From contig NZ_CP101458.1 in the NCBI RefSeq assembly GCF_024362525.1, positions 682,001 to 746,000 of the forward strand: a DNA stretch of 64,000 nt. The letters run 5' to 3'. This DNA comes from Natrononativus amylolyticus. Lineage in GTDB: Archaea; Halobacteriota; Halobacteria; Halobacteriales; Natrialbaceae. Positions 1 through 64,000 of this stretch are shown here, piece after piece. The notes under the pieces were generated by a model. That model had not been told where the DNA came from. It searched no databases and worked only from the letters and a program-made list of their open reading frames with translations. The first letter of the stretch is position 1. Each line of letters begins with the position of its first letter. A program made the position numbers and the translations under genes.

Positions 1-339
1 GCCATCGTCGGCACCGAAGGCGTCGCCGAGGCCGCCGTCGTCGGCGGCGACCACGACCTCAAGGGCGAGGCCGTCTACGCCTACGTGATCCTCGAGGACG
101 GTCAGGACCCCACCGACGCCATGTCCGACCGGATCGTCGAGGAGGTCGAAGACGCCATCGGCCCGATCGCCCGCCCCGAGGAGGTGATCTTCACGCCCGA
201 ACTCCCCAAGACTCGCTCCGGAAAGATCATGCGACGGCTCCTCGAGGACATCGCCTCCGGAAACGAACTGGGGAACACGTCGACGCTGCGAAACCCCGAG
301 GTCGTCGACGAGATCGCCGCACAGGTAGAGAGCGACTGA
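1..339 (+). CDS. acs: acetyl-CoA synthetase (AMP-forming), C-terminal fragment
   Basis: Open from the first base, so the gene begins to the left of the window; 112 residues are visible before the TGA. This is the mobile C-terminal lid domain of the ANL adenylate-forming superfamily. The segment with PKTRSGKIMRR holds the conserved lysine that takes part in adenylation and is acetylated in homologues. The enzyme makes acetyl-CoA from acetate, ATP and CoA in the cytoplasm. It is followed 54 bases later by a two-subunit sodium:solute symporter, a common pairing for uptake and activation of acetate. A related acyl-CoA synthetase (propionyl and similar) cannot be excluded from the C-terminus alone. 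Confidence 0.85.
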   Translation, partial: AIVGTEGVAEAAVVGGDHDLKGEAVYAYVILEDGQDPTDAMSDRIVEEVEDAIGPIARPEEVIFTPELPKTRSGKIMRRLLEDIASGNELGNTSTLRNPEVVDEIAAQVESD

Positions 340-393
340 CGCGGGTTCCGATTTCCGAACTGAGACGACACGCGATCACCCCACTCACGAAAC

Positions 394-798
394 ATGACAG
401 ATAATACTATACACGATTCGGAGTCCGACGTCGAAACCGACGGCGGCGTACAGACCGAGGCCTACCTCGAGGAGGAGATCAACATCTTCAGACCCGCGAC
501 GCCGTTCATGCGGGATCACCTGCGGGTGATCTGGCTCGCCTTTTTCGCCTGGATTCTCGTCGTCTTCGGCCCGGTCACGCTGGCGCTGGCCAACCCAAGC
601 CTCGTGACGGAGACGACGGTTCTCGGGGGCTACCCGCTACACTTCTTCCTGACCGCGATCATCACGCCGCTTGGCGCGCTGTTGCTGTCGGTCGGCTACG
701 CGATACAGCGCGACCGCCTGGACGACAGGTACGGCATCGCTCACGACGAGGCGGCCGAGTCCGAGAGCACCGTCGCCGCGGACGGGGGTGACCGATGA
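394..798 (+). CDS. symporter small subunit, DUF4212 family
   Basis: A 134-residue protein with an acidic N-terminus, a motif around FRPATPFMRDHL and two strongly hydrophobic segments (about residues 46-66 and 85-107). This is the architecture of the small subunit (DUF4212) that accompanies a particular group of sodium:solute symporters. It probably stabilises or assists the large permease in the membrane. Its stop overlaps the start of the permease gene by 4 bases (ATGA), so the two are translationally coupled. Substrate is not shown by the sequence; the upstream acs gene suggests acetate or another short monocarboxylate. Confidence 0.85.
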   Translation: MTDNTIHDSESDVETDGGVQTEAYLEEEINIFRPATPFMRDHLRVIWLAFFAWILVVFGPVTLALANPSLVTETTVLGGYPLHFFLTAIITPLGALLLSVGYAIQRDRLDDRYGIAHDEAAESESTVAADGGDR

Positions 799-2456
799 TC
801 GAAGCGGTCGACCCGGTCGTTCTCCAGGAGACCGCACTCGACGTCGGGGAGTTCAAGCTGGTACCGGCGCTCACCGTCGCGGTGATGCTGGCGCTGTTCC
901 TCGGCGTCGGCTACTTCTTCCGGGTCGCAGCGGTCGACGAACTGTGGGTCGCCGGTCGCTCGATCGGCTCGATCGAGAACGGAATGGCGATCGGCGCAAA
1001 CTGGATGAGCGCGGCGTCGTACCTCGGCGTCGCGGCCCTTGTCGCCACCGCCGGCTACTTCGGACTGGCGTACGTCGTCGGCTGGACGACGGGCTACTTT
1101 ATCCTGCTCATCTTCATGGCCGCGCAGTTCCGCCGGTTCGGGAAGTACACGGCGCCGGACTTCGTAGGCGACCGGTTCTACTCCGACTGGGCGCGCGGTA
1201 TCGCCGCGTTCACCACCCTCGCCATCGCCTTCACCTACGCGATCGGCCAGGCCAGCGGGATGGGACTGATGGCCCAGTACATCTTCGGCATCTCCTACGA
1301 GATGGGCGTCATCCTGCTGATGGGCGTCACCATCGGCTACGTCGCTCTCTCGGGGATGCTCGGAACGACGAAGAACATGGCCATCCAGTACGTCATCCTG
1401 ATCGTCGCGTTCACGCTCGGACTGTACGCGACGGGCTGGGCCGAGGGGTGGTCGACCGCGCTGCCATACCTCGAGGCCGGGCCGGAGTTCGCGGAAGCCG
1501 CGAGCCTCGAGGCCCAGTTCATCGAACCGTTCGAGTACGCGGGCTACTACGGCTGGATCGCGCTGGCGTTCAGCCTGATCGTCGGGACCTGCGGGCTACC
1601 CCACGTCCTCGTGCGCTTTTACACGGTCGACAACGAGCGGACCGCCCGCTGGTCGACCGTCTGGGGGCTGTTCTTCATCTGCCTGCTGTACTGGGGGACA
1701 GCCATCTACGCCGTCTGGGGCGGGCTGCTGTACGCCGATGGCCCCGGCGACGGCACGTTCACCGATATGGCCGGCGTGGAGGCCGACGCCCTCGTCGTCC
1801 TGACGACCCAGCTCGCGGGGCTCCCCGAGTGGCTCGTCGGACTCGTCGCCGCGGGCGCCGTTGCGGCGGCGCTCGCGACGACCGCGGGGCTGTTCATCTC
1901 CGCCTCGTCTGCGGCAGCTCACGACATCTACACCAACCTGTACAAGGAGGATGCGACCCAGCGCGAGCAGCTGATCGTCGGCCGCGGAACGATCCTGGGA
2001 ATCGGCGTTCTCGTGACGCTCATCGGCCTCAACCCGCCCGCGCTGATCGGCGAACTCGTCGCGATGTCGTTCGCCATCGCCGGCACGGTGTTCTTCCCCG
2101 TATTCTTCCTCGGACTCTGGTGGGAGAACACGACGAAAGAGGGCGCCCTCGCCGGGATGATCACGGGAATCGTGATCTCCTTCGGGGCGATCCTGAACGA
2201 CACCGCGATTCCGATGTACACGGGCGTCGAAGACGCGGTGATCCCCGCGCTCGCGACCTGGCTGCCCGGCACGTCCTCGGCGCTCGTCGGCGTTCCGGTC
2301 GTCTTCGCGGTGATCGTCGTCGTCTCGCTGCTCACGGACGCGCCGCCACGGAGCGTCAAGCGCCTCGTCCGGCAGTGTCACAGCCCCGAACCGATGCAGC
2401 GAACGGAGACCGCCGAAGACGTCGCCACCGATGGCGGCTCGCCAACGGAGGACTGA
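795..2456 (+). CDS. sodium:solute symporter family permease
   Basis: A 553-residue polytopic membrane protein with about 12-13 hydrophobic segments, typical of the SSF (SLC5-like) family in length and pattern. The stretch near residues 50-65 (AVDELWVAGRSIGSIENGMA) is the characteristic SSF start of the LeuT-fold core. It should import an organic acid or similar solute with sodium. It overlaps the small-subunit gene upstream and is followed 2 bases after its stop by a UspA gene. Acetate permease (ActP-like) is the best contextual guess because acs lies just upstream. The C-terminal 40 residues are charged and cytoplasmic. Confidence 0.88.
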   Translation: MIEAVDPVVLQETALDVGEFKLVPALTVAVMLALFLGVGYFFRVAAVDELWVAGRSIGSIENGMAIGANWMSAASYLGVAALVATAGYFGLAYVVGWTTGYFILLIFMAAQFRRFGKYTAPDFVGDRFYSDWARGIAAFTTLAIAFTYAIGQASGMGLMAQYIFGISYEMGVILLMGVTIGYVALSGMLGTTKNMAIQYVILIVAFTLGLYATGWAEGWSTALPYLEAGPEFAEAASLEAQFIEPFEYAGYYGWIALAFSLIVGTCGLPHVLVRFYTVDNERTARWSTVWGLFFICLLYWGTAIYAVWGGLLYADGPGDGTFTDMAGVEADALVVLTTQLAGLPEWLVGLVAAGAVAAALATTAGLFISASSAAAHDIYTNLYKEDATQREQLIVGRGTILGIGVLVTLIGLNPPALIGELVAMSFAIAGTVFFPVFFLGLWWENTTKEGALAGMITGIVISFGAILNDTAIPMYTGVEDAVIPALATWLPGTSSALVGVPVVFAVIVVVSLLTDAPPRSVKRLVRQCHSPEPMQRTETAEDVATDGGSPTED

Positions 2457-2458
2457 CA

Positions 2459-2917
2459 ATGTACGATACGATACTCGTCCCGACCGACGGTAGCAGAGTC
2501 GCAGAGCGAGCGGTCGACCACGCACTCGAGCTCGCGGGGGCGTTCGACGCGGACGTTCACGCGCTGTACGTCGTCGACACGAGCGCCGTCGACATCGGCC
2601 TCGGAACCGAGCAGGTCGACCGCATCAGACAGGGGAAGTTTGGCGACATGCCCGAACTCGAGAAGCGGGCGAAAGACGCGACCGGCAGCGTCGCAACCCA
2701 GGCCGACGACCGCGGAATCGCCGTCACCGAGGCGGTCGTCGGCGGCCAGCCCCACCGACAGATCGCCGACTACGCCGAGACCCACGGCGTCGACCTGATC
2801 GTGATGGGCTCTGCCGGTCGAAGCGGCGTCAGGCGGGCCTTACTCGGCAGCGTCGCCGAGCGGACCCTCCGCTCGACGAAGATCCCGGTGCTGGTCGTCG
2901 ACATTCACGAGGAGTAG
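2459..2917 (+). CDS. universal stress protein UspA family
   Basis: A 152-residue single-domain Usp. It starts with the usual MYDTILVPTDGS beta strand and ends with the nucleotide-binding signature G-x2-G-x9-G-S (GSAGRSG then LLGS), which predicts an ATP-binding subtype. The ATG at 2459 is the only good start and lies 2 bases after the symporter stop, so it is probably the last gene of the symporter operon. Haloarchaea often place Usp proteins behind transporters, where they are thought to tune transport; that role is inference here. Confidence 0.9.
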   Translation: MYDTILVPTDGSRVAERAVDHALELAGAFDADVHALYVVDTSAVDIGLGTEQVDRIRQGKFGDMPELEKRAKDATGSVATQADDRGIAVTEAVVGGQPHRQIADYAETHGVDLIVMGSAGRSGVRRALLGSVAERTLRSTKIPVLVVDIHEE

Positions 2918-3038
2918 CCTCACGCCGCCGAGGATACGACCCGCCCTGTCACCGCGTTTTTGCGAGAACTCGCTTCGTAGCCGGCGTTGCGCCGAGCGCC
3001 CCGCGTCGTTTTATACCGACCCGCCGTCGACTCGTACT

Positions 3039-3512
3039 ATGGCTCCGGTTGGTGGCAGGGTCGTCTGGGGAACTCCCGACGCACCCCGTTTCGAGGTAGT
3101 CGGCGGGTTCGCGCTGCTCGTCGGCGGGACGCTGGTCGCGTTCGTCGCCACCAACGTCCTCGGCACCGACGATCCGGTCAGACGGTTCGTCGCCGACGTC
3201 TGGTTCCCTGTCGTCCTCTTTTACGCTCCCGCGCCGGCCGCCGCCGTCGGCGCCTACCTCCGGTGCGGCGCGGTGACCGGCCTGCTCGTCGGACTCGTTC
3301 CGGCCGGGCTGTTCGCGACGACCGCGGTCCTCGGAACCGCGTTCGCGCTTCCTGGCGTCGGCGGCGGAGACGCCCCGCTGTGGAGCATCACGCTGGCGTT
3401 CGCGACGATCAGCGCGGTCGCCGCTGGCGCGGGGTTCCTCGTCGGACTCGCCGTCCGGTTCGCGGTCGCTGTCGTCCGACGGCGCGTCGGTGAGAGCGAG
3501 TCCGGCGAGTAG
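3039..3512 (+). CDS. integral membrane protein, unknown function
   Basis: A 157-residue protein not recognised as a named family. About four hydrophobic helices are visible (roughly residues 21-42, 54-74, 76-103 and 115-144) with a short charged C-terminus. The start ATG at 3039 has an AT-rich patch (TTTTATACC) about 25-30 bases upstream, which could be its TATA box and would give a nearly leaderless transcript. It converges with the minus-strand gene ending at 3516. No catalytic motif is visible. Confidence 0.7.
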   Translation: MAPVGGRVVWGTPDAPRFEVVGGFALLVGGTLVAFVATNVLGTDDPVRRFVADVWFPVVLFYAPAPAAAVGAYLRCGAVTGLLVGLVPAGLFATTAVLGTAFALPGVGGGDAPLWSITLAFATISAVAAGAGFLVGLAVRFAVAVVRRRVGESESGE

Positions 3513-3515
3513 CCG

Positions 3516-3761
3516 CTACCGCCGGTCTCGAGATTCGTCCCCGGCACCGTCGTCCCCGGTCGCCGCCTCGAGGCTCGTCACGAACCCGAAGTAGGCGATA
3601 ATGCCGGCGAGCATGAAGCCGTAGTAGGCCAGATCCGGCCCCTCGAGCACCCGAAAGAGCAGGTCGACCATCGTCACCCAGACGACGGCGAAGACCAGAT
3701 CGACGAACATCCCCCATCGCTCCCGGCGGGCGGTTTCGACCCACTCGCGGAGGCCCGTCAC
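3516..3761 (-). CDS. small membrane protein, unknown function
   Basis: An 81-residue protein with two predicted transmembrane helices (about residues 19-38 and 43-64), a positively charged N-terminus (WVETARRERWG) and a charged, acidic and arginine-rich tail. The layout resembles small haloarchaeal membrane proteins with no assigned role. It stands alone between a convergent membrane-protein gene and the divergently read Trm56 gene. Confidence 0.6.
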   Translation of the reverse strand: MTGLREWVETARRERWGMFVDLVFAVVWVTMVDLLFRVLEGPDLAYYGFMLAGIIAYFGFVTSLEAATGDDGAGDESRDRR

Positions 3762-3876
3762 CGACCCACCCGCCCGGTCTGGAGCGCGCTCATCACCCTC
3801 GAGTTCGCCGGAGGAGCGAAAAAACCTGCCGGGACGAAACGAAACCCCCTAACCGCCCCCGGGAGTGGACTCGAGC

Positions 3877-4425
3877 ATGAACGAGACACCCGAGGTCGTC
3901 GTCCTCAGGCTCGGCCACCGTCCCGGTCGGGACGAGCGGATGACGACCCACGTCGGCCTGACGGCGCGGGCGCTCGGCGCCGACCGCGTTCTGCTGCCGG
4001 AGAACGCGGGCCAGTCGCTCGAGACGGTCGAAGACATCACCGACCGCTTCGGCGGCCCCTTCGAGGTCGAACTCACCGACTCGCCCCGCGCGGTGGTCCG
4101 CGGCTGGGCGGGCCGCGTGGTTCACCTCACGATGTACGGCGAGCGCGTCCAGGACGTCGAAGGCGAGATCCGGGCCGCTCATCGGGACGACGACGAGCCC
4201 CTGCTGGTCGTCGTCGGCGCCGAAAAGGTGCCCTTCGACGTCTACGAGGAGGCGGACTGGAACGTCGGGGTGACGAACCAGCCACACTCGGAGGTGGCCG
4301 GACTGGCGGTGTTTCTCGACAGGTTGTTCGAGGGGCGAGAGCTCGAGCGCGAGTGGGAAGGCGGCGACCGACGCGTGGTCCCACAGGAGACGGGCAAGCG
4401 CGTCGTACCGACCGACGAGGAGTAG
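3877..4425 (+). CDS. trm56: tRNA (cytidine-56-2'-O)-methyltransferase Trm56
   Basis: An archaea-specific SPOUT methyltransferase that methylates the 2'-O of C56 in the tRNA T-loop using S-adenosylmethionine. The N-terminal GHRPGRDERMTTHVGL block and the knotted C-terminal part (VVVGAEKVPFDVYEEADWNVGVTNQPHSEV, given here only as a landmark around residues 107-136 split by G and N residues) match the family. Length (182 residues) is normal. I chose the ATG at 3877 over a GTG four codons upstream because the protein then begins directly with the conserved strand MNETPEVVVLRLG. Confidence 0.9.
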   Translation: MNETPEVVVLRLGHRPGRDERMTTHVGLTARALGADRVLLPENAGQSLETVEDITDRFGGPFEVELTDSPRAVVRGWAGRVVHLTMYGERVQDVEGEIRAAHRDDDEPLLVVVGAEKVPFDVYEEADWNVGVTNQPHSEVAGLAVFLDRLFEGRELEREWEGGDRRVVPQETGKRVVPTDEE

Positions 4426-4457
4426 CGAGGCTGGAACGAGGGTATCGGAAGGCGCGG

Positions 4458-4682
4458 TTACCGCTCTGTGTCGCCCGACCGGTCGTCCGCCGTCTCGTCG
4501 GAGCCCCCACTCGAGTCCGACGCTGCGCCGTCGGTCCGCGATCCGATGACGGCCTTCGCTCCTCTCTTCGCCACGACGATACCGGCCGCACCGCCGGCAC
4601 CCGCGACGACCGCACCGGGGACGCCGTACTTTTTGTAGGCGTACGTGGCCGCCTTCTTGCCTGCGGTAAGTGCGCCGATCAT
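4458..4682 (-). CDS. small glycine/alanine-rich hypothetical protein
   Basis: A 74-residue protein. Residues 1-20 are basic and helical, residues 21-38 form a Gly/Ala/Val stretch (GVPGAVVAGAGGAAGIVVAK) that may insert in the membrane, and the C-terminus is acidic and serine-rich. I do not recognise a function. It lies between trm56 and tfe, reading against both. Confidence 0.5.
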   Translation of the reverse strand: MIGALTAGKKAATYAYKKYGVPGAVVAGAGGAAGIVVAKRGAKAVIGSRTDGAASDSSGGSDETADDRSGDTER

Positions 4683-4863
4683 ACACGCCGACTACCGGCC
4701 GGCGACACGAATCGGCGCCGCCTTCCTTCACAAGCCCCTTTTATCCCGGTCGCGGCGGGCACCGTTCGCGGCGTCGGCCGTCCGGTGCCGCGGACGCTTC
4801 GGTGGGGACTGCGGCGGGCGCCCCTCAAAAGACTTAATGGGTCGATGGAATTAGAGAGGGGTA

Positions 4864-5388
4864 ATGGCTTTTGATGGGCTGCTCGAGGACCCGGTCATCC
4901 AGAAGTACTTACACGAGCTGGTCGGCCCGAAGGGGATGCCCGTCGCGGCGGCCCCGCCGGACGGCGAAGTAACCGACGAGGAGCTCGCAGAGGAGCTCGA
5001 CCTCGAACTCAACGACGTCCGCCGGGCGCTGTTTATTCTCTACGAAAACGATCTCGCGACCTACCGCCGGCTGCGCGACGAGGACTCGGGGTGGCTCACC
5101 TACCTCTGGACGTTCCAGTACGAGAACATCCCCGAGAACCTAGAGGAGGAGATGTACCGCCTCCACGACGCCCTGGCGGACCGCCAGGAGTACGAGCGCA
5201 ACCACGAGTTCTACCTCTGTGAGATCTGCTCGATCCGCTTCGAGTTCGGCGAGGCGATGGACTTCGGCTTCGAGTGTCCCGAGTGCGGCTCGCCGGTCGA
5301 GTCGATGGACAACGACCGCCTCGTCACCGCGATGGAGGGGCGCCTCGCGGCGCTCGAGGACGAACTCAACATCGACGTCGACGCATAA
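4864..5388 (+). CDS. tfe: transcription initiation factor E, alpha subunit
   Basis: TFE helps RNA polymerase open promoters after TBP and TFB have bound. The 174-residue protein has the expected winged-helix N-terminus (about residues 1-95) and a C-terminal zinc ribbon with Cys pairs in CEICSIRF and CPECGSPV (about residues 119-143). An AT-rich CTTAATGG about 30 bases upstream is a plausible TATA element and GAGAGGGG just before the ATG resembles a ribosome binding site. The TAA stop overlaps the next ATG by one base, so the DUF2110 gene is coupled to it. Confidence 0.95.
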   Translation: MAFDGLLEDPVIQKYLHELVGPKGMPVAAAPPDGEVTDEELAEELDLELNDVRRALFILYENDLATYRRLRDEDSGWLTYLWTFQYENIPENLEEEMYRLHDALADRQEYERNHEFYLCEICSIRFEFGEAMDFGFECPECGSPVESMDNDRLVTAMEGRLAALEDELNIDVDA

Positions 5389-6074
5389 TGGTCGTTCTCG
5401 CAACGAAGATCTACGTCAGCGGCGATGCCCGCGAGCGCACGCTCGACTCGCTTCGCTCGCTCGTCGGGAACGAACTCGGCGACCTCGAGGTGGAGTACGA
5501 GGTCGGGATCCGTCACGACGACTTCCCCTCGGTGACGGTCGAGGGCGAGGACGCCACCGTCGCGCGAAACGTCCTCCGCGAGGCGTTCGGCGAGATCGTT
5601 CCGGACCTCCAGCCCGGCGAGAGCTACGTCGGCACCCTCGAGTCCTGGGACGACAACGGCTTCGTCCTCGACGCCGGCCAGCCGGTCCGGATTCCGGCCG
5701 ACGAACTCGGCCTCGGTGCGGGTTCGCCCCCGCAGATCCGCGAGCGGTTCGGGCTGGTCCAGCACCTCCCGATGCAGTTCGTGTACGGCGACGTTGAGGA
5801 GGGCGGCGACACCCCCTCGCGACTCGCCGACGCGGAGCGCGACCGCCTTTACGACTGGACTCGCGGCGACGGGCGGCTGAACGTCAACAGCGCCACCCGC
5901 GCGGAGGTCCGGGCGACGCTCAACCGTGCCGGCCACGCCCAGGACTACGTGACGATCGAGCGCCTCGGACTGCTCGAGCAGAGCGTGATCTGTCCCGAGG
6001 ACACCGATCCGCCGGGGCTGCTCGCGAGCGTCGGGAAGTATCTTCCCGCCGAACTCCGGTGTGTCGTCCCCTGA
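5388..6074 (+). CDS. DUF2110 family protein
   Basis: A 228-residue soluble protein of the archaeal DUF2110 family, function unknown. The start ATG at 5388 shares its A with the tfe stop (TAATG). The middle (about residues 80-115, GESYVGTLESWDDNGFVLDAG split by a loop) looks like an S1/OB-type beta barrel, and the C-terminus contains a NVNSATRAEVRATLNRAG helix pair. Constant linkage with tfe suggests a role connected to transcription or RNA, but this is inference. Confidence 0.8.
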   Translation: MVVLATKIYVSGDARERTLDSLRSLVGNELGDLEVEYEVGIRHDDFPSVTVEGEDATVARNVLREAFGEIVPDLQPGESYVGTLESWDDNGFVLDAGQPVRIPADELGLGAGSPPQIRERFGLVQHLPMQFVYGDVEEGGDTPSRLADAERDRLYDWTRGDGRLNVNSATRAEVRATLNRAGHAQDYVTIERLGLLEQSVICPEDTDPPGLLASVGKYLPAELRCVVP

Positions 6075-6076
6075 CT

Positions 6077-6850
6077 ATGAACCGCCGCCTCGTCCTCGCA
6101 GCGATCGCCGTTGCTCTCCTCGCGACGATGGCGGGCTGTTCGATGATCTTCGGCGGCATCTCCGACGAGGAACTCGACCGCGAGGAGGAGTACGACGACC
6201 TCCGCGACAGCGACGCCGACGTCGCCATCGACATCGAGGGCGGGAGCCTCATCGGTAGCGGCGAGTTCCGGGCGGTGTACGACTTGAACGACACCGAGGA
6301 GCTCTCGCTGTACCGGTCGAACTTCTACCGGGACGAGGCGCTCGACATCCACAGCGTCCGCTACTGGTACCCCAACGGCACCGAGGTGACGGGGTCGGAA
6401 CTCGACGTCGACCAGAGCCGCTCGAGCACCGAGGTCAGAGTGCCGGACGGGAACGGAACGGTCGCCTTCTCCGGCGGCGCCGGGAGCAAGACGTTCCAGC
6501 TTCCCGCCTACACCCACGGCTCCTACGAGGTGACGCTGCCGGAGGACCACCGCACCTCGAACTTCCTGTTCGGCGCGGTCAGCCCCGGCGGCTACGAGCG
6601 CGAGGTCGTCGACGATCGCGAACGGCTCCACTGGGAGCACGTCGACAGCACGATCTCGCTTCGCTTCTACAACACGCGGGACATCCCGCTGTTCGCCGGC
6701 CTGATCGGCCTTCTCGTACTGGTCGGCGGCACCGGGATCGCCTACTACTACCGGCAGGTAAAGCAGTTACAGGACCAGCGCGAGGAGATGGGTCTCGACG
6801 TCGACATCGACGACGACTCGGGGAAGGGCCCGCCACCGGGAATGCGGTAG
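6077..6850 (+). CDS. lipoprotein with C-terminal membrane anchor (DUF5803-like)
   Basis: A 257-residue exported protein. The N-terminus is a lipoprotein signal peptide (MNRRLVLAAIAVALLATMAGC) whose Cys at residue 21 would be lipidated. An acidic ectodomain of beta-rich character follows, then a transmembrane helix near residues 199-220 (IPLFAGLIGLLVLVGGTGIA) and a cytoplasmic acidic, proline-ended tail. So it may be anchored at both ends. It follows the DUF2110 gene by 2 bases and completes a tfe operon. The DUF5803 name is from memory of this gene order and was not checked. Confidence 0.7.
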   Translation: MNRRLVLAAIAVALLATMAGCSMIFGGISDEELDREEEYDDLRDSDADVAIDIEGGSLIGSGEFRAVYDLNDTEELSLYRSNFYRDEALDIHSVRYWYPNGTEVTGSELDVDQSRSSTEVRVPDGNGTVAFSGGAGSKTFQLPAYTHGSYEVTLPEDHRTSNFLFGAVSPGGYEREVVDDRERLHWEHVDSTISLRFYNTRDIPLFAGLIGLLVLVGGTGIAYYYRQVKQLQDQREEMGLDVDIDDDSGKGPPPGMR

Positions 6851-7046
6851 CTCACTCGTCGATCACCCGTTCGGTCGGCGGTCGCCTCGAGTCGTCGAAA
6901 CCGGGTGTCGTTGCGATCGTCAGTGGCGACGATCACACGCTGGCGCGTGATCGACCGGGAGTCTTTTACCGGCGCCACGAACCGTGCTCGTGTGTAGATC
7001 ACGACACGGGTTCGTTCTCGAGTGAAGTACCAAAGGCGATCGATCA

Positions 7047-8222
7047 GTGTCGGTGATTACTACGATCCACCGGCAGCTATTCAGTACTGTGGCGGAGACG
7101 ACTGATAGAAAAATGTATAGCGAGATAGAAGACGGTCGGATACCTCGAGTGCTTATCGGGTTGGGCCTGCTCCTGGGTGCTATTCTCGCCGGGCAATCGT
7201 TCGCCATCGCGTTCCTCACGTTTCCGCTTACTGCCGCATTTATCGTCGTCGTCGCTACCAGCGTTCCGTGTATTCTCGTGTTGATTCTCGGCGGATTCAA
7301 ACTCACGCGCTCGGTGATGTCCACACACCGTCATTACCGCGTTCTACAGTGGTCTCTCTCCGGACTCCTCGTTTTCACAGGTGTCAACCTCGGATTGATG
7401 ACGACGATCCCCGTGAGTGGCCTCTTCGGAGCGGTCGGATGGGTACAGTGGGCGGCCAGTCTCGGCGCCGGTGCGGGTTTTCTCATCGGCTACTTCGAGG
7501 CGTCCGCGTTAGAACGGGAGGCAGAGTCCCAGCAGGCCGCTGTCCGATCCGAAGAACTCGCCGAGCGGCGGGAGTTGCTTACGTATCTGAACGGGTTGCT
7601 TCGCCACGAAGTGTTAAACTCGGCCAACGTCATCGCGGGATATGCCAGCCAGATCGAAGAGACGGCTGGCGAAGGTGGTCCCAGTGCGGAATACGCCAGG
7701 ATCGTTCGATCCGAGGCGGACGAGTTGAGCCGCGTCACGAAAGACGTTCGTCTGTTGCTCGAGGCGACGGACGGGGGAAAGACGTTGGAACCAGTACCGC
7801 TCTCCGCAGTCTTGCACGACGAACTCCGGAAACTCCAGAACCGATACGAGGGGGTCGAAACGGAAGCGAGCGTTCCGGATGATGTCTACGTACAAGCGGA
7901 CGACCTTCTCCGACGGTTGTTCTCCAATCTATTCAACAACGGGGTCGAACACAACGACAGCGCGATTCCACGCGTATCCGTGACCGCCACCACCGCGGCT
8001 GGCACGGTCACGGTCCACGTGGCGGATAACGGGCCCGGCGTTCCTGACGATGCTCACGACGGGTTGTTCGACCCCACGATCAACATGAGTCCCGACCACG
8101 GGCTCGGACTCAACATCGTTCGGACGCTGGCCCACCGGTACGATGGTCGGATTACCTTGACTGAAACCGGAGCAACGGGGAGCGTATTTACTGTTCACCT
8201 CCCTCGCGCGAAGGCTGAGTGA
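7047..8222 (+). CDS. membrane-bound sensor histidine kinase
   Basis: A 391-residue kinase. Four to five membrane helices fill about residues 30-155, followed by a short coiled coil, a HisKA-like helix with the phospho-acceptor in LNGLLRHEVLNSANV (His about residue 190) and a HATPase_c domain: N box SNLFNNGVEHN, G1 box VADNGPGVP and G2 box HGLGLNIV. No receiver domain is attached and no regulator gene is adjacent. The GTG at 7047 gives the longest protein; an ATG 22 codons later (7113) would also keep all helices, so the start is uncertain. Haloarchaeal kinases of this shape usually have an unknown signal. Confidence 0.85.
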   Translation: MSVITTIHRQLFSTVAETTDRKMYSEIEDGRIPRVLIGLGLLLGAILAGQSFAIAFLTFPLTAAFIVVVATSVPCILVLILGGFKLTRSVMSTHRHYRVLQWSLSGLLVFTGVNLGLMTTIPVSGLFGAVGWVQWAASLGAGAGFLIGYFEASALEREAESQQAAVRSEELAERRELLTYLNGLLRHEVLNSANVIAGYASQIEETAGEGGPSAEYARIVRSEADELSRVTKDVRLLLEATDGGKTLEPVPLSAVLHDELRKLQNRYEGVETEASVPDDVYVQADDLLRRLFSNLFNNGVEHNDSAIPRVSVTATTAAGTVTVHVADNGPGVPDDAHDGLFDPTINMSPDHGLGLNIVRTLAHRYDGRITLTETGATGSVFTVHLPRAKAE

Positions 8223-8311
8223 CGCGATATCGAAGGCGCTCGCTGCGGACCAACAGTATCGTGTCACCGCGTACCACCTCCGACACGCGATCGCAGGGAC
8301 GGGAGTCAATG

Positions 8312-8318
8312 TTTTATT
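8312..8318 (+). promoter_or_regulatory. TATA-like element of cheW
   Basis: TTTTATT centred about 32 bases before the cheW ATG. With the usual 25-27 base spacing the transcript would begin only a few bases before the start codon. Confidence 0.4.
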
Positions 8319-8346
8319 CCTGGACTGAAATACACGGATACGAATA

Positions 8347-9096
8347 ATGACACCTGATCTCCCCGAATCCCTCCTGAAACCCAGCAGCGACGAGTCTGGA
8401 GCGCCGCCCGCAGGTGCGCCCGACGAGACGGAGGAACTGGTTCGCTTCGTCGTCCTCGAGATCGGACCGCACCGACTCGCCGTCGACGTCGACGACGTCA
8501 AGACGATCACCGACCCGCCGGAAACCCTGACGGCGGTTCCCCGCTCCTCGCGCGCCGTCGACGGCGTCACCGACCTGCGCGGAGAGATCACCGCCGTGAT
8601 CGACTCCCGCGTCCACTTTCCGGTCGAGGCCGAGCCACCGGCGGCCCAGCGTCTGATCGTCTTCGACCGGCCGACGGACCGCCAGCCGGCGGCGATCCGC
8701 GTCGACGAGGTCGTCGGCGTCGAAACCGTCCCCGAACGCGCCGTTCGCGGCGCCGACGACCTCGAGGACCCCACCGTCGCCGGCGGCGCGATCGACCACC
8801 CGCTCGTCTGCGCGATCGTCGAACAGGAGCGGACGCCGGCGCGAAGCGCCCGCGGGACGCGTCCGCACTCGCCGACCGCGGCGAAATCCGCCGACTCCAC
8901 GGCCAGAGAACGAGTCGCCTCGAGACTCGAGCAGATGGGGCGAGGCGACAGCCGGGACGGCGACGAGTTCTCGACGCTCGAAGCGGACGAACCGGCGACG
9001 GAGTCAGAGATTCCGGCGTCCGAACCGGTCGTCGTCGAGGCGACGCCGCTGATCGACGTCGACCGGCTGCTGCGGGCGTCGGGAGCCGTCGACTGA
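8347..9096 (+). CDS. cheW: chemotaxis coupling protein CheW
   Basis: A 249-residue protein with a CheW SH3-like double barrel at about residues 28-160 (LVRFVVLEIGPHRLAVDVDDV; GVTDLRGEITAVID; LIVFDR). CheW links transducers to CheA in the signalling array. It is about 90 residues longer than a usual CheW: an acidic, low-complexity region (about 160-230) follows the domain, before a last strand-like LIDVDRLLRASG that looks like the displaced end of the CheW fold. It precedes cheY by 130 bases, and cheY has its own TATA box. Confidence 0.85.
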   Translation: MTPDLPESLLKPSSDESGAPPAGAPDETEELVRFVVLEIGPHRLAVDVDDVKTITDPPETLTAVPRSSRAVDGVTDLRGEITAVIDSRVHFPVEAEPPAAQRLIVFDRPTDRQPAAIRVDEVVGVETVPERAVRGADDLEDPTVAGGAIDHPLVCAIVEQERTPARSARGTRPHSPTAAKSADSTARERVASRLEQMGRGDSRDGDEFSTLEADEPATESEIPASEPVVVEATPLIDVDRLLRASGAVD

Positions 9097-9185
9097 CCGC
9101 CGAGCAGGGACCTCGCGGCGTGAACGGACGTCGGGGAGAAGCGAGCGCCAGAGCACCTATCACGTCTGATAATCGGGAGATAGCA

Positions 9186-9193
9186 TTTATAAG
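9186..9193 (+). promoter_or_regulatory. TATA box of the cheY-B-A-C-C-D-R operon
   Basis: TTTATAAG in an AT-rich patch 36-43 bases before the cheY ATG. The expected start site is near 9215, leaving a leader of about 14 bases. It separates cheW from the long overlapped operon downstream. Confidence 0.65.
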
Positions 9194-9228
9194 AAAGCTA
9201 TTACTATCGGATTGTGGTGTACAATTGA

Positions 9229-9591
9229 ATGTCGAAAGGGGTGCTCATCGTGGACGACTCTCATTTTATGCGGAATCTACTCCGGCAAATTCTCGAACAG
9301 GAGTACCGCATCGTAGGAGAGGCGTCTAACGGAGCCGAAGCCGTCAAACTGTACAAGGAACGGAACCCCGACATCGTCATGATGGACATCGTGATGCCCA
9401 AGTGTAACGGCATCAAGGCGACCGCGGCGATCAAGAAGCTCGATCCCCGGTCGCGCGTCATCATGTGTACGAGTGTCGGACAGCGAGAGAAGATGAAACT
9501 GGCCGTGAAAGCGGGCGCCGACGGCTACGTGACGAAGCCGTTCGAGGAGCCGAGCGTCCGGAAGGCCCTGGCTGACGTCGTCGCGGTATGA
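9229..9591 (+). CDS. cheY: chemotaxis response regulator CheY
   Basis: A 120-residue stand-alone receiver. All key residues are present: acidic pair D9/D10, phospho-acceptor D53 in MMDIVMP, T81 and K103 in YVTKPF. Phosphorylated by CheA, it carries the signal to the archaellum motor through CheF-type adaptors in haloarchaea; no cheF is in this window. Its stop overlaps the cheB start (ATGA). Confidence 0.95.
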   Translation: MSKGVLIVDDSHFMRNLLRQILEQEYRIVGEASNGAEAVKLYKERNPDIVMMDIVMPKCNGIKATAAIKKLDPRSRVIMCTSVGQREKMKLAVKAGADGYVTKPFEEPSVRKALADVVAV

Positions 9592-10736
9592 CGTGCGTAC
9601 TCGTTGTCGACGACTCGCAGTTCGTGCGGACAGTCGTCGGCAACGCGCTCGCAACGGCCGGCTACCGCGTCGAGACCGCCGCCGACGGTCGCGAGGCCGT
9701 CGCCGCGGCCGACCGATACGAGCCGGCGGTCATCACGATGGACGTCGAAATGCCGGGGCTGGGCGGTATCGACGCGGTCGAGCGGATCATGTCGACCACT
9801 CCGACCGCGATCCTCATGCTCAGCGCCCACACCGAACGAGGGGCCGACGCGACGCTCGAGGCACTCGAGCGCGGCGCCGTCTCGTTCGTTCACAAGCCCG
9901 ACGGCTCCGACTCGCGGAACCTCGCGCACCTGACCGAGGCGGTCGTCGAGGCGGTCGACGAACTCGTCGCGGCGGACGTCTCCTCGCTCGCGCTCGCGCG
10001 GGCGGCGGCGGCCGTCCACTCGACGGGGCCGAACCGCCACCGCCGAGTCGCCGTCGCCGGCGGCAGCGCGAGCCAACGGGAGCCGGATGCGACGGCTCGA
10101 GGCCGGGGCGCCTCGACGAGCCGGGCGGTCGACGTCGACGCCGGCGAGCCGACGGTCGTCGTCGGCGCCTCGACCGGCGGACCGAAGATCGTCGAGGGGC
10201 TGCTCGCCGGCCTTCCCGCGGCCCTGGACGCGACGGTGCTCGTGGTCCAGCACATGCCCGCCGGATTCACCGGCCGATTCGCGAGCCGCCTCGACGAGAT
10301 CAGCGAGTACGACGTCCGCGAGGCTCGAGACGGTGACCGGATCGACGCCGGCGAGGCGCTCGTCGCACCCGGCGGATACCACCTCGAGGTCGCCGCCAGC
10401 GTCGGCGGTCGCGTTCGCGTTCGGCTCGACGACGGCGAGCGTCGCCACGGCGTTCGGCCGGCGATCGACGTCACGATGCAGACCGCCGCCGAACGGGTCT
10501 CGGGGCCGCTCTGCGGCGTCGTCCTGAGCGGCATGGGTCGTGACGGCGCGGCGGGGATCGAAGCGATCGCCGCCGCCGACGGGGTGACGGTCGCACAGGA
10601 CGAGGCGACGAGCCCCGTCTTCGGCATCCCCGCCAAGGCGATCGAAACCGGTTGCGTCGACGCCGTCGTCCCCGCAGAACGGCTCGCGGACGAACTCGTC
10701 GACGCCCTTACAACGAACGGAGAGAACGATGACTGA
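9588..10736 (+). CDS. cheB: protein-glutamate methylesterase CheB
   Basis: A 382-residue two-domain enzyme that removes methyl groups from transducers for adaptation. The receiver domain (about 1-120) has D8/D9 and D52 in ITMDVEMP. After a basic, serine-rich linker the methylesterase domain carries the catalytic Ser in VVGASTGGP (about residue 195), His in VVQHMPAGF (about 222) and Asp in SGMGRDGAAG (about 318). It overlaps cheY by 4 bases and cheA by 8 bases. Confidence 0.95.
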   Translation: MTCVLVVDDSQFVRTVVGNALATAGYRVETAADGREAVAAADRYEPAVITMDVEMPGLGGIDAVERIMSTTPTAILMLSAHTERGADATLEALERGAVSFVHKPDGSDSRNLAHLTEAVVEAVDELVAADVSSLALARAAAAVHSTGPNRHRRVAVAGGSASQREPDATARGRGASTSRAVDVDAGEPTVVVGASTGGPKIVEGLLAGLPAALDATVLVVQHMPAGFTGRFASRLDEISEYDVREARDGDRIDAGEALVAPGGYHLEVAASVGGRVRVRLDDGERRHGVRPAIDVTMQTAAERVSGPLCGVVLSGMGRDGAAGIEAIAAADGVTVAQDEATSPVFGIPAKAIETGCVDAVVPAERLADELVDALTTNGENDD

Positions 10737-13700
10737 CGACTACTGGAGCGACTTCGTTCACGAGAGCGAAGAGCACATCACGGAACTCAACAACGCGCTG
10801 CTCGCCCTCGAGGGAAGCCCCGACGACCGGCAGGCGATCGACGGCATCTTCCGGATCGCCCACACCCTCAAGGGGAACTGCGGAGCGATGGGGCTGACGC
10901 GGGCGAGCGACCTCGCCCACGCGCTCGAGGACCTCCTCGACGGCGTCCGAACGGGCGCGGTCGACGTCTCGCCGGCGCTCATGGACACCGTCTTCGACGG
11001 CGTCGACGCCCTCGAGGCGATGATCGCGGAGGTGGACGACGGCGGCGAGGTCGAGACCGATCCGGGGGCGACGATCGAGGCGATACGCGCCCGGATCGAC
11101 GCGGCCGAAGAACCCGACGCCGGGGAGCTGACGGCGCCCACCGACGAGGAACTCGAGGCCGTCCTCGCGCGGTTCGACCCGCCTACGGACCCCGACCACG
11201 ACGCGTTTCTCGCCCGCCTCGCGATCGCCGACGCTGGCGGCGACGACGACGGGGTTCGCGTCGTCACGGCGCTCGAGGACGCGTTCGAACTGCTCGGCAC
11301 CGACCCCTCCCTCGAGGCGATCGAGAACCGGGAGTACGGCTCGCGATTCGACGCCGTCTTCGCCAGCCCGGTCGGCGAGGGAGCGATCGCGGCCGCCCTC
11401 GAACCCGTCGACGCCGTCGACGCCTTCGAGATCGTGACCGTCACGGGCCGGCTGGAGCGGGCCGCCGACCGGGAGGGGCCGCTGTCCGGACTCGACTCGC
11501 CGCGGACGAACCTCTCGACGGACGACGCACAGGAGCTCTCGGTCGACGAACTGCTCGACGAGTTCGAGGAGTTCGACGACCTCGACGCGATGGTCGAAGA
11601 GACCGACGGGGACGACCTCGACGTCTTCGACGAGATGGGCGAGGCGGGCTCGTTCGACGACCTGCTCGGCGACGCCGGCCTCGAGCCCGTCGACGCGCCC
11701 GACGAGCCGAGTTCCCCGGAGCCGACCGAGGCAGACGACGACGTCGGTGACGACGCGGGTGCGGTCTTCGCCGAGCTCAAAGACGAAGTCGAGATGGTCG
11801 GCTTCGAGGAGCTCCAGGACGAACTCGACGAGCTCGAGTTCGACGAGTTCGACAGCGACGACGAGGTCAGCATGGCCGAACTGCTGGGCGAGGACGCCGA
11901 CACCGACGACTCGTTCCTCGCGGTCGACGACGAGGTCGACGCGGCAGACGCCTTCGAACCGGAGACGTCCGAGGCAGTCCCCGAAGAACCGGAGACGTCC
12001 GAGTCTCCTGCGAGGGTGAGCGAGTTCGAGGGGGCCGACGACGAAGCCACCGAGGTCGACCTCGACTCCGCCGCCGAGGCGGACCCCGACGACGTGACCG
12101 TGTCGTTCGAGGAGGCCGACGACGTGGCCGACAATCGAGCCGAGGCGGACGACGCCACGGCGGACGACGAGTGGACTCCCGAGTTCGACGGGACAGACGA
12201 AACGCAGGCGGAAGACGAAGCGATCGCCGACGAGTTCGCGGACGACGGGTTCGACAGCGAGTTTGCCGACGACGAGTTCGGGACCGACGGTGACTGGACC
12301 TCCGAGGACGAAGCGGACCCGTTCGCCCTCGAGGAGCCGGCCGACGACGCGCTCGACGGGTTCGGAACCGCGGACGACCTCGAGTCCTCGGACGGGTTCG
12401 ATGCGCCCGGTGGCGCCGACGAGTTCGGCGCGTTCGAACCCGGCGACGATTCTATGGGGGACGGATTCGACGACGACTTCGCGCTGGCGCCCGAGGACGA
12501 CGCGGCAGGCGTGGACGACCTCGAGTCGGCCGACGAGTTCGAGACGCCCGCGTTCGAGGGAGTCGACGACTTCGGCGGTGTCGACGAGCCGGCCGCGTTC
12601 GATCCGGCCGAGAGCGCCGCCGGCGACGTCGGCTTCGAGGAGACGGACGACTCGTCGACGACCGACCGCGTCGTCGCGGAGGCGCCGCCGTTCCCGATTC
12701 CCGATCTCACGGTTCCGGAACCGAGAGAGGGCGCGATCGGCGACGAGAGCGAGGGCCTCCAGTCGGTCCGCGTCGACGTCGAGCAGATCGACTCGCTGCT
12801 CACTCTGGTCGAGGGGCTGGTCACGAGCCGCGTTCGCTTGCGACACGCGATCGAAGCCGAAGAGGACCCCAAGACGGTGGCTCGAGAGCTCGACGACCTC
12901 GAGAGCATCACGTCGGACCTCCAGGAGACGGTGATGGACGTTCGGCTCGTCCCGCTCCAGACGGTCACGAACCGGCTGCCGCGGGTCGTCCGCGACATCG
13001 CCAGAGAGCAGGACAAGGAGGTCGCATTCGAGATCGACGGCGAGGACGTCGAACTCGACCGGAGCATCCTCGATCGGATCGGCGATCCGCTGATCCACCT
13101 GGTCCGGAACGCCGTCGACCACGGTATCGAGACGCCCGAAGAGCGCGAGGCCGCGGACAAGCCCCGCGAGGGAACCGTCGAAGTCAGCGCGAGCCGGTCC
13201 CGTGACCGCGTTCGACTCGTCGTCGAGGACGACGGGAGCGGGCTTGACCCCGATCGGTTGCGCGACGCCGCCGTCGAAAACGGCGTGCTCACCGGCGACG
13301 AAGCCGCCGACCTCTCGGAGTCGGACGCCTACGACCTGATCTTCCACCCCGGCCTCTCGACGGCCGAGGAGGTGACGGACGTCAGCGGTCGCGGCGTCGG
13401 CATGGACGTCGTCAAGCGGACCATCGAGCGCCTCGACGGAACCGTCTCCGTCGACAGCGAACTCGAGGCCGGAACGACGGTGACGATGACGCTGCCGGTG
13501 ACGGTCGCCATCGCCGACGTGCTCTTTCTCGAGGCCGGCGGAGTGTCGTTCGGCGTGCCGGTCAAGGCAGTACAGGACATCGAACACGGGGGAGCGATCG
13601 AGCGAGTCGACGGCCGGGACGTGCTTTCGGCCGACGACGCGGACGTACCGGTCGTCCGCCTCGCCGAGGAGTTCGACCTGCCGGCGGGCGACTCGAGCGC

Positions 13701-13887
13701 CGGCATGGTCGTCCGCCTCCGCGATGCGGTGCGGCCGGTCGCGTTGCACTGCGAGACGGTCTCCGGCCAGCAGGAAGTCGTCGTCAAACCGTTCGAGGGA
13801 TTCATGGGGGACATTCCCGGCATCAGCGGCGCGACGGTTCGCGGTCGGGGCAACGTGGTCTCAATCCTGGATGTGACATCGATATGA
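10729..13887 (+). CDS. cheA: chemotaxis histidine kinase CheA, with very long acidic linker
   Basis: A 1052-residue kinase, far longer than the usual 650-700. The HPt domain (about 1-110) has the phospho-acceptor H45 in RIAHTLKGN. A second small domain (about 130-250) may be the CheY/CheB-docking P2. Residues about 265-640 are an extremely acidic, repetitive linker rich in DD, EF and FDD units. Then come the dimerisation helices, the HATPase domain (HLVRNAVDHGIETPEER, DDGSGLD, GRGVGMDVV) and the C-terminal CheW-like domain. It overlaps cheB, and cheC follows after 55 bases. Confidence 0.95.
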   Translation: MTDDYWSDFVHESEEHITELNNALLALEGSPDDRQAIDGIFRIAHTLKGNCGAMGLTRASDLAHALEDLLDGVRTGAVDVSPALMDTVFDGVDALEAMIAEVDDGGEVETDPGATIEAIRARIDAAEEPDAGELTAPTDEELEAVLARFDPPTDPDHDAFLARLAIADAGGDDDGVRVVTALEDAFELLGTDPSLEAIENREYGSRFDAVFASPVGEGAIAAALEPVDAVDAFEIVTVTGRLERAADREGPLSGLDSPRTNLSTDDAQELSVDELLDEFEEFDDLDAMVEETDGDDLDVFDEMGEAGSFDDLLGDAGLEPVDAPDEPSSPEPTEADDDVGDDAGAVFAELKDEVEMVGFEELQDELDELEFDEFDSDDEVSMAELLGEDADTDDSFLAVDDEVDAADAFEPETSEAVPEEPETSESPARVSEFEGADDEATEVDLDSAAEADPDDVTVSFEEADDVADNRAEADDATADDEWTPEFDGTDETQAEDEAIADEFADDGFDSEFADDEFGTDGDWTSEDEADPFALEEPADDALDGFGTADDLESSDGFDAPGGADEFGAFEPGDDSMGDGFDDDFALAPEDDAAGVDDLESADEFETPAFEGVDDFGGVDEPAAFDPAESAAGDVGFEETDDSSTTDRVVAEAPPFPIPDLTVPEPREGAIGDESEGLQSVRVDVEQIDSLLTLVEGLVTSRVRLRHAIEAEEDPKTVARELDDLESITSDLQETVMDVRLVPLQTVTNRLPRVVRDIAREQDKEVAFEIDGEDVELDRSILDRIGDPLIHLVRNAVDHGIETPEEREAADKPREGTVEVSASRSRDRVRLVVEDDGSGLDPDRLRDAAVENGVLTGDEAADLSESDAYDLIFHPGLSTAEEVTDVSGRGVGMDVVKRTIERLDGTVSVDSELEAGTTVTMTLPVTVAIADVLFLEAGGVSFGVPVKAVQDIEHGGAIERVDGRDVLSADDADVPVVRLAEEFDLPAGDSSAGMVVRLRDAVRPVALHCETVSGQQEVVVKPFEGFMGDIPGISGATVRGRGNVVSILDVTSI

Positions 13888-13942
13888 ACGGACGAACGCC
13901 GAACGAGCACCGATGCGAAACCGAACACAGACGGAGGAACAC

Positions 13943-14548
13943 ATGACGTTGAAAGTCGATATTCGAAAGCTAAGTTTCATCAATAAAATGGCAAAGGTCG
14001 GGACGAACGGCGTCGCCGATAACATGAGCAAACTCACGGGCGAAAACGCCCGGATGGAGGTGACGAAGACGAACTTCATCGACGTCGACGACATCCAGTC
14101 CCAGCTCGAGCCGGGCAAGCGCGTCGGCGTCCGGGTCCGGCTGCTCGACCCGCCACACGGACACATCCTCATCCTCTTTCCCGAGGCGAGCGCGAAGAAG
14201 ATCACGGCGATCATGCTCAGCGACGTCGTCGACGACATGTCGAACGTCTCCGGGAAGATGGCCCGCAGCGCGGTCGAGGAGATGGGGAACATGATGGCGA
14301 GCGGGTTCATCGACGGCTGGGCCAACGTGCTCGGCCGCGGGATCGACATCGCCGCACCACAGCTGGTGTACGCCCCCGCCGGCGAGATCGTCGTCCGAAC
14401 CGCCGGCCTCGGCGGCGACGACCTCGCGCTGTTTTTCGACTCCGATCTGTCGGTGCCGAGTTACCAGATCGAAGCCGAGATCTACGCCTTCCCCGAGCTC
14501 GAAACGTTCGTCGAGATGGTCAACGGTATCGACGTCCAGCCCGCATGA
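13943..14548 (+). CDS. cheC: CheC family CheY-P phosphatase
   Basis: A 201-residue CheC-type protein. The phosphatase helix with E-x2-N is intact in SAVEEMGNMMASGF (about residues 108-121). CheC removes phosphate from CheY and works with CheD. I chose the ATG at 13943 over one 10 codons upstream because a clear GGAGG lies 5 bases before it. Its stop overlaps the ATG of the next CheC gene by 4 bases. Confidence 0.9.
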   Translation: MTLKVDIRKLSFINKMAKVGTNGVADNMSKLTGENARMEVTKTNFIDVDDIQSQLEPGKRVGVRVRLLDPPHGHILILFPEASAKKITAIMLSDVVDDMSNVSGKMARSAVEEMGNMMASGFIDGWANVLGRGIDIAAPQLVYAPAGEIVVRTAGLGGDDLALFFDSDLSVPSYQIEAEIYAFPELETFVEMVNGIDVQPA

Positions 14549-15783
14549 GACTCGACGTCAACGCCCTGGGGACGTTCTACCGCATGGCCCGCGAGGGCGC
14601 CGGCCTCGCCGCCGGTCGTCTCACCAAGATGACCGGCGTCGACACGCAAGTCGGCGTGACGAAACTCAACTTCATGCGCGGCGGCGAGATCCGCCACGAG
14701 TTCGACGACGACGCCGAGAAGGTCGGCATTCGCGTCGAGCTCACCGGCGGGGTCGACGGCCACTCCGTCGTCGTCTTCGATCGGGAGAGCGCGTTCCGAA
14801 TCGTCGAGATGCTCGTCGCCGAGCCCGACATCGACGAGTTCGACGAGATGAGCCGGAGCGCCGCGACCGAGGTCGGCCAGGTGATGAACAGCGGTTTCAT
14901 CGACGGCTGGGCAGACGTCCTCGAGACGGTGATCGACGTCTCGACGCCGGAGTTCATCGAGGGCGAGACCGCGGCGCCGTTTCTCGACGACATCGAGGAG
15001 ACACCCGACGAGGGCGACCTCGCACTGCTCTTTCAGAGCCAGATCGAGGCCGTCGGAACCGAGATCAGCTTCGACCACTACCTGTTTCCGAAGCGGGAGT
15101 CGATGGCCCAGCTCCTCGAGCGCCTGCGCGAGAACGACGGCATCGAGTACGACAAGCTCGAGGGGTTCGACCGGATGGCCGAGCAGGGCGCAGAGGAGGT
15201 CGCGAAGACGGCGACCACGCTCACCGGCATCGACACGCGCGTCGAAATTCGCCGGCTCAACTTCGTCTCCCTCGAGACGATCCCCGAGCAGGTCGCAGAC
15301 GAGATGCTCGTCGGCGTCGCCTTCGAGTTCGACGGCACGCCGAGTGGCTACCTCCTGTTCCTGTTCGACGAGGACTCCGCCCACGAGATCGTTGACGCGA
15401 TGGTGCCGACGGCGACCGGCGACGGCGCCGGGTTCGACGAGATGGAGACGAGCGCGATCACGGAGCTCGGGAACATCATGGCGAGTGGTTTCCTCGACGG
15501 CTGGGCGAACGTCCTCGATACGACGATCGACCACTCGCCGCCGGAGTTCATCCACGACTACGGCGCCGCGGCCGTCGACCCCGTGATCATCCAGCTCGGC
15601 GAGAACCAGGAGTTCGCGTTCGTCTTCGACACGGTCGTCACCGCCGACGGCCGGGAGTTCGACTGCGACGTTTACGCGATCCCCGACGAGGCGGACCTCG
15701 AGCGCGCGCTGAACGACCTCGACGTCGGCCGCATCGCGGAGACGCCGACGACCGCGACCTTTCAGGAACTCGAGCAGACATGA
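14545..15783 (+). CDS. tandem double-domain CheC protein
   Basis: A 412-residue fusion of two CheC domains (about 1-195 and 205-400). Both show the FYRMAREGA / FDRMAEQGA opening and the GFIDGWADVL / GFLDGWANVL helix. In the second domain the catalytic E-x2-N is intact (ITELGNIMASG). In the first it reads ATEVGQVMNSG, with Gln in place of the Asn, so that half may be inactive or only bind CheY-P. It overlaps cheC upstream and cheD downstream. The same family occurs in other haloarchaeal chemotaxis loci. Confidence 0.88.
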   Translation: MRLDVNALGTFYRMAREGAGLAAGRLTKMTGVDTQVGVTKLNFMRGGEIRHEFDDDAEKVGIRVELTGGVDGHSVVVFDRESAFRIVEMLVAEPDIDEFDEMSRSAATEVGQVMNSGFIDGWADVLETVIDVSTPEFIEGETAAPFLDDIEETPDEGDLALLFQSQIEAVGTEISFDHYLFPKRESMAQLLERLRENDGIEYDKLEGFDRMAEQGAEEVAKTATTLTGIDTRVEIRRLNFVSLETIPEQVADEMLVGVAFEFDGTPSGYLLFLFDEDSAHEIVDAMVPTATGDGAGFDEMETSAITELGNIMASGFLDGWANVLDTTIDHSPPEFIHDYGAAAVDPVIIQLGENQEFAFVFDTVVTADGREFDCDVYAIPDEADLERALNDLDVGRIAETPTTATFQELEQT

Positions 15784-16295
15784 AGACGTACGGAAGCGAA
15801 CCGGGAACCCCCGACCCGGTCCAGGTCGGCATCTCAGAACTCGTCGTCAGCGAGGGTGACGATACGCTCAAATCCTACGGGCTCGGTTCCTGTCTCGCGA
15901 TCGCCCTCTACGATCCCGACACCGATATCGGCGGCCTCGCCCACATCATGCTCCCCGACGGGGACGCAGCCGACAACAGCGACACGAAACCCGGGAAGTA
16001 CGCCGACACGGCGATCCGGGCGCTCCTCCGGCGCATGGTCGAACGCGGCGCGAGCTACACCGCCGTCGAGGCCAAGATCGCCGGCGGCAGCGACATGTTC
16101 CAGTTCGAGAGCTTCGGCGAGGGCGTCGGCAACCGAAACATCGCCGCGGCCAGGGAGGAACTCGAGAAACTCGGCGTGCCGCTCATCGCCGAGGACGTCG
16201 GCGGCAGTTCGGGCCGCACCGTCGAGTTCACGCCGGGGACGGGCGCCCTCACCGTCAGAACCGCCGACGGCGAGCACGGAGTGACGGAGCTGTGA
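15780..16295 (+). CDS. cheD: chemoreceptor glutamine deamidase CheD
   Basis: A 171-residue enzyme that deamidates transducer glutamines and partners CheC. The catalytic Cys is in LGSCLAIALYD, the His in GLAHIMLPD and the conserved Thr region follows near TAIRALLRRM. Slightly longer than bacterial CheD. It overlaps the CheC fusion by 4 bases and cheR by 4 bases. Confidence 0.94.
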   Translation: MKTYGSEPGTPDPVQVGISELVVSEGDDTLKSYGLGSCLAIALYDPDTDIGGLAHIMLPDGDAADNSDTKPGKYADTAIRALLRRMVERGASYTAVEAKIAGGSDMFQFESFGEGVGNRNIAAAREELEKLGVPLIAEDVGGSSGRTVEFTPGTGALTVRTADGEHGVTEL

Positions 16296-17116
16296 GTACC
16301 GCCGCCTTCGACTCCCTGCTCGCGTACGTCGAGGACGAACTCGGCTTCGCGACGAGCCACTACAACGACAGCTACCTCGACCGGCGGATCGCCTCGCGGA
16401 TGCGCCGAACCGGCACGGACTGCTACGAGACGTATTTCGATACCCTGCGGTCTCAACCCGCCGAACAGGAGGCGCTGCTCGAGTCGATGAGCATCAACGT
16501 CACCGGCTTTTTCAGAAACCCCGAGGTGTGGGACGGCCTCCGGTCCGTGTTACGGACGCTGGCGGCCGAGAACGAGCGCGTTCACGTCTGGAGCGCCGCG
16601 TGCGCCGACGGGCGCGAACCCTACTCGCTGTCCATGCTCGCCCACGCCGACCCCCGAATCGACGAGTCCTCGGTGCACGTGCTCGCGACGGACATCAGCG
16701 AACCCGCCCTCGAGACGGCCCGACGCGGCGTCTACGAGGAGTCTCGCACCGTCGACATCGCCTCCCAGCTCGAGTACCTGCCGAACTACCGGGCGTACGT
16801 CGACCGCGAGGGACCGTACTACCGCGTCGCCGACACGGTCAAACGACGGGTCACGTTCGAGCGCCACGACCTGATCAACGACGAGCCGAAAGCCGGGTTC
16901 GACCTCGTCGTCTGTCGCAACCTGTTCATCTACATCGACACCGAGTACAAGCAGTCGATGCTCGAGACCCTCTCCCGGTCGCTCCGACCGACCGGGTTCC
17001 TCGTGATCGGCAAGGCCGAGACGCTCCCGTCCGCGCTCAAATCGACGTTCGACGTCCACCGTAGCCGCCTCCGGATCTACCGCCGCACCGTCGAGGCGTC
17101 CGTTCCGCGGCGCTGA
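16292..17116 (+). CDS. cheR: chemotaxis protein methyltransferase CheR
   Basis: A 274-residue SAM-dependent enzyme that methylates transducer glutamates. The N-terminal all-helical domain (to about 85) ends with MSINVTGFFRNPEVW; the SAM pocket is VWSAACADGREPYSLSM and the CRNLFIYID motif follows. It starts with GTG inside the cheD stop (GTGA). It is the last gene of the plus-strand operon and converges with the transducer gene 144 bases further on. Confidence 0.94.
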   Translation: MSTAAFDSLLAYVEDELGFATSHYNDSYLDRRIASRMRRTGTDCYETYFDTLRSQPAEQEALLESMSINVTGFFRNPEVWDGLRSVLRTLAAENERVHVWSAACADGREPYSLSMLAHADPRIDESSVHVLATDISEPALETARRGVYEESRTVDIASQLEYLPNYRAYVDREGPYYRVADTVKRRVTFERHDLINDEPKAGFDLVVCRNLFIYIDTEYKQSMLETLSRSLRPTGFLVIGKAETLPSALKSTFDVHRSRLRIYRRTVEASVPRR

Positions 17117-17260
17117 CCGCCGCCCCACGATCCTCGTTCTCGAACCGATCGACTCTCCGGTTCACCCACTACACCCGTCGCAAACGGTGCGCTATCGAAC
17201 CCGTAGACCGGTGGCGCCGTCTCGAGTGACGTCCGTAAGAGAAGAATCCGCGGCGGACCG

Positions 17261-20002
17261 TTATCGGCCGTCGCCGAACGTGAAGACGTCGTCCGCCGAC
17301 TCCTCGTCGGCAGCGTCGTCATCGTCTTCCGCAGCGTTATCATCGTCTTCCGCAGCGTTATCATCGTCTTCCGCAGCGTCGCCGGCAAGCGGGTCGTCGC
17401 CGGGTAGCAGCGGATCGCGCTCGTCGGATCCACTCTCGGGAAGCAGCGGATCGCGGCCCTCGAACGACTCTTCGCTCGACGCCGGCGCGTCGTCGACGCC
17501 GAAGTCCAGCTCAGCCGCGTCGTCGACGGCGGCCGGTTGCTCGTCTCCCGAGTGGTCGGGAGCGAACTGCTCCGCAGAATCGGCCGGGAGCTCGAGCGGC
17601 TCCGCCTCGTCGGTCGGCGCCGCGAGCACGTCGGTCTCGTCGTGTGCGACCTCGACCGGGAACGCACCCTCGAGGTCGATCTCGGCGTCGGTGTCGAATC
17701 TGTCGAGCGCCTCCGAGAGCGTCGACGCCTGGCTCGCCAGGTCGCTCGCGCTGCGAGAGACCTCGGTGAGCGCCGTCGTCTGCTCCTCTGCGGCGGCCGC
17801 GACGTTTTCGCTTTCGGCGCTGGTCTCCTCGGAGATCGTCGCCGCCTCGTCGACCATCGCGACGGCCTCCTGGGTCGACGCCGCCTGCTCCTCGCTGGCC
17901 GCGGAGATCTCCTGGACGCCGGTGTTCGTCTCCTCGGCGTAGTCGGCGATCTCGTCGAGTGCGTCAGCCGCTCGCTCGACGGAGTCGGTGTGTTCGGAGA
18001 CCCGGTCGCTGGTGAGCTGGACCTCGTCTGCGGTCCGCTCGGTCTGCTCCTGAATCCGCTCGAGGCGCTGTTCGATGTCTTCTGCGGCCTGTTTCGTCTC
18101 CTCGGCGAGCTCTTTGACCTCGCCGGCGACGACGGAGAACCCTTCGCCGGAGTCGCCCGAACGGGCGGCCTCGATGTTGGCGTTCAGCGCCAGCATGTTG
18201 GTCTGTTCGGCGACCTCAGTGATGAACTCGATCAGCTCGTCGATCTGTTCCATCTCGGCCTCGAGGCGCTCGATTTCGGCGACCGCCTGCTCGGATTCGG
18301 CCTCGATATCGTTCATGCCCGCGATGGCCGCCTGGGCCGCGTCCCGACCCTGTTCGCCCGTGTTCGCGGTGCGCTCTGCGATGTCGGCGACCTGGTTCGA
18401 GGAGGCCGCGATCTGTTCGATCGTCGTCGAGAGGCCGTTCATCTCGTAGGTGACCGACTGTAGACTCTCGTTCTGGCGGTCGGCGCCGTCGGAGATCTCC
18501 TGGACGGACTCGGTGACCTGCTCGGAGGCCGACCGCACCTCCTCGCTCGAGGCGGTGACCTGCTCGGAGGCCGTCGCGACCTCGGTGGCGAACGCCTTGA
18601 GCTGGCCGGTGGTCCGCTCGATCTCGCCGATCATCTCGTTGAACTCGACGGCGATCTCCTCCATCGCCTCGTTCTCGCTCGACTCGTCCATCCGGGCGGT
18701 CAGGTCGCCGTCCGCACAGACCTGCATGACGTCGCTGTACTCGTCGGCTTTCGCCTCGAGGTGGCGGTTCGTCCGTTCGGTCTCGGCGCGAGCCTGCTCG
18801 GCTTCCTCGCGGGCGTCCTGTGCCTCGCGGATCTGGTCTTTGAGCGAGTCGCGCATGCTGGCGAAACCGCCGTAGAGCTGTCCGATGCTGTCGATACGCT
18901 GGGTTTCGAACTCGACGTCGAGGTCGCCCTCCTCCATCCGGGCCGCCTTGGTGGTGAGACGGTCGATGGAACTCGAGATGTTGCGGGCGATCAGTCCTCC
19001 GATGCCGACGATCAGCAGGATCGCCCCGGCAGAGGCGTACAGGCCGTAGTCGCTGACGGTGTTGACGAACCCGTAGGCCTCGCTCTCGGGCGTGTGCGTG
19101 ATGACGACCCAGTCGCTCCCCTCGGTCACCCGCATCGCGGTCGCGAGGTAGTCGTCGTCCGCGTACTGGCTGCCGACCGACGCGCTGAGCGCGTTGGCGG
19201 CCGCTCCGATCTCGTAGAGCTCCGGTTCGTTGTCGACGTTCGCGAAGTCGATGTCGTTGTCGTACGTTTCACCGAAGGACTCCCCCGCGGGGTCCATGAC
19301 GATCGTCCCCTCCTCGTCCTCGGCGTTGACGATGTAGGAGATGCTGCCGTCGGCGTTAATCATCTCGTCGGAGTACGCCTCGAGGTCCATCGAGATGACG
19401 ACGAAGTGCTGGCGGTCCTCCGCGACGCTCGCGTAGGTGAGCACCGGCGTGCCGTCGTGGGCCTCGTCGGCACCGAGAAGGATCGCGCCGTCGGTCCACT
19501 CGGAGTCCGTGATCACCGTCTCGTAGTCGAAGGCCGCGGCCCACTGCTCGTCGGCGTCCTCGAAGGAGGCGCCGTTGAGGTCGCGATCCGTGCTGTCGAG
19601 GACCACTTCGTCGTTGATGTTGACGTAGTGGATGCTGTGTATCCCGTCTTCGGTCTGTCTGACCGAGGAGATGTACTGGTGTGGCCGCTCTTCGTCGCCG
19701 ATCTGTCCGGCGATACTCTCGACGAACAGCTCGTTACGGTCGTTCCACTGCTCGATGTTTCGAGCCTCGTGGTGAGCCAGCGTCTCCTGGTCGGCTACCA
19801 CCCGCTGTTCGACCTCGCCGGCGATCTGGTCTGTACCCACGTAGCCTGCTGCCCCCACGGACAGGCCGAGAATGAGCAACGCGATCATAAACTTCGCCGC
19901 GAAACTCCGTCTGATGAATTTCGGTAGTACTCTTCGAACCGGGCCTAACATACGACCGATAGCGGTCCTCACTCCCAATAAAACCTTACCTACAATTATC
20001 AT
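17261..20002 (-). CDS. methyl-accepting transducer (Htr), membrane bound
   Basis: A 913-residue chemoreceptor. TM1 is near residues 36-57, then a roughly 270-residue extracellular sensor region of dCache/CHASE-like size, TM2 near 325-345, a HAMP domain, a second HAMP-like stretch, and the cytoplasmic signalling coiled coil with hairpin tip near [19 protein letters not shown]. After the signalling domain comes an acidic tail of about 120 residues containing three tandem copies of DDDNAAE-like units, ending VFTFGDGR. The ligand is not predictable. It faces the chemotaxis operon tail to tail. The start used is the ATG at 20002; an internal ATG at residue 18 is possible. Confidence 0.93.
17319..17380. 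repeat. 21-bp tandem repeat, three copies, inside the transducer gene
   Basis: Three head-to-tail copies of TCATCGTCTTCCGCAGCGTT(A) at 17319, 17340 and 17361; the first two are identical and the third ends differently. On the coding strand each copy adds seven residues (AAEDDDN) to the acidic C-terminal tail. Exact identity suggests recent duplication or slippage. Confidence 0.9.
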
Positions 20003-20086
20003 GTGTGAGAATACTTTTTTCCGAGAACCGCCGTGGATTCATCCCGATCGGACGATACATGAATCAGCCGCGAGTACCCCGTCCCG

Positions 20087-21202
20087 ATGAGCGAGTCCGA
20101 CTACCGTTCGTTCGTCGACCGGACGCGTGCGCTGATCGAGGCATCGCCCCCGACGACGCTCGAGGAGACCCGGTCGCTGCTCGTCGATCCGCTGCTCGCG
20201 ACGCTCGGCTGGGACGTCCGGACGGACGGAACGCCAGACGCCGAGATCGAGGGGGCGGCCCTCGAGTACGTGCTCTCGATCGCGGAAACGCCGGCGCTGT
20301 TGGCCGCCGTCGAGCCGTTCGCGGAACCGCTCGCGGAGGCGCGGATCGAGGCGCTCGAGGCGACGCTGGCGCGAACCGGCGTCGACCGCGCGCTCTACAC
20401 GAACGGGCGAACCGTGTTGTTACTCGGGAGGCGCGGCGGTCGACTCGAGCGTGCGGCCGTCGACTGGGCGGCGCTCCCGGAGAACGAACGGGCGCTCACA
20501 GCGCTCGAGCGGTCGACGCTCGCCGCTCGACTCGAGGACCCCACCCCCGCCTGCGGCGCCCGGCGACTCGCGATCGGGCGAGAGGAACTCGTCGCCGCGA
20601 TCGTCGACGAACTCGCGGCGACGATCGGAGACGACCACGAGCCGATGCTCGAGGCCGCAACCGACCGGTTTCTCGAGGGACTCCGCGAGGAGCTGTCGAC
20701 TCCGCCGGTCGAAACCGGGGATCGAACGGACGACGAACTCGAGGCGGCCGGTCGAACCGCCGAGGCCGGTGGCGCTGCGGATTCGGAGAGCACTAGTGTC
20801 GACGCCGGGGCGACTCGCTCGAGCGGGGACGGAGATCGAGCGGACGGAGCCGAGGGGGCGGAGCCAGCGGGTACCGACGAGGGCGACGGCGAGTTCGTGG
20901 TTCGGTTCTTCGGCGAGCGCGGATCGGTCGGCGCGATCGGCCACTCGACGCCCGCGGGGGCGCTCGTCCACGCCGCGGAGTTCCTCCTCGAGCGCGGCCT
21001 CTCGGGGGTGGAACTCCCCTGGGAGGTCGACGGGGAGGTCGTGCTTGCCGGAGAGGGGCTCGAGGGGCCGTCTCGTCAGCTCACGAACGGCTGGTATCTG
21101 AATACGGCAGGGGATCGGGAGGCGCTGGCTGACCGGGTCGAGGAGTTGGCGTCTCGAGCCGGGTTGCGGGCGATGTTGAGGGGCGATTGGGAGAGTCAGT
21201 AG
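20087..21202 (+). CDS. unknown protein with restriction-type N-terminal domain
   Basis: A 371-residue acidic soluble protein. The first 150 residues resemble the N-terminal domain seen in predicted type IV restriction endonucleases and other HsdR_N-like proteins (helix, LLVDPLLATLGWDVR, then strands ending in YTNGRTVLLLG), but the nuclease residues E-x-K are not evident. Residues about 205-280 are a low-complexity acidic linker. The C-terminal 100 residues (VVRFFGERGSVGAIGHSTP to the end) form a second small domain also seen at the end of such proteins. It lies between the transducer and pilus operons and its 3' end overlaps the last pilin-like gene by 7 bases. Function not assigned. Confidence 0.6.
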   Translation: MSESDYRSFVDRTRALIEASPPTTLEETRSLLVDPLLATLGWDVRTDGTPDAEIEGAALEYVLSIAETPALLAAVEPFAEPLAEARIEALEATLARTGVDRALYTNGRTVLLLGRRGGRLERAAVDWAALPENERALTALERSTLAARLEDPTPACGARRLAIGREELVAAIVDELAATIGDDHEPMLEAATDRFLEGLREELSTPPVETGDRTDDELEAAGRTAEAGGAADSESTSVDAGATRSSGDGDRADGAEGAEPAGTDEGDGEFVVRFFGERGSVGAIGHSTPAGALVHAAEFLLERGLSGVELPWEVDGEVVLAGEGLEGPSRQLTNGWYLNTAGDREALADRVEELASRAGLRAMLRGDWESQ

Positions 21203-21942
21203 TCGATGTCGACGACGACAATATCAATAGTGACCTTATCAGCATCACAGGTATAGGTATCGTCCTCAAATTCCCATTGTTTATTCTCGTCTTCGGGATC
21301 AAGAACATCCTCCCATACTTGGCTAGTGCTGGATTCGCCAGTGATTGTGATTTCAACAGCATCATTTTCCTCGACTGTTTTTCGTATCGACTCTTGCTCC
21401 GTGACAGTAAGTTCGAGGCTCCCGGAACTCTGTAGCGAACGATCAGTCGGTTCGATAACGACGAGCGAGATCAGTCCTGTGTTTTCCCCGCAACTCATTC
21501 GAGGCTCCCGTAGCGCGACGCTGCCCTCTCCATCGTCGCTGTGTCTGAAGATGCCACCGCCCTCGTAGGCGACGACTTCGGAGCCGAGTTGGTACTCGAG
21601 TGAACCGATCGGGACTTTTTCGCCGTCGAATTCTCCGTCGACCTCGAGTTCTGCACCGCCGTCTCCCGTACTGATCGTTCCGTCCCGAAGTGCGAGTTCA
21701 CCCGATCGTTCCTCGATTGCATCGTAGCGCATCACGTCGTTGAAGTTGTCTGCGAGGGCGTCCATCGCTCGTTCGGCGTTGTGGATCTGTTCGCCCTCCT
21801 GGTAGTCCTCCATTGCCTGGAAGCCGGTAACGTACAGTAGCCCGACCGAGCCGATGATGATGGCGAACACGAGGACGAAGCCCATGACTTCGCTGACTGC
21901 GCGATCTCGGCCGTCGCTGTCAGAATCAATTACTCGAGTCAT
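21196..21942 (-). CDS. pilin-like protein 5 of the pilus operon
   Basis: A 248-residue protein with an archaeal pilin-like N-terminus: charged residues, then DRAVSEVMGFVLVFAIIIG, an S/V-rich hydrophobic helix (about residues 14-37) preceded by a possible prepilin-peptidase site. The rest is a beta-rich acidic ectodomain with two Cys (about residues 152 and 234). It is the last gene of the pil operon and overlaps the gene before it by 4 bases. It may be a minor pilin. GC is visibly lower than in pilB and pilC. Confidence 0.75.
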   Translation of the reverse strand: MTRVIDSDSDGRDRAVSEVMGFVLVFAIIIGSVGLLYVTGFQAMEDYQEGEQIHNAERAMDALADNFNDVMRYDAIEERSGELALRDGTISTGDGGAELEVDGEFDGEKVPIGSLEYQLGSEVVAYEGGGIFRHSDDGEGSVALREPRMSCGENTGLISLVVIEPTDRSLQSSGSLELTVTEQESIRKTVEENDAVEITITGESSTSQVWEDVLDPEDENKQWEFEDDTYTCDADKVTIDIVVVDIDY

Positions 21943-22457
21943 ACGTTCTGAATCGAAACCCCCTCGTCTCCCGTAGAGACGATTTCGATGCTACCGCCGC
22001 GAGCCTCACTATCTTCGGCGACATTAGCCGATACTGGAACAAACACCGTCACGTCCTCGTTGTCGGCAGACAGTTTCAAACAGGAGTCTTTTATTTCATT
22101 TTCGTTCTCATCTTCATATTCTCTGATCATCCAGGCATCCGGTTCGTCACATTCATCGTACAACTCGACCGTATACGTCGAACTAGCAACTCGTTGAGGG
22201 TGTGACGTTCGAAGCGTTACTTTGTCATCGTCCTCCGTTGCCAGTCGATCGGCATCCGAGAGTTCACCCGACAGTCGCTCGCCGATCGTCTTGAGGGAGC
22301 CCTCCGCGCTCCGTTCGGTTTCGGACTCGAGCAGCGAGCCGGCACCGAGCATGAGCCCGGAGATCAGAACTGCAGTGATCCCGAGCGTTATCACGTGGGT
22401 GACCGTAATCGAAACGGCACGGTCGTCATTACGAAATCGTGTGTGCGTTCGATCCAT
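21939..22457 (-). CDS. pilin-like protein 4 of the pilus operon
   Basis: A 172-residue membrane-anchored protein. The N-terminal motif DDRAVSITVTHVITLGITAVLISG (about residues 10-33, with one hydrophobic helix) is followed by an acidic extracytoplasmic domain with two Cys pairs of unknown pairing. Part of the overlapped operon: it begins at the last base of the preceding gene and ends within the next start. Probably a minor pilin or pilus assembly factor. Confidence 0.7.
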   Translation of the reverse strand: MDRTHTRFRNDDRAVSITVTHVITLGITAVLISGLMLGAGSLLESETERSAEGSLKTIGERLSGELSDADRLATEDDDKVTLRTSHPQRVASSTYTVELYDECDEPDAWMIREYEDENENEIKDSCLKLSADNEDVTVFVPVSANVAEDSEARGGSIEIVSTGDEGVSIQNV

Positions 22458-22906
22458 TAGCTCTCACCCTTGTTAGGACAGTCCCCACCGGAAATGCCCT
22501 CGATCGTTTTCTCGACGGATACGTCGGTAGATTCGTAAATATACGTCAGATCGACACTGTCCTCGTTATTGTTTATACTAATCTCTTCCTGTGGAATATC
22601 CACGACCGCGGACCTCGAGTCGGATACCGATTGGTGATAGAGCTCTGCGAACGCTTTGATTTCCTCCATCTCCTCGTCGGTGTCTTCGAGGTCTTCTGCT
22701 TCGTGAACGAAGCAGCCAATGCCCTGTTTGATCTCGAGTTCGACCGTACTCGCGTGAGCAGTTTCGCCGCTTGTTCCACTCGAGGAAACCGTCTGCGTGT
22801 ACAGCAAGCCGTTGAACACCACAACCACCCCGAGAATGATGAATGCGATCGCGATCGCAGAGACGAGGATCAATTGTCCACGATCCCGAGAACGGCCGCT
22901 TACCAT
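22457..22906 (-). CDS. pilin-like protein 3 of the pilus operon
   Basis: A 149-residue protein with a short basic start, the motif DRGQLILVSAIAIAFIILG and a single hydrophobic helix (about residues 8-33), then an acidic soluble domain with two Cys. The arginine-glycine-glutamine before the helix recurs in the two genes upstream. No function is proven for these families; context indicates a pilus subunit or assembly protein. Confidence 0.7.
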   Translation of the reverse strand: MVSGRSRDRGQLILVSAIAIAFIILGVVVVFNGLLYTQTVSSSGTSGETAHASTVELEIKQGIGCFVHEAEDLEDTDEEMEEIKAFAELYHQSVSDSRSAVVDIPQEEISINNNEDSVDLTYIYESTDVSVEKTIEGISGGDCPNKGES

Positions 22907-23550
22907 ACAACCACCCGCACTTCTACAACATTGTAGATGGCCCCATCATCCTCAGTCGGTTCATTTGGTATGGGATAATTAAATTCATCAGCATTCTCGA
23001 GTGACCCACTGTGGTCAGGTGTCCTGAAATCCTGATACTCGTAGAGCGTCACGGTGTAACTTGCCGTGACAGCAGTTGAGCTCGGTGATCCCTGATAGAC
23101 CAGATACAGGTCGTCTTCTGCCTCCCCGTCAGAGTCCTGATAAACGAGTTCGACATTGTAGTTTTGACCACGCTCACCGAACCGTTCCTCGAGAATATTT
23201 CCAAGTAGACTTCTCTCCTCGAGTACGTCCTCATCGCTGAAACGGTCTGCAGTATACGCCGTCGTTTCAGCAGGAGCATTGCTCCTGTAGAACTCTTGCT
23301 CTTCAGGGTCTTCACTCGCGTTCCAGTATCTAACCAGTTGGGAGAGTTCACCCTCATTTTCCGTAACGATCAACGCATCCTGCACCTCCTGTTGCGTCTG
23401 TGCCTGACTCGAGCGGTCCACCGCTCCACCGGTCGTCGGCGTGATCACGACCGCCTGAAGCGCGAACAACACCGCCATGAGGACAATGATAGCGCCGATG
23501 AAGCCCTCTAGTGTGTACGCCTGTCCACGATCGTTGTTTGTTCGTCTCAT
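22900..23550 (-). CDS. pilin-like protein 2 of the pilus operon
   Basis: A 216-residue protein. Residues 1-10 are charged, then DRGQAYTLEGFIGAIIVLMA forms the start of a hydrophobic helix that includes a glutamate (LEGF), as in true type IV pilins where Glu5 sits in the helix. An acidic, Asn/Gln-rich extracytoplasmic domain follows. It overlaps the next gene by 7 bases and is separated from the previous one by a single base. Confidence 0.7.
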   Translation of the reverse strand: MRRTNNDRGQAYTLEGFIGAIIVLMAVLFALQAVVITPTTGGAVDRSSQAQTQQEVQDALIVTENEGELSQLVRYWNASEDPEEQEFYRSNAPAETTAYTADRFSDEDVLEERSLLGNILEERFGERGQNYNVELVYQDSDGEAEDDLYLVYQGSPSSTAVTASYTVTLYEYQDFRTPDHSGSLENADEFNYPIPNEPTEDDGAIYNVVEVRVVVW

Positions 23551-23551
23551 C

Positions 23552-24034
23552 TTACCATACCCTCACGATCAGTCGGCAGGCGGGATCACACACCTTTTCT
23601 TCGACAGTGACGATCCGACTCGCACTCGCTGCAGTTTGCCCGTCTTCGTAGCTGTCGTCCGTTTCCCACTCATCACCGCTACCGAGTGGCTCGATCGTAA
23701 CGTGGACGTTATCAATAGGATCGCCTTGATTATTCACTCGCAATCCCATTTCGGTGAGGTCGACATCCTCGAACTCGTCCTCGTTCCCGAAATCGAGATT
23801 ATTCGGATCTCCATGCTCATACTGGCTCAGTATCTCCCCCGCAATCCGATCAGCCTGCGCCTGCTCCGCACTTCCAATGGACGAATCAAAGGGCGTCAGC
23901 AGCGACGGAACGAACGAGAAGACGAACGCCATCGCCAGCAGGAAGACGCCGATGCCGACGACGAAGTCCTGGGTGGTCTGGCCGCGCTCTGCGAGCGAGA
24001 GCGAAACGCGTCGGGGACGACTCGAGCCCGCCAT
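23552..24034 (-). CDS. pilin-like protein 1 of the pilus operon
   Basis: A 160-residue protein with a basic leader (SRPRRVSLSLAERGQ), then a hydrophobic helix (about residues 23-45) and an acidic domain. The ERGQTTQDFVVGIGVFLLA segment again has a polar/acidic residue just inside the helix, as in type IV pilins. Two Cys occur near the C-terminus (CDPAC). It starts one base after the pilC stop. Confidence 0.7.
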   Translation of the reverse strand: MAGSSRPRRVSLSLAERGQTTQDFVVGIGVFLLAMAFVFSFVPSLLTPFDSSIGSAEQAQADRIAGEILSQYEHGDPNNLDFGNEDEFEDVDLTEMGLRVNNQGDPIDNVHVTIEPLGSGDEWETDDSYEDGQTAASASRIVTVEEKVCDPACRLIVRVW

Positions 24035-24035
24035 C

Positions 24036-26096
24036 TCAGGCCACCATGATCCACGCCACGAGCGCGATCGTCGCGAGGACGATCACGTACTTGAGCCCGC
24101 TCAACAGGTCGGCGTCCCGGATGTAGCCGCTGATGAATCCCGCGAGGATCGCCTGGAGGGCGATCGCGTGGAAGAACAGCAGCGAGAGCATGTCGGTGTC
24201 GACGTTCTCGCTGAAGTCCGCGTCCCCGAGGTCGCCGCCGGCACCGCCGACGTCGCTCGTTCCCGCGTCGGCGCCGCCGGTCTCGAGGCCCGCCATCGTG
24301 TCGATGAACTGCGTCTTGAGGATGGCGATCACCGCGAGGAGGGTCATGAACGTCATGATGATGATGACGACCTGCATCAGGGTGCGGGACTTGCGCTCGC
24401 GTTCGATCTCGTCGTGGTTCTCGCTGGCGGTCGCGGCGGTGCGGAGGACGTCCGAGATCTGGTTCGAGGCCTCCTGGGCCTTGACGACGAGTTTGACCGT
24501 CCGGGCGAGTCTGGGGATGTGGTACTTGTTGTTGAACTCGACGAGCGCCTCCTTCAGGCTCATCCCGTAGTTGACCTTGGTGTGCATCATCTCGAACTCG
24601 CGGGCGAGCTTGCCGTTGGTCGTGTCCGCGACCGACTGCAGCGACTCGAGCAAGGTCAACCCCGTGTCGTTCGCGCTCGAGAGCTTCCGGAGGTCGTCCG
24701 AGAGCGTGTTGATGACCGCGTTCCGGGTCCGAACGTTCCACTCGCGGAAGATCGCCAGCGGGACCAGCGTCAGGTACAGCGGAACGTAGAGGTAGACGAA
24801 CGTTCCCCAGATCGGCGCCGCCTGCATCCCCTCCCAGCTGGTCGGTGCCGAGCCGGTCATCATCCCCATCGTGACGACGACGAGCGCCGCCGGAACGGTG
24901 AGCGCGAGCGTGTACAGCGGGTTGTCCCGGAAGAAGATGTGAGGTTTCCGGAGCACCTGGACCGTCTCGTGGGTGCCCTCGCGGTTTTTGATCCGGTCGA
25001 AGACGCTGTGCTCGCCGGTGAACTGTTCGACCAGCCCGAGGTTGAGCAGGCTGCGGTTCTGTGCGCTCTCGATTCGCTTGTCGTCGCCGCCGACCGAGAG
25101 GAAGCCGTCGCCGGGCTCGTCGTGTTTGACCGTCGAGACGAGCACGATGAACGCGATCCCCGTCATCGGAATCAGCCCGTAGACGGTCAGGTAGAGCATC
25201 CCGTCGGAGACGTCCGCGGAGGGGATCATCTGCATGATGACGAGGATGATGATGAGCAGGAGGGGAAACAGCGAGAGGGTCATGTACATCTCGCCGAACA
25301 GCTCGAGCGTCTCGAGGGTCGTCTCCTGCTCCTGTTTGGCGGTTCGCATGTGCTTTTCCTTCTTGTCCTCGAGGAAGCTCTCCATGTCACCGCCGCTGTT
25401 GATGATCGAGAGCATGTCCGTCAGAAACTGCGAGAGGTCGTCGCTTGGCGTCTCGATCGCCTGCTTGCGGACTGCGGTCCGATAGTCGATGTCGAAGTAC
25501 TCCGTCTCCTGGACGATGCTCTGGAACTCTTTTGCGACCTCACCGTAGGTGTCCTCGGCCTGGGCCATCGACTCGAGGATCTCGAGCTGGTTGAGCCCGC
25601 CGACCGACAGCGCGTACATGAACGAGATCGAGTCCGTCAGCAGCATGTTGATCTCGCGCTTGCGCGCCGACGCCCGCGAGTAGGGGATCGCGACGAGCGA
25701 GCCGAAGCCGGCGGCGAAGCCGACGGTTCCGAACACTACTCCGGTAACGAGCACCAGCGCCGGCACCCGCAGCGTCTCGATCAGTGAGAGCGCCGTCTCG
25801 TTCGGGACGGGCATCCGGGTGAGCGCCCCGACCGGCACCAGACCGGTCGCGAACAGCGCGTAGCCAAGGACGACGCCCAGGAACCACAGCACCAGTCCGG
25901 TGATGAACCCGACGCCCAGCGCTCGTGCCAGGTAGAGTTCGACGGTGTCGGCCATCCGGGCCTGGGCGAGTTTCAACTCGACGTCGCCGACGAACTGGCT
26001 GTCGTCGGAGAACAGGCGATCGTACAGGGGGTAAAACGCGTTCCCGAGCGAGTCGGAGCCGGCTGACATCCCCTGTGAGCCCGTCTGTAAACTCAT
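24036..26096 (-). CDS. pilC: type IV pilus membrane platform protein (T2SSF family)
   Basis: A 686-residue inner-membrane platform with two T2SSF domains, the layout of archaeal PilC/ArlJ/TadC fusions. Hydrophobic segments lie at about 60-85, 115-140, 275-330, 410-465, 585-605 and at the C-terminus. It anchors the assembly ATPase and guides pilin extrusion. Its start overlaps the pilB stop (ATGA). The symbol follows haloarchaeal usage; which numbered paralogue it is cannot be told here. Confidence 0.9.
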   Translation of the reverse strand: MSLQTGSQGMSAGSDSLGNAFYPLYDRLFSDDSQFVGDVELKLAQARMADTVELYLARALGVGFITGLVLWFLGVVLGYALFATGLVPVGALTRMPVPNETALSLIETLRVPALVLVTGVVFGTVGFAAGFGSLVAIPYSRASARKREINMLLTDSISFMYALSVGGLNQLEILESMAQAEDTYGEVAKEFQSIVQETEYFDIDYRTAVRKQAIETPSDDLSQFLTDMLSIINSGGDMESFLEDKKEKHMRTAKQEQETTLETLELFGEMYMTLSLFPLLLIIILVIMQMIPSADVSDGMLYLTVYGLIPMTGIAFIVLVSTVKHDEPGDGFLSVGGDDKRIESAQNRSLLNLGLVEQFTGEHSVFDRIKNREGTHETVQVLRKPHIFFRDNPLYTLALTVPAALVVVTMGMMTGSAPTSWEGMQAAPIWGTFVYLYVPLYLTLVPLAIFREWNVRTRNAVINTLSDDLRKLSSANDTGLTLLESLQSVADTTNGKLAREFEMMHTKVNYGMSLKEALVEFNNKYHIPRLARTVKLVVKAQEASNQISDVLRTAATASENHDEIERERKSRTLMQVVIIIMTFMTLLAVIAILKTQFIDTMAGLETGGADAGTSDVGGAGGDLGDADFSENVDTDMLSLLFFHAIALQAILAGFISGYIRDADLLSGLKYVIVLATIALVAWIMVA

Positions 26097-29000
26097 TTCG
26101 CACCCTCGTCGTCGGGGTCGGCCTCGAAGATCGACTCGGCGTCCCCGTCGTCTTCTTCCTCGTCGATAGCCGCGGCCGGTTCGAACATCGAACCGCCGTC
26201 ATCGGCGTCAGCCAGGGAGTCGCCGCCGAAGATCGACTCCGACTCGTCGCCGAAGATCGACCCGGTTTCGATCGGCTCGCGACCGTCGTCGTCCGCCGAG
26301 GAGCGATCGTCGAAGACCGATTCGTCGCCGTCCCCGGCGCGCGCGCCATCGAGCGACTCGCCGGCCGCCTCCTCCCGGGCCGCGTCTGAGTCCGGCGTCT
26401 CGCTCCCGAGGTTCTCGAGGGTGTCTTCCATGTCGTCGAACAGGCCGCCGAGGTCGGCTTCCTCGTCGTCGCCGCCGCCGGCCTCCTCGTCGTCGCCGAC
26501 TTCTGCTGTCTCGTCGAACGACAGCTCCGCGGTCTCCGATTCGTCCGCGGCCGTCGCGTCCGCCGCTCGCTCGGCGCCGCCGCTCTCTGGCTCCGGTGCC
26601 GTTTCCGGGGCGTCGGCCGGGGATTCACTCGCCTCGGCGACATCTTCGGTCTCGTCGGCGTCGGCTGCCGCAGGGGCGGCGTTCGAGTCGTCCCCGATCG
26701 TCGCCGGCTCCGCCGGAGTGGAGTCGGCCTCGACGTCCTCCGGCGGCGCCTCGAGCGCCGGCCGCTCGGGCGTTTCAGCGTCGTTACCCGCCGACGTCTC
26801 GGCGTCTGCGGCGGCCTCCGCCGGCGACGGCTCCGCCGGTTCGGTGTCCGCACCGATCTCGAAGCCGCCGTCGTCGTCGAGCCAGGAGGGGGTGTTCTCG
26901 TCGTCGGTCGTGGTTCCGAACGTGAACTCGTCGCCGTCGCCGAAGTCCCACTCGTCCTCGAACTCGTCGTCGACCTCGATCGGATCGGCCGCCTCGACGC
27001 CGCCGAGTGCGCTCGCGAGTCCGCTCGGGACCTTTCCGCGGTAGTCCTCGAACAGGGACTCCTCGGCGCGCTCTAAGATGTCCATCGAGGTGTTGTACGT
27101 CTCCGTCGTCGACCCCGGTCTCGGCACCAGCTCCTCCTTCTCGGGGTCGACGTCGATCAGCACGCTCTCCATCTCCCGGAGGTCCTCGAGGCTGTCCTCG
27201 AGCTGGCCGTTGGCGATCAGCGTGAGGATCGTGTCGGGGTCGTTGATGAACGCCTGGATCGTCGCGGCGACCTGCGCGTAGGTGTTGAGCTCGTTTTTGA
27301 TCAGATAGGCCAGGATGATCTGGCGTTTGAACAGCTCGTCCTGGAGCTTCTCGTAGCTCCAGCCGCGGTCGAACTGGATCGCGTCGAGCGTGTTCGAATC
27401 GCCCATCTTGAGGTACTCGTCGGTTTCGGCCTGCCACTGGTAGACGTCCTGGACGTTGATCTCGTCGTGTTCGGCCTCGTAGTGGTTGATCTCCGTGAGC
27501 GACTTGTTCCGGCGGACCTTCCGGCCCTGGACCCGCGTCTGTGTCTGGATCGAGACCAGGTCCAGCGCCGTGAACATCGTCTTCGAGACGTTGATCGGGT
27601 CCGTCGTGAATCGCTTGAGCACCTCGTCGACGGAGTCCGCGTGGAACGTCGTGTAGGTCGTGTGACCCGTCGACATGACCTGGAACAGCGTTCGGCCTTC
27701 CTCACCGCGAATCTCACCCATCACGATGTAGTCGGGGCGCTGTCGAAGCGCGGCCTCGAGCAGGTCGAACTCGTCGACGTCGCCCGTGGAGTCGTCCGAA
27801 AAGGACGGGCGGGTGACGCTCGCGATCCAGTTTCGCTGGGGGAGTTCGACCTCGCGGGTGTCCTCGATGGAGACGATCTTCGTGGCCGAGGGGATGAACA
27901 GCGACACCGCGTTCAGGCTGGTCGTCTTCCCCGAGGCCGTCCCGCCGGCGAAGATCAGGCTCTTGTGGTTCTCGATGGCGAGCCAGAGGAACGCCATCTC
28001 CTCCAGGCTGAAGGTGTTCCAGTTGATGAGGTCGATCGGCGTGAACGGGACGTCCTTGAACTGCCGGATGGTGTAGTTGGTCCCGTGGTCGGAGACCTCC
28101 TTGCCGAGGGTGAGCTGGGCGCGCGAGCCGTCCGGCAGGGTCGCGTCGACCTGCGGCAGCCGCTTGCTGATCCCCTTGCCGGAGCGCTGGGCGAGTTTGA
28201 CGACGAAATCGTCGAGCTCGGTCTGTCCGTGGTAGATGTTCGAGATGATCTGCTCGTACTCGGAGTGGTAGACGAAGACGGGCGAGTTGTACCCGTCACA
28301 GGAGATGTCCTCGACGTTGATGTCGTGTTTGATGCCGTCGATGCGCTCGTAGCCGATGAAGTCCCGCTTGAGCAGGTGGAGCAGTTTCTCGACCTGGTAC
28401 TCGCTGAGGACGTCCGAATCCTCCTCGAGCAACACCGGCTCCGGGCGGGCCTCGATCCCCTCGAGCTGGCCCTCCTCTCGCTCGCCGTCCTCCTCGTCGT
28501 CGAGCAGGGTTTTCAGCGTCTCGATGATGCCCGCGTTCGTGGTTCCGGTGGTCCCTTCGTAGAGGTCGTAGCGCTCGAGCAGTCGCCGCGTTTCCGCGTC
28601 GATCACCGCCCGGCGGCTCTCCTCGTCGGCGGTCTGTTTGATCCCGTCGTCGGAGTACTTGATCGCCGTCCTGAGCTTGCCCGAGAGGAACTCCTGGAGC
28701 TCCGTCTCGATCGCCGTCAGGTACGGCTCGATCATGTAGTACTTCTTCTCGTTTTCCTTCTCGGAGTGGAAGATGATGACGAACGCGTATGGTTTGTTGA
28801 CCCAGTAGCGCTCGACCTCCGTGAAGTGCTGTTTCTTGGCCAGCGAGACGGCCTTCTCGAGGTCGTACCGGTTGACGACGGTCGTGTGGCCGTCGGCCGT
28901 CGAGAAGAACTCGTCTTCGTCGATATCCTCGGCGACGTTGACCGTGCGCTCGTCGACGAGGTCGTCGAGCTCGCTCGCGGCCTGCCCGCCGGCGTGGAGG

Positions 29001-29563
29001 TACGCCTCGATCCGGTCGGGGTCGAACCCCAGGGCGTCCTTCTCGTCGTGCCGGACGATCTCGCCGTCGTCGTCCCGGGGCCTGTTGCCGTCCTCGTCGT
29101 AGTAGTACTCCCACTTGTAGTGCTCCCAGGTGTAGACGTCCTTGACGACCGGCGTCGTCTCCGGGTCGACGTACTCGAGAAAGACGTCCTGGAGGTAGTT
29201 CGCGTTCGGTCCGAAAACGTCGGTGATGAGGTCGGAGAGCTCGAGCGGATCGTAACCGAGGTAGGGAGTCGGGTCGAACTCGACGCGATCCCAGTCCGCG
29301 GCGGAGGGGGCCGTCGAACGCGGTTCCTCATCGGTGTCGATGCCGAGCTGATCGTCCGGACCGTCGGTTCCGTGGGGGTACAGCAGAGAGACTTCGTCAC
29401 CGTGTCCGTACTCCGCCATGAACTCCGCCCACGTGTACTCGCCGACGCGGACGTCCGCACCTCGCGTCGGCTCGCGGGTCCGGTGGTCCGCCGCGCCACC
29501 TGCCGACGGTTCGCCGTCAGAAACCTGTCCGGCGTCCGACCTGTCGGCCTCGTCAATAGCCAT
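26093..29563 (-). CDS. pilB: type IV pilus assembly ATPase, long acidic C-tail
   Basis: A 1156-residue type II/IV secretion ATPase that powers pilus assembly. The first 120 residues are an acidic extension, followed by a winged-helix/N-terminal domain and the ATPase core with Walker A GGTASGKTTS (about residues 552-561), the Asp box, Walker B VMGEIRGEEGRT and the His box STGHTTYTTFHAD. After about residue 800 comes an intrinsically disordered, Asp/Glu/Ala-rich tail of some 340 residues with repeated short motifs (see findings). It is the first gene of the operon; no convincing TATA box was seen upstream. Confidence 0.92.
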   Translation of the reverse strand: MAIDEADRSDAGQVSDGEPSAGGAADHRTREPTRGADVRVGEYTWAEFMAEYGHGDEVSLLYPHGTDGPDDQLGIDTDEEPRSTAPSAADWDRVEFDPTPYLGYDPLELSDLITDVFGPNANYLQDVFLEYVDPETTPVVKDVYTWEHYKWEYYYDEDGNRPRDDDGEIVRHDEKDALGFDPDRIEAYLHAGGQAASELDDLVDERTVNVAEDIDEDEFFSTADGHTTVVNRYDLEKAVSLAKKQHFTEVERYWVNKPYAFVIIFHSEKENEKKYYMIEPYLTAIETELQEFLSGKLRTAIKYSDDGIKQTADEESRRAVIDAETRRLLERYDLYEGTTGTTNAGIIETLKTLLDDEEDGEREEGQLEGIEARPEPVLLEEDSDVLSEYQVEKLLHLLKRDFIGYERIDGIKHDINVEDISCDGYNSPVFVYHSEYEQIISNIYHGQTELDDFVVKLAQRSGKGISKRLPQVDATLPDGSRAQLTLGKEVSDHGTNYTIRQFKDVPFTPIDLINWNTFSLEEMAFLWLAIENHKSLIFAGGTASGKTTSLNAVSLFIPSATKIVSIEDTREVELPQRNWIASVTRPSFSDDSTGDVDEFDLLEAALRQRPDYIVMGEIRGEEGRTLFQVMSTGHTTYTTFHADSVDEVLKRFTTDPINVSKTMFTALDLVSIQTQTRVQGRKVRRNKSLTEINHYEAEHDEINVQDVYQWQAETDEYLKMGDSNTLDAIQFDRGWSYEKLQDELFKRQIILAYLIKNELNTYAQVAATIQAFINDPDTILTLIANGQLEDSLEDLREMESVLIDVDPEKEELVPRPGSTTETYNTSMDILERAEESLFEDYRGKVPSGLASALGGVEAADPIEVDDEFEDEWDFGDGDEFTFGTTTDDENTPSWLDDDGGFEIGADTEPAEPSPAEAAADAETSAGNDAETPERPALEAPPEDVEADSTPAEPATIGDDSNAAPAAADADETEDVAEASESPADAPETAPEPESGGAERAADATAADESETAELSFDETAEVGDDEEAGGGDDEEADLGGLFDDMEDTLENLGSETPDSDAAREEAAGESLDGARAGDGDESVFDDRSSADDDGREPIETGSIFGDESESIFGGDSLADADDGGSMFEPAAAIDEEEDDGDAESIFEADPDDEGAK

Positions 29564-29849
29564 TAACGTCCCTCACTGACCCACCCCTCAAAAAATTCAT
29601 CCACCCATTACCAAGTCTGAGAATCCCGCAGTCCGTCTTTCGGCCCGGTCTCGAGGAATCGGTTTCGGCCGTCCGGCACCGAGAGTGTGCCGAGCGGCAG
29701 TCGTATCAAATTACTATGGGTTTTGTCGTCTCACTCGCTCGACGGCGGCGCTCACCCGGCAGGTGCGCCGCCGAGGTATTTCACCGGTGACGACATGTGT
29801 CCGACCGTCGGACGGCTGCGAACGATCCCGACACCCCGAGAGCACTACC

Positions 29850-30101
29850 ATGGTTACACTCGATTCAAGCGAGGAAGGCAAGACCGTTCTCGACGACGAC
29901 GGCCGGGAAGTCGGCGTCGTCGTCGAAGTAGAGCGCGGCCGAGCGTACGTCGATCCCGACCCGTCGATGCTCGACGAGATCGGGTCGCGCTTCGGCGTGT
30001 CGAACGCCGACGAGGATACGTTCCCCATCGAAGCGGACGACGTCCGTGCCGTCACCGACGAGGAGATCCACCTCACCGAGTGGACCGACCCGAACGTCTG
30101 A
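29850..30101 (+). CDS. PRC-barrel-like small protein
   Basis: An 83-residue acidic protein. The pattern GKTVLDDDGREVGVVVEVERGRAYV then IEADDVRAVTDEEIHL is that of a single PRC-barrel-like domain, found in small haloarchaeal proteins of unknown role. The ATG at 29850 fits the domain start exactly; longer upstream frames lack family character. It stands alone between the pil operon and a Usp gene. Confidence 0.7.
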   Translation: MVTLDSSEEGKTVLDDDGREVGVVVEVERGRAYVDPDPSMLDEIGSRFGVSNADEDTFPIEADDVRAVTDEEIHLTEWTDPNV

Positions 30102-30227
30102 GCCGGTCTGCTGTAACGACTTGGGCGCAGCCGCGGGGCGGTTCGTGGGTGCGCCGGAACTGACGGACAGGAGTCCGCACGAAGCCCGGGTTTCCGATCG
30201 TCGGCCGGGCGGCGAGCGGCGACTGTC

Positions 30228-30656
30228 CTACTCGACTTGCGGGAGGACGACCACCGGAACCGACGCCTCCTTGACCATTCGGCGAGCGACGTCGCCGGTG
30301 AGCAGTTCGGCGATCCGGTTGCCCTCCCGCGGAACGAACGCGACGGCGTCCGCGTGTCGCTCCCGTGCGCCGTCAAAGATCGTCTCGACGACGTCGGTCC
30401 CGTACAGAACGTCAGTCTCGACGGTCGCACCCGCGGACTCGAGCGGGCCGCGCGTTCGCTCGAAGATGTCGTCCGCGACGTCCTCCCGCGCTTCCATCGG
30501 CGCCTTGTCGATGCCGCCGCCGGCCTTTTCGACGACGTGGACGACGACGGCCGTACTCGACTCCGAGAGCCGCGGTGCGAGCGCGCGTGCGGTCCGCTCC
30601 CCGTCGTCGGGGTCCGCCGCGGGGACGATCACCAGCCCATCGAATCGGAGCGTCAT
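30228..30656 (-). CDS. universal stress protein family, ATP motif degenerate
   Basis: A 142-residue Usp-fold protein (FDGLVIVPAADPDDGER at the start, VKEASVPVVVLPQ at the end). The usual G-x2-G-x9-G-S/T nucleotide motif is not intact: the region reads FVPREGNRIAELLTGDVAR, so it probably does not bind ATP like the Usp at 2459. Start chosen at the ATG at 30656. It is monocistronic. Confidence 0.8.
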   Translation of the reverse strand: MTLRFDGLVIVPAADPDDGERTARALAPRLSESSTAVVVHVVEKAGGGIDKAPMEAREDVADDIFERTRGPLESAGATVETDVLYGTDVVETIFDGARERHADAVAFVPREGNRIAELLTGDVARRMVKEASVPVVVLPQVE

Positions 30657-30841
30657 CGGTCGATCACCGCGAAACTGCCGCGTCGTCCGTCGCGCCGGAC
30701 CGTCGTCCGTCGGATTGCGGATCGAATCATCTCGAGGGAGGGTTCGACACCGACCGGGATAAATGCCAGCCCGGATCGCTGATTCGTGGACGGCCGCCGG
30801 CGAATCGAGGCCGACCGACCGTCTCGGAATCGATCGATCGG

Positions 30842-31201
30842 TTACCGGTTGAGCACCGGGTCCTTGAGCGCGACGACCTCGGACATGATCGCGTCGACGT
30901 TGGCCTCGTCGACGCCGTTCTCCCGGAGCGCCGCCTCGAGGTGCGCGCCGACCGCGTCGAAGTCCGCCTCCTCGATGTTCAGGTGGGCGTGCGCCTCGCG
31001 CATACCCGACCCCGTGTACTCGACCGGGCCGCCGGTGACGGCGCTGATGAACTGGACCTGGTGGGCGCGCAGTTCGGTCATGTCCATCCCCTCGAAGTAC
31101 GGCTGTAGCTGTTCGTCCGCCAGGACGCGGTCGTAAAAGTCCGCGACGACCGCTTCGACCGCCTCTCGCCCGCCGATCTCGTGATACACGACGTGTGCCA
31201 T
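30842..31201 (-). CDS. truncated haemoglobin, group I
   Basis: A 119-residue 2-on-2 globin. It has the B10 Tyr in DFYDRV (Y23), the PYFEG turn and the proximal haem-ligand His in GMREAHAHLNI (H71). Group I members bind O2 and often detoxify nitric oxide. A clear TATA box lies at 31261-31270. Upstream on the same strand is a Cys-rich HTH_10 regulator, which may control it. Confidence 0.92.
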   Translation of the reverse strand: MAHVVYHEIGGREAVEAVVADFYDRVLADEQLQPYFEGMDMTELRAHQVQFISAVTGGPVEYTGSGMREAHAHLNIEEADFDAVGAHLEAALRENGVDEANVDAIMSEVVALKDPVLNR

Positions 31202-31260
31202 TATCTCGGGTGAACCTCGGTACCGACTTCGGATACGCGCTGTTCCTCACACGCTCGGGG

Positions 31261-31270
31261 TTATTTATAT
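31261..31270 (-). promoter_or_regulatory. TATA box of the truncated haemoglobin gene
   Basis: On the minus strand the sequence reads ATATAAATAA, 60-69 bases before the globin ATG. With normal spacing the transcript starts near 31240, leaving a leader of about 40 bases. Confidence 0.65.
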
Positions 31271-31357
31271 CACTGATCTGTGTTATCATCCGACGTGAGG
31301 GTGAGGAGCGACGAGCGCCGGCCGGCGCCGGGATTCGAGGCGGGGTTCCCCCGGCGA

Positions 31358-31996
31358 TCACGTCTCGAGGAGCTGGTCGAGCAGCTTCGACTGGGCGACC
31401 GCGAGGTGCTCGACGAACGTCGCCGATGAGATGTCGAGCGCCGCCGCGACGTCGCGGGAGGTCGCCTCTTTGGGCGATTCGAAGTACCCCATCTCGTGGG
31501 CCGTCTCGAGGACCTCGTACTGGCGGTCGGTGAACGCGTCCCGGTCGACGAGCGCGAGCGAGCCGTTTTCACCCCCGAGGCCCGACCGGGTGAGCCGACG
31601 GACGTGGACCTCGCCACACGACGAGCGGAGGTCGGTGACGACCGCCCGCACCGTCTCGAGGTCGGGCGCGATAAACGAGAGGCGGAGCTGGCCCCCCACC
31701 GCCTCGAGATCCCGGATCGGACAGCCGTGGTCCGGAACCCGCTGACAGGGACAGCCGCCGTCGTGGGAGTAGCGGTACACCGCCCGCGAGCCGTCGGCGA
31801 AGACCGGTTCCCCGAGCGGCGACTCGACCGCCTCGGAGCCGCCGTTTGCGACCGTTAGCTCGCCGACGACGGCGTCGTCCTGCCGTCGGCCGACCGTGAG
31901 CGACTCGATTTCGACGTCGGTACTCGCCGCCGAGATCGGACACGCGCTCGCGTCGCTCACGGCGAGTTGAACGCGGATACCCGTTCCGGAGCCCAT
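31358..31996 (-). CDS. HTH_10 regulator with Cys-rich sensor domain
   Basis: A 212-residue DNA-binding protein of the bacterio-opsin-activator type. The C-terminal 55 residues are an HTH_10 domain (LTDRQYEVLETAHEMGYFESPKEAT, shown here as DRQYEVLETAHEMGYF and KEATSRDVAAALDIS). The N-terminal half has five cysteines, at about residues 19, 83, 85, 92 and 126, in ACPIS, CPCQ, GCPI and SSCGE. Haloarchaeal regulators of anaerobic respiration (NarO, DmsR) have a similar Cys motif plus HTH_10, so a redox or NO sensor is plausible. The globin gene downstream supports that. Confidence 0.8.
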   Translation of the reverse strand: MGSGTGIRVQLAVSDASACPISAASTDVEIESLTVGRRQDDAVVGELTVANGGSEAVESPLGEPVFADGSRAVYRYSHDGGCPCQRVPDHGCPIRDLEAVGGQLRLSFIAPDLETVRAVVTDLRSSCGEVHVRRLTRSGLGGENGSLALVDRDAFTDRQYEVLETAHEMGYFESPKEATSRDVAAALDISSATFVEHLAVAQSKLLDQLLET

Positions 31997-32106
31997 AGCA
32001 GACCCCAGCGGCCGTCCGGCAATAAGTGGCCCCGTTCCGGCCGATTCTCGAGCGGGCTGCGTGCGCTTGCAGCGGTCGTTTGTCGCCGGGTCTCGTTACC
32101 GCAGCC

Positions 32107-32310
32107 ATGAAACGGAATCGTGCGATCCCGGCGGGACCGCTGGCGGCTGCGGTCGTCGCGAGCCTCGCGCTCGCGGTCGGGCTCCGGCTGCTCGCACCGG
32201 AGTGGCACGGCGGTATCGCACTCGGCGCCGCCGCCCTCGCGCTGGTGGTCGTCCTCGTCGGAGCGCACGTGCTGGGTGGCGCCTCGAGCGACGACGACGC
32301 GGGCGCGTGA
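32107..32310 (+). CDS. small two-helix membrane protein
   Basis: A 67-residue protein with two hydrophobic helices (about residues 9-29 and 36-57) and an acidic tail. It starts at ATG 32107, in good register after a GC-rich upstream region. No family recognised. Confidence 0.5.
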   Translation: MKRNRAIPAGPLAAAVVASLALAVGLRLLAPEWHGGIALGAAALALVVVLVGAHVLGGASSDDDAGA

Positions 32311-32334
32311 GCCAGGGGACAAGCGGCGGGCCGA

Positions 32335-33297
32335 TCAGACGACCTGGTTCTCGAGGTCCGTCGCCTCGCCCGTCTCGCGCACCCGCTCGACGTTCGTCGC
32401 GACGACGTCGGCCAGCCGTTCGTAGTACGCCGGCGTGAAACCGGCGTTGTGCGGCGTGATGCGAACGTTCTCGAGCCCCCAGAGGGGATGATCCTCGGGG
32501 AGCGGCTCGGGATCCGTGACGTCGAGGGCGGCACCCCGGAGGTTGTTGCCGCGCAGCGCCGCGAGCAGGGCGTCGGTGTCGACGACCGGTCCCCGGGCGA
32601 CGTTGACGAGGACGGCCGTCGGCGGGAGCGTGTCGAGCGCCGCCTCGTCGATCAACCCGCGCGTCTCGTCGGTCAGCGGGCACGCCAGCACGAGGTAGTC
32701 GGTGCGGGCGAACGCCGCGTGGAGGTCGTCGTCGTAGCCGTACACCTCGTCGACCGGCCCGCCCTTCTCGGGGGAGTGGCGGACGCCGATCGACTCGACG
32801 CCGAACGGCTCGAGGCGCGCACAGATCGCGGTGCCGAGCGCGCCGAGGCCGACGACGGTCACCGTCGAGCCCTGCAGTTCGTGGGTGCGGTAGTGGCGCC
32901 ACTCGCGGCGACGCTGGCGGCGCTCGCCGACGTGGAACCGCCGGACGAACGCGAGGGTCGCGCCGAGGACGTGCTCGCCGATGTTCGGCCCGTGGACGCC
33001 CGAGGCGTTGGTGACGGCGACGCCCCGTTCGGCGAGTCGATCCATCGGGAGGTGGCCCGTCCCCGCGTAGGCGCAGGCGAACACCTCGAGATCGCGGGCT
33101 CCCTCGAGCGTCGCCGGCTCGAGGTCCAGTCCGGTGACGAACCGGGCGCTCTCGACCAGTTCGCGCTCCTCTTCGGGAGTGTGCGCGCGTCGGATCGTAC
33201 AGTCGGGGAGCCGTTCCTCGAGTGCGGCGACGTACTCGCTCACCGGAACGCCGTGGACGCCGCGCCGAAGGACGACGACCTCGAACTCGTCGGTCAT
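32335..33297 (-). CDS. D-isomer-specific 2-hydroxyacid dehydrogenase
   Basis: A 320-residue NAD(P)-dependent oxidoreductase. The Rossmann motif is GLGALGTAICARLEPFG (about residues 150-166); catalytic Arg is in NVARGPVVDTDAL, the Glu in DPEPLPEDHPLW and the His in ITPHNAGFT. It reduces a 2-keto acid or oxidises a D-2-hydroxy acid; substrate unknown. I used the ATG at 33297, which begins the first beta strand, rather than a start nine codons upstream. Confidence 0.92.
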   Translation of the reverse strand: MTDEFEVVVLRRGVHGVPVSEYVAALEERLPDCTIRRAHTPEEERELVESARFVTGLDLEPATLEGARDLEVFACAYAGTGHLPMDRLAERGVAVTNASGVHGPNIGEHVLGATLAFVRRFHVGERRQRRREWRHYRTHELQGSTVTVVGLGALGTAICARLEPFGVESIGVRHSPEKGGPVDEVYGYDDDLHAAFARTDYLVLACPLTDETRGLIDEAALDTLPPTAVLVNVARGPVVDTDALLAALRGNNLRGAALDVTDPEPLPEDHPLWGLENVRITPHNAGFTPAYYERLADVVATNVERVRETGEATDLENQVV

Positions 33298-33443
33298 GCG
33301 TCCGTGCTTGTGGGGAGACACCAAGAAGCATACGCTTCGAGCCGTGCTGAGAGTCGTCGTTTGCGACAGTTTCTCACGCTCCGGGAACCGTCCGACGGAC
33401 TACGCCGGCGCGCAGCAAACGTTCACTCGGGAGGTGAACCGAG

Positions 33444-33683
33444 ATGGACTACTACGACACGCCCCTTGCCGCGATCCCGCGGATTGTCGTCCTCGGCGTA
33501 CTCGTGAGCCTCCACTCGGCGGTCGCGTTCTCCCAGGGCCTCGTCGGCGGGAGCCTGGTCGCGATGGTCCTCGTGATCGACCTGCTCTTTCGAAACCCGC
33601 CGCTCGAGTCGACGCCGGTCGCGATGGCGGCCGTGGCACTCGTGGGGCTGGGCTGGGTGCTCGCGCTTCTGGCGGTCCTGTGA
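33444..33683 (+). CDS. small membrane protein, unknown function
   Basis: A 79-residue protein with helices at about residues 12-30, 32-50 and 58-78. GGAGGTGA lies 6-13 bases before the ATG, a good ribosome-binding-site candidate, which supports translation from 33444. It is read towards the enoyl-CoA hydratase gene. No family recognised. Confidence 0.55.
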   Translation: MDYYDTPLAAIPRIVVLGVLVSLHSAVAFSQGLVGGSLVAMVLVIDLLFRNPPLESTPVAMAAVALVGLGWVLALLAVL

Positions 33684-33711
33684 GCGAGCGCGGCGGTGAG
33701 CCGTGGCTCGG

Positions 33712-34497
33712 CTATCGGCCTTCGAACCCGGCTCGCTCCTTCTCGAAGAATCCCTCCAACCCCGCGGCGTAATCGGCCGTCTCGGCCAGACCCGTGATCC
33801 GCCGTTTTTCGGTTGCGAGGTGGCCCTCGAGGTCCGCGGTCGTCGACTCCCGCAGCAGCGTCTTGATCTCCGCGTACGCGAGCGTCGGGCCGCTCGCGAG
33901 CCGGTTTGCGAGCTCCGCGAGACGGTCTGCGAACTCGTCCGCTGGAACCGCTTCGGTCGCCAGCCCCAGATCGACGGCGTCCGCGGGCCCGATCGGCTCG
34001 TCCAAGAGCGCGAACCGCTGGGCCTCCCGGTAGCCGAGCAGCCGCGGCAGGAACCAGGTCGCACCGCCGTCCCCCGAGAGGCCGATCTTCGGGTAGGCGT
34101 ACTCGAGTCGGGCGTCCTCGGAGATCACCACCACGTCGCCCACAAGCGCAAGTCCCAGCCCGCCGCCGGCGACGACGCCGTTGATCCCGGTCACGACCGG
34201 TTTCGGCGCGCCCGCGATCGCCCGGACGGCCCTGTGCAGCGGCGTCGCGATCGCGCCGATCCGCTCGGCGTCGCTCGCATCGCCCTCGAGCGTCGAGAGG
34301 TCGGCGCCGGTGTTGAACGCGCCCCCGGTACCGGTGAGGACGAGACAGCGCACGTCGTCGTCGGCCGACAGCGACTCGAGCGCGTCGGCCAGGTCGCGGG
34401 CCATCGCCGCGTCCATCGCGTTGTGTCGCTCCGGGCGATCCATCACGATTCGGCCGACGCCGTCGTCGATCTCGAGTGAGAGGTGGTCCGTGTCCAT
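33712..34497 (-). CDS. enoyl-CoA hydratase/isomerase family protein
   Basis: A 261-residue crotonase-fold protein. The oxyanion-hole segments are FNTGADLSTL and NGVVAGGGLGLALVGD, and IGLSGDGGATWFLPRLLG follows, normal for the family. It would act on an acyl-CoA ester, most likely hydrating an enoyl-CoA in fatty acid or amino acid breakdown. It is not in an operon with other beta-oxidation genes here, so the exact reaction is open. Confidence 0.88.
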   Translation of the reverse strand: MDTDHLSLEIDDGVGRIVMDRPERHNAMDAAMARDLADALESLSADDDVRCLVLTGTGGAFNTGADLSTLEGDASDAERIGAIATPLHRAVRAIAGAPKPVVTGINGVVAGGGLGLALVGDVVVISEDARLEYAYPKIGLSGDGGATWFLPRLLGYREAQRFALLDEPIGPADAVDLGLATEAVPADEFADRLAELANRLASGPTLAYAEIKTLLRESTTADLEGHLATEKRRITGLAETADYAAGLEGFFEKERAGFEGR

Positions 34498-34607
34498 GCG
34501 GGGTCGTGGGACGGACGGCGAGAAAAAGCGGCCGGTTCGCGGTCGACCCCTTCGGTCGTTGTCCGGCAGGCCGCGACGTTTTCACGACCTCCGCCGTACA
34601 CGGTAGT

Positions 34608-35099
34608 ATGCCGACGTACGAACGCGAGACGACGATCCGCGCGCCGCTCGAGGACGTCTGGGAGTTTCACTCGACCGTCGCCGGCCTCGAGGCGCTGACG
34701 CCGGCCTGGCTCGGGTTGCACATCGAACGGGTCGTCGGCCCCGACGGCGAGGCCGAGCCGGACGTGCTCGAGGCCGGTTCGGAGATCGACCTGTCGCTCC
34801 AGCCGCTCGGTCTCGGGCCGCGCCAGCACTGGACGTCGCTTATCGTCGAACGCGAGCGCGAAGACGGCGTCGCGTACTTCCGCGACGAGATGATCCGCGG
34901 CCCGTTCGACCGGTGGGTGCACACCCACGCCTTCTACGCGGACGGCGACGAGACGCTGCTCAGGGATCGGATCGAGTACGAACTCCCCCTCGGCGACCTC
35001 GGGCCGCTCGACTCGCTCTCCCGGGTCGGCTTCGAGCCGATGTTTCGCGGGCGCCACCAGACGACGAAGGAGTTACTCGAGGAGTCCGACCGCCGGTGA
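34608..35099 (+). CDS. SRPBCC-fold protein
   Basis: A 163-residue START/SRPBCC-domain protein: TYERETTIRAPLEDVWEFHS at the start, FDRWVHTHAFYADGDETLL in the middle and a long C-terminal helix (GRHQTTKELLEE). The fold makes a deep hydrophobic ligand pocket. Some relatives are labelled cell-division inhibitor SulA-like or polyketide cyclase, but no activity is proven. It starts at ATG 34608, 110 bases from the divergent hydratase gene. Confidence 0.82.
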   Translation: MPTYERETTIRAPLEDVWEFHSTVAGLEALTPAWLGLHIERVVGPDGEAEPDVLEAGSEIDLSLQPLGLGPRQHWTSLIVEREREDGVAYFRDEMIRGPFDRWVHTHAFYADGDETLLRDRIEYELPLGDLGPLDSLSRVGFEPMFRGRHQTTKELLEESDRR

Positions 35100-35144
35100 G
35101 GCGTCGGCCATACGTTTATCCGACGGCTCGTTGTCCGCCCCGGT

Positions 35145-35717
35145 ATGGCACACGTCATCATCGTCGGCGGCGGCCCCGCGGGGCTGAGCGCCGGCCTGTT
35201 CACCGCGAAGAACGGCCTCGAGACGACCCTCTTCGACACCGGCAAGACGTGGATGCACAAGGCACATCTGTTCAACTACCTCGGAATCGAGAGCCGCGAC
35301 GGCTCGCAGTTCGTGGACGACGCCCGCGAGCAGGTCGACGAGTTCGGCGTCGAGCGCGTCCAGGGCGAACAGGTAACCGCGGTCGAGGAAACCGACGACG
35401 GCTTCAGCGTCGCCACGGAGGGCGACGACGGGGTGTCGGACGCGTACGAAGCCGACTACGTGATCTTCGCGACCGGGACGAACCGCGGGCTCGCCGAGGA
35501 ACTGGGGTGTGAGACGACCGCGGAGGGGCCGATCGAGGTGAGCATCGACATGGAGACCAGCGTCGACGACGCCTACGCGGTGGGCGCGACCGCTCGCGCC
35601 GAGAAGTGGCAGGCGATCATCTCCGCCGGCGACGGCGCGGCGGCGGCCCTCGACGTCCTGAGCAAGGAGGAAGGCGAGAAGTTCCACGACTTCGACACGC
35701 CCGCGGACGCGGAGTAA
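35145..35717 (+). CDS. short FAD/NAD(P)-dependent oxidoreductase
   Basis: A 190-residue flavoprotein related to thioredoxin reductase but only 60% of its length. It keeps the FAD-binding GGGPAGLSAGLFTA at the N-terminus and the second FAD motif near SVDDAYAVGATARAEKWQ. It lacks a separate NADPH domain and the redox CxxC. Such short forms are frequent in haloarchaea; the reaction is unknown. It follows the SRPBCC gene by 45 bases on the same strand. Confidence 0.8.
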   Translation: MAHVIIVGGGPAGLSAGLFTAKNGLETTLFDTGKTWMHKAHLFNYLGIESRDGSQFVDDAREQVDEFGVERVQGEQVTAVEETDDGFSVATEGDDGVSDAYEADYVIFATGTNRGLAEELGCETTAEGPIEVSIDMETSVDDAYAVGATARAEKWQAIISAGDGAAAALDVLSKEEGEKFHDFDTPADAE

Positions 35718-35720
35718 CCC

Positions 35721-36587
35721 TCAGGCCCCGCCCCGGTGGATGAGGACGACGCCGGCGACGACGAGCGCGCCGCCGGCGAGCGTGACCGCCGTCACCGGCT
35801 CCGCGAGGACGAGCGCCCCGAGTGCGACCGTGACGGCCGGTTCGACCGTGCTGAGGATGCTCGCCCGGCCGGCGCCGACCCTCGAGAGGCCGGCGAAGAA
35901 CGCCAGCACGGGGATCGCCGTCGCGATCACGCCGAGGCCAAGGGCGATCCCCCACCCGGCGGCGCTGGTCGGCGCCGCGAGCGAGTCCGTCGCGAGTCCG
36001 AGGACGACGAAACTCGCCGCCGCCGCCGGTAACACGAACGCGCTCAGCGTAACGGAGTCGACCGTCGCGAGCGCCCGCTGGCTCACGACGATGTACGTGG
36101 CGTAAGCGAGCGCAGAGCCTAGAACGATGGCGACCCCGCGGGGATCGGCGCCGGTGGGGTCCGCGCCGGTGATGAGCGCGACCCCGCCGATCGACAGCGC
36201 CAGCGCGAGGAGGAGTCCCCGCGTCACCCGGTCGGGAGCCGTCACGGCGACGAAACAGACCACGAACGCCGGGTACGTGTAGAGGACGATCGCGACGAGT
36301 CCGGCCGTGAGGTACTCGAGGCCCAGGAAGTAGAGCCCGCTCATCGTGGCGTAGCCGAGGGCGCCGAGACCGAGGGCGGTGAGGAGGTCCCGACCCCCGA
36401 GAAACCGGAGGCGACCGCGGAGCCAGAGCAGCCCCCACAGCACGACCGCCGCGATGGCGAACCGGAGGGTGAGAACCGTCGGAATCGAGAGCCCCTCGGC
36501 GGCGGCGAGCACGCCGAAGATTCCGAGGGTCCCGAAACTCGCCGCCGAGACGAGCACGAGCGCGACGCCGACTGCCTCCTCGTCCAT
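35721..36587 (-). CDS. EamA/DMT family transporter
   Basis: A 288-residue membrane protein with ten predicted helices arranged as two EamA repeats (about 8-140 and 150-285). Members export or import small metabolites. It is divergent to a second DMT gene, and the two share an 79-base intergenic region. Substrate unknown. Confidence 0.86.
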   Translation of the reverse strand: MDEEAVGVALVLVSAASFGTLGIFGVLAAAEGLSIPTVLTLRFAIAAVVLWGLLWLRGRLRFLGGRDLLTALGLGALGYATMSGLYFLGLEYLTAGLVAIVLYTYPAFVVCFVAVTAPDRVTRGLLLALALSIGGVALITGADPTGADPRGVAIVLGSALAYATYIVVSQRALATVDSVTLSAFVLPAAAASFVVLGLATDSLAAPTSAAGWGIALGLGVIATAIPVLAFFAGLSRVGAGRASILSTVEPAVTVALGALVLAEPVTAVTLAGGALVVAGVVLIHRGGA

Positions 36588-36666
36588 GTACCACGGCTGG
36601 CGGGCGTCGGCAAAAACGTCCCGACAGCCCCCGCTTTCGCTACTGCTTTAGGGTACCACGCGACAT

Positions 36667-37578
36667 ATGCGCGACGTGTATTCGAAAGCGGACCTCGAGG
36701 TGACGCCGGCGGCCGCGCTGGCGTTCGCGATCTTCGCCGCGAGTACCAGCGCGATCCTGGTCCGCTGGAGCCACGCGCCGAGCTCCGTCGCGGCGTTCTA
36801 CCGCGTGCTGTTCACGACGGTGCTCGTCGCCCCCATCGCCCTGATTCGCCACCGTGAGGAGTTCTCCCGGCTCTCCCGGCGCGACCTCGGCTTCGCGATC
36901 GTCGCGGGCGTCGCGCTCGCGGTCCACTTCGCGGCCTGGTTCGAGAGCCTGAACCACACGAGCGTCGCCGCGAGCGTGACGCTGGTCCAGACCCAGCCGA
37001 TCTTCGTCGCGGTCGGCGCCGCCGTGCTCCTCAAAGAGCGCGTCCACCGGATGACCGTGATCGGCATTCTCGTCGCCATCGTCGGCGCGGCGGCGATGTC
37101 CTTCGGCGACGCCGGGGAAGCGCCGATCTCCGACGCCACCCTGTACGGCAACTCCCTCGCCGTCCTCGGGGCGATCACCGTCGCCGGCTACGTCCTCGCG
37201 GGGCGGGCGATCCGCCAGCGCGTCTCGCTGTTTCCGTACGTCACCGTGGTGTACACCGCCTGTACGATCACCCTGTTCGCGCTCGTCGGCGCCCAGGGCC
37301 ACGGCTACCTCGAGTATCCGCCCCGCGAGTGGTTGCTCTTTCTCGCGATGGCCGTCGGCCCCGGCGTCCTCGGCCACACCATCGTGAACTGGGTGTTGAA
37401 GTACCTCGAGTCGGTGGTCGTCAGCGTCGCCTGGCTCGGTGAGCCGGTCGGGGCGACGATCCTCGCGCTCGTGTTGCTCGCGGAGGTTCCCGACGCGATC
37501 ACCGTTATCGGGGGACTGGTCGTCCTCGCCGGGATCTACGTGACGACCGTGGAGCGAGAGCGGCGGGCGGGCGGCTAG
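36667..37578 (+). CDS. EamA/DMT family transporter
   Basis: A 303-residue ten-helix membrane protein with two EamA repeats. It differs clearly in sequence from the neighbour read in the opposite direction, so it is not a recent duplicate. The first repeat carries SVTLVQTQPIFVAVGAAVLLKE, typical of the family, and the second ends with AEVPDAITVIGGLVVLAGIY. Substrate unknown. Confidence 0.86.
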   Translation: MRDVYSKADLEVTPAAALAFAIFAASTSAILVRWSHAPSSVAAFYRVLFTTVLVAPIALIRHREEFSRLSRRDLGFAIVAGVALAVHFAAWFESLNHTSVAASVTLVQTQPIFVAVGAAVLLKERVHRMTVIGILVAIVGAAAMSFGDAGEAPISDATLYGNSLAVLGAITVAGYVLAGRAIRQRVSLFPYVTVVYTACTITLFALVGAQGHGYLEYPPREWLLFLAMAVGPGVLGHTIVNWVLKYLESVVVSVAWLGEPVGATILALVLLAEVPDAITVIGGLVVLAGIYVTTVERERRAGG

Positions 37579-37618
37579 CGGTGCGACTGGCAGATGCGGG
37601 TGCGGAACCGCCGCCGTC

Positions 37619-38065
37619 TCAGTCGCCCGCCCGCGGCGGATCGGCGCCTCGCGGGAGCGGGCGCATTCCGTCGTGAAGGGGTGAGACGAGCCGGCAGCTG
37701 TAGACGGCCAGCGCCGCGAGGACGGCCGCGACGAGAAACAGCACCGTCGGTATCGCGAGGCTGACGGACTCGGGCAACGAGAACAACGCGCCGCCGCCGA
37801 ACAGCAGCGTCGTGAGCGCGCCGACCCGGCCCGGAGCTAAGCCAGCGATTCGGTCGTGGTAGTGGGCGACGGACAGGTAGCCGGCGAGCGTACCGAGAGA
37901 AACGGCGAGCCAGCTCTCGCGGGGGTGAGGGATGCCGGTGTTGCCGTGGGCGATCCAGAGCACCAGCGCCAGGGCGGCGAGGAGTGCGACGACCTCCCAG
38001 CGCCGGCCCGTCGGCGTCGTCCACTCGCCGTCGTCGCGGAACCACTCGATGACGGAGGGACTCAT
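37619..38065 (-). CDS. membrane protein, unknown function
   Basis: A 148-residue protein with about four hydrophobic segments (residues 25-42, 52-66, 82-100 and 105-127) and a basic, proline-containing C-terminus. No family recognised. It lies 55 bases downstream of the queC stop on the same strand and could be its run-on gene. Confidence 0.6.
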   Translation of the reverse strand: MSPSVIEWFRDDGEWTTPTGRRWEVVALLAALALVLWIAHGNTGIPHPRESWLAVSLGTLAGYLSVAHYHDRIAGLAPGRVGALTTLLFGGGALFSLPESVSLAIPTVLFLVAAVLAALAVYSCRLVSPLHDGMRPLPRGADPPRAGD

Positions 38066-38120
38066 CGCCGTTCAGTTAGCTGCAGTGACAGTTGAGCCTT
38101 TCCGTCGCGACCGCGGCCCG

Positions 38121-38882
38121 CTACCGGTCCGCCGTCGACGCCGGCGGCCGCTCGGCGTACTCGATCGGGTCCCGGACCCCGACGTTCCGGAACGCCTCGA
38201 GCCGGTACGCGCACGAATCGCACGTTCCGCAGGCGGGCTCCGCCGCGCGATAGCACGACCAGGTGTGTTCGAACGGGACCTCGAGTTCGACCCCTCGGCG
38301 GGCGATCTCCGTTTTCGACCAGTCGACGAACGGCGCCTCGACGGCGATCTCGGTCTCCGGTTTCGTCCCCGCGTCGACGACACGCTCGAAGGCCTCGAAG
38401 AAGGCGGGGCGACAGTCGGGATACCCCGCAAAATCCTCGCTGTGTGCACCGATGAACACTGCCTCACAACTCTCGGCTTCGGCGTAGGAGACCGCCATCG
38501 CGAGCAGGTTGGCGTTGCGAAACGGGACGTAGGTGTTCGGGATCTCCTCGCTCTCCGTGTCGGCGTCGGCGATCGCGAGATCCTCGTCGGTGAGACTCGA
38601 GGCGCCGATCGCCGAGAGGTGATCGGTCTCGAGGGTCAGGAAGTCGACCACCTCGAGTCCGGCGGCGAGCCGGCGAGCGCACTCGAGTTCCCGGCGCTCG
38701 GTTCGCTGGCCGTAGGAAGTGTGTAACGCGAACAGTTCGTAGCCGCGCTCGCGGGCCTCGTAGGCGGCGGTGGCGCTGTCCATGCCGCCCGAGAGGAGGA
38801 CGACTGCGCGTTTCTGCGTCGAATCGGCGGTCGGTTCGCTCGCTTCGGCGGTCGGTTCGGTTAATTCGGTATCGTCAGTCAT
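38121..38882 (-). CDS. queC: 7-cyano-7-deazaguanine (preQ0) synthase QueC
   Basis: A 253-residue ATP-dependent enzyme that turns 7-carboxy-7-deazaguanine into preQ0, the precursor of archaeosine in archaeal tRNA. The PP-loop motif is VLLSGGMDSATAAYEA (residues 29-44). The zinc site is in CYRAAEPACGTCDSCAYR near residue 214-231. The first 25 residues are a threonine/serine/glutamate-rich extension. It is last of the queD-queE-queC run on the minus strand, 19 bases after queE. Confidence 0.95.
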   Translation of the reverse strand: MTDDTELTEPTAEASEPTADSTQKRAVVLLSGGMDSATAAYEARERGYELFALHTSYGQRTERRELECARRLAAGLEVVDFLTLETDHLSAIGASSLTDEDLAIADADTESEEIPNTYVPFRNANLLAMAVSYAEAESCEAVFIGAHSEDFAGYPDCRPAFFEAFERVVDAGTKPETEIAVEAPFVDWSKTEIARRGVELEVPFEHTWSCYRAAEPACGTCDSCAYRLEAFRNVGVRDPIEYAERPPASTADR

Positions 38883-38901
38883 GGTGTACGAGGGGTCACG
38901 G

Positions 38902-39666
38902 TCAGGTTTCTGGCGCGTCGTTCCACAGGTCGACGTGCAGCCGCGGCGTGTACCGGAAGCCGTACTCCATCGCCAGTGCGGCGACCGTCTCCCGCGTTTC
39001 GGCGAGTCGGTCCCTGGTCGCGCCCTCCGGCATCAGGAGGACGCGGTCGTCGGGGATCGACGCCGACGCCTCCGCCCGCAGGTCCGAGAGCAACTCGAGG
39101 ATCTCGGGGAGGTCCGTCCCGTCCGTGACGACGAACTTGAGCTGGAAGTCGTAGGCGTCGACGAGCGCGACGAGCGCCTCGAGGTCGATCCGGTCGCGCT
39201 CGTGGCGTCCGGTCCACCCGCCGGGGTCGACGCCAGCGGGGGTGCGCTCGGCCGTCGGCGTGCTCGAGGCGAGTTTCGGGCTGATCGAGGCGAGGTCGAT
39301 CGGTGCGTCCCGGTAGATCGTCCCGTTGGTCTCGACGGTGGTGTGGTAGCCGCGAGTGGAAAGGCGCTCGAGGAGGTCGACGCAGCGGTCGGACAGCAGG
39401 GGCTCGCCGCCGGTGAGCACGACGTGGTCCGGGTCGTGAGCGTCGACCTCGGCGAGGATCTCCTCGAGCCCCATCCAGGCGTGAGTCGGCTCCCAGGAGG
39501 TGTGCGCGGAGTCACAGAACCAGCAGCGGAGGTTACAGCCGCTGGTTCGGACGAAGACGGAGGGGACGCCGGCCAGCACCCCCTCGCCCTGCAAGGAGGA
39601 GAACAGTTCGTTGATCGGGAGGGCGTCGGCCGGCCGCTCGCGCGAGTCAGCGTCCGTGACGGGCAT
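38902..39666 (-). CDS. queE: 7-carboxy-7-deazaguanine synthase QueE (radical SAM)
   Basis: A 254-residue radical SAM enzyme that converts 6-carboxytetrahydropterin to 7-carboxy-7-deazaguanine. The cluster motif C-x3-C-x2-C is visible as SGCNLRCWFCDS (about residues 42-53), and the GGEPLL motif follows near residue 91. Its start shares one base with the queD stop (TAATG), so queD and queE are coupled. Confidence 0.95.
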   Translation of the reverse strand: MPVTDADSRERPADALPINELFSSLQGEGVLAGVPSVFVRTSGCNLRCWFCDSAHTSWEPTHAWMGLEEILAEVDAHDPDHVVLTGGEPLLSDRCVDLLERLSTRGYHTTVETNGTIYRDAPIDLASISPKLASSTPTAERTPAGVDPGGWTGRHERDRIDLEALVALVDAYDFQLKFVVTDGTDLPEILELLSDLRAEASASIPDDRVLLMPEGATRDRLAETRETVAALAMEYGFRYTPRLHVDLWNDAPET

Positions 39667-40139
39667 TACAACACACCACTACCGCAGAGTTCGCCGGTCT
39701 CTGCGACCTCCACGGCGACGTCGTGGACGTTGTCGCCGAGGGCGTCCTCGAGGCGACCCTCGAGGACGAGACTCATCACCTCCGCCGTCGGCGGCGCGTC
39801 GAGTACGACGAGCGCGTCGCCGTCGCCCGCCGCTTCGAAGGCGTCGATCAGGGGGTCGCCCGCCTCGAGCAGGAACATGTGATCCCACTCGGAGAGCACC
39901 GCGGTAATCTCCCCCTTGTCGGCGATCCAGCCGTCTGCGGTCAGCTCGCCGACGACGGTCACGGTGATCTCGTAGTTGTGGCCGTGCGGACGGGCGCACT
40001 TCCCGTCGTGGTGTCGGAGACGGTGGCCCGCGCTGATCCTGATCGGGCGGTCGCGGCCGACGTGGAGTGTCCGGCGCGCACCGGCCGATTCCGTCGCGTT
40101 CGAGGAGGTGGCCGCCGAACGTTCGACTCGTTGAGCCAT
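39666..40139 (-). CDS. queD: 6-carboxytetrahydropterin synthase QueD
   Basis: A 157-residue T-fold enzyme of the deazaguanine pathway. Zinc-ligand histidines and the catalytic Cys are in SAGHRL and GKCARPHGHNYEITV (about residues 37-60). The N-terminal 22 residues are an extension without pattern. The ATG at 40139 was chosen because a perfect inverted repeat sits just upstream (40145-40164), which would otherwise be inside the gene. First gene of the queD-E-C run; GTP cyclohydrolase is not in the window. Confidence 0.93.
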   Translation of the reverse strand: MAQRVERSAATSSNATESAGARRTLHVGRDRPIRISAGHRLRHHDGKCARPHGHNYEITVTVVGELTADGWIADKGEITAVLSEWDHMFLLEAGDPLIDAFEAAGDGDALVVLDAPPTAEVMSLVLEGRLEDALGDNVHDVAVEVAETGELCGSGVL

Positions 40140-40144
40140 ACCCG

Positions 40145-40164
40145 AGTATTCCCACAGGAATACT
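40145..40164. promoter_or_regulatory. perfect inverted repeat upstream of queD
   Basis: Arms AGTATTCC and GGAATACT around a 4-base spacer (CACA), 6-25 bases before the queD start codon. It overlaps the expected transcription start, a good place for a repressor site. Confidence 0.55.
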
Positions 40165-40200
40165 TGAATCTGACCGATCGACGGTCGCGGCTGGCGCCGG

Positions 40201-40554
40201 TTAGCGCCGCAACTGGTCCTGGAGCCGATTTTTCGCCTCGGTTCGGCGTTTGCGGGAGAACTGCGGGCCGTCGTCGCAGAAGTCGACCTCGAGTTCGTCG
40301 AGCGTTCGACGATAGATGTTCGTCCGGCGGCCCTCCTCGGAGAGCGTCCGCCCCTCACACTCGAGCAGGCCGGCGTCGACCAGTTCCTCGATGCGCCGGT
40401 AACAGGTCGCGATCGGAATCTCGATGTCCTCGCTCAACGCCTGGGCCGACTTCGGGGTGTCGGCCGCACAGAGGATTTCCGCGCTGTATTTGCTCCCGAG
40501 TGCCGAGAGAAGTGTCGTCGATTCACCGTCCTGGCTCCAACCACCATATCTCAT
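40201..40554 (-). CDS. winged-helix transcriptional regulator (ArsR-like)
   Basis: A 117-residue DNA-binding protein. Residues 15-85 form a winged helix: LLSALGSKYSAEILCAAD, then the recognition helix in IPIATCYRRIEELVDAGLLE and a wing. A basic, helical C-terminus follows (QFSRKRRTEAKNRLQ). No ligand site is evident. It is divergent to the CinA gene and upstream of queD. Direct repeats at 40573-40606 just before its start are candidates for its own operator. Confidence 0.8.
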   Translation of the reverse strand: MRYGGWSQDGESTTLLSALGSKYSAEILCAADTPKSAQALSEDIEIPIATCYRRIEELVDAGLLECEGRTLSEEGRRTNIYRRTLDELEVDFCDDGPQFSRKRRTEAKNRLQDQLRR

Positions 40555-40572
40555 CGGTACAGACTATTCTGA

Positions 40573-40606
40573 TTATCAGAAGTGAATCTTGTGGTTATCA
40601 AGAGTG
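40573..40606. promoter_or_regulatory. 22-bp spaced direct repeat in the regulator/cinA divergent region
   Basis: TTATCAGAAGTG at 40573-40584 and TTATCAAGAGTG at 40595-40606, 10 of 12 bases equal, spaced by about two helical turns. They lie between the start codons of two divergent genes. Confidence 0.45.
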
Positions 40607-40610
40607 TCCA

Positions 40611-40618
40611 TTTATATA
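40611..40618 (+). promoter_or_regulatory. TATA box of the CinA-family gene
   Basis: TTTATATA, 60-67 bases before the ATG at 40678; predicted transcript start near 40640. Confidence 0.6.
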
Positions 40619-40677
40619 GGGTCGTGTCGGCTCGGCGACGACGAGATACATTTGAGCCGCCGTCACGAACGGGGGGT

Positions 40678-41367
40678 ATGAACGTCGCGATCGTGACAGT
40701 CGGTGACGAACTCCTCGCGGGACGAACGACGAACACGAACGCCGCGTGGCTGTGTGCGCGACTCACAGACCGGGGCGTCTCGGTCGAACGTGTGACGACG
40801 GTTCCCGACCGGGTCGGCGACATCGCCCGCGTGGTCAACGAGTACCGCGCCGAGTACGACGCGGTCGTCGTCACCGGCGGCCTGGGTCCGACCCACGACG
40901 ACCTGACCATGGAGGGCGTCGCCGCCGCGCTCGGCCGCCCCCTCGAGCACCACGCCGAGGCCCTCGAGTGGCTCACCGAGACGGGCGGCTACGCCCGCGA
41001 GGACCTGACCGAGGGGACCGCGGACCTCCCGCGTGGTGCGCGGGCGCTTCACAACTACGCCGGCGTCGCACCCGGGGCCGTCCTCGAGGGCGTCTACGTC
41101 CTCCCCGGCGTCCCGGCGGAGATGCAGGCGATGTTCGACTCGGTCGCCGACGAGTTCTCGGGACCGGCGACGTACCGCGAGGTGGTCGTCGCCGACGAAC
41201 CCGAGAGCGCGCTGCTCGACCGGCTCGAGGCCGTCCGCGAGGAGTTCGACGTCTCCGTCGGCAGCTATCCCGGCGAGTCGGTGCGAATCGCACTCGAGGG
41301 GAGCGACGAGACGACGGTCCAGTCGGCGGCGGCGTGGCTCCGCGAGCGGGTGACTCAGTCCGAGTGA
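40678..41367 (+). CDS. CinA-type molybdopterin-binding domain protein
   Basis: A 229-residue protein with the MoaB/CinA N-terminal fold: VGDELLAGRTTNTNAAWLCARL at the start and TGGLGPTHDDLTMEGVA about residue 66. Related bacterial proteins hydrolyse ADP-ribose or NMN derivatives with help of a second domain, which is absent here. The archaeal form is often called nicotinamide-nucleotide amidohydrolase-related, but activity is unproven. Start at ATG 40678 after the G-rich GGGGGGT. Confidence 0.87.
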   Translation: MNVAIVTVGDELLAGRTTNTNAAWLCARLTDRGVSVERVTTVPDRVGDIARVVNEYRAEYDAVVVTGGLGPTHDDLTMEGVAAALGRPLEHHAEALEWLTETGGYAREDLTEGTADLPRGARALHNYAGVAPGAVLEGVYVLPGVPAEMQAMFDSVADEFSGPATYREVVVADEPESALLDRLEAVREEFDVSVGSYPGESVRIALEGSDETTVQSAAAWLRERVTQSE

Positions 41368-41375
41368 CGGGCCGC

Positions 41376-41501
41376 TTACCGGTAGAGGTACAGCAACCAG
41401 ACGACGGTGATCACGAGGCCGACGAGCAACACGCCCCAGCCGGCGATCTCCATCGGCAGCGCGGGCTCGGTCTCGAGGAGCACGGACGAGAGTTCGTTCA
41501 T
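41376..41501 (-). CDS. 41-residue single-helix membrane protein
   Basis: A short frame below the usual length cut-off. It encodes MNELSSVLLETEPALPMEIA, then one hydrophobic helix (about residues 21-38) and ends YLYR before a TAA. Such one-helix proteins are common but often unannotated in haloarchaea. It converges with the CinA gene, leaving 8 bases between the stops. Supported only by composition, codon pattern and position. Confidence 0.4.
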   Translation of the reverse strand: MNELSSVLLETEPALPMEIAGWGVLLVGLVITVVWLLYLYR

Positions 41502-41596
41502 GCTCGCCGATGCGTCCGCGCCCCTCTTAACGTTTCAGAAACCGGCCCGGCCGCGAAGCCACACAGGCTTTTGACTCGGCCCGCGAACGGAGGGGC

Positions 41597-42670
41597 ATGG
41601 AGTCACTCGGCGTCGTCGTCAACCCGATCGCCGGCATGGGCGGCCGGGTCGGACTGAAGGGAACCGACGGAAAACTCGAGGAGGCGCGCCGCCGCGGCGC
41701 CGAGCCTCGAGCGCCCGAGCGCGCCGCGGAAGCGCTCTCGGCGTTCGCCCGCCGCGCGGGCGACGGTGTGACGGTGTATACGGCGAGCGAACCGATGGGG
41801 GAAGCCGCCGTCCGGGCGGCCGGATACGACCCCGAACTCGTGTACGACCCCGATGGCGAGGAGACGACTGCCGCCGACACCCGCGCGGCGGTCCGGGCGT
41901 TTCTCGAGCGGGGAGTCGACCTCGTGTTGTTCGTCGGCGGAGACGGCACCGCCGTCGACGTCGCCGCGGTGCTCGAAGCCGACGGGGGCGAGACGCCGAT
42001 GCTCGGCGTTCCCGCCGGCGTCAAGATCTACTCGTCGGTGTTCGGAGTGACCCCGGCCGACGCCGGCCGGATCGCCGCTGACTTCGATCGCACCGAACAC
42101 CGGGAGGTCAACGACATCGACGAGGACGCCTACCGGGCGGGCGAGGTCCGCGCGGAGCTCAGAGCCGTCGTCCCCGTCCCGGTCGCTCAGGAACTCCAGT
42201 CGAGCAAGCAGCTCTCGAGCGGCGGCGTCGAGACGCTGGCCGCCGGCTTCGCCCGCGACGTCGACCCCGAGACGACGTACGTGTTCGGCCCGGGGAGCAC
42301 GGTGGGCGCGATCGAGGCCGAACTCGGCATCGACGGCTCGCCGCTCGGCGTCGACGTCTGGCGGGACGGCGAGTTACTCCTCCGCGACGGTTCCGAGGCG
42401 GAGATCCTCGAGGCGATCGCTGAACCGACGGCGATCGTCGTCTCGCCCATCGGCGGACAGGGGTTCGTCTTCGGTCGGGGAAACCATCAGATCTCGCCGA
42501 CCGTGATCGGGCGGGCGACCGAGGTCGAGATCGTCGCCTCGGGGGAGAAACTCGACGGAGTCGGCGCGCTCCGCGTGGACACCGACGACGAGGAGCTCAA
42601 CGAGGAGCTTCGCGGCTGGACGCAGGTCAGGACCGGCCGCTTCACGACGCGGCTGATCAAGGTCCTGTGA
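41597..42670 (+). CDS. ATP-NAD kinase family protein
   Basis: A 357-residue protein of the NAD-kinase superfamily (the larger ATP-NAD kinase-like branch, separate from the canonical NadK). The GGDGTAVDVAAV motif is at about residues 115-126 and GVPAGVKIYSSVFG follows. The N-terminal NPIAGMGGRVGLKGTDG is a phosphate-binding loop. It probably phosphorylates NAD or a related nucleotide; the substrate is not certain for this branch. ATG at 41597, 95 bases from the small membrane gene. Confidence 0.85.
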   Translation: MESLGVVVNPIAGMGGRVGLKGTDGKLEEARRRGAEPRAPERAAEALSAFARRAGDGVTVYTASEPMGEAAVRAAGYDPELVYDPDGEETTAADTRAAVRAFLERGVDLVLFVGGDGTAVDVAAVLEADGGETPMLGVPAGVKIYSSVFGVTPADAGRIAADFDRTEHREVNDIDEDAYRAGEVRAELRAVVPVPVAQELQSSKQLSSGGVETLAAGFARDVDPETTYVFGPGSTVGAIEAELGIDGSPLGVDVWRDGELLLRDGSEAEILEAIAEPTAIVVSPIGGQGFVFGRGNHQISPTVIGRATEVEIVASGEKLDGVGALRVDTDDEELNEELRGWTQVRTGRFTTRLIKVL

Positions 42671-43093
42671 CGATCGCAGTTGCCGGCCTCGAGCGGACCG
42701 GGTACCGACCCGTTGTTAATAGCTGCACAGGTGAACACGTACGCTGATTGGGGAGACGCCGCTGGTGATAGATAACGGGAACCGGCCCGGAACACCGGAA
42801 GACGTCCCCCAACCTTCGTACGTCCCCCCAGACCGACCGTCTTTCCCCGGTGTCCTGGCGCCGTCCCGTACCGACGAATCGACACACGACCATCCCGCGA
42901 CACACTCCCCTGCTTCCGTTTTCGGCCCGTACAACCGCTCGAGAGGGAGGACACTCCTTCAGCGTCCCGTACTCGATCGACAGTAGCCACACGAAGCGAA
43001 CCTGTCGACGTCACCCCCATGTATATTACCACCAACCGGGAGTATACTGAGCATATAGTCAGGATTAAGGTCGGTTGCCCCGTAGCGAGGGCC
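42671..43093. other. 423-bp gap between the NAD-kinase gene and phoU
   Basis: No convincing gene. The first 50 bases hold TTGTTAATAG (AT-rich, possibly the end of transcription of the upstream gene). A TATA-like CATATAG at 43052-43058 and the 8-bp palindrome AGTATACT at 43041-43048 lie 36-53 bases before the phoU ATG and probably form its promoter. The middle is neutral GC with weak frames of unusual, proline-rich composition that I do not believe. Confidence 0.5.
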
Positions 43094-44125
43094 ATGGAAA
43101 CGCGGAAAGTACAGCGGCTCGGCCCCTCGACGCTGGCGATGACGCTCCCCGCGGAGTGGGCGTCGAAACACGGCGTCGAGAAGGGCGACGAGGTCTCACT
43201 CCGGGTCGGTAGCAAGGGAACGCTCACGGTGCTATCGGAGTCGGCCAGCTCCGAGGAGACGGAAGCGATCATCCACGCGGACAACCTCGACGCGCGGTCC
43301 GTCGAGCGCGCGATCGTCGCACAGTACGTCCTCGGTCGGCGCGTCATCCGCATCGAGTGCTCCGAGGGCGCTCTCGAATCGGACCACATCAACGCCGTCT
43401 ACCGCGCCGAAACGCAGCTGATGGGGCTCGGCGTCATCGAGGAGACTCCCGAGAGTATCTCGATCCGGTGTTCGGTCGACCCCGAGGACTTCACCCTCGA
43501 CAACCTCTTAGAGCGCCTCGAGCGAACCGGGCGGACGATGCGCGGGGAGGCGATCAAGGCGCTCGCCCACGGCAACGCCGACCTCGCCCAGCGCGCGTTA
43601 AACCGGGAGCGACAGGCGAACAAGATCTTCGTTCTCCTGCTGCGGCTGATCTTCACCGCCTACCAGAACCCGAACCTGGCGCGGGCGGTCGGCCTCGACG
43701 ACGGCTTCCCGCTGATCGGCTACCGATCGATCGCGAAGAACCTCGAGTTGACCGCAGACAACGCCGAGGACATCGCCGACATCGTGATGGAGACCAACGG
43801 CCACACCCTCGATGTCGACAGTTCAGTGATGCGCGAGATCAGGGAGCTGACCGAGGAGGTCGACGAGATCACCGCCCTCGCCGTCGAATCCGCCGTCGAG
43901 CGCGACTACGACAAGACGATCCAGGTCAGAGAGCGCTTCCACGACATCGCCGACCGCGAGCGCGAGATCCTCGCCGACCTGCCGGAGATGGCGAACGACG
44001 AACTCCTCGAGGTCCGCGAGGTGCTCGTCAGCCTCCAACAGACCGCCCAGTACGCGATGCGAAACGCGGAGATCGCGGCCAACCTCGCGCTCAACGAGGA
44101 GTCAGAACACACGACGATCAACTGA
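43094..44125 (+). CDS. phoU: PhoU domain protein with AbrB DNA-binding head
   Basis: A 343-residue regulator of the haloarchaeal PhoU type. Residues 1-45 are a SpoVT/AbrB swapped-hairpin domain (RKVQRLGPSTLAMTLPAEW), and the rest consists of two PhoU three-helix-like repeats (about 100-200 and 215-330) with conserved acidic residues. PhoU proteins control phosphate uptake and the AbrB head suggests direct DNA binding. No pst genes are next to it. Start chosen at 43094 because the AbrB domain begins there; upstream codons belong to the promoter. Confidence 0.85.
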   Translation: METRKVQRLGPSTLAMTLPAEWASKHGVEKGDEVSLRVGSKGTLTVLSESASSEETEAIIHADNLDARSVERAIVAQYVLGRRVIRIECSEGALESDHINAVYRAETQLMGLGVIEETPESISIRCSVDPEDFTLDNLLERLERTGRTMRGEAIKALAHGNADLAQRALNRERQANKIFVLLLRLIFTAYQNPNLARAVGLDDGFPLIGYRSIAKNLELTADNAEDIADIVMETNGHTLDVDSSVMREIRELTEEVDEITALAVESAVERDYDKTIQVRERFHDIADREREILADLPEMANDELLEVREVLVSLQQTAQYAMRNAEIAANLALNEESEHTTIN

Positions 44126-44245
44126 CCGCACCGATCGTTCGGCTCGTCGCCTGAAGAGCGATGTCGACTCGAGTCAGTGACAGCGGTTCACGATGCGGAA
44201 TCGAAACAGAGTAGTCCCGGGCGGACTATTCACAGAGTCTTCATA

Positions 44246-44256
44246 GTCCCACACTG
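44246..44256 (+). promoter_or_regulatory. short motif shared by the integrase and padR-like promoters
   Basis: GTCCCACACTG, 17 bases before the integrase start, is identical to 46591-46601 upstream of the padR-like gene. At the latter it is half of an inverted repeat. Confidence 0.35.
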
Positions 44257-44272
44257 CGTCATGTAGAATATC

Positions 44273-45520
44273 GTGACGAACGTCGACGACATTCAAGGGT
44301 ACGGGCGCAAGTTCGATAACCAACTCTCGAAGCTCGCTGACGCCGATATCGACGAGAACGACCGACAAGCAATCGAGCGATTCATCCGCCATGAAGACGC
44401 CCAAGACGACGTCAACACGGGTACGATGGTCTCCCACCTCAACCGGCTCCGACTCTCCGCTGAACGAGCGGACGTCCCATTGGTTGAGATGGAGCTCGAG
44501 GACGTCGACGTGTTCCTCTCGCGGCTCAAACGCGAATACGACCTCTCGGAAGGAACGCGGCGCAACTACCGCAAGGCCCTGCGCGTCTTCTTCCGCTGGC
44601 GCGGTGTCGATTGGGCCGAGGACATCAAGATTGGTGCCTCGCCGAAGCGCTCTGTGGATCCGAACGATCTCCTGAGCGATGAGGAGATCAAATCGCTCCT
44701 CGAGGCTGCGGGCAATCCCCGAGACAAGGCCCTGGTCGCCTTGCTCGATGACACTGGATTGCGTATCGGTGCCATTGGCTCGCTTCGCATTGGCGATCTC
44801 GAGTTCGGCGAGCGAACAGCAACCATCCACATCAACGAGGACGCAAACGTCAAGGACGCGTCCGGGCCGAAGCCGCTGACGTGGTCGCGAGGGTACGTCG
44901 CCAACTGGCTCGACATGCACCCGCGTGCGGACGATCCCAATGCAGCGCTCATGCACAAGATCGAGCGGTGGAGCGACGATGAGGACGGCGCACTCACCCA
45001 ACAATACCTGAGCCGGCGTATCAAACTCATCGCCGAGCGTGCCGACCTCGATACCGACCGCGTGCACACGCACCTGTTCCGAAAGACTGCTATCTCGCGC
45101 TGGATTCGCGAAGACATGAGCGAGCAGGTCATCAAACACCGCGTCGACTGGGCGAAGGATTCCCAGCAGTTCGAGACCTACTCCGGAGTCCGGGATGAGG
45201 AGATGAACGACCAGATCCTCGAGCACTACGACATCGTCGAACCCAGCGAGGAGCGTTCGAAGAAACTCGAGACCTGTCCCGTCTGTCACGCAGCCCTGCG
45301 CGGCGGGGAATTGTTCTGCCCGGGGTGTGCAACACCGATCACCGACCAGGCATCCGAGACCAGCGAACAGTTGCAGTCCTCGGCTCGAGACTACCTCGTC
45401 GACGAACAAGACACCAGTAAACGCTCGGCCGCGGCGAACGTTGTCGATGCTGCCGAGAACGACCCCGAACTCGCTTCCGCCCTTGCCAAGGAGTTCCAAC
45501 GGCTGGCCGGAAACGACTGA
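44273..45520 (+). CDS. tyrosine recombinase/integrase with C-terminal zinc ribbon
   Basis: A 415-residue site-specific recombinase. An N-terminal SAM-like/core-binding domain (to about 115) is followed by the catalytic domain with Arg in TGLRIGAIGSLR, His-x2-Arg in THLFRKTAISR and Tyr in QQFETYSGV. After it, a zinc ribbon (CPVCHAALRGGELFCPGC, about 332-350) and an acidic tail. It probably integrates or excises the element it begins. The GTG at 44273 gives a sensible N-terminus; no better start is near. Confidence 0.85.
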   Translation: MTNVDDIQGYGRKFDNQLSKLADADIDENDRQAIERFIRHEDAQDDVNTGTMVSHLNRLRLSAERADVPLVEMELEDVDVFLSRLKREYDLSEGTRRNYRKALRVFFRWRGVDWAEDIKIGASPKRSVDPNDLLSDEEIKSLLEAAGNPRDKALVALLDDTGLRIGAIGSLRIGDLEFGERTATIHINEDANVKDASGPKPLTWSRGYVANWLDMHPRADDPNAALMHKIERWSDDEDGALTQQYLSRRIKLIAERADLDTDRVHTHLFRKTAISRWIREDMSEQVIKHRVDWAKDSQQFETYSGVRDEEMNDQILEHYDIVEPSEERSKKLETCPVCHAALRGGELFCPGCATPITDQASETSEQLQSSARDYLVDEQDTSKRSAAANVVDAAENDPELASALAKEFQRLAGND

Positions 45521-45524
45521 CGCG

Positions 45525-45665
45525 TCACTCATCGAGTTCACCTACAACACGGAGGACAGCCCGACAGGCTGCTCCGATTTCGTCGTCTCGTTCGGCAAGC
45601 TCTTCGATTTCGTCTGGATGTTGTTTATAGGCGTCTACTGCAGTAGGTTGTTTGCTCTGGCTCAT
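45525..45665 (-). CDS. 46-residue hypothetical protein
   Basis: A short frame: MSQSKQPTAVDAYKQHPDEI then an acidic amphipathic helix ending VVGELDE before TGA. Its start codon overlaps the stop of the gene upstream (ATGA), which favours it being real and coupled. No domain recognised. Confidence 0.45.
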   Translation of the reverse strand: MSQSKQPTAVDAYKQHPDEIEELAERDDEIGAACRAVLRVVGELDE

Positions 45666-46087
45666 TGGTCGAGTCCCTCACAATCACAGTCACCGATCAC
45701 GAGACAGCCACAGTCACAGCGCTGAATCGTCTCTATACGACTGAGTTCTTCATGGCCGCCGTCAGCTCGGATTACCTGCCCGCTCGCGAATGCGTTCTTC
45801 TGTGAATTGCTGAGCATCCACTCATCGGGGAGTTTTCCCCGAAGACCGGCAAGGACAATCCAGAGGTCGGCATCCGGACGCCAGCGAAGTCGGTGGCTTG
45901 CATCCTCGAGTACATTGGCAGCTCCAGGTAGCGTCACCGGGATATCGTTCTCGGTGGGTTGGTCGTCGGTGTCGTCGTTGGGTGTGGGTTCGTCAGTATA
46001 GGCCTCCAGGCGACCGTAGTACTTCTCGAGACGGTCAGGGCAGACACTGAGTCCGTGGCCTGGTACCCCACAAAACGAACACGGCAT
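45662..46087 (-). CDS. zinc-knuckle protein, unknown function
   Basis: A 141-residue protein. Its first 16 residues contain C-x2-C-x4-H-x4-C (CSFCGVPGHGLSVC), the classical CCHC zinc knuckle. An acidic, proline-containing linker (about 28-55), a central domain (about 58-115) and a cysteine-rich C-terminus (RCDCGCLVIGDCDCEG) follow. The knuckle suggests nucleic-acid binding. Its stop overlaps the next start by 4 bases. Confidence 0.6.
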   Translation of the reverse strand: MPCSFCGVPGHGLSVCPDRLEKYYGRLEAYTDEPTPNDDTDDQPTENDIPVTLPGAANVLEDASHRLRWRPDADLWIVLAGLRGKLPDEWMLSNSQKNAFASGQVIRADGGHEELSRIETIQRCDCGCLVIGDCDCEGLDQ

Positions 46088-46088
46088 A

Positions 46089-46226
46089 TCAGACCGCCAC
46101 CTGCTCCCAGTTATCCGCCGTTAGCTTGAGATCCTGGGCAATCTCTCGAAGATCCTCTGCCTCGAGGTTCTGTTCGTGGCGACGGATTGCTGAGCGAACA
46201 TCGTCGCGAAACTCCTCCGAACTCAT
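46089..46226 (-). CDS. 45-residue hypothetical protein
   Basis: A short frame, acidic and helical (MSSEEFRDDVRSAIRRHEQN onward), overlapping the stop of the padR-like gene by 4 bases and leaving a single base before the zinc-knuckle gene. The tight packing suggests an operon padR-like, this gene, zinc-knuckle gene, 46-residue gene. No function recognised. Confidence 0.5.
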   Translation of the reverse strand: MSSEEFRDDVRSAIRRHEQNLEAEDLREIAQDLKLTADNWEQVAV

Positions 46227-46561
46227 TGGTCGCCCCGTGAGACCCACACCGTTCGGTGGTTGAGAACGCCGCGTCCGTTCGCAGTGAGCTCGTACGTGTT
46301 CGTTCGCCTGTCGAGTGTTCCTTTCTCGACGAGGTCGTACTCGACAAGAGTATCGAGGTTTGGATAGAGCCGCCCGTGGTTGATCTCTTTTCCAAGGGCG
46401 TCTTCGAGAGCGTCCTTGAGATCCGAGCCACTTGGTGGCGTTGTCGCTTCGAGATCGCGGACTGCAACGAGCAAGTCGATTTGGAAGAGCGTCAGCTCGT
46501 GTGCGAGTGCGGGTTGGTTGGAGTCGGTGCGTTTACGATTGTGGTGGGTATCTGTACTCAT
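46223..46561 (-). CDS. PadR-like winged-helix regulator
   Basis: A 112-residue winged-helix protein of PadR type: LTLFQIDLLVAVRDLEATTPPSG, LEDALGKEINHGRLYPNLDTLVEYDLVEKG and wing RRTNTYELTANGRGVL (landmarks about residues 23-105). ATG at 46561 was preferred over upstream GTG/ATG codons for lack of conserved sequence before it. It heads a run of four overlapped small genes and has an inverted repeat 12-38 bases upstream. Confidence 0.75.
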   Translation of the reverse strand: MSTDTHHNRKRTDSNQPALAHELTLFQIDLLVAVRDLEATTPPSGSDLKDALEDALGKEINHGRLYPNLDTLVEYDLVEKGTLDRRTNTYELTANGRGVLNHRTVWVSRGDQ

Positions 46562-46572
46562 GGTCATGGGCT

Positions 46573-46599
46573 GTGTGGGGTCGGTTTTCCGTCCCACAC
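46573..46599. promoter_or_regulatory. inverted repeat upstream of padR-like gene
   Basis: GTGTGGG at 46573-46579 and CCCACAC at 46593-46599, 13-base spacer. It sits 12-38 bases before the start codon of the regulator, so it may be its autoregulatory site. Confidence 0.5.
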
Positions 46600-46965
46600 T
46601 GTGTACATCTGTGACCCGCGAAACAGCCGAGGCGTGCTATGCTTTGGAAGGTTGAGCGCGCCTCGGCATGTGTCGCGAGTAGCTGATTATTCGGTACGGC
46701 TGTGTTTCTAATAGGCCTACCTGGGTCATTTCCGAGAGTTCCGTGAGTACGGAGATTTCGGATCATCTGTGTCCCAGTGGTGATATGCCCCCGTTCGCTA
46801 TTTCCGAGAGTTGGTATCTGCGGTGGGTATTTCGGTGACCTATTTCGACTGATGAATGTCGTCATTAGCCTTACCGGCTTGTTGCTCATTTCAGCGAACT
46901 GTGCGTCAGCAGGCGCGTTTCTGTCATCGGCGCCATCGAAATCATGAACTCGGGGAGACACCTTA

Positions 46966-47000
46966 GGATTTGTCATCCCTGATGCCAGGATGACAAAATC
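46966..47000. promoter_or_regulatory. inverted-repeat operator before the RHH-like gene
   Basis: Left arm GGATTTGTCATCC (46966-46978), right arm GGATGACAAAATC (46988-47000); 10 bases pair perfectly. It overlaps the upstream ATG (46990) and ends 29 bases before the ATG at 47029. Confidence 0.6.
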
Positions 47001-47028
47001 TATGGGACGTGCTTTCCTACGAGACGAT

Positions 47029-47226
47029 ATGAGTGATGGAGAGGAGGTTCGGGTTACGTTTCGGGCAGATAGGAAGCGGATCGAGTATCTTGATTGGCTA
47101 ATCGACCAACGAAACGCTAAGCTCCCACCAGGGTCAGATGAGAAAGTGGTGAGAAGCGATCTCCTTCGCGAGCGAGTTGACGAGTTAATCGAAGATCTCG
47201 AAGAGGAACTGGACGAAAAGACATAG
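47029..47226 (+). CDS. small ribbon-helix-helix-like protein
   Basis: A 65-residue protein: a beta-strand-like VRVTFRADRKRIEYLDWLID is followed by helices with RSDLLRERVDELIEDLEEEL, the spacing of a ribbon-helix-helix DNA-binding protein or antitoxin. I prefer the ATG at 47029 because the inverted repeat covers the upstream ATG at 46990, which would add 13 residues. No toxin gene is next to it. Weak family evidence. Confidence 0.55.
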   Translation: MSDGEEVRVTFRADRKRIEYLDWLIDQRNAKLPPGSDEKVVRSDLLRERVDELIEDLEEELDEKT

Positions 47227-47289
47227 AGAACGGGCGGTACCAGTTACCCGGACTAAGCGTGTGGGGAAATCTCCAGGCGAACACCAGTG

Positions 47290-48714
47290 CTAAAAGGGCC
47301 GTGGAAATTCTTGATCGATATCTAAGATAGTGACTGGTCCTTCAGGATCACGAGAAGGGTCGACTCTATCAACACAGAGGAATCCATGCACGGACGCGGC
47401 ATCTAGTTCGTCTACCTCGGTGACGAAATATGGGAACTCGTTGCCGTTAGAGGCACGAGCAAATAAGAGGTACCGATACAACTCCTCGAGACCGTTTGCT
47501 GCGGTTGATGCTTTCCGAGTGTACTTGACCTCACCAATTGCAATATCGGTAACAGTATCGTCATCAAACCGAAGGAGAACAAAATCCGGTCGCCGTTCTT
47601 TTTTTCGTGAGGCAGATTTTCCAAAGACACCTTTTCGTTCACTTTCTCGGAGAGTGAGCCAACGTGCTGTCCGTGCCAGATATCGGTCTTCTCCTGAGAA
47701 GGAGAGATCTGGTTCACGATCTCCATACGACTCACCGAAATCGAATCGATTCCCACCATTCCAATCGTGATAGAGTTCGTACCGTGCGCCTTGGAACTCC
47801 CATGCGGCGATACAATGAGTCCCATTTGTGACCAGATTCCGTTGTGCGGCATCGTACGTATCCAAGAGCTTATAGATCCAATACAGTTCGAAAAAGACTG
47901 GTGTATCATCCTTGCCCCAGGTATCACTTTCTGCAGGATGGAGGAGTTGCCGTCCTAACAATTGCTTTGCCTCAGTTGGATCGATATCGTGATCCATCAG
48001 ATTCCGATACCGTTGCAGAAGTATCGCAGCCTCGCGATAGAGTTCCTCGCGAGATTCAAGGACATTGCGGATAGTTCGATCAGATACCGTCCCCAGAGTT
48101 TGACGGTCAGCATCTAACTCTGAGAGATGTACATTCGAACGAGCATCGTCGAGATATGATACAAGACGGCCATCATCCTCCCAACTCTGGAACCAGTCGA
48201 TTTCATTATGATTCTCGATGATTGAGGTTGCTGTCTTGTATGAGTTAGAGATCGAGTTCAATAGCTCCCAGAGGACGAGATTTTCGGGAATGCTGGCAGT
48301 CTCTTCTGCTAGCTGGCAAGCAAATCGTGTATCATCGATCGAGCCGCTGTAATAGCGCTGTTTTATCGTCTCGTTCCAGTCAATACGTCCCCTTACTTCG
48401 CCATCGAACATCCGAATTTCTCGCGCGGTAGTAGTGCGGAGGTGTCGGATTCGTTGGGGCAACAGCGAGAGGAAGTCTTGTATCCCAATCGGGGTTTCTG
48501 GCGGCCGGGAGTCCACTCCCCTCGGTAGGAGTGAACCAGAAAGAATGAAATGGATCTCGAGGAGGTCATCGAGATTGTTGATGTTGAGATCAGGATCAAT
48601 GTTTTGGAATACAGAGTCAGCAGCGACGCCTTTGCTGAGATAGACGCTAAATTGGTGTGCAATCTCCTCGAGGAGGTGATCCAGGGGCGTCCGATCGTCA
48701 ATTGGATTAGCCAT
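47290..48714 (-). CDS. McrC-type nuclease subunit
   Basis: A 474-residue protein, the partner of the McrB-like motor upstream. The C-terminal third holds a PD-(D/E)xK nuclease core: RRPDFVLLRF, a hydrophobic strand and IGEVKYTR with Glu-x-Lys. The N-terminal half is helical and probably contacts the McrB ring. Together they should cut DNA bearing modified bases or another mark. It follows the motor gene by 23 bases. Low GC compared with the chromosome. Confidence 0.8.
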   Translation of the reverse strand: MANPIDDRTPLDHLLEEIAHQFSVYLSKGVAADSVFQNIDPDLNINNLDDLLEIHFILSGSLLPRGVDSRPPETPIGIQDFLSLLPQRIRHLRTTTAREIRMFDGEVRGRIDWNETIKQRYYSGSIDDTRFACQLAEETASIPENLVLWELLNSISNSYKTATSIIENHNEIDWFQSWEDDGRLVSYLDDARSNVHLSELDADRQTLGTVSDRTIRNVLESREELYREAAILLQRYRNLMDHDIDPTEAKQLLGRQLLHPAESDTWGKDDTPVFFELYWIYKLLDTYDAAQRNLVTNGTHCIAAWEFQGARYELYHDWNGGNRFDFGESYGDREPDLSFSGEDRYLARTARWLTLRESERKGVFGKSASRKKERRPDFVLLRFDDDTVTDIAIGEVKYTRKASTAANGLEELYRYLLFARASNGNEFPYFVTEVDELDAASVHGFLCVDRVDPSRDPEGPVTILDIDQEFPRPF

Positions 48715-48737
48715 GATTCATCACGTGCTGTGAGTGG

Positions 48738-51089
48738 TTACACTCCATCAACGTCAACTCCGAAGTACTCCTCGACGAATCGGGTGATCTCTTCGATATC
48801 AATTTGGGCGTCGTGATCACTGTTGTACTCACGAAGTTTCGCGACGAACTCCCGTTGCTCACCTTTTGGAAGCCCTTCCAGTTGTGGCATAACATGCATG
48901 ATGATTGGGTCTGTAAGCGTCGCGATGGTGGAACGCTGATAATCCGCAAGAATGTCTCGGAGAATCGCCGGTCCAATCGGACGAACCGAATTGATCGTTT
49001 CCCATAGCGCTGCAATACGAGTTGCAGTCTCATCGTTGATGCGCTCGTCAAACCAGCCCTCCGTATAGTCTTGAATCAGAGAGGGAGTGATCTCTTCTGG
49101 AATTGGAACTGGAATGAACGCAAATCGGCGCATAAAGGCATAACTGAGTTGATAGAGCGATGTCTTATCATACGTATTCATCGTCCCTATCAACCTCCAG
49201 TCATCGGGAATGAAATAGACGTCTTCGTGGATAGGACGATCACTATCCCGGGTAGGGCCCCCGACCAGCGTTATCTGTGACTCCTGGCCCTCAAAAGGAA
49301 GTTGAACCGTTTCACCGGTTAGCGCTGATAACAGCGATCCAAACGCTTTATCGATGTCTGCTCGATTGAGTTCATCAATTATCAGCCATTCTGAACTCGG
49401 TTCAGCAGAATCTTCAGTTTGGAAGCGGTTCAAAAACAGTCCGGGGTGGAACTTCAACTGACTATCCTGTTGTGGACGATAGCCACCAATTGTATCAAAC
49501 GTAGACCAGTCAGAGGTAGCCGTTACCAGCTCGTGATTCTCCGTTCCGGCGTAATGGTCTGCAACATGGCGTGCCAATTTCGTTTTGCCGGTCCCAGGTG
49601 GTCCTGTCAAGATGAGATGCTTTCCATTGGAGATCGTCGTTTCGATACGGTTGATGAGTGTTTCCTCAAGATCATCTGGAAACACGAGATTCGATGGTGA
49701 CTCCAGTGGAGGCGCACCCAAAACGAGATCCTCATGAGACTGCCACCACTCAGCGTACGTCTCGGTAGTATCATCTGGCTCTGGGCCGTTGCCATTGAAC
49801 TTGATCGGCGGATCTCCTGCTGGCCGCCCATCATCAAGGCGTCTGTATCCAAACTGATTCACTATGTCAGATATGAAGGCATCTGAGTCGTCAATGAGTT
49901 CGAGGACGACCATTCGTCTCGCAACCGCCCCAAGGAAATGATCCACCTCTGCTTTGAAGGGGCCAATCGTCCAGTTATGGAAGATTTTCTTACCATCCTT
50001 TAAGCAGTTCACCGCAACCCCTTCAGGAGCAAACTCGCTCCACTCTACTCGAACAAAGCGCTTATGGCCAGTCTCAGCACATTCACCGGAGCCGACCTTC
50101 GACGGATCGTCAATCTCCTCCATCGTTTCATAGTGAGTTTTAGTAACGTGGCCCATGCCGAACGCGACATCTATCTTCTCATGTGGAGCACCGGCTACAA
50201 TGAGATCACCTTCAGATAACTGATGCTGAAACCGGAGAAGTTGGCCTTCAGGAGAATTATGTACAAACTCTGCCTCATCTACGTCGTCATCTACGTCGAA
50301 GCCAGACGTGTCAGAATGTCCTATTGACGCGATACCGGCATCCCGCCATTCTGTCCACAGACTACCCCCTGCCGGTGAGAGTTCCCAGACTGACCGGTCG
50401 CCGATATCAATGTCTGGAATTGAATACAGGCGATCCAGCAATGTTTCGTAAATCGTTAGGAGATCTTTGAGATCAGAAACAACATCAATTTGCGTATCTC
50501 GGAGGTCATCAAGCCCATAGGCTCGATAGAGAATACACCCAGCATTGTAACTATCTGCCCGTTTTACTTCCTCCACATCATCCTCTCCGGGAGCGTTAAT
50601 TGACTCTGTGAGTTCGCATTCGGCTCCGGTAAAATGCGGTGGCCAATCGACATATTGGCGATAATCCTCGGCATGGCGGCGAAGGATCTCTAACCGATTC
50701 GGAGGTGAGCTACCAAAACGACCCGATGCTCGTTGAGCCTCTGTTGCCCCCTGGTTTAGTGTAAGATACACCGTAGACGTTGCTGCATCGAATAGATAGA
50801 CTACATAGATCCCTTTTTTCGTAGTTTGGGTCTCATCACGCCGTTCAATGGGGATATACGGAATATCCGCCATACCACCGCTCCCGATAGTTGGACGAAT
50901 GTTGTAGTCGTCTGCCTCATCCCCAATCGCATCACTAACTACGTCTTTTGAGGTCTGTTTTACAAGATCACGAAGTTCCTCGTCTGCATCGGTATTCTCA
51001 TACTCACGACCACGGCCAATTTTACTAGGTGATGGATATTCTTCTAAAATCTCATACAAAACGTTCGATAGTTCAGAAGTGGTTGACAT
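48738..51089 (-). CDS. McrB-type AAA motor with DUF3578 and EVE-like domains
   Basis: A 783-residue protein. An MrcB N-terminal (DUF3578) domain covers about 1-210 (GIYVVYLFDAATSTVYLTLN). An EVE/PUA-like modified-base reader lies at about 240-365 (LWTEWRDAGIASIGH, GDLIVAGA). The AAA domain (about 480-783) has Walker A TGPPGTGKTKLARH, Walker B EWLIIDELNRADID and the McrB sensor region. The reader domains imply modification-dependent restriction with McrC. Starts with ATG at 51089; TATA-like sequence just upstream suggests a leaderless mRNA. Confidence 0.85.
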   Translation of the reverse strand: MSTTSELSNVLYEILEEYPSPSKIGRGREYENTDADEELRDLVKQTSKDVVSDAIGDEADDYNIRPTIGSGGMADIPYIPIERRDETQTTKKGIYVVYLFDAATSTVYLTLNQGATEAQRASGRFGSSPPNRLEILRRHAEDYRQYVDWPPHFTGAECELTESINAPGEDDVEEVKRADSYNAGCILYRAYGLDDLRDTQIDVVSDLKDLLTIYETLLDRLYSIPDIDIGDRSVWELSPAGGSLWTEWRDAGIASIGHSDTSGFDVDDDVDEAEFVHNSPEGQLLRFQHQLSEGDLIVAGAPHEKIDVAFGMGHVTKTHYETMEEIDDPSKVGSGECAETGHKRFVRVEWSEFAPEGVAVNCLKDGKKIFHNWTIGPFKAEVDHFLGAVARRMVVLELIDDSDAFISDIVNQFGYRRLDDGRPAGDPPIKFNGNGPEPDDTTETYAEWWQSHEDLVLGAPPLESPSNLVFPDDLEETLINRIETTISNGKHLILTGPPGTGKTKLARHVADHYAGTENHELVTATSDWSTFDTIGGYRPQQDSQLKFHPGLFLNRFQTEDSAEPSSEWLIIDELNRADIDKAFGSLLSALTGETVQLPFEGQESQITLVGGPTRDSDRPIHEDVYFIPDDWRLIGTMNTYDKTSLYQLSYAFMRRFAFIPVPIPEEITPSLIQDYTEGWFDERINDETATRIAALWETINSVRPIGPAILRDILADYQRSTIATLTDPIIMHVMPQLEGLPKGEQREFVAKLREYNSDHDAQIDIEEITRFVEEYFGVDVDGV

Positions 51090-51104
51090 GCCCGTGACCT
51101 ATCG

Positions 51105-51116
51105 TTCGCATATAAT
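51105..51116 (-). promoter_or_regulatory. TATA box of mcrB-like gene
   Basis: On the minus strand TTAATTATATGC, about 16-27 bases before the ATG. Its distance implies a start site at or beside the start codon (leaderless). Confidence 0.45.
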
Positions 51117-51271
51117 TAATGTGCTGATGGACGTTCGCTATACACCCGATGTTTTCTACAGCCACAGAATTGGTTTATGGATAACTCACAACTGGGCCAC
51201 CACAGATAGTAGCCAAGTGTAGGGTACCCAGTTAATGATGGGACGAAACCAATGACCGATGAGCACCGAGC

Positions 51272-52309
51272 CTAAACAATCGTTTCGTCCTCTGGAAGGA
51301 GAGACCGGTATTTCGTCCAGCGGGTATTACCGGTCTTCTCGAGGTAGTTGTACTCCTGGAGTTTGACGAGGATGTTCCGCCGTTGACGTTTTGTCAGTGC
51401 ATCATCGCCCCATCGATGTTCGTATTGCTCGTGAAGGTCGCTGCTCGAGATTTCGGTGTCAGCTGCGTGAATCAGTACAAGAAGGGAGCGTTCGTGCTCA
51501 GTAAGTCCCTCAGTTGAATACCGCGGAGTCGTTCCCGCGGTCTCGATTGCGACCTGGACGTCTTCGTCAGTGACTGACCGTCCATCGCGATCTGCACGCT
51601 CAACCGTCTTATGAAGCGCGTCAATTGCTGTTCGTGCATCGTCGCATACAGCAGCGATTTGTTCGATTTGCTTTCGCGTTATTGCGTCGTCTCGGACACC
51701 TGCCTTGACGCGATCGCGAAGGATTTCGGTGAGTGCTCCTGTCGAGTATTCGCCAAAATGGATGTTCGTCGATCCCTGGAATCGAGAAGTGATCCGGTCG
51801 TCGAGTCGTGAAAAGAGGTCCTGTGGACGATTCGAAATCGTCACTATCGAGACGCCGTCAATCGCGTGCAGTTTGTACAGTAAGTCTTTGTCCTTCAACC
51901 GGTCGACCTCATCGAGCGCGATTACGCATGGCCGATCGATTGCATCCGTAATCCGCTGATAGAGTGTTGATTGTGCAGTTGACTGGCGATGGATGTCGAC
52001 GGTGGTATCGAGCCCATCAAGGATTCGTTCGAGTGTATCGAACGGTTTGTTGTTGATCCAGCAGTTCACATAGACCGCATCCGCATCGTCAGTTCCTGTG
52101 TCGAGTTGCTCGAGGACGTGTTTGATAGAGAGCGTCTTCCCAACCCCTGGCGGGCCATACACCGTGATGATGCAGTCAAATCCCTCAAGGCCGGATTTGA
52201 GTGCTGTCGAGAACATGCTGAGTTCCGATCGGCGATGTTTGATGTCCTCTGGAACCCACCCTTCGTCAAACACCATTTTATCAGTGATGACCTCCCCCTT
52301 GGTTAGCAT
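51272..52309 (-). CDS. Orc1/Cdc6 family replication initiator
   Basis: A 345-residue AAA+ initiator. Walker A is VYGPPGVGKTLSIKHV, Walker B VIALDEVDRLKD, with sensor 1 TISNRPQD and an arginine-finger region; a winged helix occupies the last 85 residues (EHERSLLVLIHAAD to the end). It should bind origin repeats and load MCM, here probably for the integrated element. I chose ATG at 52309 rather than a frame extended 34 codons upstream that would pass over promoter-like repeats. It precedes the mcrBC pair on the same strand. Confidence 0.88.
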   Translation of the reverse strand: MLTKGEVITDKMVFDEGWVPEDIKHRRSELSMFSTALKSGLEGFDCIITVYGPPGVGKTLSIKHVLEQLDTGTDDADAVYVNCWINNKPFDTLERILDGLDTTVDIHRQSTAQSTLYQRITDAIDRPCVIALDEVDRLKDKDLLYKLHAIDGVSIVTISNRPQDLFSRLDDRITSRFQGSTNIHFGEYSTGALTEILRDRVKAGVRDDAITRKQIEQIAAVCDDARTAIDALHKTVERADRDGRSVTDEDVQVAIETAGTTPRYSTEGLTEHERSLLVLIHAADTEISSSDLHEQYEHRWGDDALTKRQRRNILVKLQEYNYLEKTGNTRWTKYRSLLPEDETIV

Positions 52310-52352
52310 ATGCTGTCCATCACAAGTATCTGGGATAACAGTTACCGGTGAG

Positions 52353-52430
52353 TTTCCGAGAGTTCCGAGAGGAATCGAAGTACCGAGAAGGGGCGGCTCA
52401 GGCAATCTCACGCCAACATCTATCGGAAAT
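52353..52430. repeat. repeat elements upstream of orc1 (candidate origin or operator)
   Basis: TTTCCGAGAGTTCCG at 52353-52367 is identical to 46729-46743, and an inverted variant (TATCGGAAAT, i.e. ATTTCCGATA) lies at 52421-52430. A GGGGCGG run sits between. They do not match the halophile ORB consensus I know. Confidence 0.4.
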
Positions 52431-52520
52431 ACTGTAAGCTGAATTAACCAGAGTCGCTGGCTAAGTGACCCGTATTGGTAGCGGTGACCGATGCAGCCAA
52501 GCAGGCGGTTTACTCGGATA

Positions 52521-52607
52521 TCAGTCTTCGACCTCGATCTCTATACCCTCCTCAGTGAATTCCTCGTTGTCATCACTTCGACGGAGTAATTTGTCGATGA
52601 GGTTCAT
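52521..52607 (-). CDS. 28-residue hypothetical protein
   Basis: ATG at 52607; short acidic peptide (MNLIDKLLRRSDDNEEFTEE then GIEIEVED). A TATA-like TTATATAG on the minus strand lies about 20 bases before the ATG, within an AT-rich tract, so a leaderless transcript is possible. Too short for a firm call. Confidence 0.3.
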   Translation of the reverse strand: MNLIDKLLRRSDDNEEFTEEGIEIEVED

Positions 52608-52678
52608 ACCACAAATTTGATTTCTATATAATAATGTATATTGCTTGCATAGTTACGTCACAGACTGTACCACAAATT
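52607..52678. repeat. direct repeat TACCACAAATT flanking an AT-rich tract
   Basis: Identical 11-mers at 52607-52617 and 52668-52678 border about 50 bases of strongly AT-rich DNA, about 300 bases upstream of the orc1 gene. AT-rich tracts between repeats can be origins or promoters; which applies is not shown. Confidence 0.5.
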
Positions 52679-52732
52679 CACAATTTTGCGATTGGTCCGG
52701 ATGACCAAGCGTGACGAAAATTGCTGGAGGCT

Positions 52733-52939
52733 CTATGGGCCTCGATTGATATCCGTTGCAGGCGCTGATGCTTCTATGTCGACGTTCGAGATGGGGGCAC
52801 GACCGACTTCGCGCCATGAAGCGCCAGTCCATTGGCTTTCGATGCGCCATCCCTCACACTCGCCTGTATCGGGGATGAACTGTACTCGGCGTCGCGTGCC
52901 GGTTAGGTCGGTCCACTCAATCGAGAGTGTTCGTCTCAT
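52733..52939 (-). CDS. 68-residue hypothetical protein
   Basis: A small beta-rich protein (MRRTLSIEWTDLTGTRRRVQ, then GWRIESQWTGASWREVGR). It overlaps the SWIM gene stop by 4 bases (ATGA). Proteins of this sort are frequent in haloarchaeal plasmids and proviruses, next to small SWIM proteins. No function known. Confidence 0.6.
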   Translation of the reverse strand: MRRTLSIEWTDLTGTRRRVQFIPDTGECEGWRIESQWTGASWREVGRAPISNVDIEASAPATDINRGP

Positions 52940-53268
52940 TCAGACCACCGCGGTTTACCGGAAACGTGCTCTCCGAGCTGGGCGTCGGCATCATCAGGGT
53001 CGATCCACATGGGGATTTCGCGAGTGCCTGTCGCGAAAGCCACTCGACGGTAGTGTTTGCACTGGTGCTGACGGTAGACGCTGTCTGGACACTCGCACGC
53101 GCCAGAGATCGTGTCCACGAGGTAGGTCTTTCCGCTCGCGGACGTCACCTCGTAAAGTCCAGGCACATTCCGAACAGTCCCGACGTTATCCATCACGGTC
53201 ATTATCTCGGTGATTGCTCGGCGGTCGAGTTCGTCGTCTTCGTCACGGTCAGTGCCAACGACGGCCAT
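52936..53268 (-). CDS. SWIM zinc-finger protein
   Basis: A 110-residue protein with a SWIM motif C-x-C-x(n)-C-x-H: CECPDSVYRQHQCKHYRR near residues 68-85, preceded by YEVTSASGKTYLVDT as usual for the family. SWIM fingers bind DNA or protein in recombination-related proteins and transposases. ATG at 53268 is used; a GTG one codon earlier is possible. The stop of the 57-residue gene upstream overlaps this start. Confidence 0.7.
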   Translation of the reverse strand: MAVVGTDRDEDDELDRRAITEIMTVMDNVGTVRNVPGLYEVTSASGKTYLVDTISGACECPDSVYRQHQCKHYRRVAFATGTREIPMWIDPDDADAQLGEHVSGKPRWSE

Positions 53269-53441
53269 CACTCCTCACCATCCTCGCCCTCGTCAGCATC
53301 GATGACCTCACCTTCATCGTGGTCGCCCGGCTCCCGACCGGCGACTGCGCGCGCTTCGGCACGTAGCCGCAGGTCGCGTGCGGCCTCGCGCTCGAGCGTT
53401 TCGGCTCGGCGGCAGACGTGCTCCATATCGCGGTAGTACAT
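53268..53441 (-). CDS. 57-residue hypothetical protein
   Basis: Helical and charged: MYYRDMEHVCRRAETLEREA, then arginine-rich and finally acidic residues. Its stop overlaps the SWIM gene start by one base (TGATG), so it is coupled. No recognised family. Confidence 0.5.
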   Translation of the reverse strand: MYYRDMEHVCRRAETLEREAARDLRLRAEARAVAGREPGDHDEGEVIDADEGEDGEE

Positions 53442-53443
53442 CG

Positions 53444-53728
53444 TTAGAGCGCCTCCTCTGGGCTCACGCTGTAGGTAATCGCGTCGCCGGCCGTCCGGAA
53501 CAGGTACCGAACTTGCCAGCCACGACGGTCGGCGACGTAGTCCATGAAGAGGTTGATCGAACGGTCCTCGAGGTCTTCGCGGTAGGCTACCTCGGTGCCC
53601 TCGATCGTGTAAACAGTCTCGCTACGAGTATGGTAGACGTGCGAGCCGCCTTCGGTATCGACGCCCAGTAGAATGTACACTGGGCGCGGGTCGGTGCGCT
53701 TTTCATCTCCGCTATCGTATCGGGTCAT
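53444..53728 (-). CDS. 94-residue hypothetical protein, small-cassette first gene
   Basis: Beta-rich acidic protein starting MTRYDSGDEKRTDPRPVYIL, then strands with YHTRSETVYTIEGTEV and a C-terminal RRGWQVRYLFRTAG. ATG at 53728 used; a start 6 codons upstream is possible. The following gene begins 2 bases after its stop. The cassette 53728 to 52733 (four genes) is read as one unit. No function known. Confidence 0.6.
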   Translation of the reverse strand: MTRYDSGDEKRTDPRPVYILLGVDTEGGSHVYHTRSETVYTIEGTEVAYREDLEDRSINLFMDYVADRRGWQVRYLFRTAGDAITYSVSPEEAL

Positions 53729-53830
53729 TGCTGGTTTCGCCAGCACGGTCGAGGGCGCTGCAACGCCCGTCGGCCACTTCTGGAGCCGAACTCCCGTGCC
53801 TATCCTAGAGCACTACCGCTGGAAGTATAT

Positions 53831-53897
53831 AGTTTGTCCATCCGCAAACGTATGCTAATGCGCAAACTATTACCATCTGCAAGTGATGTGCATTTGC
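53831..53897. promoter_or_regulatory. GCAAAC-repeat region between divergent genes
   Basis: GCAAAC at 53844-53849 and 53862-53867, GCAA at 53879-53882, and inverted forms AGTTTG at 53831-53836 and ATTTGC at 53892-53897. Spacing is 17-18 bases. TATATAG lies at 53826-53832. Confidence 0.45.
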
Positions 53898-53898
53898 T

Positions 53899-54108
53899 AT
53901 GGCACGAACGCGCGCGCTGATGACCCAAACAGACCGCGAGCAAATCGCTGGCAACGTTGACGACGAGAATAAGCGATATCAGGCTATCTCACGAGTTCGT
54001 GATCGGTTCGATGAACTCGAGCGAGACGTCGCAGTCCTCGAGAAGCATCACGAAGGTCTGCTCGAAGAAATTCGAGAGATCATTTGTGGAGGAGATTCCG
54101 ATAAGTAA
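53899..54108 (+). CDS. 69-residue hypothetical coiled-coil protein
   Basis: A short, mostly helical protein: TQTDREQIAGNVDDENKRYQ followed by heptad-like ERDVAVLEKHHEGLLEEIRE. The ATG directly follows the repeat region. A later ATG (residue 8) is possible. It is alone on the plus strand within the island. Similar small proteins occur in haloarchaeal proviruses, function unknown. Confidence 0.55.
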   Translation: MARTRALMTQTDREQIAGNVDDENKRYQAISRVRDRFDELERDVAVLEKHHEGLLEEIREIICGGDSDK

Positions 54109-54157
54109 CCCTCGAGACATTATCAACGACTTATGTCTCAATTGATCGCCGGCGATG

Positions 54158-54736
54158 TTACTCAGTGGCGAGGAGCTGCTGTATCTTCTCGCGAAGGGCT
54201 TTGAACGTCGCTTTTGACACTTCTCTGTCGGGACTGCCAGTGATTACAACACGGCTTGTGGCAAATAACAATACGACACACGAGGCACCCGGTGGGCGGT
54301 AGATTAAGCCAGGAAATTGCTCGGGTTCATATTCCGTGTGTTCGAGTCCGAGTCCGATGGCGAGAGCGCTGAGGTTCAATTTTCTGCCTAGCTCACCTAT
54401 GCAGACGAGGTTTTGGATACGGAACCACTCGTCATCGGGAGTGTCAATAACCGGCATCTCTGCAAGGAGATCGAGGAATCGATCGCGTGTCGCATACGCC
54501 TCTCCCGTAGAATCCGCCCCCGTTGTGATGTACTTTCCAGTCCGATAGAGGGTGATAAGCGGGGCGTCATCGTCGAATCGAAGGTACACCCCCGGATACT
54601 TGTCGGGATTGTACTCCGCTATCGAGCCGAGATCCATAGCGACTCGCTCGAGATCCAGCTCAACATCTAGTGACCCGGACCCGACCACGTTCACAATTTC
54701 CACGTCGGTACCTGGTTGCAAGGGAGGTTTCCTCAA
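54158..54736 (-). CDS. tbp: divergent TATA-binding protein in the type I R-M operon
   Basis: A 192-residue TBP with two saddle repeats: EYNPDKYPGVYLRF...RTGKYITTGADS in the first and EYEPEQFPGLIYRP...ATSRVVITGSPD in the second; they align with the haloarchaeal TBP pattern. The N-terminus begins with TTG at 54736, inside the hsdM stop (TTGA), and the conserved start DVEIVNVV follows at residue 11; a GTG there is the alternative. TBP recruits TFB and RNA polymerase to promoters. Position as fourth gene after hsdR-S-M is unusual. Several substitutions in the saddle suggest changed function. Confidence 0.88.
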   Translation of the reverse strand: MRKPPLQPGTDVEIVNVVGSGSLDVELDLERVAMDLGSIAEYNPDKYPGVYLRFDDDAPLITLYRTGKYITTGADSTGEAYATRDRFLDLLAEMPVIDTPDDEWFRIQNLVCIGELGRKLNLSALAIGLGLEHTEYEPEQFPGLIYRPPGASCVVLLFATSRVVITGSPDREVSKATFKALREKIQQLLATE

Positions 54737-56187
54737 TCCATTAGATCAGTTTGAATTTGAGAGAACTGATCGAGTGCCGCTTCCAGATTCTCCGTGATGT
54801 CTGCTGCTAAGACCTCCGGCTCGGGAAGGTCCTCGATGTCCTCCAGACTGTCGTCTTTTAGCCAGAAGATGTCCAGATTAACCTTGTCGCGCTCCATCAG
54901 TTCCTCGTAGGAGTAGGACTTGAATCGCTCCGTCTCCTCACGCTCGTGGCGGTTGTCGGGGTTGTAGCAGTCGACGAAATCCGTCAGATCCTCGAACGTG
55001 AGGGGATCGCGCTTACGCGTGAAGTGCTTGTTCGTCCGCAGGTCGTAGATCCACAGGTTATCAGTCCAGGGGTCCGCCTGCGCTGGCTTCGCGTCGAAGA
55101 AGAGAACGTTCGCCTTCACACCCTGGGCGTAGAAGATGCCCGTCGGCAGGCGCAACATTGTGTGGACGTCAAACTGGTCTAGGAGTTTGCGGCGGACGGT
55201 CTCCCCGGCCCCGCCCTCGAACAGCACGTTGTCGGGGACGACGACGGCTGCGGTCCCACCTATCTTGAGCAGCGTCTTGACGTGCTGGAGGAAGTTCAGC
55301 TGTTTATTAGATGTCGTGGCCCAGAAGTCGTCTCGCTCGTAGGTCAGCGATTCCTTGACTGCCTCTCCTTCAGTGCTCATCACCGTCACACTGCTTTTCT
55401 TTCCGAATGGTGGGTTCGTCAGGATGAGGTCGAAACGGTCGCCAGGGTCAGACCGCAGGCTATCGTCAACGATGATGGGACTCTCTTTGCCGTTGATGCC
55501 ATGCAAGTAGAGGTTCATGACGCAGAGCCGCGCCGTGTTGTCGACGATCTCCCAGCCTTTGAACACGTCGTGCTGGAGGAACTCCTTCTGTTGCTTGTCG
55601 AGTTGGTGATTCTCGGTGATGTAGTCGTGGGCAGAGAGGAAGAATCCGCCAGTGCCAGACGCCGGGTCACAGATGGTCTGGTCGGGTTCCGGCTGGACCG
55701 CTTCGACGATTCCTTTGATGAGTGGCCGGGGTGTGAAATACTGGCCCGCTCCGCTTTTCACGTCCTCGGCATTCTTCTGGAGCAGCCCTTCGTATATTTC
55801 ACCTTTGACGTCTACCTCCATCCCCGACCAGTTCTCGTCGTCGATCATGAGTACGAGGCGACGCAGCTTGGCGGGGTCCTGAATCCGGTTCTGTGCCTTG
55901 CTGAAGATGACGCTCAAGAGGCCGCCCTGGGTTCCAAGTTCCTGGAGTGTCGCCCGGTAGTGGCTTTCCAACTCTTCGCCGTCCTTGGCGACGAGACTCT
56001 CCCAGTTGTACTCATCTGGAACCTGCGACTCCTCCTGAAAGCCGATTTCTGTCATCTCCTCGTCCATCTTCAGAAAGAGAAGGTAGGTCAGTTGTTCCAC
56101 GTAGTCGCCGTAGCTCACCCCGTCGTCCCGGAGGACGTCACAGAAGTTCCAGAGCTTGTTTACGAGCTGGTTTGCTTCATTCGGCAT
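54733..56187 (-). CDS. hsdM: type I restriction-modification methyltransferase subunit HsdM
   Basis: A 484-residue N6-adenine methyltransferase subunit: SAM motif DPASGTGGFFLSAHDY (about residues 177-192) and catalytic NPPF in LTNPPFGKKS (about 258-267). Together with HsdS it methylates the target site. The N-terminal helical domain (1-140) is normal. It overlaps hsdS by 11 bases and the tbp gene by 4. ATG at 56187. Confidence 0.93.
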   Translation of the reverse strand: MPNEANQLVNKLWNFCDVLRDDGVSYGDYVEQLTYLLFLKMDEEMTEIGFQEESQVPDEYNWESLVAKDGEELESHYRATLQELGTQGGLLSVIFSKAQNRIQDPAKLRRLVLMIDDENWSGMEVDVKGEIYEGLLQKNAEDVKSGAGQYFTPRPLIKGIVEAVQPEPDQTICDPASGTGGFFLSAHDYITENHQLDKQQKEFLQHDVFKGWEIVDNTARLCVMNLYLHGINGKESPIIVDDSLRSDPGDRFDLILTNPPFGKKSSVTVMSTEGEAVKESLTYERDDFWATTSNKQLNFLQHVKTLLKIGGTAAVVVPDNVLFEGGAGETVRRKLLDQFDVHTMLRLPTGIFYAQGVKANVLFFDAKPAQADPWTDNLWIYDLRTNKHFTRKRDPLTFEDLTDFVDCYNPDNRHEREETERFKSYSYEELMERDKVNLDIFWLKDDSLEDIEDLPEPEVLAADITENLEAALDQFSQIQTDLMD

Positions 56188-57583
56188 CGTTAGTCACCTC
56201 CGAGAGGGTTACCTGCTTCCCCGGTTCAAGATTTGCATTTCCGGCGTCCATGGTCGGTGCCTTCTCTGTCGGTTCTTGGGGGATGATGTTGCCCTCAAAG
56301 GCCTGCTTAAGGATTGACTGGCGAAGTCTCTGGGCTCTTTTTAGTTCATCACCAACACTTTTTTGACTCTCATCGACGACGGACATTATATAATCAAGGC
56401 GCTTTACGATGTATTCTTGCTCTTCTAATGGTGCAAGTGGGAAGGGCATATTCCGAAGGTGTTTTTGATTGATCTTTGCCATACTGCCAGATGTTCCTTT
56501 AGATTTGCCTCGGAGGTAGTTTCGGAAAAATGGTGATAGAAATACGTAGTCAGCATATTCTGGGATCGCCAACGAATCATCCAACCTCGCACGGATCATC
56601 AAGTCTGGATAGATTGCATAGTCATCATCCCCACGATAGACTGCGGGTAAACCAACATATTCCTCAGTATTTGATCTTTCAATTAGCAAGTCACCCGATT
56701 GTAGCCAAAGATCTTCTACATCTTTCGGGTTTGCTTCCGTGATTTTCGTATTTTTCTTGGAAAAATCTCTCTCGGTTACTGCAGACAATGTCAGTGTCCG
56801 AATTCCTTCCTCAGATTGTTTTGCGGATTTACCGTTACGTAATGGTTCAGAAAGAACATCATCAAAGGGGACCCATTTCCAGATTGAAGGCAATTCAGGT
56901 GCGTTAGCTGGAGCCTCAATTTCGGCAATAGTGGCCCCGGACTCAACATCTTCTTTTTGATAGAATTCCTCCGAAAAACCTCCTTCCAATGCCTCATTCA
57001 GAATGGCTTTTTTATAGAGATTGAATCTGCCTTGCGATTCCTCCAGTTCGGAGACGCCCGAATCCAATTTCGAAAACAGTTCCTCTATCTTGGCGACGAT
57101 GCGTTCCTGATGTCCGACTGGTGGTATCGGCATTTCGTACGTGTACAGTGAGTCCGAGTTAATGCTCGCAACAGTCGTTCCATCCTTGGTGCAAGTTCTC
57201 AGAATGTCGAATTCACTTGCTCTCAAATAGTAATACGCGTAGCTCTCATCAAGTCGGTCTCCGGGGATGAACGCCTTCAAATCTTGATTGATAGTAACTG
57301 GCCTCTCCGTGACTGCCACCGGGAACGAGTGCTCTAGAATGCCACTGCGGGTCACCATAACGATAGAATTTGGTGGGATGAGCTTCGAGTTTGTTTCTTC
57401 CAACGCCTTCTCAGTCATCCGATCTTGGGTCTGGTCAATCCTGTCGGTTTTCATGTCTTTTGGCGAAACCCACAGGATGTCGCCACCCCAGTATTCGTCA
57501 TTAGAACGACGCGGCGTACTACCTGTCTGCCACTCACCGAGTTCCTGTAATTCCGCAACTGGCCAGCTCTCTGGATAATTCAT
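56177..57583 (-). CDS. hsdS: type I specificity subunit HsdS
   Basis: A 468-residue protein with two target-recognition domains (about 1-165 and 225-400) separated by a conserved helix (KIEELFSKLDSGVSELEES) repeated later as YIMSVVDESQKSVGDEL. The opening NYPESWPVAELQELGEW is the usual start. It sets the DNA site of the complex. It overlaps the hsdR stop by 4 bases and hsdM by 11 bases. GC lower than in hsdM and hsdR, as common for exchangeable specificity genes. Confidence 0.92.
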   Translation of the reverse strand: MNYPESWPVAELQELGEWQTGSTPRRSNDEYWGGDILWVSPKDMKTDRIDQTQDRMTEKALEETNSKLIPPNSIVMVTRSGILEHSFPVAVTERPVTINQDLKAFIPGDRLDESYAYYYLRASEFDILRTCTKDGTTVASINSDSLYTYEMPIPPVGHQERIVAKIEELFSKLDSGVSELEESQGRFNLYKKAILNEALEGGFSEEFYQKEDVESGATIAEIEAPANAPELPSIWKWVPFDDVLSEPLRNGKSAKQSEEGIRTLTLSAVTERDFSKKNTKITEANPKDVEDLWLQSGDLLIERSNTEEYVGLPAVYRGDDDYAIYPDLMIRARLDDSLAIPEYADYVFLSPFFRNYLRGKSKGTSGSMAKINQKHLRNMPFPLAPLEEQEYIVKRLDYIMSVVDESQKSVGDELKRAQRLRQSILKQAFEGNIIPQEPTEKAPTMDAGNANLEPGKQVTLSEVTNDAE

Positions 57584-60312
57584 GCCACCAACTCCTGGTT
57601 AAGCTCCTCGATAACGGAGTCCACATCATCAAACACCTCGTGTGCCCGGTACAGCCCACCTCGCTGATTGAACGGCTCCAACTGCAGATCCGATTTCTCC
57701 ATCGCCGCCGAGGTGGCGATGTGGTCTTTCATCATGTCTAACCACTCCAACTGGTGCCGCGAAAAGCTATCGGAACGGTCGGCCAGCCACGCCTCGAAAC
57801 GCTCCTCAACAGTCTGGCCGAACGGCTCCAGCTGGTCGCTCTCACCCATCTCGAACCGGATGATAGAGATGATGTCCGTTAGAAGCTGTTTTTCGCTCTT
57901 CCCGGCCACCCTCGAACTCTCCAGTTGTTCGTACGCTTCCCAGACTTCCTCGGTCCGGAGGTTGTACGGCGGGGCAGTCAACGTGTCCGCCAGCTCCCGT
58001 ATCGTCTCATAGGTGAGCTCCTTCCGCCGGTGGGGCTGGTTGTAAATGATTTCGAGTGCGGCGATCTCGTCCTTGTTGTCCTCGATAAATTCGCGGAACC
58101 GATCGACGGTCTGCTCGGCGTTCATCGACTTCTCGGGTTCAGCCTCGAACTCGATGACCTCGTCCGCTGTCGGGTCGATGTACTGGATGTTCTGCTTCTT
58201 TATTTCCGTGAGCGTCTCTCGGAATCCGCTGTCGTCGAAGTGTTGCTTTGCTTGCTCGACCAGTTCACCACGCGCTTCCTCGATCTGTTCATCGCTCGGG
58301 TCGTCGGTGTCGAATTGCTCCCGTGCCGACTCAAGCTGAGCGTCCCGATTCGTCGCGGTGAGCAGGTCGTTGATCATCGTGTTTAGCGAAGCGTCCCCTC
58401 GCTGCTCGAGTACCCGGCGCTGTTCGTCCTCGAGCACTTTATCCATCCGCGACAGCCGTTCGGCCAGGGTTGAAAGGGTGTCGTCGTCTGGGTCGGGGTT
58501 GAGCGAAACTTCTTCGAGGACGTCCTCGAACGATGCGCTTGGTTCCCGGTCGAGTGGCTCGGAGTCGGTCTTGTCGGTCTCGGTCACGCCAACGGCGTCG
58601 ACGAGGACGAACCGCGTTTTGTGTTCTGCGTCGGGGGTTACCTGCTGGAGGTCGTTACTATCGATCGTCCGCGTGCCTCGCCCTTTCATCTGCTCGAAGT
58701 AGGTGCGGGATTTCACGTCGCGGAGGAAGATGAGACACTCGAGGGGTTTGATGTCCGTTCCCGTCGATATCATGTCCACTGAGACGGCGATCCGTGGGTT
58801 GTAGGAGTTTCGAAACTCCGAAATCAGATTTTCCGGGTCGGCCATCGACTTGTAGGTAATCTTCTTGCAGAAGTCGTTCCCCTTTCCGAACACCTCTCGA
58901 GAGATTCGAACGATATCGTCGGCGTGGGAGTCGTTCTTCGCGAATACGAGCGTCTTTGGAACCGCCTGGTCCCGACCAGGGAACATACTGGTCAGATTAT
59001 CTCGGAAGGACTCCATCACGGTCCGGATTTGGTCCGGTTTTACCACGTCCCGGTCGAGTTGAGTCGGGCGGTACTCCATCGTGTCGTCGAGCTGCTCCCA
59101 CATCTCTTCGCGCGTCAGTGTGTCCCGTTTCCCGACGGTGTAGCCGGCCTCGAGAGTGTCCCCTTCTTCTGTTGCTCGTGTTCGGATGCTGTAGACGTCG
59201 TACCCGACGTTCACACGGTCTGCAACAGCGCGTGCCTGTGAATACTCAGTGACTAGATTTTGATTGAAAAATCCTAATGTGTGTTTGGCAGGCGTCGCGG
59301 TGAGTCCAATGAGGAATGCGTCGAAGTAGTCGAGCACCTGCCGCCATTTGTTGTAGATCGACCGGTGACACTCGTCGATGATGATGAAGTCGAACTCTGT
59401 GATGGGGACGTCTGGGTTGTACTCGACCTCCCTTTGTTCTTCATCGTCGTCTTCTTCCTCGAACTGAGATCTCTCCCCTTGTTCCTCTTCGACTTCTTCG
59501 CCTTGGAGTATCGAATACATCCGTTGGATGGTCGAGATGCATACCTTGCTGGCAGGGTCGATGTGCCCGGTTTGGAACCGTTGGACGTTGTATTCCTCAG
59601 TAAACTTCCTGCCTGCTGGGGTATCGAACTGCTGGAACTCGGTGTCTGCGTTCTTCCCGAGGTTTTTGCGGTCTACGAGGAATAGGATCCGCTTGGCATT
59701 CGCGTGCTTGATCAGCCGATAGCACTCCTCTACAGCCATGTACGTTTTCCCGCTCCCGGTTGCCATCTGAATGAGTGAGCGAGGTCGCCCTCCAGCGAGC
59801 GATTTCTCTAACTCTTGAATCGCCTCGAACTGTGCGTCTCTCAGATTTCCCTGCTCGAGTTTTGGTAACCGTCTTAGTTGGTTGCGCAGCGTGTCTTCGC
59901 GGTTCAACAACTCGCGAAGTTCCTCTGGTTTGTGGAACCAGAATAGTTCCCTCGACCTGGACTCTACATCTCGAAGATCTCGGAAGTATGTCTCGACACT
60001 TGTGCTTTCGTAAACGAACGGAAGGGGCGATTCGACTGGGTTCAGCCTCTCCGGAAAGCTTTCCGCGTAACGCTTCGACTGTTCTTCGACGCCGGAAAGC
60101 GTCGTCCCTTTAGGTTTTGCCTCGATGACCCCGACGGCTTGGCGGTCGAGAAACAACATGTAATCGGCAGCATCAATCCCGATTTGATATTCCCGAATGG
60201 CAACGTGGCCGTTGTTAGCGCCGAGGTTGTGATCTCCGTAGTCCTGTATCTCCCAGCCTGCGGACTCCAACATCTTGTCGATCTCAGCCCTCGACTCCTC
60301 CTCCGGCAACAT
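57580..60312 (-). CDS. hsdR: type I restriction subunit HsdR
   Basis: A 910-residue motor-nuclease. The N-terminal PD-(D/E)xK nuclease has YMLFLDRQAVGVIEAKP with Glu-x-Lys; the helicase has Walker A QMATGSGKTYMA, DECH box FIIIDECHRS, motif III LTATPAKH and motif VI QMKGRGTRT. It translocates and cuts unmethylated DNA. First gene of hsdR-S-M-tbp. TTTTAAC some 30 bases before its ATG is the best TATA candidate. Confidence 0.94.
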   Translation of the reverse strand: MLPEEESRAEIDKMLESAGWEIQDYGDHNLGANNGHVAIREYQIGIDAADYMLFLDRQAVGVIEAKPKGTTLSGVEEQSKRYAESFPERLNPVESPLPFVYESTSVETYFRDLRDVESRSRELFWFHKPEELRELLNREDTLRNQLRRLPKLEQGNLRDAQFEAIQELEKSLAGGRPRSLIQMATGSGKTYMAVEECYRLIKHANAKRILFLVDRKNLGKNADTEFQQFDTPAGRKFTEEYNVQRFQTGHIDPASKVCISTIQRMYSILQGEEVEEEQGERSQFEEEDDDEEQREVEYNPDVPITEFDFIIIDECHRSIYNKWRQVLDYFDAFLIGLTATPAKHTLGFFNQNLVTEYSQARAVADRVNVGYDVYSIRTRATEEGDTLEAGYTVGKRDTLTREEMWEQLDDTMEYRPTQLDRDVVKPDQIRTVMESFRDNLTSMFPGRDQAVPKTLVFAKNDSHADDIVRISREVFGKGNDFCKKITYKSMADPENLISEFRNSYNPRIAVSVDMISTGTDIKPLECLIFLRDVKSRTYFEQMKGRGTRTIDSNDLQQVTPDAEHKTRFVLVDAVGVTETDKTDSEPLDREPSASFEDVLEEVSLNPDPDDDTLSTLAERLSRMDKVLEDEQRRVLEQRGDASLNTMINDLLTATNRDAQLESAREQFDTDDPSDEQIEEARGELVEQAKQHFDDSGFRETLTEIKKQNIQYIDPTADEVIEFEAEPEKSMNAEQTVDRFREFIEDNKDEIAALEIIYNQPHRRKELTYETIRELADTLTAPPYNLRTEEVWEAYEQLESSRVAGKSEKQLLTDIISIIRFEMGESDQLEPFGQTVEERFEAWLADRSDSFSRHQLEWLDMMKDHIATSAAMEKSDLQLEPFNQRGGLYRAHEVFDDVDSVIEELNQELVA

Positions 60313-60984
60313 ATAGGAGAAGAAAAGAGTCAGATTGTTAAAAGCCTATTCGTTAACACGAAGTTAATCTTCAAGGTGCATAACTCATTCCCAATGGTCA
60401 TATACTATCTCGAGTTCTGCTCTTTGCTCGGAGCGCCGGACGAATCTGGATGAATTCGTATAACACTGCCAAGGCACGGCCAGGTATAAAATCCGAGAGC
60501 TGGCCAGACCATCTATATTCAGTATCAATGAATCTTCTGCTCGGAGGACAACTCTCATGCTTAAACAAATTGATCTTAAGTTTTCTATCCAAGAAAGGAA
60601 GGTATGGCATTTGCGGTAGTTGTTTAGTAGAAGAGACTTATCTTGTCCAAATGAAACAGGCTGATACAGTACAGAAAGTGTAATCGATAGTGTTGCTACT
60701 AGCCCTGCGTAACGACACGCCTCAGAACCTGGAGGCGACCACACGACAACATGAAAAGCAGTCCCCTACAATCGTCTCTACTCCCAAAGATGAAGGGGAT
60801 CGAAACAGATGTTTCCCCGGTATCATCCGATCTGGGGCTCCAGAGGTGCCCGTAATCCCCGTCATTCCATTTTGTGTCGTCGACGTCGAACTCCCCCAAT
60901 TTTGGAGCCGTCGCTCTCGTCGATCATATACTAATGACGGGGATGGATCTCAAATGGATACTAATGGCTGAGTATCGTAATCAA
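60313..60984. other. 672-bp AT-rich gap, no credible gene
   Basis: Between the hsdR start and the HNH gene stop. The nearest open frames (77 residues on plus, 119 on minus) overlap one another, have no recognised domain and lack a good start context, so I do not call them. GTATAAAAT at 60483-60491 looks like a TATA box but no gene follows. The tail repeats ATACTAATG twice (60928-60936 and 60957-60965). It may hold the hsdR promoter and decayed DNA. Confidence 0.5.
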
Positions 60985-62703
60985 CTATAGATACCGTTCG
61001 TTCCGCCGCCGTGCCTTCTCCCGTAGCTCTCGATTGAACGCATCACCATCCCGTCCCTCGTGGCGCCGCCGGTGACAGTTCGGACACAACGCAATCACAT
61101 TCTCTGGATCATCTGGCCCACCATCGCTCAATCGAGTCAGATGATGGACCTCGAGAAACGGCTTACCACTCGTAGAGACAAACGGCGCATCTTCCCCACA
61201 ACCCTGACAAACACCATCAGCCGTCCGAAGCGCAAACTCTCGAACGTACTCCGAGCGTGGGTACGAACGACTACCACCAGACCCACCCGAACCCCCACTT
61301 CCCGAGGGAGAACTCTGCTTTGCCTTTGCAAAGAGCTCCGAATCAGACAGCGACCGAGGCGTACCCCCCTCAATCTCTATCTCTGTTCCCCCAACAGGAG
61401 CTAACTCAAACCGGAACGCATCGCGTGGGTTGTCGTGTTCATCAGGAAGCGTATCAATCCTGTGGGTGACGTATTCGTACTCGCCGAGATAGGTGACGAT
61501 CCACGGCATATCGGTATTCTCGAACAGGTGGATCGATTCACCGTTCTCCCGGTGATCGCGGAGAGCCTTGTTCCCATCGTCCATCGTCATATCGCCTTCC
61601 GTGCCCTCACCAGTGTAGAGAAATCGATCGCCCTCGAGGAACATATCCTCATACCCGTAGGTGCGACCAGCATCGCCAGTGAAGATGAAAATGAGTGGCA
61701 GCTCGCTCGGGGTTGCAATACCCTTGTATCGCTCCCCTTTGAGGACGTCGTGGATAAACCAGCGACTGTACCGCTCGCCAACCTCAAAGTTGCCTCCCTC
61801 AATCGGGATCGAGTATACGCCATCTTCCTTTGTAACCAACTCGAGTGACTCGAGCCAATCTAAGTGCTTTGTGACGACCCCCTTCGGTAGCTTGTGGTCG
61901 GGGTACGCCCGTCGGAGTTGGTGTTGGATCTCCTCGATTGTTCGATCCCCAGATGGAATTGCTCTGGCGATCTCACGAAAGCCATCAACAGCTGTCGCGA
62001 GCCCCTCATACATGACCAGAGGCTCATCTTGTTTCCAGAACGTCTCTCCCTTGTTTGTGGTCCGGTAGCCTTCAGGGGTGCTCTCGAGTAAGTCGACAGA
62101 CTCGAGAAAGGAGAGATTCCGCTTGACAGTGCCCGCTGCTCCAGCGGGTGTGTTTTCGAGTATCCAATTTATGAGATCTGCTTCAGTGGGTTCGTGTTCG
62201 GATACAAACTGGAGAGTCAAGCAGAGATATTGAACTCGATCATCGACGCCACCGAAAAACCGCTCAGTGGTCATTCGTGTGGGAGTTCGTTCCGTCGACG
62301 ACCCATCCGAAGACGGTGGTTCCGAGTCCTCAGTGACCAATACCTCCCCAGGAGAGAACTCGTCAGGGAGGAAAACTCGCCCGTTGTCAGCGTCCAACGG
62401 AAGATTCAGTGCCTTCTGGAGGAACGGAACTGCTGCTGAACTTCGCCACATCTCCGTGAGCTCCAAGAACTGATCTCGGTCCAGTTCTCCAGTTCGTTGG
62501 AGTTCGTCCCATGCGGTCTCCCAGTGTTTCCGCTGAATATCTTTCCAGTGGTCGGCCTCGGTCGCTCTGCTATGAAACCGGATCGAGTCCCGACTCTCGT
62601 TATACTGTACGTCGTTCTCATTCCCATGGCTGAACGTTTCTACGCACTCGATTTCTTGTGCCCGCCGAACAAGTATTGGCCAAACCTCGTCAAATGAATC
62701 CAT
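60985..62703 (-). CDS. modification-dependent HNH endonuclease with SRA-like domain
   Basis: A 572-residue protein. The N-terminal half has several winged-helix stretches (for example TVKRNLSFLESVDLLE and VVTKHLDWLESLELVT). About residues 312-445 form an SRA-YDG-type reader (GDAGRTYGYEDMFLEG, LYTGEGTEGDMTMDDGNKAL split over two lines). A glycine/serine linker leads to a C-terminal HNH nuclease: CQGCGEDAP, LEVHHLTRLSDGG, NVIALCPNCHRRRH. The plan matches ScoMcrA-like type IV enzymes that cut modified DNA. Stands alone. Confidence 0.82.
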   Translation of the reverse strand: MDSFDEVWPILVRRAQEIECVETFSHGNENDVQYNESRDSIRFHSRATEADHWKDIQRKHWETAWDELQRTGELDRDQFLELTEMWRSSAAVPFLQKALNLPLDADNGRVFLPDEFSPGEVLVTEDSEPPSSDGSSTERTPTRMTTERFFGGVDDRVQYLCLTLQFVSEHEPTEADLINWILENTPAGAAGTVKRNLSFLESVDLLESTPEGYRTTNKGETFWKQDEPLVMYEGLATAVDGFREIARAIPSGDRTIEEIQHQLRRAYPDHKLPKGVVTKHLDWLESLELVTKEDGVYSIPIEGGNFEVGERYSRWFIHDVLKGERYKGIATPSELPLIFIFTGDAGRTYGYEDMFLEGDRFLYTGEGTEGDMTMDDGNKALRDHRENGESIHLFENTDMPWIVTYLGEYEYVTHRIDTLPDEHDNPRDAFRFELAPVGGTEIEIEGGTPRSLSDSELFAKAKQSSPSGSGGSGGSGGSRSYPRSEYVREFALRTADGVCQGCGEDAPFVSTSGKPFLEVHHLTRLSDGGPDDPENVIALCPNCHRRRHEGRDGDAFNRELREKARRRNERYL

Positions 62704-62800
62704 ATACGAAGGCGAGTCTCATTGAACTTGATACTACCCGTCAATCAGGAGATGAACCTCAGATTCTTCGTGAGCCCGAGAAGGAAAAATAGGTTAAGCG

Positions 62801-64000
62801 TTACGCATACTGCAGTTGATCGAGTTCCTCTACTGCAAGTTCTGATCGGCTTTCAACGGCCTTTTTCCATTTCTGGAGGTACTGCATATTCTTCCGAGGG
62901 CTTACGTGGGGTGAGGTACGATACGGCCCAACGAAAGAAGAGAAATCATCGTCAATAGATTGTAGAACGTCTTCTAAGCGGTGTTCTTCGACTAAGCGCG
63001 AATGGTTCCAGCGCATCGCTACCCGATGCTTTTTCAGTATTGGTTTGAGAACCTGATCTTCGTCCTGATCGTAATCGACTAGATCATACCAGTCGTCAAA
63101 GTGTCGCTCGCAGACATCACAACTACAGGTTGGTGCACCCGCCCGATTCATCACGTCAACTGTAGCGTCGATTTTTAGGAAGTCTTTCAGTTGATCCACA
63201 TAATACCGTCCTGGTAAGCCCCCACCCCCAGAATACTCGGTTTTCTCTTTAAACTCTTCATCAAAAAGAGAAGAAAACGAAGTACCACGAAGTCCAAAGT
63301 ATGCAAGCAAGTTTGAGAAAAAGTCTCCGTAGTAGAAGTGGGGTTTGACTCCAGACTTGTGTATGTCATACACGTACTCGATCAGGTTGGTGTATTCGCT
63401 CTGCGTTGTCTCATACTTGTTCAAATCCTCGAATAACAGAAAGCACTCGGAGACATCGAACTCCTCTAAAAGTTCAATCAAGAGTCTTTTCTTGGTTGCA
63501 TCGCCAATGAATCGGGTAGTAGTGTACAAACAGGGCTTCAGAGGAAGAGTGGATTCTTGTTCCGCATAGTTGATTATTTTACGAGCGATCTCGATATCCT
63601 CGACCTTTTCGATTCTGTGAACCCAGGGAATCACTGCTTTCGGCTGGACGTCACGGGGAGTAATCGTGAGATCCTCGTACTTTCCAACGTCTGCCTCTAG
63701 CCGATCATAGACAAAATTCTCCTGGTAGTCTACTATCGATCTCGTAATCTCTCGGAGAATGTCGTCAGAGAGTTCTCGAGCATTCGCATTTGAACGCCTC
63801 TCTAAGACGGTCTCAAGCGGGTCCCCAAGAATATCGACATAAATTCTATGCCACCCCCTGATATTCCCCTCATCATCTCTGAAGTTATTCCCAATTCGGA
63901 AGTCCGAAATCATTGGATCGATATAATACGTAAACCCTTGATCGTTGGCCATCTCGGAGAGGAGTTGAGGCACGGCTTTCCTGGAATATGCTAATAGATG
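62801..64000 (-). CDS. TIM-barrel-like protein with TGT-type zinc motif (partial)
   Basis: The N-terminus lies beyond the right edge; 399 residues are visible to the TAA. A run of alternating strands and helices suggests a TIM barrel. Near visible residue 295 there is C-x-C-x2-C (CSCDVC) with a His about 28 residues later, the ligand spacing of the zinc site in tRNA-guanine transglycosylases. DpdA proteins, which insert deazaguanine in DNA, share that fold, so this may be a DpdA-like base-exchange enzyme. It may equally be an unrelated beta-type defence protein. The catalytic Asp could not be identified with certainty. Confidence 0.5.
   Translation of the reverse strand, partial: HLLAYSRKAVPQLLSEMANDQGFTYYIDPMISDFRIGNNFRDDEGNIRGWHRIYVDILGDPLETVLERRSNANARELSDDILREITRSIVDYQENFVYDRLEADVGKYEDLTITPRDVQPKAVIPWVHRIEKVEDIEIARKIINYAEQESTLPLKPCLYTTTRFIGDATKKRLLIELLEEFDVSECFLLFEDLNKYETTQSEYTNLIEYVYDIHKSGVKPHFYYGDFFSNLLAYFGLRGTSFSSLFDEEFKEKTEYSGGGGLPGRYYVDQLKDFLKIDATVDVMNRAGAPTCSCDVCERHFDDWYDLVDYDQDEDQVLKPILKKHRVAMRWNHSRLVEEHRLEDVLQSIDDDFSSFVGPYRTSPHVSPRKNMQYLQKWKKAVESRSELAVEELDQLQYA

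Follow-up and report, generated by a model that had tools for sequence, protein, structure and literature searches.

Bacteria are known to control type IV pili through chemosensory systems; in type II secretion, GspH-I-J-K, the minor pseudopilins, are an example of several small pilin-like proteins encoded together. In the part of PMC12632253 concerned with Pseudomonas, Pil-Chp is described as a chemosensory system controlling type IV pili. CheA proteins of the Tfp class, as outlined in the relevant section of PMC10782961, typically have several Hpt domains and a receiver domain and no P2 domain. For archaea, the sections of Schlesner et al. 2009 (PMC2666748) that deal with CheF report that archaellar chemotaxis of Halobacterium uses this protein, which was found in every archaeal che region then known except Methanosarcina che2.

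The closest described pilus locus is the PilB4 type (clade 2, Fig. 4B) of Makarova et al. 2016 (PMC4858521), represented in Haloferax volcanii by HVO_1160. In the passages of that paper on this type, PilB4 loci are predicted to have a major pilin of their own (arCOG03926) as well as a minor pilin (arCOG02911).

The window contains a PilB4-type pilus locus

The 64,000-nucleotide stretch of Natrononativus amylolyticus DNA analyzed here (the window) carries one packed minus-strand unit, evident from the map of its open reading frames, in which pilB and pilC are followed by five short genes, P1 to P5. PilB (26093..29563, minus strand; 1156 aa) is a PilB4-type assembly ATPase with a long N-terminal extension and an acidic C-terminal tail. 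Pfam profile searches place a T2SSE domain at residues 465-677 (7.7e-31); matches to PilB3_C (1.5e-5) and PilB3_N (2.5e-4) each fall slightly under their own cut-offs, and the top NCBIfam archaellum ATPase model scores 386 bits, under its cut-off of 550. The acidic tail, at about residues 850-1156 (26096..27016, minus strand), contains five S-[ILMV]-F motifs. PilC (24036..26096, minus strand; 686 aa) is a TadC-like membrane platform matching T2SSF in two stretches (4.6e-29). The remaining genes, all on the minus strand, encode prepilin-like proteins with the following Pfam assignments: P1 (23552..24034; DUF7287, 1.1e-37), P2 (22900..23550; DUF7288, 1.6e-61), P3 (22457..22906; DUF7261, 4.2e-8), P4 (21939..22457; DUF7266, 2.2e-17), which has a PilA-like N terminus, and P5 (21196..21942; DUF7289, 2.5e-58). 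Together, the seven genes would encode a single type IV pilus machine consisting of the PilB ATPase, the PilC platform, and five pilins.

The junctions comprise 4-, 7-, 1-, and 4-nt overlaps, one of the 4-nt overlaps being that of pilB and pilC, and two 1-nt gaps. This bears out the initial annotation, in which all seven genes overlap or abut, but not its suggestion of fixed stoichiometry, which gene overlap does not imply.

The P1-P5 cassette with pilB-pilC is the PilB4-type pilus locus already described in haloarchaea. It shares with that type an ATPase extended at both its N and its C terminus (here a long-ended VirB11/T2SSE ATPase), an adjoining gene for a TadC-like platform (TadC/PilC), and a co-located pilin set of its own. 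Two Haloferax loci of the PilB4 type (L204 and L214) have the same gene order, but their PilB tails have none of the S-[ILMV]-F repeats seen here. All five pilin genes are present in order in 39 of 41 host-family loci and in 69 of 78 named loci; these counts and the Pfam families uphold the earlier description of a conserved set of prepilin-like genes coupled to pilB-pilC. The pilus locus is also kept in genomes that lack che. Since the locus is published and near-universal in haloarchaea, the five-pilin cassette is not new. What may be novel is a feature that sets the window apart from the published locus, namely, the che cluster next to pil.

A CheF-less chemosensory cluster adjoins the pilus locus

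The che cluster in the window, which the initial annotation did not mention, consists of CheW-Y-B-A-C-C-D-R and a receptor. On the plus strand lie CheW (8347..9096; Pfam 3.5e-17), a stand-alone CheY (9229..9591; NCBIfam CheY_Halo, 199.8 bits against a cut-off of 200) with the conserved site residues, CheB (9588..10736; Pfam 4.9e-60), CheA (10729..13887; 1052 aa), CheC1 (13913..14548; Pfam 9.1e-12), CheC2 with two CheC/CheX units (14545..15783; Pfam 4.2e-19, in two stretches), CheD (15780..16295; Pfam 4.9e-32), and CheR (16292..17116; Pfam 6e-46). These are followed on the minus strand by a methyl-accepting, Htr-type chemoreceptor of 913 aa (17261..20002; best NCBIfam MCP model 2.1e-30, under the equivalog cut-offs). 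CheA has a single Hpt domain with an AHTLKG phosphorylation box, a P2 domain, a long acidic linker, and dimerisation, kinase, and CheW domains. Phosphorylation sites of CheA and CheY are intact where seen: the CheY site residues were found in all 19 sequences compared, the window's own included and 8 of them from genomes without ArlD/E, and the other 18 proteins are 89-97% identical to the window CheY.

Between che and pil lies an uncharacterised gene for a protein of 371 aa, X371 (20087..21202, plus strand), convergent with P5 and overlapping it by 7 nt. X371 matched no Pfam or NCBIfam family above cut-off and is present in 33 of 41 host-family loci. The che and pil sets are likewise convergent and do not form one operon.

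The core Che proteins are the same as those of Halobacterium archaellar chemotaxis, but CheF and the archaellum genes were not detected here. Searches of the host genome gave no match to CheF (PF04283); the best hits to archaellin (PF01917; E 0.2) and ArlD/E (PF04659; E 0.16) fell short of the cut-offs, and only two T2SSE genes, with no third motor ATPase, were detected. As in Pil-Chp, chemosensory genes are associated with a type IV pilus, an output that is here only proposed; unlike Pil-Chp, the two gene sets are convergent, and a domain search of CheA found P2 and a single Hpt domain but no receiver, so that the Tfp-class marks are absent. A PilT is not known for the present system, again in contrast to Pil-Chp. 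The open-licence literature searched yielded no account of che and pil being linked in haloarchaea.

Proposed chemosensory control of the pilus, or inherited gene order

For a PilB4-type pilus with a five-pilin cassette, we tentatively name the pilus motor as the most likely output of the neighbouring CheF-less che pathway, a reading from sequence to which we give somewhat less than an even chance. The receptor, CheA, CheY, and the adaptation proteins would then act on the pilus motor and not on an archaellum, and chemosensory control of the pilus is proposed as a functional counterpart of bacterial Pil-Chp. A signal might perhaps reach PilB through its motif-bearing acidic tail. A more doubtful extension is that CheF-independent Che reads out on this tail and so directs surface movement or adhesion in archaellum-less species of the host family.

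The main alternative, which we consider close to an even prospect, is an ordinary PilB4 pilus that is next to che through inherited order, with che output going elsewhere, to a PilB3/PilA pilus or a non-motility function. Synteny is widespread on either side of the che-pil block across ten other genera of the host family: the far-side neighbours of che are conserved in 7-8 of the 10, and behind PilB, 121 of the 151 acidic ORFs seen in these genera are matched by a homologue on the same side in a second one of the ten. An apparent break in gene order behind PilB proved to be an artefact of comparing with the window only, these flanks being shared among the ten genera. Because the surrounding gene order is so widely conserved, the adjacency may be inherited chromosomal order, and flanks common to ten other genera lower the odds of a che-pil link. 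The convergence of che and pil also fits this alternative, as do the distance of 37-67 kb between them in the three genomes examined from family f7 and the presence in the host genome of another T2SSE ATPase alongside pilins of the PilA type. Against it, che, X371, and pil remain together in 31 of 41 host-family loci, and the PilB tail motifs co-distribute with che, with parallel absence at three places in the tree.

At least three S-[ILMV]-F motifs occur in the PilB tails of 34 of the 38 rows scored as che-bearing and in 1 of the 34 other rows, against a shuffled-tail expectation of at most 0.28 per tail. The motif is rare elsewhere, averaging 0 to 0.3 in other che and pil proteins, with PilC at 2.1 per 695 aa. 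Changes of che state on the PilC tree amount to only three independent events, of which the tail follows about 2.7 (sign test, p 0.25), and the che-less genome G154 has three motifs in its PilB tail. Two other candidate markers were set aside: the long PilB tail itself, found in many genomes of the class without che, and an F-x-F-G motif common to the PilB and Htr tails, which is irregular in relatives. Only S-[ILMV]-F remained informative for che, with exceptions.

In weighing chemosensory control of the pilus, we counted against it the convergent gene sets, the conserved flanks, and the PilB tails without che; outside the host family, none of the 48 genomes with che and pil on one contig has them within 12 kb. 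Counted likewise were the pilus in che-less genomes, the small number of independent events (three), and a CheA without Tfp-class marks.

Five distinct prepilin-like proteins with family-specific acidic residues

The N termini read ERG/Q in P1, DRG/Q in P2 and P3, and DRA/V in P4 and P5 (slash, predicted cleavage site), with a single hydrophobic helix after it in each. Cleavage by a prepilin peptidase would fall after R-G or R-A. All five have the features of class III signals: a charged n-region, an R-[GA] site, and an N-terminal hydrophobic helix. When the 195 window ORFs of at least 100 aa were scanned over their first 45 residues for [DE]R[GA][QV] with a hydrophobic stretch, exactly P1-P5 were returned. 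The common N-terminal pattern noted initially is thus confirmed, and in the window it is exclusive to these genes. The acidic residue near the helix start, previously ascribed to two of the pilins, is present in three: P1 (+5 after the predicted cleavage site), P2 (Glu +6), and P5 (Glu +3). P3 and P4 have none from +1 to +8.

The acidic position is family-specific and conserved across loci. Where the motif was recognised, the residue is found in P1 at +5 in 40 of 40 host-family loci and 68 of 69 named loci, in P2 at +6 in 39/41 and 77/77, and in P5 at +3 in 39/39 and 66/69, respectively; it is found in none of the P3 (0/39 and 0/74) or P4 (0/41 and 0/69) proteins. These counts leave out rows with an unrecognised motif, which for P1 to P5 number 1, 0, 2, 0, and 2 of 41 in the host family and 8/77, 1/78, 2/76, 9/78, and 8/77 among named loci.

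Shaft subunits as well as those for the tip or initiation probably come from the cassette. P4 is a candidate major pilin, and P1, P2, and P5, with their acidic residues, are candidate subunits for defined places; arCOG03926 and arCOG02911 might map onto P4 and P5. The earlier statement that none of the five is the major pilin is unsupported and contradicts the prediction, in the passages of PMC4858521 cited above, of a PilB4 major pilin.

A different division of labor, compatible with the other readings considered here and in our judgment unlikely, would make P1-P5 an initiation or tip complex like GspH-I-J-K, with a PilA shaft encoded elsewhere. PilA-type pilins are indeed encoded elsewhere in the host genome, and the presence of five distinct pilins that differ in acidic position suggests subunits with set places in a complex. 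However, the same passages of PMC4858521 assign PilA to PilB3-C3 and predict for PilB4 a major pilin of its own, and surface pili are absent from H. volcanii without PilB3-C3, a finding that its authors, in the relevant part of PMC4371748, take to mean that PilB4-C4 builds a different structure. Small pilin-like proteins are encoded together here as in GspH-I-J-K, but pseudopilin families, GspH/I/J/K included, were not among the Pfam and NCBIfam matches of P1-P5 at E<=1, no informative fold match was obtained for P1 or P5, and the acidic residue is at +3, +5, or +6 or is missing. The classical N-methyl pilin model (PF07963) has no match in the genome. An hhalign comparison of P4 with PilA gave an E value of 7e-4 but a probability of 26% over 25 columns.

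AlphaFold2 models of P1 (pLDDT 84, pTM 0.65) and P5 (pLDDT 88, pTM 0.78), the two pilins modelled, gave no match to solved structures with E <0.001 or Z >=8. The P5 model is pilin-like, with a long helix at 12-72 and then an all-beta head. Likeness of the P1 head to sensor domains and ribosomal proteins (Z up to 6.3) was read as a common arrangement. Profile searches of the sequences of solved structures with P5, P1, and X371 gave no credible match.

Chemosensory genes in genomes without an archaellum

We surveyed CheD, ArlD/E, and CheF in 121 genomes of the host family. CheD is present in 39 of the 40 genomes in which ArlD/E was not detected, so their che systems probably serve another purpose; in 33 of the 40 it lies <=12 kb from DUF7287. 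The 32 genomes with both ArlD/E and CheF include 31 with at least two CheD genes. Another 49 have ArlD/E without CheF, 7 of them also without CheD, and che and archaellum therefore vary apart. Within genus g2, six genomes have ArlD/E and no CheD, and three have pil-linked CheD and no ArlD/E (Fisher p 0.012, uncorrected for kinship).

That the che cluster is a relic of archaellar chemotaxis, surviving in lineages whose archaellum has disappeared, is very improbable, given the retention of CheD, the independent variation of che and archaellum, and CheY proteins that are so similar and have intact site residues, even though the same CheW-Y-B-A-C-C-D-R order occurs in some other families beside PilB-model matches read as ArlI (L132, L146, and L147) and PilC-model matches read as ArlJ (L132 and L147).

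The class-wide pattern of acidic residues in P1-P5 offers a starting point for working out the order of subunits in such a pilus. In archaellum-less genomes, the five-pilin pilus, adjoining and near-universal, is the output of che that most readily suggests itself. If chemosensory control of this pilus is true, it would be a dedicated chemosensory pathway steering a type IV pilus in archaea.

A prepilin cassette behind pilB and pilC

The seven genes of the pilus locus (pil) all lie on the minus strand and, as the initial annotation held, overlap or abut, with junctions of 1- to 7-nt overlaps or 1-nt gaps. PilB and PilC match T2SSE and T2SSF, and the five small proteins match DUF7287 (P1, 23552-24034), DUF7288 (P2, 22900-23550), DUF7261 (P3, 22457-22906), DUF7266 (P4, 21939-22457), and DUF7289 (P5, 21196-21942). 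The common N-terminal pattern ascribed to these five is real: [DE]R[GA][QV] followed by a hydrophobic helix occurs in 5 of the 195 window ORFs of at least 100 aa, exactly P1 to P5. An acidic residue near the helix is likewise present, in three proteins rather than the two initially counted (P1 at +5, P2 at +6, P5 at +3; none in P3 or P4), and this pattern is kept in nearly all relatives with a recognised motif.

The N termini are of two kinds. P1 to P3 begin R-G/Q, resembling archaellins of relatives (RG/QVGIGTLIV in L231-L233), and P4 and P5 begin R-A/V-S, resembling this genome's PilA pilins (RA/VSPVIGVIL). Profile comparison ties P4 to P5 (E 4e-5, probability 71%) and weakly ties each to PilA (P4, 25 columns, E 7e-4, probability 26%; P5, 21 columns, E 1.7e-3, probability 16%); no tie was found between P1 and PilA. 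In the structure model of P5 (pLDDT 88), a single long helix leads into an all-beta head, the usual pilin build; in that of P1 (pLDDT 84), a break separates a shorter helix from a small alpha/beta head. P1 to P5 are very probably prepilins of a PilB4-type pilus. The host genome (3.99 Mb, three contigs, 98.6% complete), in which the window occupies 682001-746000 of contig 1, has five PilA-type pilin places above the profile cut-off.

DUF7287 occurs in 117/121 family genomes and in 119/126 class-sample genomes, the two sets having 31 genomes in common. P1 to P5 stand in order in 39/41 family loci and 69/78 named loci. PilC and PilB come next in 37/41 and 59/78; some incomplete loci are cut contigs, and in others (L197, L212, and L224) the cassette is not continued by pilC-pilB. 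The gene order is common to Haloferax loci L204 and L214. Passages of Makarova et al. 2016 (PMC4858521) give the PilB4 locus an ATPase with extra parts, its own pilin set, and its own predicted major pilin, and excerpts of Haloferax studies report expression of PilB4 or PilC4 (PMC12542753, PMC4371748, PMC7305310). The pilin locus therefore belongs to a known kind, and the cassette is old and already known. P1-, P2-, P4-, and P5-like genes also stand together in a Methanocella metagenome bin (L230), which suggests that the cassette is older than haloarchaea.

Six loci of other haloarchaea carry a large sixth pilin-like gene (502-739 aa; L192:12769-14361, L199:14105-16324, L202:12793-14382, L204:13514-15667, L214:13585-15675, L218:12814-14322) with a weak DUF7289-family score, convergent to P5 at the place of X371 and che in the window; it may encode an adhesin or the literature's variable-length minor pilin arCOG02911. 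A 496-aa protein of the window's own genome (L234:2671-4161), with a PilA-like start (RA/VSPVIGLVLL) and adjoining PilA-type pilin genes, is a possible counterpart. Genome G028 has a second P1-P5 cassette (L060) without adjoining pilC/pilB; an additional P5-like gene faces this cassette convergently.

A CheF-less chemotaxis cluster beside the pilus genes

Genes for CheW, CheY, CheB, CheA, CheC, CheC, CheD, and CheR (8347-17116, plus strand) are followed by an Htr-type receptor gene on the minus strand and then by X371, encoding an uncharacterised 371-aa protein (20087-21202, plus strand), convergent with P5. Profile searches of this genome gave two T2SSE genes, no archaellin or ArlD/E match above the cut-off, and no CheF match; in Haloferax volcanii, used as a control, the same four models did match. 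In having neither CheF nor detectable archaellum genes, the system stands apart from those we found described in archaea; the nearest precedent for the missing CheF is the Methanosarcina che2 regions (PMC2666748). By class marks, its CheA also falls outside the Tfp class of chemosensory systems, a point against a pilus output of the cluster.

CheA (10729-13887) has a very long acidic linker; CheA frames of pil-side clusters span 1049-1554 aa versus 575-693 aa for most other CheA (exceptions, L140 at 1073 aa and L119 at 971 aa). L119, from a genome without ArlD/E (G035), is an additional che cluster of another kind that includes a receptor, CheW, CheB, CheA, CheC, and CheD. A membrane histidine kinase gene (7047-8222) lies directly upstream of CheW, with a same-side relative in 1/10 genera. 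In X371, a variable acidic linker connects two conserved blocks, and the protein matched no known family; its gene lies between che/receptor and pil in 33/41 family loci and, in L135, L137, and L150, keeps company with the receptor and che genes.

Does the cluster control the pilus?

A series of CheD, with or without CheR and Htr, and X371 stands tail to tail with P5 in 31/41 family loci. L070 and L221 retain only CheD and CheR of the block, and it is absent from L033, L057, and L071, where the next recognised gene beside P5 encodes DUF5803, a gene standing left of che in the window. In the 31 family loci that have CheA or a linked CheD, and in four whose che genes are elsewhere, PilB measures 1091-1437 aa; the nine family loci scored without the cluster have a PilB of 680-778 aa. 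Among the 72 loci with both genes readable, at least three S-[ILMV]-F motifs occur in the acidic PilB tail in 34/38 scored as cluster-bearing versus 1/34 others; the four cluster loci below three have one or two motifs and tails of 276-425 aa. Within Natronococcus, L173 has che and a 1242-aa PilB with four motifs, whereas L187 lacks che and has a 680-aa PilB with one.

On a PilC tree, however, che state changed independently only 3 times, and the tail follows in about 2.7 of the 3 (p 0.25). The adjacency may simply be inherited, since the order of the flanking genes is broadly shared across ten other genera. The far-side che neighbours (TFE-like, DUF5803) are kept in 7-8/10 genera. Behind PilB, genes of the window recur at that place in at most 1/10, but the ten genera resemble one another on these flanks: 121/151 acidic ORFs have a homologue on the same side in another genus (54 of them in at least five of nine), as do 81/158 on the che side (30 in at least five of nine). 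Outside the family, 48 class-sample genomes have che and pil genes on a single contig; the two lie within 12 kb in 0/48 and within 70 kb in 10/48. In another family (f7), 37-67 kb separate pil from the same cluster, which includes X371 and receptor in 2/3 genomes examined; the PilB tail bears the motifs in both genomes whose PilB was read. In genus g2, the che-less loci sit on a long branch of the PilC tree, so possibly the pilus system was replaced rather than the tail lost. Taken together, and with the shared flanks lowering the odds, we consider control of the pilus by the che cluster somewhat more likely to fail than to hold.

If such control exists, the receptor and CheA, which carries the phosphorylation box, would sense a signal and CheY would be phosphorylated (site residues present in 19/19 CheY found). 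CheY or CheC/CheD might then touch PilB, perhaps at its tail, although this step is weakly founded. The five pilins, judging from their families, would be assembled by PilB-PilC after peptidase cleavage, and the outcome would be directed adhesion or twitching; part of a Sulfolobus study reports archaeal twitching with a single ATPase (PMC11178815).

Chemotaxis and archaellum genes across the family

CheD is a good proxy for a che system, because CheD and CheA are missing from the same 19/126 class-sample genomes. Among 121 family genomes from 29 genera, 113 have CheD, 81 ArlD/E, and 33 CheF; archaellin was searched in the window's genome, and elsewhere absence of an archaellum means no ArlD/E match. 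In the 108 genomes for which DUF7287 and CheD positions were both listed, the two lie within 30 kb of each other in 95 and within 12 kb in 93. Of the genomes without ArlD/E, 39/40 have CheD, 33/40 within 12 kb of DUF7287. The seven exceptions, some of them drafts, have CheD far from DUF7287 (G009, G013), no CheD (G026), the genes on different contigs (G058, G116), or no DUF7287 match (G094, G099). In g2, six genomes with ArlD/E have no CheD, and three without ArlD/E have CheD beside pil.

At least two CheD occur in 31/32 genomes with ArlD/E and CheF; the 49 with ArlD/E and without CheF have one (36), two (6), or none (7). Thus, where a CheF-type system occurs it is mostly a second one, and the system usually present is that on the pil side. 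Since 49/81 ArlD/E-bearing family genomes have no CheF match (for example, L231, L232, and L233), their archaella may have no link to chemotaxis, or a link of another kind.
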